This document shows positions 1 to 38,940 of a DNA stretch of 38,940 bases, piece by piece; position 1 is the stretch's first letter, and every line of letters starts with the position of its first letter. The notes below the pieces were generated by a model. The model did not search any database. It had not been told where the DNA came from and saw only the letters and a program-made list of their open reading frames with translations. The stretch covers positions 1-38,940 of the forward strand of contig CAJXMR010000026.1 of assembly GCA_913056305.1 (NCBI GenBank), given 5' to 3'. Source of the stretch: an uncultured Ralstonia sp. Its GTDB lineage: Bacteria > Pseudomonadota > Gammaproteobacteria > Burkholderiales > Burkholderiaceae. The position numbers and the translations under genes are program-made.

Positions 1-594
1 GCCGCCGGCCCCGCGCCGGCCGCACCGCGCCGGTCCGCGCCTGCGCCGACCCTCTGGCGCCGCGTGCTGAGCTGGTTGACCACGCCCGGCGTGCCAGGCG
101 GGGTTTTCGGCCTGGGGCTGGGCGCGGGCTCGCTGGCGGTGCTGGCGCTGGGCATTGGCGTGCTGCTCGGCCGGCCGGATGCGGAGGCCCTCACCGCACG
201 CGACATCACGGCCAGCCACGTGCGTGCGCTACTGGGCGTGCGCGAGACCGACGTGCTGTCGTCGGATCGCCACACCGTCAAGCCCTGGTTCAACGGCCGC
301 ATCGACTATGCGCCGCCGGTCAACGACCTCGCCGCGCGCGGCTTCCCGCTCATTGGCGGGCGGCTGGATTACATCGACGGCCGCCCGGTGGCGGTGCTGG
401 TGTATCGCTCGTCGCAGCATCCGGTCGATCTCTATGTACGTCCGGAGCCGGGCGCCGATGCTGGCGAAACCCTGCGCACCGAACGCGGCTACCAGCTGCT
501 GCACTGGCGCACCGCCGGCATGGGCTACTGGGCCATCACCGACGCCTCCACCGACGTGGTGCGCGCCTTCGCGACCGCCGCACGTGGCGGATGA
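1..594 (+). CDS. Anti-sigma factor, C-terminal part (5' end outside window)
   Basis: The frame is open from base 1, so the gene almost certainly starts upstream; the GTG at 64 is only an internal candidate. The visible part has an Ala/Pro-rich linker, one membrane helix (roughly residues 13-36 counted from the GTG, rich in Gly, Leu and Val) and an extracytoplasmic domain of about 135 residues. That domain carries the pattern DVLSSDRHTVKPWFNG and later GGRLDYIDGRPVAVLVY, typical of single-pass anti-sigma factors that hold an ECF sigma factor at the membrane. The N-terminal sigma-binding (zinc-finger) region would lie outside the window, as would the partner sigma gene. The family call rests on the periplasmic domain only. 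Confidence 0.75.
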   Translation, partial: AAGPAPAAPRRSAPAPTLWRRVLSWLTTPGVPGGVFGLGLGAGSLAVLALGIGVLLGRPDAEALTARDITASHVRALLGVRETDVLSSDRHTVKPWFNGRIDYAPPVNDLAARGFPLIGGRLDYIDGRPVAVLVYRSSQHPVDLYVRPEPGADAGETLRTERGYQLLHWRTAGMGYWAITDASTDVVRAFATAARGG

Positions 595-862
595 TCGACT
601 TCAAACGTTTGCGCTTGCCCTGGATCCGCGCGCGGCGTACTCGCGCTCGCTAAGGTGGTTGCCACCGGCAAATGCCCGCCGTTCCCAGAGGCTCACGTGG
701 TACTCGCGCGGATGCCCGTGCCGCATTGGCCAATTGCGTGTGCCGATTGTGAAGACCGTGAAGGAAATGCAAGCGGCCTTCGTCGTCGACATCCGTGTCG
801 TCAGCCTGCCGCAGGCCCGCGATCCATAACGCTCACCGATCACCGCTCAAGCTGAGCGCGCC

Positions 863-907
863 CCTTGCCGTTTACGTCAATAGTGTTTCATTGATGACAC
901 GGCAAGG
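863..907. repeat. Nested inverted repeat upstream of wspA
   Basis: CCTTGCCGT at 863-871 is the exact reverse complement of ACGGCAAGG at 899-907. The 27 bases between contain a second small dyad (TCAT-TG-ATGA, flanked by GTG and CAC). It could be an operator or a cruciform-forming site. There is no U-tract, so it is not an obvious terminator. Confidence 0.5.
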
Positions 908-988
908 ACATACCCGAATTTCCGCGAAACTCCACGGGTTTCGTCACCGCGCACGGGTGCCTTCCATTACTATGCAACGCAGTCTGAA

Positions 989-1007
989 ACGGCGCTTAAT
1001 GCGCCGT
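989..1007. repeat. Perfect hairpin in the wspA leader
   Basis: ACGGCGC-TTAAT-GCGCCGT is a perfect 7-bp stem with a 5-nt loop, ending 38 bases before the wspA start codon. It lies in the likely 5' untranslated region. An operator or an mRNA structure are both possible. Confidence 0.5.
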
Positions 1008-1045
1008 CCCTACGCGTTTCCTTTTCCGCATCCCCGACATCCAAC

Positions 1046-2722
1046 ATGGTTTCCGCCACGCCCCGCATCAGCAACGCAACCCTGGCAGGCATGCTTCGCG
1101 GCGGCCGCTTCACCCTCGGCAACCGGATCGTCGTCAGCTTTGGCGTGCTGCTCGTGCTGATGCTGGTGATGGCCGCCATCTCCTACACGCGCCTGCAGAA
1201 CATCGACCAGGAAGCGTTCAGCCTGCAGCGCGATTCCGTGCCGGGCCTGTTCCTCGCCACCTCGATGCGCGCGGCCACGCGCAACAGCTATGCGGAGCTG
1301 GAGCGTGCGCTGTTTGTCGACAGCGACGCGGAGTCCATCAAGGAGGACCTCGAGCACACCGCAGAAAACCTGCGCCAGCTCAGCAAGCGTTCGACCGACT
1401 ACGAAGCCTCGATTTTCCGCGACGACGACCGCGAACGTTATCGTGCCTTCCGCGCAGCTGCCGACAAGTACGTCGCGCTCATCAATGAGTCGATGGAACT
1501 GGCCCACACGTCCAAGCCGGCCGCGCAGGCGGTGGCGGTGCGGGCCGTATCGCTGTGGAAGGCATCGACCGCGCTCGCCGATGGGCTGGTCGCCGACAAC
1601 CATGCGCGCGCCGATGAATCCGCTCAGCAGATCCAGAACGCGGTACGCACCACCGAGATCACCCTGGCCACGGCGCTGGGCTTCGTGCTGCTGGCCGCGC
1701 TGGTGCTGGGCTATGCGCTGTTTCGCGCGGTCACGGTGCCGATGGCGCGGCTGGTGGAGGTGCACGACAGCATGCGCACCGGCGACCTGACGCAGCGCCT
1801 GGACCTGCACCGCACCGATGAGTTCGGCACGCTGGAAGAAGGCTTCAACCGCATGAGCGAGGAGCTGACCGCCCTGGTGTCGCAGGCGCAGAAATCGTCG
1901 CTGCAGGTGACGACCTCGGTGGCCGAGATTGCCGCCACCTCCAAGGAGCAGCAGGCCACCGCCGCCGAGACCGCCGCCACCACCACCGAGATCGGCGCGA
2001 CCTCGCGCGAGATCTTCGCCACCTCGCGCGACCTGCTGCGCACCATGAACGAGGTGTCGGGCGTGGCCGAGCAGTCCGCCACGCTGGCCGGCGCCAGCCA
2101 GAGCGGCCTCACGCGCATGGAAGACACCATGCGTGGCGTGATGGAAGCCGCCGGCTCGGTCAACGCCAAGCTGGCCATCCTCAACGAGAAGGCCACCAAC
2201 ATCAACCAGGTGGTCTCCACCATCACCAAGGTGGCCGACCAGACCAACCTGCTGTCGCTCAACGCCGCCATCGAGGCCGAGAAGGCCGGCGAATACGGGC
2301 GCGGGTTTGCGGTGGTCGCTACCGAGATCCGCCGCCTGGCCGACCAGACCGCCGTGGCCACCTACGACATCGAGCAGACCGTCAAGGAGATCCAGTCCGC
2401 CGTGTCGGCCGGCGTGATGGGCATGGACAAGTTCTCGGAAGAAGTGCGGCGCGGCATGCGCGACGTGCAGCAGGTCGGCGGGCAGCTCTCGCAGATCATC
2501 GCCGAGGTGCAGGCGCTGGCGCCGCGCTTCCAGATGGTCAACGAGGGCATGCAGACGCAGGCGACCGGCGCCGAGCAGATCACGCAGGCGCTGTCGCAGC
2601 TGTCGGAGGCCGCGCAGCAGACGGCGGAATCGCTGCGCCAGTCGTCGCAGGCGATTGACGACCTCACGCTGGTGGCCAACCAGCTGCGCACCGGTGTGTC
2701 GCGCTTCAAGCTCGAAGCCTGA
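1046..2722 (+). CDS. wspA: WspA-type methyl-accepting chemotaxis receptor
   Basis: Membrane chemoreceptor that senses surface contact or envelope stress and controls the WspE kinase. The order seen is a membrane helix at residues 27-47, a helical periplasmic domain (four-helix-bundle type) to about 200, a second helix at about 205-226, HAMP to about 280, then the cytoplasmic signalling coiled coil. The conserved hairpin tip is at about 391-425 ([20 protein letters not shown]). The length of 558 is usual for WspA. The receptor name rests on its place at the head of a complete wsp gene set. The ATG at 1046 has no strong ribosome-binding site; an ATG at 1091 is an alternative start. No C-terminal CheR-tethering pentapeptide is present (the protein ends RFKLEA). 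Confidence 0.92.
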
Positions 2723-2751
2723 GCGGCGCAGCCAGCAGTAGCGAGGCGGCC

Positions 2752-3243
2752 ATGCTGTATCTCCTGTTTGAACTCGACGACGAGCGCTACGCGCTGGGCG
2801 TGGCGCAGATTGCCGAAGTGCTCGCGCTCAGCAGCCCGAAGTCGATTCCCGGCGCACCCGCCTGGGTGGCCGGCGTGATCGAGCGCAACGGCGTGCCGGT
2901 GCCGGTGATCGACGTCTCGCAACTCGCGCTCGGGCGGCCCGCGCGGCCGTTGCGTTCCACGCGGCTGGTGCTGGTGCGCTATGAGGCCGATGGCGTCGAT
3001 GATGCCGCTGGTCACGACGAGGCGCCGCTGCTCGGCCTGATCCTGGAGCGCGCCACCCACACCCGCCGCATTGAGGCCGCACAGTTTGCCGACAGCGGCG
3101 TGGCGACGCCGCATGCGCGCTGGCTGGGGCCGGTGGCGAGCGACGCCACCGGGCTGGTCCAGCGCATCGAGGTGCAGCAGATGCTGGATGACGACGTGCG
3201 GGCGCTGCTGTTTCCGGCCCTTCCGGCTGGAAGGGCGGCCTGA
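2752..3243 (+). CDS. wspB: CheW-like coupling protein WspB
   Basis: A 163-residue single CheW domain that would link the WspA receptor to the WspE kinase in the cytoplasm. It begins with the typical pattern LYLLFELDDERYALGVAQIAEVL and carries GAPAWVAGVIERNGVPVPVIDV, the CheW core strand-turn pattern. It follows wspA by 29 bases and precedes wspC by 5 bases, so the genes are cotranscribed. A weak ribosome-binding site (GAGG) lies upstream. It is distinguished from WspD, the second CheW protein of the operon, by order and by lacking an N-terminal cysteine region. Confidence 0.9.
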   Translation: MLYLLFELDDERYALGVAQIAEVLALSSPKSIPGAPAWVAGVIERNGVPVPVIDVSQLALGRPARPLRSTRLVLVRYEADGVDDAAGHDEAPLLGLILERATHTRRIEAAQFADSGVATPHARWLGPVASDATGLVQRIEVQQMLDDDVRALLFPALPAGRAA

Positions 3244-3248
3244 AGCGG

Positions 3249-4631
3249 ATGGACGTCATGAGCATCGTCGACCCCCGCTTCGAAGCCTGGCTCTCGCACG
3301 AGACCGGCATCGACGCGCCGTCGCTGGGCGTCAATGCGCTGGAGCGCGTGGTGCTGGAGCGTGCGCGTCGGCTGCAGGCCAACGACGCCACGCCAGTCGA
3401 CGCCGCCACCATCGACGCGTACTGGTTGCGCCTGAACACCTCCGAGGCAGAACGCCAGGCGCTGATCGAAGCGCTGGTGGTGCCCGAGACCTGGTTCTTC
3501 CGCGACCGCGAGGCCTTTGCCACCCTGGCCCAGCAGGCGCATGCGCGCCTGGTGCGCGAGCCGATGCGCGTGCTGCGCATCCTCAGCGTGCCGTGTTCGA
3601 CCGGCGAGGAACCCTATTCCGCCGCGATGGCCTTGCTGGACGCCGGCATCGACCCGGCGCGCTTTGCCATCGACGCCATCGACATCAGCGGCCGTGCCAT
3701 CGAGCAGGCGCAGCGCGCGGTCTACGGGCGCAATGCGTTCCGCGGCCATCCGCTCACTTTCCGCGAGCACCACTTCAGCGAGGCCAAGGACAGTTGGCGC
3801 CTGGGCGAACACGTGCAACAGCGCGTGCGCTTCGTCCAGGGCAACCTCTTCGATGCGGTCACCGGCGGTGAAGCCCGCTACGACTTCATCTTCTGCCGCA
3901 ACGTCCTGATCTATTTCCACCGCGAGGCGCAGGACCGCGCCATCCACCGGCTCGACGCGCAACTGGCCGACGGCGGCATGATCTTCGTCGGGCCGGCCGA
4001 GACCGGGCTGATGATGCGGCATGCGATGACGTCGGCGCGCATTCCGCTGGCGTTCGCCTTCCATCGCGCATCGGCCGGCGATGCGCCGGTGCGTGCCGCG
4101 ATGCCGTTCAGTCTGCCGCTGGCCGACCTACCGGCGGCAACCTCCAGCTTGCCCACGTTCGCGGCGCTGACTGTACGGCGCCCAGTGGGTGCGCAGCAGC
4201 CGAGCGGGGTGCCGGTCGCGCCGCGCGTGACCATGCCGCTGCCTGTCCCGGCCTTGCCGCAGGTGTTGCCGGACCTGGCCGACGCGCGGCGCCTGGCCGA
4301 TGCGGGCCAGTTTGACGAGGCCGAGCGCATCGCCAACGAGATCGCCAGCCTGCAGGCGCCGGAGGCCGACACCTTCTACCTGCTCGGCCTGATTGCCGAT
4401 GCGCGCGGGCGGCATGCGGATGCGGGCGACTGCTACCGCAAGACGCTGTATCTCGACCCGACGCACTACGAGGCGCTCACGCACCTGGCTGCGCTGCTCG
4501 ACGTGGGCGGCGACGCGGTGGGTGCGCGGCAGCTGATGCTGCGGGCACAACGCGCCATGGCACGCCAGAACAGGGCGCACACCGATGCGCCGGATCACAC
4601 AAGAGGAGCCCATGGGTCGCGCCGTTCATGA
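3249..4631 (+). CDS. wspC: CheR-type receptor methyltransferase with TPR, WspC
   Basis: Cytoplasmic S-adenosylmethionine-dependent methyltransferase that would methylate glutamates of WspA and tune signalling. The CheR catalytic domain fills residues 1-270: VPETWFFRD at 78-86, the SAM-binding segment CSTGEEPYS at 116-124, and FCRNVLIYF near 215-223. A Pro/Ala-rich linker follows (about 275-340), then tetratricopeptide repeats at about 345-430 (FYLLGLIADARGRHADAGDC). The TPR tail is characteristic of WspC and absent from classical CheR. An ATG at 3258 is an equally possible start. The end overlaps the start of wspD by 20 bases, suggesting translational coupling. Confidence 0.93.
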   Translation: MDVMSIVDPRFEAWLSHETGIDAPSLGVNALERVVLERARRLQANDATPVDAATIDAYWLRLNTSEAERQALIEALVVPETWFFRDREAFATLAQQAHARLVREPMRVLRILSVPCSTGEEPYSAAMALLDAGIDPARFAIDAIDISGRAIEQAQRAVYGRNAFRGHPLTFREHHFSEAKDSWRLGEHVQQRVRFVQGNLFDAVTGGEARYDFIFCRNVLIYFHREAQDRAIHRLDAQLADGGMIFVGPAETGLMMRHAMTSARIPLAFAFHRASAGDAPVRAAMPFSLPLADLPAATSSLPTFAALTVRRPVGAQQPSGVPVAPRVTMPLPVPALPQVLPDLADARRLADAGQFDEAERIANEIASLQAPEADTFYLLGLIADARGRHADAGDCYRKTLYLDPTHYEALTHLAALLDVGGDAVGARQLMLRAQRAMARQNRAHTDAPDHTRGAHGSRRS

Positions 4632-5331
4632 CCACGCGGGCGTGACAACGCTCGTTAACGATTGCTGGAACCGCATCGGCACGCGCGGCGACGGCTCGTG
4701 CCCGCGCCTGCCCGAGCACTTTCGCTGCCTGAACTGCCCGGTGTTTGAGCAAGGCGCGGCCGCACTGCTCGACCGCGCGCTGTCCGACGACGACCTGGCT
4801 GTTGCCGCGCAGGCCAGCCGCACCTCCAGCCGCCGCCGCGAAGAGGACGCCGAAGCGGACGCCAATGCGGCGGCCGCGCACGCGGTGCTGGTGTTCCGCA
4901 TTGCCGGCGAATGGCTGGCCTTGCCCGCCGCGGCACTGCGACAGGTCGACAAGCCGCGCGCCATCCATCCGCTGCCGCACCGGCGCAAGGGCGCGGTGCT
5001 GGGGCTGGTCAACATTCGCGGCGCACTCACCGTCACGGTATCGCTGGGCAAGCTGCTGCAGCTCGATCACGCCGGCACCGGCAAGCATGCCGCCCGCAAC
5101 GGCTACGCACGCCTGCTGGTGGCAACGCACCACGACGAGCCGGTGGCCTTTCCGGTGGACGAGGTGGAGGGCGTGCTGCGCTTTCCGGCGGCGGCGCTGC
5201 TGCCGGTGCCGTCCACGCTCACGCACGCCACCGTGCTGCACGCACGCGGCGTGCTGCCGTGGCGCGAGACCACCATCGGCCTGCTCGACGTTGACCGCCT
5301 GTTCGACTCGATTGCCCGGAGCCTGCGATGA
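4612..5331 (+). CDS. wspD: CheW-like coupling protein WspD
   Basis: Second coupling protein of the Wsp complex, 239 residues. I start it at 4612 because AGAGGAG lies just upstream; an in-frame ATG at 4585 lies deeper inside wspC and lacks such a site. The N-terminal 50 residues carry four cysteines (positions 18, 30, 39 and 42, ending FRCLNCPVF), a feature of WspD proteins that suggests metal or redox chemistry, not proven here. The CheW domain follows from about residue 88 (VLVFRIAGEWLALPAAALRQV), with GAVLGLVNIRGALTVTVSL as its core. Its stop overlaps the wspE start (ATGA). Confidence 0.92.
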   Translation: MGRAVHDHAGVTTLVNDCWNRIGTRGDGSCPRLPEHFRCLNCPVFEQGAAALLDRALSDDDLAVAAQASRTSSRRREEDAEADANAAAAHAVLVFRIAGEWLALPAAALRQVDKPRAIHPLPHRRKGAVLGLVNIRGALTVTVSLGKLLQLDHAGTGKHAARNGYARLLVATHHDEPVAFPVDEVEGVLRFPAAALLPVPSTLTHATVLHARGVLPWRETTIGLLDVDRLFDSIARSLR

Positions 5332-7670
5332 GCACCGATGACGATCTGGGCCGCCAGTCGCTGCTCGCGCTGTTCCACGAAGAGGCGCAGACGCAGACGC
5401 GCGTGCTGTCCTCCGGGCTGCTGACGCTGGAGCACGCCCCAACCGACACCCGCGCGCTGGAGGCGTGCATGCGTGCCGCGCATTCGCTCAAGGGCGCGGC
5501 GCGCATCATCGGCCTGCAGGACGGCGTGGACGTGGCGCACCGGATGGAGGAGTGGTTCGTAGCCGCGCAACGCGGCGAGCTGCCGCTGTCTGCCCACCAT
5601 ATCGACGTGCTGCTGCGCGGGACCGATCTGCTGCTGCGCGTGGGGGAGCCAGGCAAGGGTGGGCAGGTCACGCGCGCGGAGATCGACGCGTTCATCGCCA
5701 GCGCGTCCGCTTCGGAGGCGTCGCCGCCATTGCCCGGGCCCGCTACGGCCGGCCGTGCGGAACAAGACGCGGAGGATGCGACGCTGCGCGCCGCGCTGGC
5801 ATTGCTGGGTGCGGAAAGCGCGGCGCTCGCGGCACCGCCGCAAGCCGCTGAGCCGGCCAGCGAATCGCCCGCGCCGCTGCCTGTTGCCGACGATCCGCCC
5901 GCGGCCCGCATGGCCGGCACGCGCGACGCGCAACGCATGCTGCGCGTGCGCGCCGACAACCTCGACCGCCTGCTGAGCCTCTCAGGCGAATCGCTGGTCG
6001 AATCGCGCTGGCTCAAGCCGTTTGCCGAATCGATGCTGCGCGTCAAGCGTTCCCACCGCGAGGCAGCACACGCGCTCGACGTGTTCTACGAGAACCAGGT
6101 GGAACGCCTCGACCCCGATACGCACGCCGCGCTCAACGAAGTGCGGCAGATGCTCGGCAACCTGCAGCAGGCGCTGGGCGAGCATATCGACGATCTGGAC
6201 CGCTTCGACCGCCGCAGCACCAACCTCGCGCAGCAGCTTTATGACGAGGCGCTGCAATGCCGGATGCGGCCGTTTGGCGATGCCACGCACGCCTACCCGC
6301 GCCTGGTGCGCGACCTCGCGCGCTCGCTGGGCAAGCGCGTGCGGTTCTCGATCGTCGGCGAGGCCACGCAGGTCGACCGCGACATCCTCGACATGCTGGA
6401 CGCGCCGCTGGGCCACCTGCTGCGCAATGCGCTGGACCACGGCGTCGAGACGCCCGAGCAGCGCGCCGCGCTCGGCAAGCCGGCCGAGGCGACGGTCACG
6501 CTGGAGGCGCGCCATTCCGCCGGCAAGCTGCTGATTGCCATCGCCGACGACGGCGCCGGCATCGACCTGGAGGCGGTGCGTGCGGCCGTGGTGCGGCGCG
6601 GCTTGTCCGATGCCGATACGGCCAGCCGACTGTCCGACCATGAACTGCTCGAATTCCTGCTGCTGCCGGGTTTCTCGATGCGCGAGCAGGTGACGGACGT
6701 GTCCGGTCGCGGGGTCGGGCTCGACGCGGTGCACGAGATGGTCAAGGCCGTGCGCGGGACGGTGCGCATCCACAACGAGCCGGGCCGGGGTGCGCGCTTC
6801 GTGCTGCAGTTGCCGCTCACGCTGTCGGTCATCCGCAGCCTGCTGGTGGATGTGGGTGGCGAGGCGTATGCGTTTCCGCTGGCCTACGTGCGGCGCACGC
6901 TGGAGCTGTCGCGCAGCCAGATCGACATGCTCGAAGGCCAGCAGCATTTCGCATTCGAAGGCCGGCCGGTTGGGCTGGTCATGGCGCACCAGTTGCTCGG
7001 CACGCCCACGCCCGACAAGGCCCGCGACAGCGTGGCCGTGGTCGTCATCGGCGAGGGCGAGCAGACGTACGGCATTGCGGTCGACCGCTTCCTGGGCGAG
7101 CGCATGCTGGTGGTGCAGCCGCTCGACGCGCGCCTGGGCAAGGTGCGAGACATCGCCGCCGCCGCGCTGATGGAGAACGGTGACGCCGTCCTGATCGTCG
7201 ACGTGGACGACCTGCTGCGCTCGGTCGACAAGCTGGTGCGCGGCGGTCAGTTGGACAAGGTGCAGCGCGGCCAGGGCGTGGCGGTGACGCAGCAGAAGCA
7301 TGTGCTGGTGGTGGACGATTCACTGACCGTGCGCGAGCTGGAGCGCAAGCTGCTGGAGAAACGCGGCTATGCAGTGACGGTGGCGGTGGACGGCATGGAT
7401 GGCTGGAATGCCCTGCGCGGCACGCAGGTCGACCTGGTCGTCACTGACATCGACATGCCGCGCATGGACGGCATCGAACTCGTCACCCTCATCAAGCGCG
7501 ACGCCGTGCTCAAGACCCTGCCCGTGATGATCGTCTCGTACAAGGATCGAGAAGAAGACCGCCGGCGCGGGCTGGATGCCGGTGCGGACTATTACCTGGC
7601 CAAGGGCAGCTTCCATGACGAAGCGCTGCTCGATGCCGTGCGGGATTTGATCGGCGAGGCGCGCGCATGA
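5328..7670 (+). CDS. wspE: Hybrid histidine kinase WspE (CheA-REC)
   Basis: Cytoplasmic CheA-like kinase of 780 residues that phosphorylates the WspR cyclase and the WspF methylesterase. Order seen: an HPt domain with His52 in MRAAHSLKGAARIIGL; an Ala/Pro-rich linker to about 195; a helical dimerisation segment; an ATP-binding domain with the N box GHLLRNALDHGVE, then IADDGAGID and SGRGVGLDAV; a CheW-like regulatory domain; and a C-terminal receiver starting near 660 (HVLVVDDSLTVRELE) with phosphoacceptor Asp707 in VVTDIDMP. All key residues are present, so it should be active. It overlaps wspD and wspF by 4 bases each. Confidence 0.95.
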   Translation: MSTDDDLGRQSLLALFHEEAQTQTRVLSSGLLTLEHAPTDTRALEACMRAAHSLKGAARIIGLQDGVDVAHRMEEWFVAAQRGELPLSAHHIDVLLRGTDLLLRVGEPGKGGQVTRAEIDAFIASASASEASPPLPGPATAGRAEQDAEDATLRAALALLGAESAALAAPPQAAEPASESPAPLPVADDPPAARMAGTRDAQRMLRVRADNLDRLLSLSGESLVESRWLKPFAESMLRVKRSHREAAHALDVFYENQVERLDPDTHAALNEVRQMLGNLQQALGEHIDDLDRFDRRSTNLAQQLYDEALQCRMRPFGDATHAYPRLVRDLARSLGKRVRFSIVGEATQVDRDILDMLDAPLGHLLRNALDHGVETPEQRAALGKPAEATVTLEARHSAGKLLIAIADDGAGIDLEAVRAAVVRRGLSDADTASRLSDHELLEFLLLPGFSMREQVTDVSGRGVGLDAVHEMVKAVRGTVRIHNEPGRGARFVLQLPLTLSVIRSLLVDVGGEAYAFPLAYVRRTLELSRSQIDMLEGQQHFAFEGRPVGLVMAHQLLGTPTPDKARDSVAVVVIGEGEQTYGIAVDRFLGERMLVVQPLDARLGKVRDIAAAALMENGDAVLIVDVDDLLRSVDKLVRGGQLDKVQRGQGVAVTQQKHVLVVDDSLTVRELERKLLEKRGYAVTVAVDGMDGWNALRGTQVDLVVTDIDMPRMDGIELVTLIKRDAVLKTLPVMIVSYKDREEDRRRGLDAGADYYLAKGSFHDEALLDAVRDLIGEARA

Positions 7671-8668
7671 ACATCGGTATCGTCAACGACCTTCCACTGG
7701 CCGTCGAGGCACTGCGCCGCGCGATTGCCCGCCGCCCCGAGCACCGCGTGCTGTGGGTGGCGACCGACGGTGCGCAGGCGATCGACTTCTGCGCTGCGCA
7801 GCCGCCCGACGTGGTGCTGATGGACCTCATCATGCCGCGCTTCGATGGCGTCGAGGCCACGCGGCGCATCATGGCGTCGGGCAACCCGTGCGCGATCCTG
7901 GTGGTGACCAGCAGCGTGGGTGCCAACGCGTGGCGCGTGTATGAGGCGATGGGGGCTGGCGCGCTGGATGCGGTCGACACGCCCACGCTGGGCGACGGCG
8001 ATGGCGGCGCGCTGCCGCTGTTGACCAAGATCGACCAGATCGGCCGCCTGCTGGAGAAGCCGGCGGTGCCCAAGCCGGCCGTCGGCACGCCGCAACGCAA
8101 CGGCGCGGCCCCGCTGGTGGCCATTGGCGCATCGGCCGGCGGTCCGACGGCGCTGGCCAACCTGCTGGGCAAGCTGCCGGCGGACTTTGGCGCGGGCATC
8201 GCGGTGGTGCAGCACGTGGACCAGGCCTTCGCGGCAGGCATGGCGGAGTGGCTGGACGGGCAGTCCGCGCTCAAGGTGCGCGTGGCCATCGAAGGCGACC
8301 GGCCGCAGCCCGGCGTGGTGCTGCTGGCCGCCACCAACGACCATATGCACGTGCGGGAAGACGGCAGCTTCGGCTACACGCCCGAGCCCGCGTCGACGCC
8401 GTACCGTCCATCGGTCGACGTGTTCTTCCACAGCGTGGTCGAGCACTGGCAGGGCAGCGCGATTGGCGTGCTGCTGACGGGCATGGGGCGCGATGGTGCG
8501 ATCGGCCTGAAGGCGATGCGCGCCAAGGGCTATCACACCATCGCCCAGGATGAGGCGACCAGCGCGGTGTACGGCATGCCAAAGGCTGCCGCCGCGCTGG
8601 GGGCGGCACGATCGATCCTGCCGCTGGACCGGATTGCCGGCGAACTGGCCGCGCTGGTCCGGAAATGA
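7667..8668 (+). CDS. wspF: CheB-type methylesterase response regulator WspF
   Basis: Demethylates WspA and so resets the pathway; in Pseudomonas its loss locks the system on and raises c-di-GMP. The 333 residues contain a receiver domain (Asp53 in VVLMDLIMPRFDG), a linker, and the CheB catalytic domain. Its triad is recognisable: Ser in IGASAGGPTAL, His in VVQHVDQAF, and Asp in LLTGMGRDGAIGL. It starts inside the last codons of wspE (ATGA) and is followed by a 53-base gap before wspR, the largest gap within the operon. The frame is intact, with no sign of the loss-of-function changes seen in wrinkly variants. Confidence 0.95.
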   Translation: MNIGIVNDLPLAVEALRRAIARRPEHRVLWVATDGAQAIDFCAAQPPDVVLMDLIMPRFDGVEATRRIMASGNPCAILVVTSSVGANAWRVYEAMGAGALDAVDTPTLGDGDGGALPLLTKIDQIGRLLEKPAVPKPAVGTPQRNGAAPLVAIGASAGGPTALANLLGKLPADFGAGIAVVQHVDQAFAAGMAEWLDGQSALKVRVAIEGDRPQPGVVLLAATNDHMHVREDGSFGYTPEPASTPYRPSVDVFFHSVVEHWQGSAIGVLLTGMGRDGAIGLKAMRAKGYHTIAQDEATSAVYGMPKAAAALGAARSILPLDRIAGELAALVRK

Positions 8669-8691
8669 ACAACTGAACACACTTAAAGACA

Positions 8692-8711
8692 GGCCAGACA
8701 CGTATCTGGCC
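8692..8711 (+). promoter_or_regulatory. Stem-loop abutting the wspR ribosome-binding site
   Basis: GGCCAGA-CACGTA-TCTGGCC is a perfect 7-bp stem with a 6-nt loop. Its 3' arm ends one base before GGAG (8712-8715), the Shine-Dalgarno of wspR (ATG at 8722). There is no U-tract, so it is not a standard terminator. It could control ribosome access or mRNA processing, so that cyclase output is set separately from the upstream signalling proteins. Confidence 0.55.
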
Positions 8712-8721
8712 GGAGAACAAC

Positions 8722-9816
8722 ATGGAAGACCAAGCTCGCGGGGCGCCGGAAACGGACTCCAATGATTCGATGGCCGCTGCGGCCGATGCGGCGCTGGAAG
8801 TGGCGCGCATCGCGCTGGGCATGCCGGCTGCCGCCGATGTGCCGGCGATGGTTCTGCTGGTGGACGACCAGGCCATCGTCGCGGAGGCCGTGCGGCAGGC
8901 CCTGGCCGCGGCGGACGGCATTGATTTCCACTACTGCGCGCGCTCGGACGACGCCATGCTCATCGCCGAGCAGACCCGCCCGACGGTGATCCTGCAGGAT
9001 CTCGTCATGCCCGGTACCGACGGCCTGACGCTGGTGCGCGAGTACCGCGCCAACCCGGCGCTGCGCGACGTGCCGATCATCGTGCTGTCGACCAAGGAAG
9101 AGCCGGTGATCAAGAGCGCGGCGTTTGCGGCTGGCGCCAACGACTACCTGGTCAAGCTGCCGGACCGCATCGAGCTGCTCGCGCGCATCCGCTACCACTC
9201 GCGTTCGTACGTCAACCTGCTGCAGCGGGACGAAGCGTATCGCGCGCTGCGGCAGTCGCAGCAGCAACTGCTCGAGGCCAACCTGGAGCTGCGACGCCTG
9301 TCGCACTCCGACGGCCTGACCGGTCTGTCGAACCGCCGCTACCTCGATGAATACCTGAGTGCTGAATGGCGCCGGGCGGCGCGCGAGCAGTCGACGCTGT
9401 CGCTGCTGATGATCGACGTCGACAACTTCAAGCTCTACAACGACACCTATGGCCACGTGGCTGGCGACGAAGTGCTCAAGCGCATCGCGCGCACGGTCGA
9501 AGGGTGTCTCGCGCGCCCAGGCGATCTGGCGGCGCGCTTTGGTGGCGAGGAGTTTGCGGTGGTGCTGCCTGGCACGCCCCTGACTGGCGTCGAGTTGCTG
9601 GCCGAGAAGATCCGCAGCGCCATCGAAGCGTTGCAGGTGCCGCACGAGAACGCGGCTGTCGGCGATGTGGCGACCGTCAGCATTGGCGGCGCGGTCATCA
9701 CGCCGATGCCCGGCATGGACATGACCGCGCTGATCGAAGCGGCCGACCTCGGGCTCTACCAGGCCAAGCGCGAAGGCAAGAACCGCGCGGTGATCGCGCC
9801 GGATCTGACCGACTAG
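8722..9816 (+). CDS. wspR: Response-regulator diguanylate cyclase WspR
   Basis: Output protein of the Wsp pathway: when phosphorylated by WspE it oligomerises and makes cyclic di-GMP from GTP, promoting biofilm formation. The 364 residues contain an N-terminal extension, a receiver domain from about 42 (MVLLVDDQ, phosphoacceptor Asp93 in LQDLVMP), a helical stalk around 170-195 ([18 protein letters not shown]), and a GGDEF domain. The active site is GGEEF at 274-278. The product-inhibition site RxxD is present as RPGD at 265-268, the standard five residues upstream. Both suggest an active, feedback-inhibited enzyme. GGAG six bases upstream supports the ATG. Confidence 0.95.
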
Positions 9817-9821
9817 CGCGA

Positions 9822-9836
9822 GCGCTGCTTCAGCGC
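9822..9836. terminator. Short hairpin between convergent wspR and desaturase genes
   Basis: GCGCTG-CTT-CAGCGC forms a 6-bp stem just after the wspR stop, overlapping the 3' end of the convergent desaturase gene. It lacks a U-tract, so it is at best a weak or Rho-assisted bidirectional terminator. Confidence 0.3.
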
Positions 9837-10771
9837 ATGTTGTCGAGAATGCCGCGTGCGCGCATCTTCGACCTGCGCGCGGCATCTTCCGGCCGCGCCG
9901 CCATGCACTTGCGCACGACGGCACAGTACGATGGGGCGACGCAGTGGGTGCCAGCGTAGTAACCGCGGGCGACCAGCAAGCGATGCATGGCCGGCAGCCG
10001 GTACGAGGGCACGCTTGCGGCCAGATGATGCTCGACGTGGAAGTTCACACGGTTCGGCCCGATCAGCAGGCGGCCGAGCGGCCCGGCCAGCGTCGTGCCC
10101 GTGTTCTCGCGCGGGTCACGCGAGACATGGTTCGGTACGGTGCCATGTTCGCTCATCACGCGCAGCCGCACGAATAGCGGGAAGAAGAACACCATGCCGA
10201 TCCACCAGCACGCATAGACCTGCGGCACGCCCAGCGCCCACAGCGTGCCGAACAGCAATCCATGCGCAACCAGGAAGGGCGCGGTGGCGCGGCGGTCGAA
10301 GGTCTGCACCTGATAGATGAGGTTCTTCACGCCGTTGATGCCCGACACATCGCGCAGGAACTTGCGCGCCAGGCTCGCGCGCGTGGCCGGGTAGCCTTGC
10401 ACGAAGGCGAGATCGGGGTCGTGCTCGGTGCCGGCGGTGCGGTGGTGCTCCAGGTGCCCCTTGCGGTACGCCTGATACGGCACGTTGGGCAGCCCGCCAA
10501 ACAGCCAGGTGCCGGCCCACTCATTCATCCGTCGTGCGCTGAAGAAGGCCAGGTGTGCCGCATCGTGCGTGAGGATGCCCAACCCCAGCGCGCGCCCGGC
10601 CAGCACGATCGACGCTACCACCCACGCCACCGGGTGATGCCACACCGCCGGCAACGCAAACGCGGCGGCGATTAGCGCGAAGTTCACGCCCGTCACCCAC
10701 CAAGCGCGCAGGTCGGAGGGCGTCGTCAGTGCTTTCAGTTCAGCCTTGTCGAGCACGTTGAGGATGGACAT
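9830..10771 (-). CDS. Membrane fatty-acid desaturase
   Basis: Integral-membrane di-iron desaturase of 313 residues, which would insert a double bond into an acyl chain using oxygen. Three histidine boxes are visible: HDAAH at 69-73, HLEHH at 106-110 and HVEHH at 245-249, with an extra His pair in MSEHGTVPNH near 206-215. Hydrophobic segments lie at about 25-65 and 170-200, the usual four-helix layout. It is the last gene of the minus-strand fatty-acid operon, 14 bases after the FadB/FadJ-like gene. The acyl substrate and the position of the double bond cannot be told from sequence. Pairing a desaturase with beta-oxidation genes is unusual. Confidence 0.88.
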   Translation of the reverse strand: MSILNVLDKAELKALTTPSDLRAWWVTGVNFALIAAAFALPAVWHHPVAWVVASIVLAGRALGLGILTHDAAHLAFFSARRMNEWAGTWLFGGLPNVPYQAYRKGHLEHHRTAGTEHDPDLAFVQGYPATRASLARKFLRDVSGINGVKNLIYQVQTFDRRATAPFLVAHGLLFGTLWALGVPQVYACWWIGMVFFFPLFVRLRVMSEHGTVPNHVSRDPRENTGTTLAGPLGRLLIGPNRVNFHVEHHLAASVPSYRLPAMHRLLVARGYYAGTHCVAPSYCAVVRKCMAARPEDAARRSKMRARGILDNMR

Positions 10772-10785
10772 CGCGGGGGCCTCCG

Positions 10786-12912
10786 TCAGCGCGCGTAGAA
10801 CGCCTTGCCTTGTGCAGCCATGTCACGCAGCAGCGCGGGCGGCGTGAAGCGCCGGCCATGCGCGTCGGCCAACTGCATGCAGGCCTGCACGAACGCTTGC
10901 ACGCCCACGCGGTGGATATGCGAGACGGGCCCGCCACGGAACGCCGGAAAGCCCCAGCCGAGCAGCGCGCCCACGTCCGCATCGCGCGCATCGTTGAGCA
11001 CGCCTTCATCCAGGCAGCGCGCGGTCTCCACCGCCTGCACGGCGATCATGCGATCTATGAGTGTCTGCACGTCGGGTTGCACTGCCGCTTTCGGATACTC
11101 GGACGCCAGCCCCGGCCACAGCGTCTTCTTGCCGCCTTCGGGATAGTCGTAGAAGCCCTGACCCGCCTTGCGCCCGATGCGGCCCAGCGCCACCATGCGC
11201 TCGGCCACTGCTTCACCCGGGCGCTCGATATAGGCGATGCCGAGGTCAGCGCGGGCCTGCTGGTTGACCTTGTGGATCAGCTCACTGGACACCTCGTCGA
11301 TCAGCGCGAGCGGCCCGACCGGCATGCCGGCCTGCAGCCCGGCGTTTTCGATCAGCGCGGGGGTCACGCCCTCGCTCAGCATGGCCAGCCCTTCGAGCAC
11401 GTAGGTTGAGAACACGCGGCTCGTGTAGAACCCCCGGCTGTCGTTGACGACGATAGGCGTCATGCCGATGGCACGCACGTAATCTAGCGCCTGTGCCAGC
11501 GTGGTTTGCGTCGTCTGCCGCGCGACGATCACCTCCACCAGCGGCATCTTGTCGACTGGCGAGAAGAAATGCAGGCCGATGAAGTTGCCCGGGCGGCTGC
11601 TCGCCTCGGCCAGCCCGGTGATCGGCAGCGTGGACGTGTTGGACGCGAAGACGGCATCGGGCGACAGCACGGCCTCGGCCTGGCGCGTGACGTCGGCCTT
11701 GATGTCGCGGTGTTCGAACACGGCTTCGACGACGAGCCCTGCGCCATCCAGATCGGCGTACGACGTGGTGGGCTGGATGCGTGCGAGCAGCGCCTCGCCT
11801 TGTTCGGGACGCAGTGCGCCGCGCTGGACCTGTTTCTCGACCAGCTTGCGCGAATAGTCCTTGCCGCGCTCGGCGGCGTCTTGCGTGGTGTCGAGCAGCA
11901 CGACCGGCAGGCCGGCCTTGGCCGTCACGTAGGCAATGCCCGCACCCATCATGCCGGCGCCGAGCACGCCGATTTTCGCGTAGCGCCGCACCGGCACATC
12001 GGCCGGGCGTGCGGCCAGCTTGTTGGCCGCGTTCATGCTGAAGAACAGCGTGCGGATCATCGCGCGTGCTTCCGGCGACAGCACGGCCTGCACGAAGTAG
12101 CGGGCCTCGGTCTTCAGGCCCGTATCGAGATCGGTGATGAGGCCTTCGTACACGCACGACAGGATGCTGGCGGCGGCCGGGTAGTTGCCGTGCGTCTTTT
12201 GTCGCAGCATGGCGTTGGCAGCCGTGAATAGCTGTTGCACGGCGGGGCTGGAGATGCCGCCACCGGGGATCTTGTAGCCTTTCACGTCCCACGGTTGCTG
12301 GGCGCGGGTCTGGCCTTCACCCAGCAGCCAAGCGCGCGCGGCGTTGACTTCCTCGCCAGCGTTGACCACCGCATCGAGGATGCCCAGCTTGAGTGCGTCA
12401 GCCGCCTTGATACGCTTGCCTTCGACCAGCATCGGCAGCGCTTTCTGCACGCCGATCAAACGCGGCAGCCGCTGCGTGCCGCCGCCGCCCGGCAGCAGGC
12501 CGAGCGTGACTTCCGGCAGGCCGAAGCGCGCGCGGGCGTTGTCGGCCGCCACGCGGTAATGGCACGCCAGCGCAATCTCCAACCCGCCGCCCAGCGTCGA
12601 GCCGGGCAGCGCGGCCGCCACCGGCTTGCCGCAGGTCTCCAGCTTGCGCAGCGCGCGGTGCAACTGGCAGGTGCGCTCGAACAGCGTGGCCGCATCGTCG
12701 CTGGCCTGCAGCCATTCGAGATCACCGCCCGCGATGAAGTCCGGCTTGGCGGAGGTGATGAGGATGCCCTCGACGCTGGCATCCGCGCACACCTGGTCGA
12801 TGGCGCTGAAGAAGGCGGCGCAGGTCTCGCCGTTGAGCACGTTCTGCGCGCGGCCCGGCTGGTCCCACGTGAGCGTGGCGATGCCGTCGGCGTCGATGGT
12901 GATGTCGATCAT
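10786..12912 (-). CDS. Bifunctional enoyl-CoA hydratase / 3-hydroxyacyl-CoA dehydrogenase
   Basis: A FadB/FadJ-type fusion of 708 residues that hydrates enoyl-CoA and oxidises the 3-hydroxyacyl-CoA to the 3-ketoacyl-CoA with NAD. The N-terminal crotonase domain has an oxyanion-hole segment (IAGGDL at 60-65) and both catalytic glutamates, Glu112 (GGGLEIAL) and Glu134 (GLPEVTLGLLPGGGGTQRLP). The NAD-binding fold begins near 311 with GVLGAGMMGAGIAY (GxGxxG at 318-323), and GLHFFSPVDKMPLVEV is the dehydrogenase signature. The C-terminal helical domain is complete. It lies 13 bases after the thiolase gene. FadJ and FadB cannot be separated by eye, so no symbol is given. Confidence 0.93.
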   Translation of the reverse strand: MIDITIDADGIATLTWDQPGRAQNVLNGETCAAFFSAIDQVCADASVEGILITSAKPDFIAGGDLEWLQASDDAATLFERTCQLHRALRKLETCGKPVAAALPGSTLGGGLEIALACHYRVAADNARARFGLPEVTLGLLPGGGGTQRLPRLIGVQKALPMLVEGKRIKAADALKLGILDAVVNAGEEVNAARAWLLGEGQTRAQQPWDVKGYKIPGGGISSPAVQQLFTAANAMLRQKTHGNYPAAASILSCVYEGLITDLDTGLKTEARYFVQAVLSPEARAMIRTLFFSMNAANKLAARPADVPVRRYAKIGVLGAGMMGAGIAYVTAKAGLPVVLLDTTQDAAERGKDYSRKLVEKQVQRGALRPEQGEALLARIQPTTSYADLDGAGLVVEAVFEHRDIKADVTRQAEAVLSPDAVFASNTSTLPITGLAEASSRPGNFIGLHFFSPVDKMPLVEVIVARQTTQTTLAQALDYVRAIGMTPIVVNDSRGFYTSRVFSTYVLEGLAMLSEGVTPALIENAGLQAGMPVGPLALIDEVSSELIHKVNQQARADLGIAYIERPGEAVAERMVALGRIGRKAGQGFYDYPEGGKKTLWPGLASEYPKAAVQPDVQTLIDRMIAVQAVETARCLDEGVLNDARDADVGALLGWGFPAFRGGPVSHIHRVGVQAFVQACMQLADAHGRRFTPPALLRDMAAQGKAFYAR

Positions 12913-12925
12913 GTCGGCGCTCCCC

Positions 12926-14131
<1,206 letters not shown>

Positions 14132-14154
14132 GCGATTCCTCGGTGTCGTGTCCG

Positions 14155-15291
14155 TCAAAGGGTGCGGGCGATCAGCTCTTTCATGATCTCGTTGGTGCCG
14201 CCGTAGATCTGCTGCACGCGGGAATCCGCCCATGCGCGAGCGATCGGGTATTCCCACATGTAGCCGTAGCCGCCGTGCAGCTGCACGCAGCGGTCCATCA
14301 CCTTGAACTGCAGGTCGGTGGTCCAGTACTTGGCCATCGAGGCGGTGGCGGCATCGAGCTTGCCGGCCAGCTTCAGCTCGATGCAGCGGTCCACGAACAC
14401 GCGGCCGATCTGCACCTCGGTCTTCAGCTCGGCCAGCGTGTGGCGCGCGGTCTGGAAATCGATGACGGGTTTGCCGAAGGCCTGGCGCTCGCGCACGTAG
14501 CGCAGCGTCCAATCGAGCGCGCCCTCGGCCGAGGCGATGGCGCCGATGGCGATCTGCAGGCGCTCCCACGGCAGCTCCTGCATCAGGTACGAGAAGCCGC
14601 GGTGCTCCTCGCCGAGCAGGTTGGCGGCGGGCACGCGCACGTTGTCGAAGAACAGCTCGGCGGTGTCCTGCGCCTTCATGCCGACCTTCTTCAGGCGCTT
14701 GCCCTTGCTGAAGCCGTCCATGGTGGTGTCAACCACGAGCAGGCTGGTGCCCTTGGCGCCGCCCTCGGGCGTGGTGCGCGCCACCACGATCACCACGTCG
14801 GCGTGCCAGCCGTTGGTGATGAAGATCTTGGAGCCGTTGAGCACGTAGTGGTCGCCATCGCGCGTGGCGGTGGTGCGCACGCCTTGCAGGTCGGAGCCGG
14901 CGCCGGGCTCGGTCATGGCAATCGCGCCGATCATCTCTGCGCTGGCGAGCTTGGGCAGGTAGTGCTGCTTCAATGCCTCGCTGCCGTAGTGCAGCAGATA
15001 GGGCGCGACGATTTCCGAATGCAGGCCGAAGCCGAGGCCCGTGGCGCCGGCGCGGTAGATCTCTTCGATCAGTACGGCGCTATAGCGGATGTCGGCGCCG
15101 GCGCCGCCGTAGGCTTCGGGCATGCTGGCGCAGTGGTAGCCGGCGGCGGCGGCGGTTTCCCAGACGGTGCGGTCGACGTAGCCCTGGTCTTCCCAGCGCT
15201 CGTGGTGGGGCAGGACTTCGGCGTCGATGAAACGGCGGACGGATTCGCGAAAGGTGTCGTGTTCGGCGTCGAACAGCGTGCGGGCAATCAT
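14155..15291 (-). CDS. Acyl-CoA dehydrogenase
   Basis: FAD flavoprotein that performs the first step of beta-oxidation (acyl-CoA to trans-2-enoyl-CoA). I start at 15291, where CGGAG precedes the ATG and the protein (378 residues) begins MIARTLFDAEHDTFRESV, the usual family N-terminus; the longer frame runs into the divergent regulator's territory. Family signatures are AMTEPGAGSDLQGVRTTA and, near the C-terminus, HGGYGYMWEYPIARAWAD followed by IYGGTNEIM, where the Glu is the expected catalytic base. It is the first gene of the minus-strand operon and divergent from the AraC-like gene, which probably regulates it. Chain-length preference cannot be read from sequence. Confidence 0.93.
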   Translation of the reverse strand: MIARTLFDAEHDTFRESVRRFIDAEVLPHHERWEDQGYVDRTVWETAAAAGYHCASMPEAYGGAGADIRYSAVLIEEIYRAGATGLGFGLHSEIVAPYLLHYGSEALKQHYLPKLASAEMIGAIAMTEPGAGSDLQGVRTTATRDGDHYVLNGSKIFITNGWHADVVIVVARTTPEGGAKGTSLLVVDTTMDGFSKGKRLKKVGMKAQDTAELFFDNVRVPAANLLGEEHRGFSYLMQELPWERLQIAIGAIASAEGALDWTLRYVRERQAFGKPVIDFQTARHTLAELKTEVQIGRVFVDRCIELKLAGKLDAATASMAKYWTTDLQFKVMDRCVQLHGGYGYMWEYPIARAWADSRVQQIYGGTNEIMKELIARTL

Positions 15292-15379
15292 GACGGCTCC
15301 GGTTGGAGGGGGCGGATGGTTGCCGTATTTCAGCAAGACGGCGACAATTTCGGTTGATCTGAATCGCCACGTTCTTGAT

Positions 15380-16411
15380 ATGAAAGGCCAGTCGAAACTT
15401 GCTTCCAAACGCCCCAATCGACCTGAGCGCGCCCGCATCGCCATCCTGCTGCCGCCGCGCCTGTTCGCTGGCTACGTCTTCCTCACGCAGGAGATGCTGC
15501 TGGTGGCTGGTACCTTGCAGGCGCGCAGTCTGGATGTGGTGGGCAGCCGCTTGTTCGATATCGATCTGCTGTCAGCAGACGGCCAACCGGTGATCAGCTT
15601 TGCCGATATGCCCGTGCCGGCGAGCCGTGCGCTGGAGGTGGCCGGCGCGCACGACGTGGTGATCGTGCCCGGCCAGTTCGCGCCGCAGCCGACGCTGGAA
15701 GCGGAGGAGCCGATGTTTGCCGAATGGCTGCGTGCGCGCTACGACGCCGGTGCGCTGGTGGTCGGCCTGAACGCCGCGCCGCTGCTGGCCAAGGCCGGTC
15801 TGCTCGATGGCTGTAGGGCGACCGGGCTGGCGAGCGAACGCGCTTGGTTTGCGCGTCACTTTCCGACGGTGCGCTACACGCCGGACAAACCTTTGGTGGT
15901 GGACGGCCGATTGATCACGGTGAGCGGCATTTACCCGGCAGTGGACGCGTGCGCGTACGTCATCGATCACTGCTGCGGTGCGGGCGCGTCGCGGCGCCTG
16001 CTGCGCACGACGCTCAACCAATCGCTGCCGTCGCACGAGCACATGGCCGTGTGGACGGCGCAGTTCAAGCGCCACGGCGACGCGGCCGTGCTGGCCATCC
16101 AGGAGATCGTGGAGCGGGAGTTGGCGGCGCCGCCCGCGCTGGCCGAGCTGGCCGCCCAGGCGGCGATGAGCGAGCGGACCCTCACGCGCCGCTTTGCCGC
16201 CGCCACCGGCAGCAACCTGCGGCGCTATGTGGCGGCGTTACGGTTGGAGTTGGCGGCGTTTCTCTTGCGCACGGGCCGGCAGTCGCTCGACCACATTGCC
16301 GACGAATGCGGCTTCGGCAGCGTCAGCGCACTGAGCCGCGCGTTTGCCGCCGGCCACGGCTGCAGCCCCCTGCGCTACCGGGCGCAACAGCGCGGCCAGG
16401 GCGCTGCCTGA
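15380..16411 (+). CDS. GlxA-like AraC-family transcriptional regulator
   Basis: Transcription factor of 343 residues with an N-terminal DJ-1/PfpI-like (class I amidotransferase fold) sensor domain (about 15-200; VVIVPGQFAP and VVGLNAAPLLAKAGLLDG) and a C-terminal AraC DNA-binding domain with two helix-turn-helix motifs (ERTLTRRFAAATGSNLRRYV and LDHIADECGFGSVSALSRAF). The amidotransferase nucleophile Cys appears replaced (GLNAAP), so the sensor is probably non-enzymatic, as is usual in this family. The ATG at 15380 is chosen; the longer frame overlaps the divergent acyl-CoA dehydrogenase start. Only 88 bases separate the two genes, which suggests it controls the fatty-acid operon. This is inference. 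Confidence 0.85.
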   Translation: MKGQSKLASKRPNRPERARIAILLPPRLFAGYVFLTQEMLLVAGTLQARSLDVVGSRLFDIDLLSADGQPVISFADMPVPASRALEVAGAHDVVIVPGQFAPQPTLEAEEPMFAEWLRARYDAGALVVGLNAAPLLAKAGLLDGCRATGLASERAWFARHFPTVRYTPDKPLVVDGRLITVSGIYPAVDACAYVIDHCCGAGASRRLLRTTLNQSLPSHEHMAVWTAQFKRHGDAAVLAIQEIVERELAAPPALAELAAQAAMSERTLTRRFAAATGSNLRRYVAALRLELAAFLLRTGRQSLDHIADECGFGSVSALSRAFAAGHGCSPLRYRAQQRGQGAA

Positions 16412-16416
16412 GCGAT

Positions 16417-16551
16417 TCACGGGCGAAAGAGATCGAAGCCGGCGAGCAGGACGACCCCGGCCAATGCCGTGAGCGGTAAGGAATGCTGCCCGAAATACAG
16501 CAGCGCAGCGGCCAGCCAGCTGGCCGCGAAGAAAGCACTCATGCGGTTCAT
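16417..16551 (-). CDS. Small membrane protein, 44 residues, unknown function
   Basis: A short frame with a good ribosome-binding site (AGGTGGG, 4 bases before the ATG). It reads MNRMSAFFAASWLAAALLYF, a turn (GQHSLP), a second hydrophobic stretch (LTALAGVVLLAG) and FDLFRP, i.e. two closely spaced membrane helices or a hairpin. It lies 54 bases downstream of the tautomerase gene on the same strand, so it may be the last gene of the MarR-tautomerase operon. I do not recognise a family. The coding case rests on the ribosome-binding site, the coherent hydrophobic pattern and the fit of the gap. Confidence 0.55.
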   Translation of the reverse strand: MNRMSAFFAASWLAAALLYFGQHSLPLTALAGVVLLAGFDLFRP

Positions 16552-16605
16552 GATCCCACCTGATGGTTCTGTTGTTGGGGCGGCGTACCCGGCACACCAA
16601 GCGCA

Positions 16606-16998
16606 TCACGCGTGCTGGAAGCGGTGCTCCTGGGTCTTGCCGCCATAGCCGTAGGCTGCAGCGCGGACGTCCTGCACATAGATATAGCTCTCTTCATGCA
16701 GGTTGCCGAGCAGCCCGGCAAAGGCCTCGAACGCTTCGGCGATGTACTGCGCCTTCTCCGCCTTGGTGTTGGTCTCGTCCGTCACCTTGATGTCGAAATA
16801 GACGCTGTTCTTGCCTTGCGCGGCGAGCGTCTGCCCGCCGACGATCCAGTCCGCCGGGTCGACGTAGTCGATGGTGATGGCGGTGACCTTCGGGTCCTTG
16901 CCGAGGATGCGGGAGGTGAGGTCCAGCAGCGTGGCGGCAATCTTCTGCGTCATCTGCGCAGAACGCTGGGCACTGACTTTGACGTTGAGGATCGGCAT
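16606..16998 (-). CDS. Tautomerase-superfamily protein
   Basis: Small cytoplasmic protein of 130 residues beginning MPILNVKV. The Pro after Met is the catalytic base of 4-oxalocrotonate tautomerase / MIF-type enzymes, exposed when Met is removed. ITIDYVDPADWIVGG is the typical second strand region, and VYFDIKVTDETNTKAEKAQYI suggests a second beta-alpha-beta unit, so it is a longer, two-motif member. AAGGA precedes the start. It sits downstream of a MarR regulator, with a copy of the candidate MarR operator in its leader. The substrate is unknown; aromatic or quinone stress would fit the MarR context. Confidence 0.8.
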   Translation of the reverse strand: MPILNVKVSAQRSAQMTQKIAATLLDLTSRILGKDPKVTAITIDYVDPADWIVGGQTLAAQGKNSVYFDIKVTDETNTKAEKAQYIAEAFEAFAGLLGNLHEESYIYVQDVRAAAYGYGGKTQEHRFQHA

Positions 16999-17013
16999 GA
17001 TCGTTTCCTTAGT

Positions 17014-17031
17014 TAGTTAGCAATACAACTA
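17014..17031. promoter_or_regulatory. Candidate MarR operator before the tautomerase gene
   Basis: TAGTTAG-CAATA-CAACTA is an imperfect dyad (TAGTT...AACTA) 16 bases upstream of the tautomerase ATG. Its core GTTAGCAATACAACT matches 12 of 15 bases of the site in front of the MarR gene at 17493-17507. Confidence 0.5.
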
Positions 17032-17052
17032 TATGCGCAAAAAAAAGGGCGC

Positions 17053-17469
17053 TCAGGTCAGGGTCGAGCGCACGTCGCGGATCTTCGACACCGTGTTGGT
17101 GAACTCCGCGCTGCCCAGCACGCGTTTCAGGCGGGCCGTGACTGCGCCGCTGGCCGCGTTCAACGCTGCGCCGATCTTCATCGCCTCCGGTGTCGGGAAG
17201 ATGGCGGTTTCGCGGCCGTCGGCTTCGGTCTTGCGGCGTTCGATCAGGCCCTTGGCTTCCAGGCCATCCAGCGCGCGGGTTGCCGTGGGGCGTGTTACCG
17301 ACATCGCGTCGGATAGCTCGCTTTGCAGCATGCCGGGGTGGTCTACGATGGCTCTCAACATGAAGCCCTGTGGGGGCGTCAGGTCGAAGGGCGCGAACGC
17401 TTCTGCCCAGACGCGCTCCAGTTTGCGGGCCAGGGCTGAAGTGTTGAAGTAGAGGCAGTGATCGAACAT
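17053..17469 (-). CDS. MarR-family transcriptional regulator
   Basis: Winged-helix dimeric regulator of 138 residues. The DNA-binding part is at about 30-95 (TPPQGFMLRAIVDHPGMLQS, MSVTRPTATRALDGLEAKGL, then the wing RRKTEADGRETAIFPT), flanked by dimerisation helices. It is followed on the same strand by the tautomerase gene after 54 bases. A shared motif lies both upstream of this gene and in that gap, so it probably represses itself and the tautomerase. The inducer is unknown; phenolic ligands are common in the family. Confidence 0.9.
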   Translation of the reverse strand: MFDHCLYFNTSALARKLERVWAEAFAPFDLTPPQGFMLRAIVDHPGMLQSELSDAMSVTRPTATRALDGLEAKGLIERRKTEADGRETAIFPTPEAMKIGAALNAASGAVTARLKRVLGSAEFTNTVSKIRDVRSTLT

Positions 17470-17492
17470 GGGTTGGATGATAGTGCTAGATG

Positions 17493-17507
17493 GTTAGATA
17501 TGCAACT
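17493..17507. promoter_or_regulatory. Candidate MarR autoregulatory operator
   Basis: GTTAGATATGCAACT lies 24 bases upstream of the MarR start codon and matches the site at 17016-17030 in 12 of 15 bases, with both outer half-sites (GTTAG and CAACT) identical. Two copies flanking one regulator gene is the pattern expected of an autoregulated MarR system. Confidence 0.5.
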
Positions 17508-17534
17508 TGTTTTGGGTTTTGTTGTTGATGGTGC

Positions 17535-17640
17535 ATCCCTTGTTTCATCCCCTGCCGGGGCTGACCTACTTTTCTTTGTTTCCTTTCTTTGGCAAGACAA
17601 AGAAAGGGAGTCGGGCCCGGCGAGGCACGAAACCAGGGAT
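17535..17640. repeat. About 106-bp imperfect palindromic intergenic element
   Basis: The outer arms ATCCCT / AGGGAT (17535-17540 and 17635-17640) pair. They are followed inward by TGTTTC / GAAACC, by a GC-rich arm (GCCGGG opposite CCCGGC, 17554-17559 and 17616-17621), then by a perfect inner hairpin CCTTTCTTTG-GCAAGA-CAAAGAAAGG at 17582-17607. The RNA or DNA could fold as one long bulged stem. From memory, sequences with this CTTTCTTTG-loop-CAAAGAAAG core recur between genes in Ralstonia and relatives, so this is probably a dispersed repeat. The rest of the gap between the MarR gene and the MFS gene (17470-17857) shows no gene. Confidence 0.7.
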
Positions 17641-17857
17641 GGACCACAAGCAACAAACACCCATACCTCTATCAGCCAGCATCCCCAACAAGCATTTCCA
17701 ATCCGGAACCCATGGCCTTCCGAAATAGCGTGTTGTGCCATCACGGGAATGGCTACAGTAAGCCCGCATAACGTGCCGAATCTGCAAGCACGCCGACAAG
17801 ACGCCCCGCCAGGCACGCACCCAGACGCGCCGGCCGCGCCATCAGGAGACAAAGCCC

Positions 17858-19297
17858 ATGCAGCGCCCCATGACGGCGGACGCCCCGCCCATCGCCATGC
17901 CCGAAACGGAAACGGACCCCCGCGCCGCTGCCGCGCTATCGGCCCGCATGGACCGCCTGCCCATCACGCGCCAGCTATGGGTGCTGGTGCTGCTGATCTC
18001 GCTCGGCGGCTTCTTCGAGATCTACGACCTGATCTTCACCGGCTACATCGCGCCGGGCATGGAGAAGAGCGGCCTGCTGCGCGTGACCACCGACACCTTC
18101 TTCGGCCTGCACGGCATGGCCGGTTTCATCGCGGCGACATTCGCGGGGCTGTTCGTGGGCACGTTCGGCTTTGGCTGGCTGCCCGACCGCTATGGGCGGC
18201 GCACGGTCTTCACGTTTTCGCTGCTGTGGTATTCGGTCGGTTCGGTCGTCATGGCGTGCCAGCACAGCGCGGAGGGGCTGCTGATCTGGCGCTTCATCAC
18301 CGGCATTGGCGTCGGTATCGAGATCGTCACCATCGACAGCTACGTCACCGAGCTGGTCCCGCAGCACATGCGCGGCCGGGCGATGGCGTTCAACCAGATG
18401 GTGATGTTTGCCGCTGCGCCGGTTGCCGCACTGCTGTCGTACTGGCTGGTGCCGACCACCGTACTGGGCATCGACGGGTGGCGCTGGGTGGTGTTGCTGG
18501 GCTCGGCGGGCGCGGTGCTGGTGTGGTTCATCCGCCGGGCGGTGCCGGAGAGCCCGCGCTGGCTGGCGATGCATCAGCGCGTGGAGGCGGCTGAGCGCGT
18601 GGTGCGCAAGATGGAAGCGACGGCCGAGCGTGAGTCCGGACACGCCTTGCCGGCGCCGCTGCCCGCCGTGGTCCTGCCGCCGCATCGGCGCGCCTCGCTG
18701 GCGGAGCTGTGGGAGCCGCCATACCGTGCGCGTCTGGTCATGCTGATCGTCTTCAACTTCTGTCAGGCCATCGGCTACTACGGCTTTGCCAACTGGGTGC
18801 CGACGCTGCTGATTGGGCAGGGCATCACCGTCACCAAGAGCCTGCTGTATGCGTTCGTGATTGCGATTGCGCTGCCGGTCGGGCCGCTGCTGGCGATGCT
18901 GGTGGCCGACCGCGTCCAGCGCAAGTGGCTGATCGTCGGTTCGGCATTTGCCGTGATCGTGTTCGGGCTGGCGTTTGCGCAGTTCAAGGCTGCCCTGCCG
19001 CTGATCGTGCTGGGCGTGCTGATCAGCCTGGCCGGACAGACGATTTCGGTTTGCTACCACGCCTATCAGGCAGAGCTGTTTCCCACGGCGGTGCGCTGCC
19101 GTGCCAACGGCATTGTCTATTCAGCCAGCCGCGCGGGCGCGATGCTGTCGGGCTTCATGATCGCGGCGCTGCTGCGCGACTTCGGGGTGGCGGGCGTATT
19201 CGTGGGCATCACCGCGTGCATGGTGGCGGTGATGATCTCGATCGGTGGGTTCGGGCCGAAGACCAACGGTGTGCGGCTGGAGGACCTGTCGCACTGA
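17858..19297 (+). CDS. MFS transporter, metabolite:H+ symporter type
   Basis: Inner-membrane secondary transporter of 479 residues with about 12 hydrophobic helices after a polar N-terminal tail of about 38 residues. The MFS signature between helices 2 and 3 is GWLPDRYGRRT at 106-116, and PESPRWL at 230-236 marks the sugar/organic-acid porter branch. A central cytoplasmic loop spans about 237-285. AGGAG lies about 10 bases before the ATG; a second ATG follows at 17870. It stands alone, convergent with the LysR gene behind it. The substrate is unknown; proximity to the lyase/CoA-transferase pair suggests an organic acid, which is weak evidence. Confidence 0.85.
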   Translation: MQRPMTADAPPIAMPETETDPRAAAALSARMDRLPITRQLWVLVLLISLGGFFEIYDLIFTGYIAPGMEKSGLLRVTTDTFFGLHGMAGFIAATFAGLFVGTFGFGWLPDRYGRRTVFTFSLLWYSVGSVVMACQHSAEGLLIWRFITGIGVGIEIVTIDSYVTELVPQHMRGRAMAFNQMVMFAAAPVAALLSYWLVPTTVLGIDGWRWVVLLGSAGAVLVWFIRRAVPESPRWLAMHQRVEAAERVVRKMEATAERESGHALPAPLPAVVLPPHRRASLAELWEPPYRARLVMLIVFNFCQAIGYYGFANWVPTLLIGQGITVTKSLLYAFVIAIALPVGPLLAMLVADRVQRKWLIVGSAFAVIVFGLAFAQFKAALPLIVLGVLISLAGQTISVCYHAYQAELFPTAVRCRANGIVYSASRAGAMLSGFMIAALLRDFGVAGVFVGITACMVAVMISIGGFGPKTNGVRLEDLSH

Positions 19298-19327
19298 AGC
19301 GCTCGACACGTGGTGTGACTCCAGCAC

Positions 19328-20239
19328 TTAACCTGGGGCCATCATCGCCGTGTGAGTGAGATGGTCCACCAGCAGACGCGCGGCCGGTGAGAGCGACTGC
19401 ACGTTTCGGTAGCACAGCGCGAAGCGTCGGCGTGCCCAGTCGTTGGAGAGCGGCACGATCTTCACACCCAGCATAGGCGCCAGCGGCTCGGCCACTTCGC
19501 GCGGCACGATGGCCAGGCCCAGGTTGGCCCGCACGCAGCGCAGCGACGCGTCGAAGGTCGAGACCACCGCGCGATAGTTCAGCGCCTGGCCGAGGATGGC
19601 CGCGTAGCGCGAGAGCATGGTGTACACCGCCGTCTGCGCGGGCAGCCCCACATGGTCGAACGGCAGCGTTTCTTCAAACGTGCAGGAGTCGGCGTTGGCG
19701 AGCGGATGCGAGGCATGCACCACCGCCGCCAGATGGTCGCCGCGATACGAGCGCGTTTCAAAGCCTTCCAGATCCGCCGCGTCCCAGCACACACCCAGCG
19801 GCGCCGACCCTTCGCGCAGCGCGCGCACTACGTCGCTGCTCAGGCATTCCTCCAATGTGACACGGATGTCGCGGTGCTCGGGGATCTTCAGGAAGGCCGC
19901 GATGTCATCCGGCAAGGACTCGGCCATCGACGAGACGGTGGCCAGCACACGCACCTGCCCGCGGATGCCGGTGCCGTACTCGGCCATGTCGCGCGCCACG
20001 CGATCGGCGGCGGCCAGCATGGCGCGCGCGTGCGCCAGCACGATCTCGCCCGCTGGCGTCGGGATCACGCCGCGCCGCTGGCGCTCCAGCAGCGGTGCGC
20101 CGACGGTGTCCTCCAACTGCGCCAGCCGCTTGCTGATGGCCGAGGCAACGATGTTCTGCTGTTCCCCGGCGCGCGCCATGTTGCGCGTCTCGCAGACGGC
20201 AACGAAGAGGCGCAGGGTCGTCAAGTCGAGGTCACGCAT
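19328..20239 (-). CDS. LysR-family transcriptional regulator (divergent from lyase/CoA-transferase)
   Basis: A 303-residue LTTR with an N-terminal helix-turn-helix (LDLTTLRLFVAVCETRNMAR, then IVASAISKRLAQLEDTVGAP) and a periplasmic-binding-like effector domain from about 90. It is divergent from the HMG-CoA-lyase-like gene, across a 214-base gap that holds three evenly spaced TTCC/GGAA elements. The standard LTTR layout makes it the likely activator of that pair. The effector is unknown, probably an acid metabolised by the pair. Confidence 0.9.
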   Translation of the reverse strand: MRDLDLTTLRLFVAVCETRNMARAGEQQNIVASAISKRLAQLEDTVGAPLLERQRRGVIPTPAGEIVLAHARAMLAAADRVARDMAEYGTGIRGQVRVLATVSSMAESLPDDIAAFLKIPEHRDIRVTLEECLSSDVVRALREGSAPLGVCWDAADLEGFETRSYRGDHLAAVVHASHPLANADSCTFEETLPFDHVGLPAQTAVYTMLSRYAAILGQALNYRAVVSTFDASLRCVRANLGLAIVPREVAEPLAPMLGVKIVPLSNDWARRRFALCYRNVQSLSPAARLLVDHLTHTAMMAPG

Positions 20240-20259
20240 GGTTGAGCGGCCGGGTTGCA

Positions 20260-20367
20260 GGCCTTCCGAAAGGGAATGTGGATACGGAAATCATAGCCAT
20301 CAGACGTCGATTCCGGAATGCCTGCCATCGTGATAAATGCGACCGCGAGGCTTTCCAAAACGGAATG
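20260..20367. promoter_or_regulatory. Three evenly spaced TTCC/GGAA elements, probable LysR operators
   Basis: TTCC-N5-GGAA occurs at 20264-20276 and 20353-20365, each inside a 19-base segment that matches the other in 16 positions (20260-20278 and 20349-20367). Between them lies the palindrome TTCCGGAA at 20311-20318. The centres are at 20270, 20314.5 and 20359, i.e. 44.5 bases apart. This is the sort of multi-site array a LysR tetramer uses for DNA bending. Confidence 0.6.
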
Positions 20368-20453
20368 AACACGTGCGTAATTGATCGCTGTTGCATCTGT
20401 AGAGAACCACATAGAGTCGGTGTGTTGATGGATTCCATACCGCCCAACTGCAC

Positions 20454-21407
20454 ATGACCGCACGCTCCACTGCCACCACCGTGATCCGCGAAGTCGGATT
20501 GCGCGACGGCCTGCAAAGCCTCCAGACGATCCTGCCCACCGAGCAAAAACGCGAATGGATCCGCGCCGCGCATGCGGCGGGGTTGCGCGAGATCGAGATC
20601 GGCTCGTTCGTCCCTGCGCGCCTGCTGCCGCAGTTGGCCGATACGCGCGCGCTGGTCGACTACGCGCGCACGCTGCCGGGCCTGTTCGTTTCCGCGCTCG
20701 TGCCCAATCTGCGTGGTGCGGAAGACGCCATCGCCAGCGGGGTGGACCTCATGATCGTGCCGCTGTCGGCCAGCCACGCCCACAGCCTCGCCAATCTGCG
20801 CAAGACGCCGGACGAAGTGGTGGCCGAGGTGGCGCGCATCCGCGCCGCGCGCGATGCCGCCGGCGCGCAGACGCTGATCGAAGGCGGCGTCGGCACGGCC
20901 TTCGGTTGCACGCTGCAGGGCCGCGTCGATCCCGATGAGGTGCTGCGCCTGATGCAGGCACTGCTCGATGCTGGCGCCGATCGTGTGAGCCTGGCCGACA
21001 CGGTCGGCTACGCAGACCCGGCAGCGGTGCACCGACTGTTCGAGCGCGCCGTCGCCATCGCAGGCGAGCGCTTCTGGTGCGGCCACTTCCACGACACGCG
21101 CGGGCTGGGGCTGGCCAATGTCTACGCGGCCATGCAGGCGGGTGTGACGCGCTTCGATGCGTGCCTGGGCGGTATCGGCGGCTGCCCGCACGCACCCGGG
21201 GCGAGCGGCAATGTCGCCACCGAAGACCTTGCCTTCATGCTGGAGAGCATGGGCATCGCCACGGGCGTCGACATTGCGCAGTTGCTGGCGATGCGCGAAC
21301 GCCTGGTCGGCTGGCTGGCGGGCGAGACGCTGCACGGCACGCTCTGGCGCGCGGGTCTACCCAAGACATTTGCTTCCACTTCAACGCACGCGGCCATCGC
21401 GGCCTGA
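20454..21407 (+). CDS. Hydroxymethylglutaryl-CoA lyase-like protein
   Basis: TIM-barrel metal-dependent lyase of 317 residues. The N-terminal VIREVGLRDGLQSLQTILPT holds the Arg-Asp of the active site, GHFHDTRGLGLANVYAA provides metal-binding His, and GIGGCPHAPGASGNVATEDL is the signature loop with the catalytic Cys. By family it splits HMG-CoA, or a related 3-hydroxy-3-methyl acyl-CoA, into acetyl-CoA and a keto acid. It lies 5 bases before a CoA-transferase gene. In leucine catabolism the lyase would sit with carboxylase genes, which are absent, so it more likely acts on an acid that the transferase activates. Confidence 0.85.
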   Translation: MTARSTATTVIREVGLRDGLQSLQTILPTEQKREWIRAAHAAGLREIEIGSFVPARLLPQLADTRALVDYARTLPGLFVSALVPNLRGAEDAIASGVDLMIVPLSASHAHSLANLRKTPDEVVAEVARIRAARDAAGAQTLIEGGVGTAFGCTLQGRVDPDEVLRLMQALLDAGADRVSLADTVGYADPAAVHRLFERAVAIAGERFWCGHFHDTRGLGLANVYAAMQAGVTRFDACLGGIGGCPHAPGASGNVATEDLAFMLESMGIATGVDIAQLLAMRERLVGWLAGETLHGTLWRAGLPKTFASTSTHAAIAA

Positions 21408-21412
21408 CGACC

Positions 21413-22564
21413 ATGCCACACGACAACGAATCCCTGCCGCTGGCCGGCGTGCGCGTCCTGGAGTTCACGCACATGGTGATGGGCCCGACCTGCGGCATGA
21501 TCCTGGCCGACCTGGGCGCCGAGGTGATCAAGGTCGAACCGCCCGGCGGCGACAAGACCCGCAACCTGCCCGGCCTTGGCATCGGCTTCTTCCGCGCGTT
21601 CAACCGCAACAAGAAGAGTGTTGTGCTCGACATCACCACCGACGAGGGCCGCGCCACCGCGCGCGAACTCGCCGGCCAGTGCGACGTGGTGCTGGAGAAC
21701 TTCCGCCCTGGGCTGATGGAAAGGCTCGGGCTGGACTACGCATCGCTGTCAGAGGCATATCCGCACCTGATCTACGTATCGCACAAGGGCTTCTTGCCGG
21801 GGCCGTATGAGCACCGGCTGGCGCTGGACGAGGTGGTGCAGATGATGGGCGGGCTGTCGTACATGACCGGCCCAGTCGGGCGCCCGCTGCGCGCCGGCAC
21901 TTCGGTCAACGACATCATGGGCGGCATGTTCGGTGCCATTGGTGTGCTGGCGGCGCTGCGCGAACGTGACCGCACCGGCCGTGGCCAGGAGATCCAGAGC
22001 GCGCTGTTCGAGAACTGCGTGTTCCTGGCCGCGCAGCACCTGCAGCAATACGCGATGACGGGCGAGGCGCCGCCGCCAATGCCCTCGCGCGTGTCGGCGT
22101 GGAGCGTGTACGACGTCTTCACACTCGCGGGCGGTGAGCAGCTCTTCATCGGTGCGGTGAGCGACAAGCAGTTCGTTACGCTGTGCCAGGTGCTGGGGCA
22201 TCCGGAATTGGCGGGTAATCCGCAGTATGCCGACAACGCCGCGCGTGTGGCGGTGCGGCCGCAGCTGCTGCAGGAACTCGGCAATATCCTGGCCGACCTC
22301 GACGTCCAGGCACTGGCCCCGCAGCTGGAAGCCGCCGGCATTCCCTACGCGCCAATCGTGCGCCCCGACCAGCTGCTCGATGACCCGCACCTCAAGGCCA
22401 GCGGTGGCCTGGTGCCGATGCAGATGGACGATGGTTCGACGGGGCCCACGGTGCTGTTGCCGCTGTTGATGGGCGGGCGTCGTCCGGGTGTGCGCAACCC
22501 GCTGCCCAGGGTGGGCGAACATAACGGCGAGATTCTTGCCCGGTTGCGCGAGCGTGTGGCCTGA
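21413..22564 (+). CDS. CaiB/BaiF (family III) CoA-transferase
   Basis: Moves CoA between carboxylic acids through an aspartyl-CoA thioester. I start at 21413, 5 bases after the lyase stop; the longer frame is a shadow over the lyase gene. The 383 residues begin with the family pattern LAGVRVLEFTHMVMGPTCGMILADLGAEVIKVE and contain FFRAFNRNKKSVVLD and ENFRPG. ALDEVVQMMGGLSYMTG probably holds the catalytic Asp. The pairing with an HMG-CoA-lyase-like enzyme suggests activation then cleavage of a C5-C6 branched dicarboxylate such as 3-hydroxy-3-methylglutarate or citramalate. This is inference from context. Confidence 0.88.
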   Translation: MPHDNESLPLAGVRVLEFTHMVMGPTCGMILADLGAEVIKVEPPGGDKTRNLPGLGIGFFRAFNRNKKSVVLDITTDEGRATARELAGQCDVVLENFRPGLMERLGLDYASLSEAYPHLIYVSHKGFLPGPYEHRLALDEVVQMMGGLSYMTGPVGRPLRAGTSVNDIMGGMFGAIGVLAALRERDRTGRGQEIQSALFENCVFLAAQHLQQYAMTGEAPPPMPSRVSAWSVYDVFTLAGGEQLFIGAVSDKQFVTLCQVLGHPELAGNPQYADNAARVAVRPQLLQELGNILADLDVQALAPQLEAAGIPYAPIVRPDQLLDDPHLKASGGLVPMQMDDGSTGPTVLLPLLMGGRRPGVRNPLPRVGEHNGEILARLRERVA

Positions 22565-22619
22565 GCAACGTTTTCTCGGGTCGCCATGGAAAGGGGCAGC
22601 CACCGCACGATCATGGGGC

Positions 22620-22647
22620 TTGACATGTGCATATGCACTGCTAAACT
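22620..22647 (+). promoter_or_regulatory. Promoter with embedded MarR operator
   Basis: TTGACA (22620-22625) and TAAACT (22642-22647) are separated by 16 bases. The spacer contains the perfect palindrome GTGCATATGCAC (22627-22638). The MarR start codon follows at 22654, so the leader is very short. A repressor on the palindrome would block the promoter. The near-identical site in front of the SDR gene supports this. Confidence 0.7.
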
Positions 22648-22653
22648 CGCCAC

Positions 22654-23076
22654 ATGTCTCAAACACCCGCCCGCCCCGTCTGCAACGCGCTCGCCATCCG
22701 TCAGGCGGCGCGCTATGTCACGCAGGTCTACGACCGCCATCTGGGTGAGGCAGGACTGACCTCCTCGCAATTCTCCGTGCTCGCGGCAATCGCGCAGGCG
22801 ACCGAGCCCACCATGGCTGCGCTCGCAGACTGGCTGGTGATGGACCGGACCACGCTGGTGCGGGCGCTCCAACCCATGCAACGAGACGGACTGGTCGTGT
22901 CGAAAGCCGTGCCGGACAGCCGCGCTGCGGAGTTGCAGTTGACCCCGCGCGGCCAGGCGCTGATCAAGGCAGCCCACCCGCATTGGCAAGCCGCCCAGCA
23001 GGAGATCGACGACAAGTTTGGCGCGGTGCGCGCGCAGGCGCTGCGCGAGGCGCTGTATGAACTGACAGCGAGTTGA
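22654..23076 (+). CDS. MarR-family transcriptional regulator (with SDR)
   Basis: Winged-helix regulator of 140 residues: SSQFSVLAAIAQATEPTMAA, recognition helix region DWLVMDRTTLVRALQPMQRD, and wing GLVVSKAVPDSRAAELQLT, with flanking dimer helices. Its promoter carries GTGCATATGCAC, and the SDR gene behind it carries GTGCATATACAC, so it probably represses both. A Cys occurs at position 10, near the N-terminus; whether it senses oxidants is unknown. A terminator follows, so the SDR has its own promoter. Confidence 0.9.
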   Translation: MSQTPARPVCNALAIRQAARYVTQVYDRHLGEAGLTSSQFSVLAAIAQATEPTMAALADWLVMDRTTLVRALQPMQRDGLVVSKAVPDSRAAELQLTPRGQALIKAAHPHWQAAQQEIDDKFGAVRAQALREALYELTAS

Positions 23077-23082
23077 GCCCAT

Positions 23083-23106
23083 CGCCCAGAAGGGGCGCTC
23101 TTTTTT
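23083..23106 (+). terminator. Rho-independent terminator after MarR gene
   Basis: CGCCC (23083-23087) pairs with GGGCG (23093-23097), extended by GAG/CTC (23075-23077 and 23098-23100) across an internal loop, and is followed directly by six T residues (23101-23106). It separates the MarR gene from the SDR gene. Confidence 0.7.
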
Positions 23107-23116
23107 GCTTAATGCT

Positions 23117-23128
23117 GTGCATATACAC
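23117..23128. promoter_or_regulatory. MarR operator before the SDR gene
   Basis: GTGCATATACAC differs in one base from the palindrome in the MarR promoter at 22627-22638 and lies 14 bases upstream of the SDR start codon. A repressor bound here would block transcription or initiation. Confidence 0.65.
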
Positions 23129-23142
23129 ATATGGAGAATGAA

Positions 23143-23847
23143 ATGGACATCCGTGGCAAGACCATCCTGGTGACCGGCGCCAACCGTGGGTTGGGCCGCC
23201 AATTTACGCAGGCCCTGCTGGCAGCGGGCGCGGCCAAAGTGTATGCGGGCGCGCGCGACCCGAAGACCGTCACGCAGCCGGGCGTGCACCCCGTCCGCCT
23301 GGACGTGACCGATGCCGAGAGCATCGCAGCCGCCGCGGCCCAGTTGACCGACGTCGAAGTGGTGATCAACAACGCCGGCATCGCGCAGCGTGTCTCTTTG
23401 CTCGCGCCGGAGAACACCGAGGCGGTCAAGGGCATCTTCGACGTGAACGTGTGGGGGCTGCTTGCTGTCACGCAGGCCTTTGCACCGGTGCTCAAGCGCA
23501 ACGGCGGCGGCACGGTGGTCAACGTGCTGTCGGTGCTGAGCTGGCTGGCGATGCCGACCAGCGGTGCCTACAGCGCGTCCAAGGCGGCCGCCTGGGGGCT
23601 GACCAACGGGCTGCGGCACGAGCTGCGCGGCCAGGGCACGCGCGTGGTGGGCGTGCATCCGGCCTTCATCGACACCGACATGACGGCCGGCATCAACGCG
23701 CCGAAGTCGTCGCCCGAGCACGTTGTAGGCGAGGTGCTGCGTGCACTGGCCGAAGACCGGGAGGAAGTGCTGGTCGATGACGTGGGGCGCAACGTCAAGC
23801 AGTCGTTGTCTAGCGATGCGCCGGCCTATCTGGCAGCCAGCGCATGA
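23143..23847 (+). CDS. SDR-family oxidoreductase (MarR-linked)
   Basis: Short-chain dehydrogenase/reductase of 234 residues with an NAD(P)-binding Rossmann start (ILVTGANRGLGRQF), NNAGIAQ, and the catalytic Tyr-Lys pair in AYSASKAAAWGL, with Ser in NVLSVLSWL upstream. I start at 23143 because GGAG lies 6 bases before it; an ATG at 23131 precedes that site. It is a short classical SDR. The substrate is unknown. Control by the adjacent MarR gene suggests a role in detoxifying a carbonyl or other reactive compound. Confidence 0.88.
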   Translation: MDIRGKTILVTGANRGLGRQFTQALLAAGAAKVYAGARDPKTVTQPGVHPVRLDVTDAESIAAAAAQLTDVEVVINNAGIAQRVSLLAPENTEAVKGIFDVNVWGLLAVTQAFAPVLKRNGGGTVVNVLSVLSWLAMPTSGAYSASKAAAWGLTNGLRHELRGQGTRVVGVHPAFIDTDMTAGINAPKSSPEHVVGEVLRALAEDREEVLVDDVGRNVKQSLSSDAPAYLAASA

Positions 23848-23856
23848 CGTACTGAA

Positions 23857-24756
23857 TCAAGTTCGGCACAGCCCGCGCAACCCTTCTGCCAACGCATCAA
23901 ACACGAGCCGTACCCGCTGCGGTACCGGGCCGCGTTGCGGGCGGTACACGTGGAGCGTCCACGGCGCCGGCTCGAACCGGCGCAGTACGCGCACCAGCGC
24001 GCCGCGCTCCACGTGTGGGCGCAGCAGGTATTCCGAGGTCTGCGTGAAGCCGATGCCGGCGCAGGCCGCCCGCACCTCGGTTTCCGGATCGTCGGTGATG
24101 AAGGCCGGCGTGCGCGGCTGCACCTGGGTGTCGTCGCGGAAGACCCAGGGCCAGGCGCGGCCGTCGGCGCGGTTGATCAGGGTGGTCAGCGGCAGCGCGG
24201 TGAGCGCAGCGGGCGTCTTCGGCTCGCCCACGCGTTCGAGCATCGCGGGCGAGGCCGCCACCCATAGCGGCAGCGTGCCGAGCTGCCGCGCGACGAAGCG
24301 GTTGTCGCCGAGGGTGCCGACGCGCACGCCCACGTCGATCTGTTCGTCGACTACGGCGGATGGCGTATCCGACAGGCGCAGGTCGGCCACCAGCCCCGGG
24401 TGCTGCCGCATCAGTCCGCTCAGGATGGGCAGCACGTATTCGCGTCCGACATGGGTGGGTGCCGCAACCCGTACCGTGCCGCCGGCCTCGGCTGCCTTGG
24501 CGGAGGTGGCATCGAACAGGCCATCGACCGTCTGCAGCGCCGCCTGCGCATGCGCCGCGAAATCCCGCCCGTAGTTCGTGATCTGCACGCTGCGCGTGTT
24601 GCGATGGAACAGCGTCTCGCCCAAGGCCGCCTCCAGCTCGCGCACGGCACGCGTGATGGCTTGCGGTGATACGCCCAGGCGCGCGGCCGCCTCGCGGAAG
24701 GTCGGGGCACCGGCGGCGGCAGTGAAGATGCGCAGCAGTTCGAGACGGTCTTGCAT
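23857..24756 (-). CDS. LysR-family transcriptional regulator (divergent from SDR)
   Basis: A 299-residue LTTR with helix-turn-helix at about 1-60 (LELLRIFTAAAGAPTFREAA and VSPQAITRAVRELEAALGE) and an effector domain from about 90 (VRVAAPTHVGREYVLPIL; DEQIDVGVRVGTLGDNRFVA). It resembles the branch that usually represses or activates an adjacent dehydrogenase. It is divergent from the SDR gene at 24907 and convergent with the one at 23143. A dyad at 24769-24787 lies in the divergent gap. Confidence 0.9.
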   Translation of the reverse strand: MQDRLELLRIFTAAAGAPTFREAAARLGVSPQAITRAVRELEAALGETLFHRNTRSVQITNYGRDFAAHAQAALQTVDGLFDATSAKAAEAGGTVRVAAPTHVGREYVLPILSGLMRQHPGLVADLRLSDTPSAVVDEQIDVGVRVGTLGDNRFVARQLGTLPLWVAASPAMLERVGEPKTPAALTALPLTTLINRADGRAWPWVFRDDTQVQPRTPAFITDDPETEVRAACAGIGFTQTSEYLLRPHVERGALVRVLRRFEPAPWTLHVYRPQRGPVPQRVRLVFDALAEGLRGLCRT

Positions 24757-24768
24757 TGCGGCTCCGAG

Positions 24769-24787
24769 AATTCCAAATCGAGGAATT
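24769..24787. promoter_or_regulatory. Candidate LysR operator
   Basis: AATTCC-AAATCGA-GGAATT, a perfect 6-7-6 inverted repeat that contains the LTTR T-N11-A pattern. It begins 12 bases upstream of the LysR start codon, in the 150-base gap shared with the divergent SDR gene. Confidence 0.5.
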
Positions 24788-24906
24788 TTGTTTGCCGGAT
24801 TATTCCATTTATTTGTGTCGCAAGCCTACCCATACTTGGCTCCAAGCCTGGCGGCATCGGCAGCCCCGAACGCCAGTGATCCCCATACCACGGCAAGGAG
24901 CCGGCA

Positions 24907-25686
24907 ATGAACGCAGCAAACAATCAACATCAACCGCTGGAAGGCAAGATCGCCCTCGTGACGGGCGCGAGCTCTGGCATCGGCCGCGCGGCGGCCATCG
25001 AACTGGCGCAGCGCGGCGCGAAGGTGGTGGTCGCGGCGCGGCGCAAGGCAGAACTCGATGCCCTGGTCGCGGCCATCCAGGCCGACGGCGGAGATGCGGC
25101 TGCCATTGAAGTCGACGTCACGCGTGAAGACGACATCCGCAAGATGGTCGACTTCGCCGTCGCCACCTACGGGCGCCTGGACATCGCCTTCAACAACGCG
25201 GGCACCGAAGGCGTGTTCGCGCCGCTCACGCAGCAGACCGATGCGACCTACGACAAGGTGTTCGACCCCAACGTGCGCGGCGTCTTCAACTCGATGAAAT
25301 ATGAGGCCGAGGTGATGCTCAAGCAGGGCGCGGGCAGCATCATCAACAACGCCTCGATGGGCGGCGTGATCGGCTTCGAGAACGCGGCGCTGTACATCGC
25401 CACCAAGCATGCGGTGATCGGCATGACCAAGACGGCCTCGATCGAATGGTTCCGCCGCGGTGTGCGCGTCAACGCGCTGGCGCCGGGGCTGATCGAGACG
25501 CCGTTCCACCATCGCGGTATCTGGCCGTCGGATGAGGCCCGGCACGACTTTGCCGCCAACACGCCGGCTGGCCGCTTCGGCAGCGCGCAAGAGATGGCGA
25601 CCATCGTGGCCTTCCTCGCGTCCAACGACGCGAGCTACGTGTCGGGCCACGCGCTGGTGGCCGATGGCGGCTATTCGGTTGCTTGA
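24907..25686 (+). CDS. SDR-family oxidoreductase (LysR-linked)
   Basis: Classical short-chain dehydrogenase of 259 residues. The cofactor site is ALVTGASSGIGRAAAIELAQ, followed by AARRK (a basic residue after the second strand suggests NADP). NNAG is in AFNNAGTEG, catalytic Ser in NNASMGGVIG, and Tyr-Lys in LYIATKHAVIG. The C-terminal SYVSGHALVADGGYSVA is the family ending. Its frame is intact and it is divergent from the LysR gene. The preferred substrate is unknown. Confidence 0.92.
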   Translation: MNAANNQHQPLEGKIALVTGASSGIGRAAAIELAQRGAKVVVAARRKAELDALVAAIQADGGDAAAIEVDVTREDDIRKMVDFAVATYGRLDIAFNNAGTEGVFAPLTQQTDATYDKVFDPNVRGVFNSMKYEAEVMLKQGAGSIINNASMGGVIGFENAALYIATKHAVIGMTKTASIEWFRRGVRVNALAPGLIETPFHHRGIWPSDEARHDFAANTPAGRFGSAQEMATIVAFLASNDASYVSGHALVADGGYSVA

Positions 25687-25695
25687 TGAGCCGAG

Positions 25696-25722
25696 GCGGC
25701 GGGGTGGTCAGTGCTCCGCCGC
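25696..25722. terminator. GC-rich hairpin between convergent SDR and ROK genes
   Basis: GCGGCGG (25696-25702) pairs perfectly with CCGCCGC (25716-25722) around a 13-nt loop, in the 47-base gap between two convergent genes. It has no U-tract. It is probably a bidirectional stop for both transcripts. Confidence 0.4.
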
Positions 25723-25733
25723 TGGCCAAGACC

Positions 25734-26906
25734 TCACGCAAAGAACCGCGTCTTCAATGGCACCAGCGCGGCGCCGATCACGGTGGCGTTGCCGCTCGCC
25801 TCGCCCAGCACGAGCTTCGGCCGAGGCGGCGCGACACCGTAGCGATGCTTCTCCCAGAAGCGGGCACGCTCGATCAGCATCTTCCCGAGTTCGGGCGGCA
25901 GCTGGCCGCCAAAGACGATCGCTTGCGGATCGACCAGGCCGGCCACCGAGTTGATGACCCGGTCCAACGCCGGCAGGGTGCGTGCGATCCAGCTCTCTAC
26001 GCCGGGCCAGGCCGGATCGAAACGGCAGCGCAGGTCCTCGACCGACTCGACCTCGACGCCGTTCGCGCGCAACTCCCGGATCAGGTATTGCAGCGCCGGC
26101 CGTCGCTCGGCTTCCTCGTCAGTGAAGATCGTCATTTCGCCCGCGTTGCCGTGCGAGCCGAAATAGGGTTTGCCATCAATGACGGCGCCGCCACCGAACC
26201 CGTAGTTGAAGGACAGGTAGAAGAAATTGCGCGCCCACAGGCCGGCACCCAGCAGGCTTTCGCCGATGGCCGCCGTGGTCGCATTGTTCTCGATCCACAC
26301 CGGCAGCTTGAAGCAGCCTTCGAGGATGGGCGCCAGATCGATCAGCGACCAGTCCTGCAACGGCTCGGGCGCGTTGACCTGGCGGCGATCCCCGACGAAG
26401 AAGCCGGTCATCGCGAAACCGATCCCGATCACGCGCTCGCGCCGGACTTTGTTGCGCTTGAGCAGTTGACCGACCTCATCGTTCAATCGGGCGAGCGATG
26501 CGTCCCGCTGCGTCGGCGGCGTCGGGATCAGGATCTCTTCCACGATGTTGCAGCCCAGGTCTGCGAGACACAGTGCCATGGAATCGGTATTGACTGAGAT
26601 GCCGATGGTATAGGCCGCTTCGCGCACGAGCTCGATCCGCGGGCTGGGCTGCCCCCGGCCGTTCTTGACCGGCTCGCCCGCGCGCAGCAGGCCGCGCTCG
26701 ATCAGCTGTTCGACAAGACGGTGGATCGACTGCTGCGCAAGGTCCGTCTCCGAGGCAATCGCCGCGCGGGAAATCGCCCGGTGCCGGCGGACGATGTCGA
26801 GGATCATGCGCTCGCTGGCACTGGGAAAAAACGCATCGCTGGTGCGCGGCGTATTCTGTGCGGCCGCATCGGGCGCTGGCTCGAGACCTCTGGATTTGCT
26901 GGTCAT
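25734..26906 (-). CDS. ROK-family protein, probable transcriptional regulator
   Basis: 390 residues from the ATG at 26906; a TTG-initiated form from 27050 would add 48 residues, and neither start has a clear ribosome-binding site. An N-terminal winged helix (RMILDIVRRHRAISRAAIAS, then QQSIHRLVEQLIERGLL) precedes a sugar-kinase-like ROK domain with ENNATTAAIGE, FNYGFGGGAVIDG and GSHGNAGEMT. The Cys-rich zinc motif of NagC/Mlc-type repressors is absent, so it may bind its ligand differently. As last gene of the phosphodiester/lipid locus, 185 bases after the phosphatase gene, it probably senses an internalised product such as a sugar or inositol and controls the locus. Function is inferred. Confidence 0.82.
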   Translation of the reverse strand: MTSKSRGLEPAPDAAAQNTPRTSDAFFPSASERMILDIVRRHRAISRAAIASETDLAQQSIHRLVEQLIERGLLRAGEPVKNGRGQPSPRIELVREAAYTIGISVNTDSMALCLADLGCNIVEEILIPTPPTQRDASLARLNDEVGQLLKRNKVRRERVIGIGFAMTGFFVGDRRQVNAPEPLQDWSLIDLAPILEGCFKLPVWIENNATTAAIGESLLGAGLWARNFFYLSFNYGFGGGAVIDGKPYFGSHGNAGEMTIFTDEEAERRPALQYLIRELRANGVEVESVEDLRCRFDPAWPGVESWIARTLPALDRVINSVAGLVDPQAIVFGGQLPPELGKMLIERARFWEKHRYGVAPPRPKLVLGEASGNATVIGAALVPLKTRFFA

Positions 26907-27091
26907 GTAGGGGGGGCGGGGGATCGCGGCTACCGTAACGGCATGGGGCGCGTGTATTGCACCTGCTGCAGGCGGGCGTTCGTCGCGGTGTTCACATCGC
27001 GTATTCGGAGCGCCGGCCAGCGTAAGTTGATCAGGCAAAAATTCTAGCAAACCAATGTGTCGCGCTCGCGTGCCGGCGGGGCCACGTACGG

Positions 27092-27871
27092 TTACGTGTC
27101 ATTTCGCGCGGATGCCTGCCACAACGGTGTGACCACATCGACCAAGGCCCGGGTGCCGACCATCACGTCCATGCCGGCAGGTTTCGCGACGCCATCGACA
27201 TGCGTCTCCAGCCCGGCCTCGCGGCACAGGACAATGCTAGCCGCGATATCCCAGAGGCTGGTGTGGCGCTCCAGATAGCCGTCGACATAGCCCAGCGCGG
27301 CGAAGCCCAGGCCGATCGTTGCACAGCGGTAGCTTGCCACGCTCCAGTCGTGTTGCCGCAGCGTCTGGCTGAGTTGGGCGATTTCGGCGGCATCCCAATG
27401 GGCGTTCTCACCCATCGCTACAGCGCGCACTTCCGGAAACGGCACCTCGCGCCGCATCGGCAGGCCGTTGCAGACCAGCCCGAGCCCCAAGGCAGCACCG
27501 ATGCTCATGCCCAGGATGGGGTAGTGGATCGCGCCGACCACCGGTTCGCCATCGACCACCAGCCCGAGCGAAATGCCCCACAGCGGCGAGCCGCGCAGGA
27601 AATTGGCAGTGCCATCGATCGGGTCCACCAGCCAGCAGGTAGGGGCCAGTTCGCCGCCCAGCTCCTCACCCAGGACGGACTCACCGGGAAACGCCGAACC
27701 AAGACGCTCGCGGATCACGCGCTCGACCGCCAGATCCGCCTCGCTGACGAAATCGCGCGGGCCTTTGGCATGCATCGCCAACTGCGTGCGCTGCTGGAAC
27801 AAGCGCCGGGCGATCTCGCCCGCGGCTTCAACGATGGCGGTGGCGTGCCGGAGACGATCTTCTCGTTGCAT
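27092..27871 (-). CDS. Inositol-monophosphatase-family phosphatase
   Basis: Mg-dependent, Li-sensitive-type phosphatase fold, 259 residues; substrates in the family include inositol phosphates, histidinol phosphate, PAP and fructose bisphosphate. Metal-site motifs are complete: GEELGG at 68-73, WLVDPIDGTANF at 80-91 and SLWDIAAS at 205-212 (WD of the C-terminal motif). The start at 27871 gives a normal family N-terminus; the longer frame is a shadow over the permease gene. It follows the second permease by 59 bases, so it likely acts on the compound imported by the transporter, removing phosphate in the cytoplasm. Inositol phosphate or glycerol phosphate would fit. Confidence 0.9.
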   Translation of the reverse strand: MQREDRLRHATAIVEAAGEIARRLFQQRTQLAMHAKGPRDFVSEADLAVERVIRERLGSAFPGESVLGEELGGELAPTCWLVDPIDGTANFLRGSPLWGISLGLVVDGEPVVGAIHYPILGMSIGAALGLGLVCNGLPMRREVPFPEVRAVAMGENAHWDAAEIAQLSQTLRQHDWSVASYRCATIGLGFAALGYVDGYLERHTSLWDIAASIVLCREAGLETHVDGVAKPAGMDVMVGTRALVDVVTPLWQASARNDT

Positions 27872-27930
27872 GACGGTGTGTGAACGTTGAACGGTGAAAT
27901 GTAAGCAGGGTGCGCCGAGCCATGGCGGAT

Positions 27931-28848
27931 TCATTTGCCGGCGCCGATCACGCCTTTGACAAACCAGCGCTGCAGCAGCGCGATCACCAGCACGGGCGGG
28001 ACCAGCGCAACCAGCGCCGCTGCCATGACCAGGTTCCATTCCGGCAACTGGCTCGCCTCGGTCGGGAAGAAGCTGGCCACGCCCACGGCGATCGTGCGCA
28101 TGCTGCCCTGGTTCGTGACCACGAGCGGCCACATGTATTCCTTCCACGTGGTGATGAAGGCGATGGTGCCGAGCGCGGCCAGGTTGGTCTTCGACAGGGG
28201 CAGCAGGATGTCGATGAAGAAACGCATCGGTCCGGCGCCGTCGATGCGTGCCGCTTCCGACAATTCCGCCGGCACGGTCTGGTAGAACTGCCGGAACAGA
28301 AAGGTGCCGGTGGCCGAAGCCACCAGCGGCAGCGACAGGCCGGCATAGGTGTCGAGCAGGTTCAGCGACGGCATGATCCGGATGCCGGCCAGCGACGCAA
28401 TGAGCGTGTCCAGGCCGGTCGTACGCAGCACCGCCTTCAGCGGCTCGTATAGGTCGGAGGCCACGGCATAGGTGGGGACGATGCGGACCTCGAGCGGCAG
28501 GAGCAGCGTGATGAAGACGCTCCAGAAGATCAGGTGCCGCAGCGGCGAGCGGAAGTAGACGACGGCGTAGGCGGTGACCGACGACAGCGTGAGCTTGCCT
28601 ACCACCACCACGCTCGACACGACCAGGCTGTTGAACAGCATGCGGCCGATGTTCACGCGCCGCGCGACTTCCCGGATGTTGTCCAGCAGGTGCGCACCGG
28701 GCAGCAGCGCGACACCATTGTCGAGCAGTTGCTGGTTCGGCACCGAGGCCGAACAGAACGCCACATACAGCGGCCCCAACGCGAACAGCACCCCCAGCAC
28801 CAGGATCGCGTAGCAGCACAGATGGAAGGCGCGATGACGTTCGACCAT
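27931..28848 (-). CDS. ABC transporter permease, UgpE/MalG type
   Basis: Inner-membrane permease subunit of a CUT1-class importer, 305 residues with about six hydrophobic helices. The EAA loop that contacts the ATPase is ELSEAARIDGAGPMRFFIDILLP. The family-typical second-permease N-terminus (LVLGVLFALGPLYVAF) is present. The start at 28848 lies 2 bases after the first permease's stop, so the two are translationally coupled. It would form the channel with the 28851-29735 product. No ATPase gene lies in the cluster. Confidence 0.9.
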   Translation of the reverse strand: MVERHRAFHLCCYAILVLGVLFALGPLYVAFCSASVPNQQLLDNGVALLPGAHLLDNIREVARRVNIGRMLFNSLVVSSVVVVGKLTLSSVTAYAVVYFRSPLRHLIFWSVFITLLLPLEVRIVPTYAVASDLYEPLKAVLRTTGLDTLIASLAGIRIMPSLNLLDTYAGLSLPLVASATGTFLFRQFYQTVPAELSEAARIDGAGPMRFFIDILLPLSKTNLAALGTIAFITTWKEYMWPLVVTNQGSMRTIAVGVASFFPTEASQLPEWNLVMAAALVALVPPVLVIALLQRWFVKGVIGAGK

Positions 28849-28850
28849 GG

Positions 28851-29735
28851 TCAGTGCTGGCCTTGACCGCGCTCGAATGCGCGGAACTGCACGAAGGTGA
28901 GCATCACCACGCCGATCATCAGGATGACCGACAGCGTTGATGAGCCGGACAGATCGAGCCCGACAAAGCCATCCGAGAAAATCTTGTAGGACAGGATCTC
29001 GGTCGCCTCGCCCGGTCCGCCGCGCGTGAGCGTATCGATGATCCCGAAGCTGTTGGTGAAGCTCTCCAGCATGTTGATGACGAACACGAAGAGTACGAAC
29101 GGCGCGAGCAACGGCAGCTGGATATCCACGAAGCGGCGCACCGGGCCCGCGCCGTCGATTGCGGCGGCGGCCAGATAGTCGTCCGGCACCGACTGCAGCG
29201 CGGCGGTGAAGATCACGAAATTGAATGGGATCTGTGTCCACGCAAAGGCCAGGGTGACCATCAGCAGGGCATCACTGCCGTTGACATGTGGCGCCCACAG
29301 CCCTGGCCAGATCTGGTTGAACCAGCCCAGCGGCCCCGCGACGGGACTCATGAGGTAGCGCAGGATGACGCCGAGTACCGCGCCGGCCACTGCATACGGC
29401 CAGATCAACAGATGGCGCAAGACCTTGCTGCCGCGCAGGCTGAGGCTGGCGCATGCGGCCAGCACCAGCGCCGCGACCACGGCCAGCCCGACACCGCCGG
29501 CAATGAACAGCGCCGTGGCACGCAGCGAGGCATGGAAGCCAGGGTCCGTCAGCACGCGCCAGTAGTTCTGCAACCCGACAAAGACCGAGCCATTGCCGAA
29601 GGGCCGCTCCAGATGCAACGACCACCAGATCGCCTTGCACGCCGGCCAGTAGAAGAACAGCGCGGCAAGCGCCAGCTGTGGCGCAGCCAGCGCAAGCGGC
29701 AGCCATCGGTGCGGGAAGGGAGCAGTCGGCTTCAT
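28851..29735 (-). CDS. ABC transporter permease, UgpA/MalF type
   Basis: First inner-membrane permease subunit of the importer, 294 residues and about six helices. Seen are the N-terminal LALAALFFYWPACKAIWWSL, YAVAGAVLGVILRYLMSPVAGPLGW, the EAA loop DDYLAAAAIDGAGPVRRFVDIQLP, and TRGGPGEATEILSYKIF, a pattern shared with UgpA. AGGAG sits before the ATG. It lies 8 bases after the binding-protein gene. The UgpA likeness suggests glycerol-3-phosphate, glycerophosphodiester or a related phosphate ester as substrate. Confidence 0.9.
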   Translation of the reverse strand: MKPTAPFPHRWLPLALAAPQLALAALFFYWPACKAIWWSLHLERPFGNGSVFVGLQNYWRVLTDPGFHASLRATALFIAGGVGLAVVAALVLAACASLSLRGSKVLRHLLIWPYAVAGAVLGVILRYLMSPVAGPLGWFNQIWPGLWAPHVNGSDALLMVTLAFAWTQIPFNFVIFTAALQSVPDDYLAAAAIDGAGPVRRFVDIQLPLLAPFVLFVFVINMLESFTNSFGIIDTLTRGGPGEATEILSYKIFSDGFVGLDLSGSSTLSVILMIGVVMLTFVQFRAFERGQGQH

Positions 29736-29743
29736 GTGATCTC

Positions 29744-31063
29744 CTAGGGCGGCGCTACGCCGGCATAGGTGTCCTTGAATCGTTGCAGCAACTGATCGCC
29801 GCGCGCCTTGGCGCGGTCAAGCGCCTGATCCATGGTCTGCTTGCCTGCGAAGGCCTTCTGGACCTCAGCCTGCCAGGCAAGACGGAACTGCGGCATGAAG
29901 CCAAGCCGGGCGCCCTCGTTGTCCTCACCGGGGGACACGCTGAGCGACGCCAGGCCCGTTGCGATCGGCGCCAGTGCGGCAGCATCCTCGCCGCCCAACA
30001 TCATGAGAGCACGGGCAGCGCGATGTGTGAGGGGCAGGTAACCCGTCCGGAGGGAGAAAGCGATCTGCTGCTCAGGCTGCCGAAGATAGTCGAAGAAGGC
30101 GGCAACGCCCCGGTAGACCGCCGCGCTGTGTCCCTTCATGACCCACAGCGAAGCGCCGCCGACGACGGTGTTGTGGCGCTGCGTGCCCGCATAGGTCGGG
30201 ACCATGCCGACTGCGGCATCGACGCGCTTGCTGGCTCGGATGCCGCTCCACGCACTGGTCGATTCGACCGACAGCGCGCACTCCCCGGTGGCGAATGCGA
30301 GCGTCTGGTTGCCGGCCCGTGTGTCCGCGGCGTCGATGAGCAGGCCGCGTGCGCGCCAGCGCATGACGTCATTCATCAAGCGGCGATGCACGCCGGTGTT
30401 GAACACGTAGCGGGCGTCGAGCCCCTGGCGGCCGTTGTGCTGCGTGGCAATCGGCGCGCCTTGCGAGGCGCTGGTCTGCTCCAGCATCTTCCACGGATCG
30501 TAGTCCGTGACCGCCGGGCACACGCTGCCGGCGGCCTTGAGTTTTTCTGCCGCCGCTTCGAATGCCTCCCAGGTTTGCGGCGCCTGGGCGATACCCGCCA
30601 CGGCCAGCCATGCCTTGTTGGCGTACAGGACCTGCGTCGAGACGTTGAAGGGCAGGGAGTAGGGGTGGCCGGCGGCGTCGGCGTAGTAGCGCCGTACCAC
30701 GGCGAGGTCGTCGGACCAGCCGAGGGTGTCTCCCGCCTCGTGCATCAGGCGGTCGACCGGATAGATGGCGCCGCTGAGCATCATGTCGAGCGTGCCGACA
30801 TCGTAGATCTCGACCACAGCCGGTTGCCGGCCGGCCCGGTAAGCCGCGACGACCTTCTGCATCGTCTGCTCATACGTGCCCTGCGACACACAGTGCACGC
30901 GATGCTGATGTTGCGCAGCGTTGAAGCCGGCGCACAGCGATTCGATTGCCTCGGCAATCGGGCCGCTGTGGCCATACCAGAAGTCGAACTCCGCTGCCGC
31001 CGCTATCGGCGAGGCCACCCAAAGGGCGGTGGCAAGGGTGGCGGCGAACAGCGCAGGCTTCAT
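29744..31063 (-). CDS. ABC transporter periplasmic binding protein, UgpB-like
   Basis: Extracytoplasmic solute-binding protein of 439 residues. The start at 31063 gives a clean signal peptide (about 24 residues, cleavage near AAAA-EF); the longer frame is a shadow over the phospholipase gene. The mature part begins EFDFWYGHSGPIAEAIESL and contains GTYEQTMQKVVAAYRAGRQP and VVEIYDVGTLDMMLSGAIYP, closely resembling UgpB from memory (NYEQSL... and VYEVGT...). LPFNVSTQVLYANKAW also fits. It probably presents glycerol-phosphate or a phosphodiester to the permeases. It follows the phospholipase gene by 11 bases. Confidence 0.9.
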   Translation of the reverse strand: MKPALFAATLATALWVASPIAAAAEFDFWYGHSGPIAEAIESLCAGFNAAQHQHRVHCVSQGTYEQTMQKVVAAYRAGRQPAVVEIYDVGTLDMMLSGAIYPVDRLMHEAGDTLGWSDDLAVVRRYYADAAGHPYSLPFNVSTQVLYANKAWLAVAGIAQAPQTWEAFEAAAEKLKAAGSVCPAVTDYDPWKMLEQTSASQGAPIATQHNGRQGLDARYVFNTGVHRRLMNDVMRWRARGLLIDAADTRAGNQTLAFATGECALSVESTSAWSGIRASKRVDAAVGMVPTYAGTQRHNTVVGGASLWVMKGHSAAVYRGVAAFFDYLRQPEQQIAFSLRTGYLPLTHRAARALMMLGGEDAAALAPIATGLASLSVSPGEDNEGARLGFMPQFRLAWQAEVQKAFAGKQTMDQALDRAKARGDQLLQRFKDTYAGVAPP

Positions 31064-31074
31064 TCCATCAGCGT

Positions 31075-33213
31075 TCAGGGTGCGCGCGGCCGGTCTGGCG
31101 AGGCAGGCGGGCTGCTGTCTCGGCTCAGTGCCGGATCGGTCTTGCCTGGCTTGCCGGTTTCGACGTGCCCGGCGTAGCGCCGTGCAAAGTCGGCGGGATT
31201 GTCGGCTGCGACAGTCAGGTCGTACCAAGCATCGCTGGATGATAGCGCCCAGTTGATCTCGATGCGTCCCCCGGCCGGCAGGTGATGGCGACGTGCCTGG
31301 GCGCCGTAGGCGTTGTCGGTCACAGTCAGCGTGCGGGCGACGGTGTCGTGGTTGGACAGCTCCAGCCGCAGGTCGCCGACGGCCGGAACGTAGTTGGTCC
31401 TCACCTCGAGCACCGCGCCTGCGGGTGCTGCGGCATGAGCCCGGCCGGAGACGCGGCGCAGGAAGCCGTTGGGCCCCAGGATTTCCAGGTCGTAGCTGCC
31501 ATCGGTTGTCAGTGGCCAAACGCCTGCCAACTGGGTGTTGGCGTCGACGGTATAGCGTTTGGGGGCCGCATCGCTGGCGTGGTCGAACACATGGAAGACC
31601 GCGCCGACGCTGCCGCTGTTGACGAACTGCAGCTGGACCGACTGGCTCGCCGTATCGATCTTGGCGTGCGTGTGCAACACGTATGGCAATGCGCGCGTGC
31701 GCCGTTGCACAGGCTCCTGACGGTGCAGCGTCTGCGCTTGCGGCGGGTGCGGCGCGGGTAGGCCCGGCTGCATGGCGTGCGACGCGAGGAATGCGCGCGC
31801 ATCCGGCAGCGCAGGGATCTGCGCGTCCGGCGTGGCGAAGTCGAACGCCAAGGTCAGGTCGCCGCACACGGCCCGGCGCCACGCGCTGATGTTCGGCTCA
31901 TGCACGCCAAAGCGCGCCTCCAGGAAGCGGATGACCGACGTGTGGTCGAACACCTGCGAGCACACCGCACCGCCTTTGGACCACGGCGAGATGGCCAGCA
32001 GCGGCACGCGTGCGCCCAGGCCGAACGGCAAGCCATCCTGCGCATGGATTTCCGCGGCCACGTCGACATTCGATGCGCCTTGTTCGGGCGTGGCCGCCGG
32101 CATGGGCGGCAGCACGTGGTCGAAGAAGCCGTCGTTCTCGTCGTACATCACCAGCAGGACGGTCTTGCTCCAGGTGTCCGGGTTGGCCGTCAGCGCGTCG
32201 AGCACGAACGCGATAAATGACGCGCCGTCGGCCGGCGTCCACTGGGGGTGTTCGGAGCAGTTGTGCGGCGGCATCACCCAGGAGACCTGCGGGAGCCTGC
32301 CGGCCTTGGCATCGGCGGCGAACACGCTGGGTGGCCGGTGCGTCATCGCGTTGCGGTACAGGGGCGAATCTTCCGGTGCGTTGGCGAACTGCTGGAAGAA
32401 GCGCAGCACGTTGAAGCAACTGACCGACGCATTCGGGTCTTCCGGATGCGGATCGTTGCGCCTGCGGATGCCGTCCTGCACGTCGATGGGGAAGGGGCCG
32501 TCCTGGTCGATCCCCTGGTAGACCCGCCACGACACCCCGGCAGCTTCCAGCCGTTCCGGATAGGTGGTGTAGGAGACCGGTGGGCCGTTGCGCGGCTGGA
32601 AATCGCGGCCTTCGGCCGGCTGGTCCTTCATCGGGCCACCGTGGGTTCCAAACGGATCGATGGTGCCGGCCATCAGGTGCGAGCGGTTCGGGTTGGTGGC
32701 GCCGGGCAGCGAGCAGAAATAGGCGTCGCACACCGTAAACGCATCGGCCAGCGCGAAGTGGTAGGGGATGTCCTGGCGCGTGTAGTGCCCCATCGTCAGC
32801 ACGCCCTTGGCCGGAATCCAGTTGTCGTACAGGCCGCCGGCCCACGCGGCGTGCCCATCGACCCAGCCGTGCGGCAACGAGTGGACGCGCTGGGAGGCCG
32901 TGCTGTGGCTCGGCATGTGGAACGGCAGCACGGTCCCGCCCTGGCCGTCGGGCTGCTCCCAGATGGTGCGCTTGCCGCGTAGCGGCGCGGTGTGCCGGTC
33001 ATTGAATCCGCGCACGCCTCCCAGCGTGCCGAAGTAGTGATCGAACGAACGATTCTCCTGCATCAAGATGACAACGTGCTGCACGTCGTGGATCGTGCCG
33101 GTGGGGGAGGCGGCCGGCAGGGCCAGCGCGCGCCGGATCGAGAGCGGCAGGGCGCCGAGCCCGGCTGCCATGCCAACGCTGGCGCCCGCTTTGAGAAGGT
33201 CGCGTCGGTTCAT
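31075..33213 (-). CDS. Tat-exported phospholipase C (PlcN-like phosphoesterase)
   Basis: Cleaves phospholipids to diacylglycerol and a phosphorylated head group, outside the cytoplasm. It opens with a Tat signal (MNRRDLLKAG then a hydrophobic stretch to about residue 33). The catalytic phosphoesterase domain (about 44-470) has ENRSFDHYFG at 53-62, LPGATNPNRSHLMAG with the presumed Thr173 nucleophile, DENDGFFDHV at 358-367, SPWSKGG, and FDHTSVIRFLEARFG. Two copies of the bacterial PLC C-terminal domain fill about 500-690. The 712 residues match the non-haemolytic PlcN class in length. Head-group specificity is not readable. AGGAG precedes the ATG, and the start overlaps the upstream 2H phosphoesterase stop (ATGA). 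Confidence 0.92.
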   Translation of the reverse strand: MNRRDLLKAGASVGMAAGLGALPLSIRRALALPAASPTGTIHDVQHVVILMQENRSFDHYFGTLGGVRGFNDRHTAPLRGKRTIWEQPDGQGGTVLPFHMPSHSTASQRVHSLPHGWVDGHAAWAGGLYDNWIPAKGVLTMGHYTRQDIPYHFALADAFTVCDAYFCSLPGATNPNRSHLMAGTIDPFGTHGGPMKDQPAEGRDFQPRNGPPVSYTTYPERLEAAGVSWRVYQGIDQDGPFPIDVQDGIRRRNDPHPEDPNASVSCFNVLRFFQQFANAPEDSPLYRNAMTHRPPSVFAADAKAGRLPQVSWVMPPHNCSEHPQWTPADGASFIAFVLDALTANPDTWSKTVLLVMYDENDGFFDHVLPPMPAATPEQGASNVDVAAEIHAQDGLPFGLGARVPLLAISPWSKGGAVCSQVFDHTSVIRFLEARFGVHEPNISAWRRAVCGDLTLAFDFATPDAQIPALPDARAFLASHAMQPGLPAPHPPQAQTLHRQEPVQRRTRALPYVLHTHAKIDTASQSVQLQFVNSGSVGAVFHVFDHASDAAPKRYTVDANTQLAGVWPLTTDGSYDLEILGPNGFLRRVSGRAHAAAPAGAVLEVRTNYVPAVGDLRLELSNHDTVARTLTVTDNAYGAQARRHHLPAGGRIEINWALSSSDAWYDLTVAADNPADFARRYAGHVETGKPGKTDPALSRDSSPPASPDRPRAP

Positions 33214-33956
33214 TGTGTTTCTCCTGCGATGTGTGCGGCTTGCGGCGGCGGCGTCATGGATTCGCTCCCGAGGTACAGGCGCGTTTCGAAGGCGTGCATG
33301 TCGTCAAAGACGCAGAACTCGGGCGGCCCGAATTCAACGACCGGAACCTGGCGCCGGATCCATTCGAAGCATGCGGCCTGCTGCTTGAGATACGCGTCGG
33401 TCGCAGCCGGCGTCATTGCCTTGATGGGGTAGGCAAGCGTGATGTGGAACACGTAGTCGTTGTGGATCGGGTGCCGGATCGACAGGCAGTCGGACAACCG
33501 GTCACGCAGGGTGCGCAGCTTGCGGTTCTCCTCGGCGTCGATCGGGGTGAGCGTCATGACGCCAGCGCTGTGCTGGGCGCTGCCATCGGCGATCACCATG
33601 CGCAACGGCAACTCGCAGGCAGGATCGAAGCGCGCCAGCTTCTGCTCGAAACGGCGCGTGCACTGATCGACCGGCGCATCGAGCTGGACATCGGCGGGCC
33701 AGGCAAGCGGCGCGCGAATGTGATCGGTGACGCCCTCGAACACCGTCATGTGATAGCTCTCGGGTGGCAGGAAGGTCAGGCAGTCGGCCGCTTTACCGGC
33801 GTTCAGCTGATCGCGCGCGGCAATCAGTGCGCTCCACAAAACACCGGGGCGCGGCACATGGCAGAGGATCGTGTTGCCCGGGTAGTGGCGGACGCTGCCA
33901 TCGCGGTTGAACTTGACGCCGACGTGATGAAGGTCGAACGGAAGGTTGTTGGACAT
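33210..33956 (-). CDS. DUF1868-type 2H phosphoesterase
   Basis: 248 residues of the 2H (2'-5' RNA ligase-like) superfamily. Two HxT catalytic motifs are seen: YHMTVFEG (His69, Thr71) and FHITLAYP (His171, Thr173). Members hydrolyse or ligate 2',3'-cyclic or similar cyclic phosphodiesters; the DUF1868 branch has no function I know of. There is no signal peptide, so it is probably cytoplasmic. It lies 29 bases after tonB and overlaps the phospholipase gene by 4 bases, so it is clearly part of the locus. It may open a cyclic phosphate made from the imported compound. No clear ribosome-binding site is seen. Confidence 0.8.
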   Translation of the reverse strand: MSNNLPFDLHHVGVKFNRDGSVRHYPGNTILCHVPRPGVLWSALIAARDQLNAGKAADCLTFLPPESYHMTVFEGVTDHIRAPLAWPADVQLDAPVDQCTRRFEQKLARFDPACELPLRMVIADGSAQHSAGVMTLTPIDAEENRKLRTLRDRLSDCLSIRHPIHNDYVFHITLAYPIKAMTPAATDAYLKQQAACFEWIRRQVPVVEFGPPEFCVFDDMHAFETRLYLGSESMTPPPQAAHIAGETQ

Positions 33957-33985
33957 GCGGGTGTTGCGCGGTCGTGAGTTGCTCG

Positions 33986-34687
33986 TTAGTTGCTGAGCCG
34001 GAAACGCAGCTCGATCTCCCCGACCATGCCGCCTTCGTTGGGGGAGAACTTCCAGCGCATCAGGGCGCGGATGGCTTCCTGGTCGAAGAGCTTGGGGGGC
34101 TGTGCGCTGACGATCTTCACTGCCGAGACGCTGCCGTCGGCCTCGATCGTCGCGCGCGCGACCACCACGCCCTCGGTGTTGCTGGCCAGGGCGCGCGGCG
34201 GATAGTCGGGTTCGACGCGCACGAGCGGCACGAGACCGCGACGTACGCCGCTCGGCTTTTCGGGAGCCTTGTCCCGCTGCACTGGACTAGGTGACGGTGC
34301 GGGCGCTGCTGCCGGTGCCTCGACCGGTTTGGCATCCGTCGTCGGTGTCGGCACAGGGGCGGCACTCGGCGCATTCGCCACGGGTTTCGGCGCGGGCGCC
34401 GGCTTGGCCTTGGGAGGGGTAGGTTTCGGTTTCGGTGCCGATTGCATCGGTGTCGGCGGCGCCGGGTCGGGCTCGCCCGGTACATCTGCAATGGTCACCA
34501 GCCGCGCGATCTTCACCGGTGCCGGTGCAGGCGGCACGGGCGGGTCAGCGCGCCGGCCAAGCGTCACGGCAATCAGCCCCGCTTCGAGCACCAGCGCAAT
34601 CGCCAGCGCCGCAGGCAGCCGCAGCCCGGAGGGCAGGTCGGGGGCCGGCTGCGGCAGTCGCGCGGTTGCCGGCAAGGACGAACTCAT
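33986..34687 (-). CDS. tonB: TonB-family energy transducer
   Basis: Carries proton-motive energy from ExbBD to the outer-membrane receptor. The 233 residues show an N-terminal membrane anchor (about 25-45, LRLPAALAIALVLEAGLIAV), a Pro/Lys/Ala-rich periplasmic linker (about 50-145, PKPKPTPPKAKPAPAPKP), and the C-terminal TonB domain (LVRVEPDYPPRALASNTEGV, FDQEAIRALMRWKFSP). It lies 9 bases after exbD. A dedicated TonB for one receptor suggests the system works apart from the general TonB. Confidence 0.92.
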   Translation of the reverse strand: MSSSLPATARLPQPAPDLPSGLRLPAALAIALVLEAGLIAVTLGRRADPPVPPAPAPVKIARLVTIADVPGEPDPAPPTPMQSAPKPKPTPPKAKPAPAPKPVANAPSAAPVPTPTTDAKPVEAPAAAPAPSPSPVQRDKAPEKPSGVRRGLVPLVRVEPDYPPRALASNTEGVVVARATIEADGSVSAVKIVSAQPPKLFDQEAIRALMRWKFSPNEGGMVGEIELRFRLSN

Positions 34688-34696
34688 GGCATCACC

Positions 34697-35095
34697 TCAG
34701 GGCTTGGCGGCAATGCCGAGGTCTTCGACGCCGGCTGCGCGTGCAACGTCCATCGCGCGCAGCAGCTCCTGCAGCGGCACGTCCTTGTCACCGGCAATCA
34801 GGACTTCGAGCTTGGCCGACTGTGCGCGAACCTTGAGCTGCTGCGTCAGGGCGTCCGCCGCGATCGGCTGGCCTTCGAAGAACAGGCCGCCTTCCTTCTT
34901 CACGGCGATGGTCAGCGAGGTCTTGGGCAACGGCGCCGCGGTCGACGCTTGCGGCACGTTGATCTTCAGGCCGCTGGCATCGATCATCTTCAGCATCGTC
35001 ACCATGAAGAAGATCAACAGGAACATCATGATGTCGATCATCGGGACGATTTCGATGCGCGGCTCGCGCACGTCCAGGTAGCGGGTCCGGCTCAT
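34697..35095 (-). CDS. exbD: ExbD-type biopolymer transport protein
   Basis: Inner-membrane subunit of the Ton motor, 132 residues: a short cytoplasmic N-terminus, one helix (about 15-36, IVPMIDIMMFLLIFFMVTML) with Asp in MIDIMMF as the proton-bearing residue, then a periplasmic domain (AVKKEGGLFFEGQPI, EVLIAGDKDVPLQELLRAMD). It is 2 bases after exbB and 9 bases before tonB. Confidence 0.95.
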   Translation of the reverse strand: MSRTRYLDVREPRIEIVPMIDIMMFLLIFFMVTMLKMIDASGLKINVPQASTAAPLPKTSLTIAVKKEGGLFFEGQPIAADALTQQLKVRAQSAKLEVLIAGDKDVPLQELLRAMDVARAAGVEDLGIAAKP

Positions 35096-35097
35096 GG

Positions 35098-35811
35098 TCA
35101 GGCTCCCGACAGGCCGGCCGTTGCGGCTCGCTTGAACGGCATGCGCTCGGCCTGCGGCTGCAGCGTGGCGACGCGTGAGGTCGTGGGGTCGGTCTCAAGC
35201 AAATGCAGCCGCTTGATGCAGGCGAGCTTGACGAGGTCGAGCTGCAGGATCGCCAGCCGGACGCGCTTGCCGAAGTAGCTGTTGACCGCCACGCCGACGA
35301 TGGCCACGGCCAGGCCGAAGCCGGTGGCGATCAGCGCGTGGCCGATGCCGCCGGTCACGGCGCCCGCATTGGGGCCGCTGGCGCCGAGCACATTGAACGA
35401 CTCGGTGATGCCGATGATGGTGCCCAGCAGGCCGATCAGCGGGCCGAGCGTCACGGCCGCGTCGAGCAGCCACAAGGCACGGTCGAGCTTGGGCAAGGTG
35501 CGCACGATGGCTTCGTCGATGTAGCGGTCCATCGCTTCCGGATCGAGGTGCCGCGCTTCGACGGCCGCCTGCAGGGTGCCGCCGAACACGGTGGCCTGGT
35601 GGCGCTGTGCAATCGCCCGCAGGGCCTCTTCCTGCCGATGGTCAGTGGCGGAGAGTTCACGGTCCAGCGCCGCGCCGGACGGCACGATGCGCGCGAAGAA
35701 GACGGCACGTTCGATGGCGACCACCAGCACCACGAGCAGGATGAGCGCGAGCAGCGGAATGATGCCCATCGACTGCAGGCTCAGGTCGATGAATTGTTGA
35801 TAGGCGTTCAT
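35098..35811 (-). CDS. exbB: ExbB-type (MotA/TolQ/ExbB) proton channel protein
   Basis: Inner-membrane partner of ExbD, 237 residues from the ATG at 35811 (GGAAG lies upstream; the longer frame begins with TTG). There is an N-terminal helix at about 14-38 and a pair of helices around 117-185, with the conserved TLGPLIGLLGTIIGITESF and GIGHALIATGFGLAVAIVGV. It lies 44 bases after the receptor gene, with a small hairpin in between. Confidence 0.93.
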   Translation of the reverse strand: MNAYQQFIDLSLQSMGIIPLLALILLVVLVVAIERAVFFARIVPSGAALDRELSATDHRQEEALRAIAQRHQATVFGGTLQAAVEARHLDPEAMDRYIDEAIVRTLPKLDRALWLLDAAVTLGPLIGLLGTIIGITESFNVLGASGPNAGAVTGGIGHALIATGFGLAVAIVGVAVNSYFGKRVRLAILQLDLVKLACIKRLHLLETDPTTSRVATLQPQAERMPFKRAATAGLSGA

Positions 35812-35838
35812 AGGATTTCTTCCAAAAGTGAATAGCAA

Positions 35839-35852
35839 CAGCCGGGGGGCTG
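35839..35852 (-). other. Small hairpin between receptor gene and exbB
   Basis: Read on the minus strand, CAGCC-CCCC-GGCTG forms a 5-bp stem followed by a T-rich run. It resembles a weak terminator or processing site and could lower expression of exbB and downstream genes relative to the receptor. Confidence 0.3.
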
Positions 35853-35855
35853 GCG

Positions 35856-38675
35856 TCAGAACAGTTTCTTGGGCGTGTAGGTCAGCCCAAGCCAGTAGGT
35901 GCGGTTGAGCGAGAACGTGTCCTTCAGTAGGTTCCGGTTGGGCCCGGTGACGCTGACCAGCGGCGAGTTGGTCAGGTTGGAGATCGAGAAGAAGGCACGC
36001 CAGCCATCACCGATGTCGTAGTGCGCCTGCAGGTCGAACTGCTTGCGCGCCTTCCAGTAGACGTCCTGGCTGGCGAGCGCGGAATCGACCAGGCGCAGGC
36101 TGTCGCCGGCCCAGTTGTAGGCCAGGCTCACGCCAAACCGCTGGTAGTCGTAGAACACCGTCAGGTTGCGGATCTGGTCGGGTTGATTGACCAGCCGATT
36201 GATGGTGCGCGTGGCGCCGGACGTGGTGAGCGCGTTCAGGCGGCCGGCCAGCAAGGTGAGGTTGCTGCTAAAGCCGACGCCCTTCAGGTATGGGGTCAGC
36301 CAGCCGAGTGTGCCCTGCACGAAGTTGAACTCCATGCCGTTGAGCTGGGAGCTGGACGCGTTGAGCGGCTGCGAGATGGCGGCGGTGCGGTTTGCGCCAT
36401 CAAAGAAGATCTGCCCCTGGCTTTGCAGCGTGTAGATCTCGTTCTTGATGCGCTTGTGGAACCCGGCCACGGAGGCGAGCCCTGCATTGGGCAGATACCA
36501 CTCCGCGGACAGATCGAAGTTGTCCGATTGGCGCGGCTTGATGTCGGGGTTGCCTTGCGAGATCGTCACCGAGCCATCGGTGTTTTCCGAGATGGTGGTG
36601 TTTGGCGAGTACGCGTCGTAGTTGGGCCGGCCGATGGTCTGGCTGGCGGCGGCCTTCAGCTTGACGGCGGAACTGGCATCGAACACGAACGACGCTGCCG
36701 GCAGCGTGAAGTTGTAGTTGGAATTCTTGGTGACGGACTGCCAGGTTGTGCTGCCGTTGACGACGTTGCGCACGTTGCCGGTGGTCGACAGGTCGGTGTT
36801 GTCCTGGCGCAAGCCGAAGGTGGCGCTGAACCGATCGGTCCGGTAGGCGGCCATCGCATAGCCGGCGGCGGTCTGCTCGCTGTGGGTGTAGTTGCTCTGC
36901 AGGCTGCTGGTCAGGTTGCCGCTGTTGGCCGAGATGATGTTGGCGTTCGCGGCAAATTGCGCCCACGCGCGGGCCGGGTCGACGATGATGAATGGCAGGC
37001 CGTTGCTGTACGGCATGATCGTGCCCGACAGATAACCGGCGCCCGCCAGCGTCATGCCGGCGGCGTTGGGGTTGTACTGGTTGAAGTTGTCGGTGTAGCT
37101 ATGGCCCAGGCGCCGATAGTCGATACCCACTGCGTATCCAAGCCCGCGCGCATCGGCATCCATGTTCTGGCGGAAATCGAGCTTCACATCGCCGACCCGA
37201 TCGTCGATGGCGATGGTCTCGTTGCGCCAGTAGTACGCCTGCCAGTTGTTCAGGTTGTCGAAATTGCTTGGATTGACGGAGACGCTGGGCTCGGAGCCGG
37301 AGGTGTCGTAGTTCATCGCCAGGCCGGGCGTGCCGCTCAGCGTGGGGGCCGTGCCGGCAGCGTTGTAGCGGAAGCGGGCGAAGATGTATTTCGCCATCTG
37401 GCGCGGCTCTCGATGGCGCGCTTCCGATAGCGACGAGCGGAAGGACAGGACCTGGTCATCGCTGAGCTTCCAGTCCAGGCCGCCCTGGGCCGACTGCACC
37501 GTGCGGTCGAGCTTCGAGATCATGTTGCCCGCTTCAGCCTCGCCCAGCGCGAAGTGACCGGACGTCGGGGTCTGGTTGGAGACCGGATTGGTGCCCGTGC
37601 TGCGGCTGTCGTCGATGAAGGTCTCGTTGCGTACCTGGCGGGTGGTCTCGTTGTTGTAGCCGAGGCTGATGAAGCCATAGAGGTCGGGGCTGAACCGTGC
37701 CTCCACCTTGGCGTCCACGCCCTTGCGCTCGAAGTTCTTCAGGAACTGCCAGTACTTGAACTGCTGCGGCACCGGAATGCCGTTGCCCGTGTTCGGGCCG
37801 CCGGTGGCGGGGTTGTTGGCGTTGGCGCCGTTGGCGTTGTAGTAGTTGTAGAAGATGTTGTCGGTCGCCATGTGACCGATCGACGTGGTGTTCTCGTTCT
37901 CGTAGTTGGCCGCAATGACAACGCCCAGGGCCCCCGTGGGTCCGAAGGTGCTGCTGAACACCATGTCGGTCTTGCGCGCCAGCCCTTCATCGGCCGACAG
38001 GACCTTGCCGCTGTCGCGGGCATGCCCGAGCCCGCCCGTGATGCTCAGATACGGCTTGCCGCCGTTGTCGAACGCGCTGCGCGTGACGATGTTGATGGAG
38101 CCGCCCACGGCGTTGGGGTCCTGGTCGGGCAGCCAGGTCTTGTACACCTGGACCTGCTTGACCAGCGACGACGGCAGCATGTTGGTGCGCGCGCTGCGGC
38201 TGGTCAGGTCGGTCGACGCCATCGGCGCGCCGTCGATCGTGACGTTGTTGTAGCTGCCGTCGAGCCCGCGGATGGCGATGAACTGTGCCTCGTCGCGGCC
38301 GTTGACGTTGTCCGGGTTGAAGCTGACCGAAACACCGGCAACACGCCTGACCGTATCCGTGACGGTGTCGTCGGGCAGGTTCTTGATCTGGTCCTGGGTC
38401 AGCACGTCCATCACGCGCTCTTCGGTCTGCTTGGTGGCCACGGCCGCGCTGGTCTGCGCGCGTTGCCGTGTCACCTCGACGCTGCCGACGTGCTGGACCG
38501 CGCCGTCGTTCTTACCGGTCTCATCGCCGGTCTTCGCTGCCGGTGCCTTCCCCTGTTGATCCTGGACCTGCGTGTCGTCACTGGCTGCCTGGGCCAGGAT
38601 CGGCAACGCCGCGCTGATTGCGAGAGCCATCACGGAAAGGCGCAGACGGTGCCCTCCCCCCTGTCGATAAAGCAT
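35856..38675 (-). CDS. TonB-dependent outer-membrane receptor
   Basis: First gene of the locus, 939 residues. Signal peptide (hydrophobic about 15-30, cleavage near AQA-AS), a linker of about 50, then a TonB-box-like VGSVEVTRQR. The plug domain runs at about 85-210 (MDVLTQDQIKNLPDDTVTDT, VRRVAGVSV, FIAIRGLDGSYNNVTIDG, DPNAVGGSINIVTRSAF). The remainder is a 22-strand-type barrel ending in Phe (YTPKKLF). Plug motifs resemble the Xanthomonas/Caulobacter receptor class (TIGR01782 type) used for carbohydrates and other non-iron substrates rather than siderophores. The ligand is unknown; its place in the locus suggests a phosphodiester or lipid-derived compound. The ATG has GGGGA upstream. Confidence 0.93.
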   Translation of the reverse strand: MLYRQGGGHRLRLSVMALAISAALPILAQAASDDTQVQDQQGKAPAAKTGDETGKNDGAVQHVGSVEVTRQRAQTSAAVATKQTEERVMDVLTQDQIKNLPDDTVTDTVRRVAGVSVSFNPDNVNGRDEAQFIAIRGLDGSYNNVTIDGAPMASTDLTSRSARTNMLPSSLVKQVQVYKTWLPDQDPNAVGGSINIVTRSAFDNGGKPYLSITGGLGHARDSGKVLSADEGLARKTDMVFSSTFGPTGALGVVIAANYENENTTSIGHMATDNIFYNYYNANGANANNPATGGPNTGNGIPVPQQFKYWQFLKNFERKGVDAKVEARFSPDLYGFISLGYNNETTRQVRNETFIDDSRSTGTNPVSNQTPTSGHFALGEAEAGNMISKLDRTVQSAQGGLDWKLSDDQVLSFRSSLSEARHREPRQMAKYIFARFRYNAAGTAPTLSGTPGLAMNYDTSGSEPSVSVNPSNFDNLNNWQAYYWRNETIAIDDRVGDVKLDFRQNMDADARGLGYAVGIDYRRLGHSYTDNFNQYNPNAAGMTLAGAGYLSGTIMPYSNGLPFIIVDPARAWAQFAANANIISANSGNLTSSLQSNYTHSEQTAAGYAMAAYRTDRFSATFGLRQDNTDLSTTGNVRNVVNGSTTWQSVTKNSNYNFTLPAASFVFDASSAVKLKAAASQTIGRPNYDAYSPNTTISENTDGSVTISQGNPDIKPRQSDNFDLSAEWYLPNAGLASVAGFHKRIKNEIYTLQSQGQIFFDGANRTAAISQPLNASSSQLNGMEFNFVQGTLGWLTPYLKGVGFSSNLTLLAGRLNALTTSGATRTINRLVNQPDQIRNLTVFYDYQRFGVSLAYNWAGDSLRLVDSALASQDVYWKARKQFDLQAHYDIGDGWRAFFSISNLTNSPLVSVTGPNRNLLKDTFSLNRTYWLGLTYTPKKLF

Positions 38676-38777
38676 GTTTTCCCCGAAAGCGATTGTTTAC
38701 CAAGTGACGCCGGTTCCTCTCGTCGTACGCGCTTGGTGGCACGTTGCTTGGGATCCCGTCGGTCCGATTTCTGCTCG

Positions 38778-38794
38778 TGCGATGTCGTATCGCA
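38778..38794. promoter_or_regulatory. Inverted repeat upstream of receptor gene, candidate operator
   Basis: TGCGAT-GTCGT-ATCGCA is a perfect 6-5-6 dyad, 103 bases upstream of the receptor start. It could be the binding site of the locus's ROK regulator or another repressor. The gap 38676-38888 has an AT-rich block at about 38815-38845 where the promoter may lie, but I see no good -35/-10 pair. Confidence 0.4.
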
Positions 38795-38888
38795 TCCATG
38801 CCAAAGCGGACGGCCAGATATTAATACCCACTATGTGTAATATTCGTGACGGAGCCACAGGAGATCGCAGAATTGTCAAAGTCCCCTA

Positions 38889-38940
38889 GGGCGTGTCGTC
38901 AAATCAGCCAGATGACAGAAGCTGCGAGATGAATTGCGGC
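38889..38940 (-). mobile_element. Terminus of an IS5-family (IS427-like) insertion sequence
   Basis: From GGGCGTGTCGTCAAAT onward the sequence resembles the ends of IS427-group elements as I remember them, and the transposase stop lies only about 10 bases inside. The boundary CTAG (38886-38889) matches the YTAR target preferred by the group. The element continues beyond the window, and its exact edge is uncertain by a base or two. Confidence 0.6.
38899..38940 (-). CDS. IS5-family transposase, last 13 codons (partial)
   Basis: Read on the minus strand to the stop at 38899-38901, the end is AAIHLAASVIWLI, a C-terminus I associate with IS427-group IS5-family transposases. The remainder lies outside the window, so activity cannot be judged. 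Confidence 0.55.
   Translation of the reverse strand, partial: AAIHLAASVIWLI

Follow-up and report, generated by a model that had tools for sequence, protein, structure and literature searches.

The eleven genes described here on balance probably constitute an operon for taking up and breaking down a sugar- or polyol-phosphodiester, in which a DUF1868 protein would serve as the phosphodiesterase. They lie in the window, the whole 38,940-nt stretch of DNA that was analyzed (contig CAJXMR010000026.1 of an uncultured Ralstonia sp., whose genome of 5.47 Mb is 88% complete).

An eleven-gene locus around a DUF1868 protein

A first-pass annotation had placed eleven genes on one strand. All were found on the minus strand with matching places and spacings, and their assignment to families was borne out by Pfam and NCBIfam profiles. 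In transcriptional order they are:

35856..38675, minus strand: TonB-dependent receptor (TBDR) of the TIGR01782 type, 939 aa (Pfam Plug and barrel; TIGR01782 518.4 versus a cut-off of 310)
35098..35811, minus strand: ExbB-like proton channel (PF01618, 88.4 bits; TTG alternative start at 35838)
34697..35095, minus strand: ExbD (PF02472)
33986..34687, minus strand: TonB (PF03544, TIGR01352)
33210..33956, minus strand: DUF1868 2H phosphoesterase (PF08975), the proposed phosphodiesterase
31075..33213, minus strand: phospholipase C (PLC) of a separate subfamily, Tat-like N-terminus (TIGR03396, 840.6 versus 580.25 bits)
29744..31063, minus strand: UgpB-like binding protein with an altered pocket (297 bits versus the UgpB cut-off of 411)
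28851..29735, minus strand: UgpA-like permease (NF007852, 254.2 bits, below the cut-off of 335)
27931..28848, minus strand: UgpE-like permease (NF008210, 310.7 versus 297; EAARIDGAG stretch present)
27092..27871, minus strand: IMPase-family phosphatase (PF00459, 155 bits; DPIDGTANF, WDIAA, and GEE motifs)
25734..26906, minus strand: ROK repressor (PF00480, 84.4 bits)

From receptor to ROK the genes were separated by 44 (17 with the TTG start), 2, 9, and 29 bases, a 4-base overlap, and 11, 8, 2, 59, and 185 bases, and this close spacing makes a single transcript likely. Between 25500 and 38940, no sigma-70-like promoter consensus was found (1.6 in shuffles), and 18 terminator-like matches were counted versus 7.3 in shuffles; of the 18, 13 lay on the minus strand. 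This excess, if anything, counts against a single transcript; the sole minus-strand match between genes was at 35852-35839, in the gap between receptor and ExbB. The receptor had no PDB sequence match at E 0.001.

The gene order TBDR-ExbB-ExbD-TonB-2H-(PLC)-UgpB-UgpA-UgpE-(UgpC)-(IMPase)-ROK was also present in Caballeronia, Trinickia, and Paraburkholderia, and the partial order 2H-UgpBAEC-(IMPase)-ROK in Dyella and Rhodanobacter. Conservation in relatives had been proposed as a check on the first-pass annotation, and since the order recurs in other genera, the arrangement is more than chance. The outline given in that annotation, of outer-membrane uptake, import, hydrolysis, and a local sensor, held, as did the view of one co-inherited uptake and hydrolysis system for a phosphodiester-type compound, to which the conserved order, the PLC clade, the phosphate ligands of UgpB, and the 5' operator all point. 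The claim of a complete pathway did not survive. Neither UgpC nor UgpQ was found in 25734-38675 by the ORF list and profile searches, and PLC, IMPase, or UgpC was each absent from some members: loci with PLC in this conserved-order set were without UgpC and vice versa, and the Caballeronia locus was without IMPase. We counted the missing UgpC against our reading, together with the rarity of the locus: across the family it was carried by 2 of 299 genomes and, within the genus, by 1 of 16.

DUF1868 in the place of a GDPD phosphodiesterase

The window's DUF1868 protein contains the two histidine motifs of 2H phosphoesterases (H69-M-T71 and H171-I-T173), with both histidines invariant in two 10-row alignments, and its fold matched LigT, CPDase, and Usb1. 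Fold and motifs are thus those of the 2H enzymes LigT, CPDase, AKAP18, and Usb1 and of Atu0111, with the difference from the first four that the protein belongs to the DUF1868 branch. The structure of Atu0111 (PDB 2fsq) is titled 'unknown function', as the family is in Pfam, and a search of one literature library returned no paper containing the word DUF1868.

We examined 89 DUF1868 loci. Within 5 kb of DUF1868, the partners were SBP (35 loci), ROK (33), TBDR (26, of which 18 were within 500 bases), IMPase (15), GDPD (9), and PLC (6). No GDPD-family phosphodiesterase was present in the eleven-gene run, where DUF1868 stands instead. Loci L040 and L025 had a related transporter followed by 2H in the GDPD position, L025 also having a GDPD further on, and the order was GDPD-IMPase-2H in L042, L051, L054, and L063. 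Judged by gene position, DUF1868 replaces or accompanies GDPD in related operons. The first-pass annotation had assigned to the 2H enzyme the opening of a cyclic phosphate; it may do so, but the position of its gene in these operons favors a role in the phosphodiesterase step itself, and its action need not be limited to cyclic phosphates. Against our reading, GDPD and 2H coexist in several operons, so the two enzymes need not perform the same step.

The predicted compartment of the 2H protein varied with the transporter. Tat-like signals, scored by an RR rule for which locus L050 was a false positive, were detected at 15 of the 18 loci with a TBDR but without an ABC importer, versus none of the 28 with an ABC importer alone and 1 of the 8 with both. 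No signal peptide was seen in the window's protein. By our own rule, the remaining 35 of the 89 loci lacked both an ABC importer and a nearby receptor, which we counted against our reading; 6 of these carried a Tat-like signal, one of the six being false.

Phospholipase C and the Ugp-like importer

The PLC exceeded the cut-off of the equivalog TIGR03396, which denotes phosphocholine-specific PLC, and its Tat signal scored 21.0, slightly below the Pfam cut-off of 22.7. In a tree of 34 rows, it formed a clade (support 100/100) together with PLCs from four further DUF1868 loci, all 28 background PLCs falling outside, so that within those rows the clade holds exclusively PLCs from DUF1868 loci. 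An excerpt of PMC8634861 names the PLC nucleophile and no head-group residues. The usual product of a PLC is a phosphomonoester; a phosphodiesterase would then be superfluous, which counts against our reading. The PLC and 2H steps would hence be compatible solely if the PLC releases a cyclic product or one that remains a diester, or if it serves just to open cells.

The UgpB-like protein retained the phosphate-coordinating Tyr/Ser quartet (Y64, S142, S268, and Y342; residue roles as given in part of PMC12718374), with Trp191 present and with D88 and Y188 replacing the canonical Glu and first Trp. This change was general: all 18 UgpB-like proteins had Asp and no Trp188, versus Glu/Trp in 3 of 3 canonical UgpB proteins. 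Counting against us, three UgpB-like proteins had a substitution at S266, and a fourth had substitutions at two phosphate ligands. Compared with E. coli ugpBAECQ, the window has relatives of UgpB, UgpA, and UgpE in the same order and the phosphate quartet of a glycerol-3-phosphate (G3P) importer, and it differs in the absence of UgpC and UgpQ from the run and of the Glu/Trp pair from the pocket. A canonical ugpBAECQ, including UgpC and UgpQ, was located on another contig of the same genome.

Relation to ROK-regulated opine-plasmid operons

The window's ROK was 51-54% and its IMPase 48-52% identical to those of two Agrobacterium opine-plasmid operons with GDPD and IMPase (L142 and L143). In a tree of 20 rows, with little background and AccG itself left out, the IMPase and the opine-plasmid IMPases formed a 14-row clade (support 96/98) that excluded the second IMPase of the same genome. 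The IMPases of L007-L009, L025, and L040 also fell outside, indicating that the phosphatase joined such loci on more than one occasion, a point against our reading. The aligned region of the ROK reads GNAGEM and is without the Cys-rich zinc motif that is the usual rule in ROK proteins.

Upstream of the receptor, we identified a probable binding site of the ROK repressor by sequence alignment:

38835..38852, minus strand: palindromic operator candidate CCGTCACGAATATTACAC, starting 177 bases upstream of the receptor start

The candidate was aligned in 8 loci and, when the model was built without a locus's own group, ranked first in 7 of the 8 and second in the window. With up to 2 mismatches, GTCANNAATATTACACA had a single match in the 5.47 Mb genome. 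The operator was common to the window and two GDPD-type loci (L143 and L145), and with one base different it precedes an Agrobacterium GDPD-IMPase operon without DUF1868. Of 26 further loci tried, L031 and L071 had no interval and were left out; among the other 24, the best site was within the ROK-divergent space in 14, counting L040, whose interval is doubtful, as a miss. Column-shuffled models gave an average of 1.03 and a maximum of 8, and 0 of 300 reached 14. A scan of individual loci found no operator in L142, L042, L025, L051, and others, which counts against our reading. Besides the seven loci, 10 further matches (2 mismatches) occurred in 5 of 7 genomes, versus 1 for a reversed control pattern; six were inside an ORF of at least 100 aa (two at the ORF end) and four between ORFs. 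At these ten places, tblastn with a reference set returned weak ABC-ATPase matches at one and nothing else. A wider operator regulon was set aside.

These relations point to the locus being a variant of the ROK-regulated operons on Agrobacterium opine plasmids, where the ROK/ABC importer/GDPD/IMPase arrangement was seen in L142, L143, and L144, and no DUF1868 match was found in the opine-plasmid operon records. The agrocinopine (acc) operon, as described in part of PMC4526662, combines ABC import of a phosphodiester, the phosphodiesterase AccF, the phosphatase AccG, and a product-sensing repressor. The related repressor and operator tie the window to the ROK opine-plasmid type; AccR of C58 differs, belonging to another repressor family according to a section of PMC3907764. 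Unlike these operons, the window has 2H instead of GDPD and an importer of the UgpBAE type, adds a TonB receptor, Ton motor, and PLC, and is without sucrose phosphorylase. A second resemblance is to CUT loci, i.e. carbohydrate utilization loci with TonB-dependent transporters, which share the TIGR01782 receptor, inner-membrane transporter, and sugar-type regulator, whereas the window has phosphoesterases in place of glycosidases and its own Ton motor. A literature search, conducted partly on titles and abstract openings, found no published account of this gene combination.

Alternative substrates

The IMPase family name had helped make phosphatidylinositol the leading candidate in the first-pass annotation. 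In such a pathway for phosphatidylinositol or glycosyl-inositol-phospholipid, the PLC would release inositol (cyclic) phosphate, the 2H enzyme would open the cycle, and the IMPase would yield myo-inositol. IolE scored above the cut-off in 16 of the 20 DUF1868 genomes selected, and among 147 genomes of the Rhodanobacter family it was found in 4 of 6 with DUF1868 versus 15 of 141 without (Fisher p 0.0026, uncorrected for kinship and genome size, both of which the association may reflect). However, the window's own genome, at 88% completeness, had no IolE match, nor did 2 of the 6 Rhodanobacter-family carriers, and the PLC scored as phosphocholine-specific. The family name also says little on inositol, since the closest plasmid relatives of the IMPase (the first 15 among the 25 matches listed, of 733 records matched) were from Agrobacterium, and the three annotated ones examined all adjoin GDPD genes. 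We thus regard the inositol pathway as unlikely, and phosphatidylinositol lost its leading place.

Ordinary phosphate scavenging, by a second Ugp importer of G3P and glycerophosphocholine lying beside a PLC and with the Ton genes present by chance, appeared more doubtful still. The family names, the canonical score of UgpE, and the occurrence of a PLC over the cut-off in 29 of 60 genomes of the family agree with it, but the pocket residues of UgpB are non-canonical while the genome retains a canonical ugpBAECQ, and the operator and conserved gene order speak against it. Pho regulation was likewise not convincing: the best site before the receptor scored 10.8 with a Pho-box matrix, a value that 161 of 2000 shuffles attained. 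That the operon scavenges the classical 2H substrates, RNA-derived 2',3'-cyclic nucleotides or dinucleotides, is very improbable: the 2H fold, a UgpB relative that binds a dinucleotide (reported in part of PMC12718374), and the LacI partner in L024 (best profiles RbsR, PurR, and CytR, all below cut-off) favor it, but the regulators are ROK, 2 of 4 MFS partners tested were GPH sugar-symporter-like (the other two best matching efflux models), GDPD and PLC are partners at DUF1868 loci, and no nucleosidase appeared among the neighbors as annotated. Overall, neither the MFS nor the LacI partners pointed to a clear substrate.

Proposed pathway and implications

For the preferred sugar- or polyol-phosphodiester, we infer the following route. 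The secreted PLC of the special subfamily would free or expose the compound from lipids or cells, and the receptor with its own ExbB-ExbD-TonB would carry it across the outer membrane. The UgpB-like protein, which retains a phosphate site while its pocket differs from that of G3P-binding UgpB, would deliver it to UgpAE; these permeases probably rely on an ATPase borrowed from the canonical ugp operon, UgpC. Once in the cytoplasm, the phosphodiester would be cut by the DUF1868 2H enzyme, directly or via cyclic-phosphate opening, in the role that AccF-kind GDPD enzymes play in agrocinopine-type operons, and the IMPase would take off the phosphate. A product or an intermediate would then release ROK from the operator upstream of the receptor gene.

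More tentatively, DUF1868 may represent a widespread class of nutrient phosphodiesterases whose compartment follows the transporter, with the window's envelope-spanning form combining a Ton system of its own, a PLC from a dedicated subfamily, and a modified Ugp importer that might jointly mine a head group or phosphodiester, e.g. glycosyl-inositol phosphate, from plant or fungal membranes. The proposed pathway gives DUF1868, a family with a solved structure but no known job, a testable function, and would link PLC action, TonB uptake, and phosphodiester catabolism within one operon. A further suggestion is that opine-like phosphodiesters may serve as nutrients more broadly than their crown-gall history would imply.

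Conservation of the locus

The window is the entire contig C26 of a 5.47-Mb genome (411 contigs, 88% complete). The eleven genes and spacings claimed by the first-pass annotation were all found, and the gene families it named were borne out by Pfam and NCBIfam, with the PLC a TIGR03396 member above cut-off. Neither UgpC nor UgpQ was found within the eleven-gene run, and the G+C content of the locus (0.658) was close to that of bases 1-25700 (0.677).

1046-9816: chemotaxis-type signalling cluster (MCP, CheR, CheW, CheA-like, CheB, response regulator with GGDEF)
9830-15444, minus strand: fatty acid desaturase and beta-oxidation genes
25734-38675, minus strand: the eleven-gene locus
33210-33956, minus strand: DUF1868 2H phosphoesterase (2H)
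38835-38852, minus strand: palindromic candidate ROK operator, upstream of the receptor gene

The DUF1868 alignment was scanned against genome contigs, the best 80 of 190 relatives were kept, and gene orders were read by tblastn with the window's proteins and other references. By tblastn, a Caballeronia locus (L014) carried receptor (two pieces)-ExbB-ExbD-TonB-2H-PLC-UgpB-UgpA-UgpE-ROK, with neither IMPase nor UgpC; its receptor gene (L014 5133-8035) reads as two overlapping ORFs, which may point to a broken gene or to misassembly. Trinickia (L013/L015) and Paraburkholderia (L016) loci, read likewise, carried receptor-ExbB-ExbD-TonB-2H-UgpB-UgpA-UgpE-UgpC-IMPase-ROK without PLC, and three Dyella and one Rhodanobacter carried 2H-UgpBAEC-(IMPase)-ROK, immediately preceded by a receptor in two of the Dyella loci. 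The order was receptor-PLC-ROK-receptor-2H in Azospirillum and two Nitrospirillum, and on Thioclava, Alloyangia and Rhizobium etli plasmids a divergent ROK was followed by binding protein (SBP)-permease-permease-UgpC-2H-IMPase. The system is real and conserved. Its distribution is rare and patchy, since DUF1868 occurred in only 2 of 299 genomes of the window's family and 1 of 16 of its genus, own genome included.

Neighbours were counted at 89 DUF1868 loci (80 genome contigs, 8 plasmid loci and the window) spanning 49 genus or MAG labels. Within 5 kb we found SBP at 35, permease at 35, ATPase at 40, ROK at 33, receptor at 26 (18 within 500 bases), MFS at 18, IMPase at 15, GDPD phosphodiesterase at 9, LacI at 7, and PLC, ExbB, ExbD and TonB at 6 each; ATPase genes lay within 10 kb at 57 loci. 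Many loci share ancestry and ATPase genes are common, so these counts are of non-independent events. Plasmid loci of E. coli (L010) and Streptomyces (L012), which have no importer of this kind, were excluded. The DUF1868 gene of the former (NZ_CP070073.1, L010 8884-9684) adjoins a microcin B17-type cluster with no importer nearby, and its product has a start that looks Tat-like by eye; the latter plasmid (NZ_CP108270.1, L012 8833-10386) carries a LacI regulator, two tandem DUF1868 genes, then MgtC/SapB. TonB receptors and LacI also stand beside DUF1868 genes with Tat-like signals in Pseudomonas (L029, L030, L032); L029 and L030 include Ton genes as well, and L030 a divergent UgpBAEC.

Predicted compartment, PLC and binding pocket

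By a crude twin-Arg rule applied to related rows, the DUF1868 protein carried a signal in 15 of 18 loci that had a receptor but lacked an ABC importer, in none of 28 where only the importer was present, in 1 of 8 having both (L030) and in 6 of 35 having neither, one of the six being false (L050). The window's protein lacked the signal by the same rule. The pattern fits a model in which the compound would be cleaved in the compartment to which its transporter brings it.

A 34-row tree grouped the PLCs of the window, Caballeronia and three Azospirillaceae DUF1868 loci in a 100/100 clade that excluded 28 PLCs of the window's family; this background comprised 27 of 29 newly attached loci plus L113, with L176, L177, unattached matches and Azospirillaceae members outside DUF1868 loci left out. 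Among the excluded was the genome's own second PC-PLC (L113, G000:C30:9353-11437), above cut-off and of a different subfamily. The Phyllobacterium PLC (L025) was placed elsewhere.

Pocket residues were compared with Phaeobacter UgpB, using residue roles from the available text of PMC12718374. The window's UgpB-like protein retains the phosphate ligands (two Tyr, two Ser), a Gly and an Arg, with Glu88 replaced by Asp and Trp188 by Tyr. Asp was present and Trp188 absent in all 18 UgpB-like proteins encoded at DUF1868 loci (the window's among them), and the phosphate quartet was intact in 14 of them; Glu and Trp occurred in all three of E. coli UgpB, Phaeobacter UgpB and the genome's own second UgpB. 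Apart from those three, only proteins with DUF1868 neighbours were compared, so that a link between the signature and DUF1868 is unproven; the glycerophosphocholine binder of M. tuberculosis also has Asp at the Glu88 position, according to the available text of PMC12718374. The genome holds a canonical ugpBAECQ operon on contig 150 (6365-11410; 50-60% identical to E. coli), whose UgpB is the one with the Glu/Trp pocket, and because of this its UgpC could serve both importers. In their EAA-type stretches, the locus UgpA and UgpE are similar to the canonical pair.

Candidate operator

Eight loci have an 18-base palindrome ahead of their first gene; six of the sites were found initially, and those of L017 and L018 were added via a model of the six. 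When its own group was held out of the model, the site came out as the top-ranking position in 7 of the 8 loci, by a narrow margin in L018, and took second rank in the window; in the window's genome it was the only match to the core pattern at ≤2 mismatches. For 14 of 24 additional ROK loci, the best-scoring site fell in the ROK-divergent space, whereas symmetric column-shuffled models gave a mean of 1.03 and a maximum of 8, with 0 of 300 reaching 14; these loci are related, and a binomial p is not to be taken literally. Misses included L142, a GDPD-IMPase record, and the DUF1868 loci L042, L025 and L051. Ten extra matches lay outside the loci in five genomes, versus one for a reversed control pattern, and none adjoined a system gene. 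The system is probably under local regulation.

Relation to inositol and opine-type operons

Of 20 chosen DUF1868 genomes, 16 scored above cut-off for IolE; the window's genome (88% complete) gave no such match. Among 147 genomes of the Rhodanobacter family, DUF1868 occurred in 6 and IolE in 19, IolE being present in 4 of 6 DUF1868 carriers versus 15 of 141 others (Fisher p 0.0026, uncorrected for size and kinship), a suggestive association. Our literature search found no paper containing the word DUF1868 and, among the papers listed, none describing this gene combination.

A search for plasmid relatives of the window's IMPase matched 733 records; of the 25 listed, the first 15 were from Agrobacterium, at 47-52% identity. 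Among these relatives, L142 reads ROK / ATPase-permease-permease-SBP-GDPD-IMPase-Na/Pi transporter-sucrose phosphorylase-traR; L144 is alike, with one permease missing from its gene table and two extra sugar genes; L143 reads ROK / SBP-ATPase-permease-permease-GDPD-IMPase, and Rhizobium lusitanum L145, which has no gene table, matches L143 along its whole length by tblastn. None of the four was among 20 plasmid records matching DUF1868. A single base separates the L143 site from that of the window, and the L145 site, outside the 24-locus set, scores 21.7. The window ROK shared 51-54% identity with its L142 and L143 counterparts, and in all of them the corresponding region is degenerate and lacks the Cys-rich zinc motif usual in ROK proteins. 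In a 20-row IMPase tree with a small background, the window's protein fell in a 14-row clade (96/98) with opine-plasmid IMPases; the second IMPase of the genome and its counterparts from L007-L009, L025 and L040 did not join this clade. In the DUF1868 loci L025 and L040 the transporter shares 47-64% identity with its L142 counterpart, and DUF1868 occupies the GDPD position, followed by IMPase, L025 having an additional GDPD-domain gene downstream; GDPD-IMPase-2H order was found in L042, L051, L054 and L063.

From sucrose phosphorylase and traR we infer agrocinopines as the compounds processed by the opine-plasmid ROK operons. In the acc operon, as the available part of PMC4526662 describes it, AccF cleaves agrocinopine and thereby yields arabinose-2-phosphate, which acts on the repressor AccR as its effector; AccG is a putative phosphatase. 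The opine-plasmid operons differ from acc of C58 in having a ROK repressor, whereas AccR of C58 belongs to another family in the available part of PMC3907764. A domain of AvrBs2 is homologous to agrocinopine synthase, according to the available part of PMC3228805. Judged from sequence, the best reading of the locus is that of an envelope-spanning variant of phosphodiester-nutrient operons built around a 2H enzyme, with putative activities and ligand. AvrBs2 reportedly makes a sugar phosphodiester that feeds Xanthomonas, which, if right, would be a further parallel.
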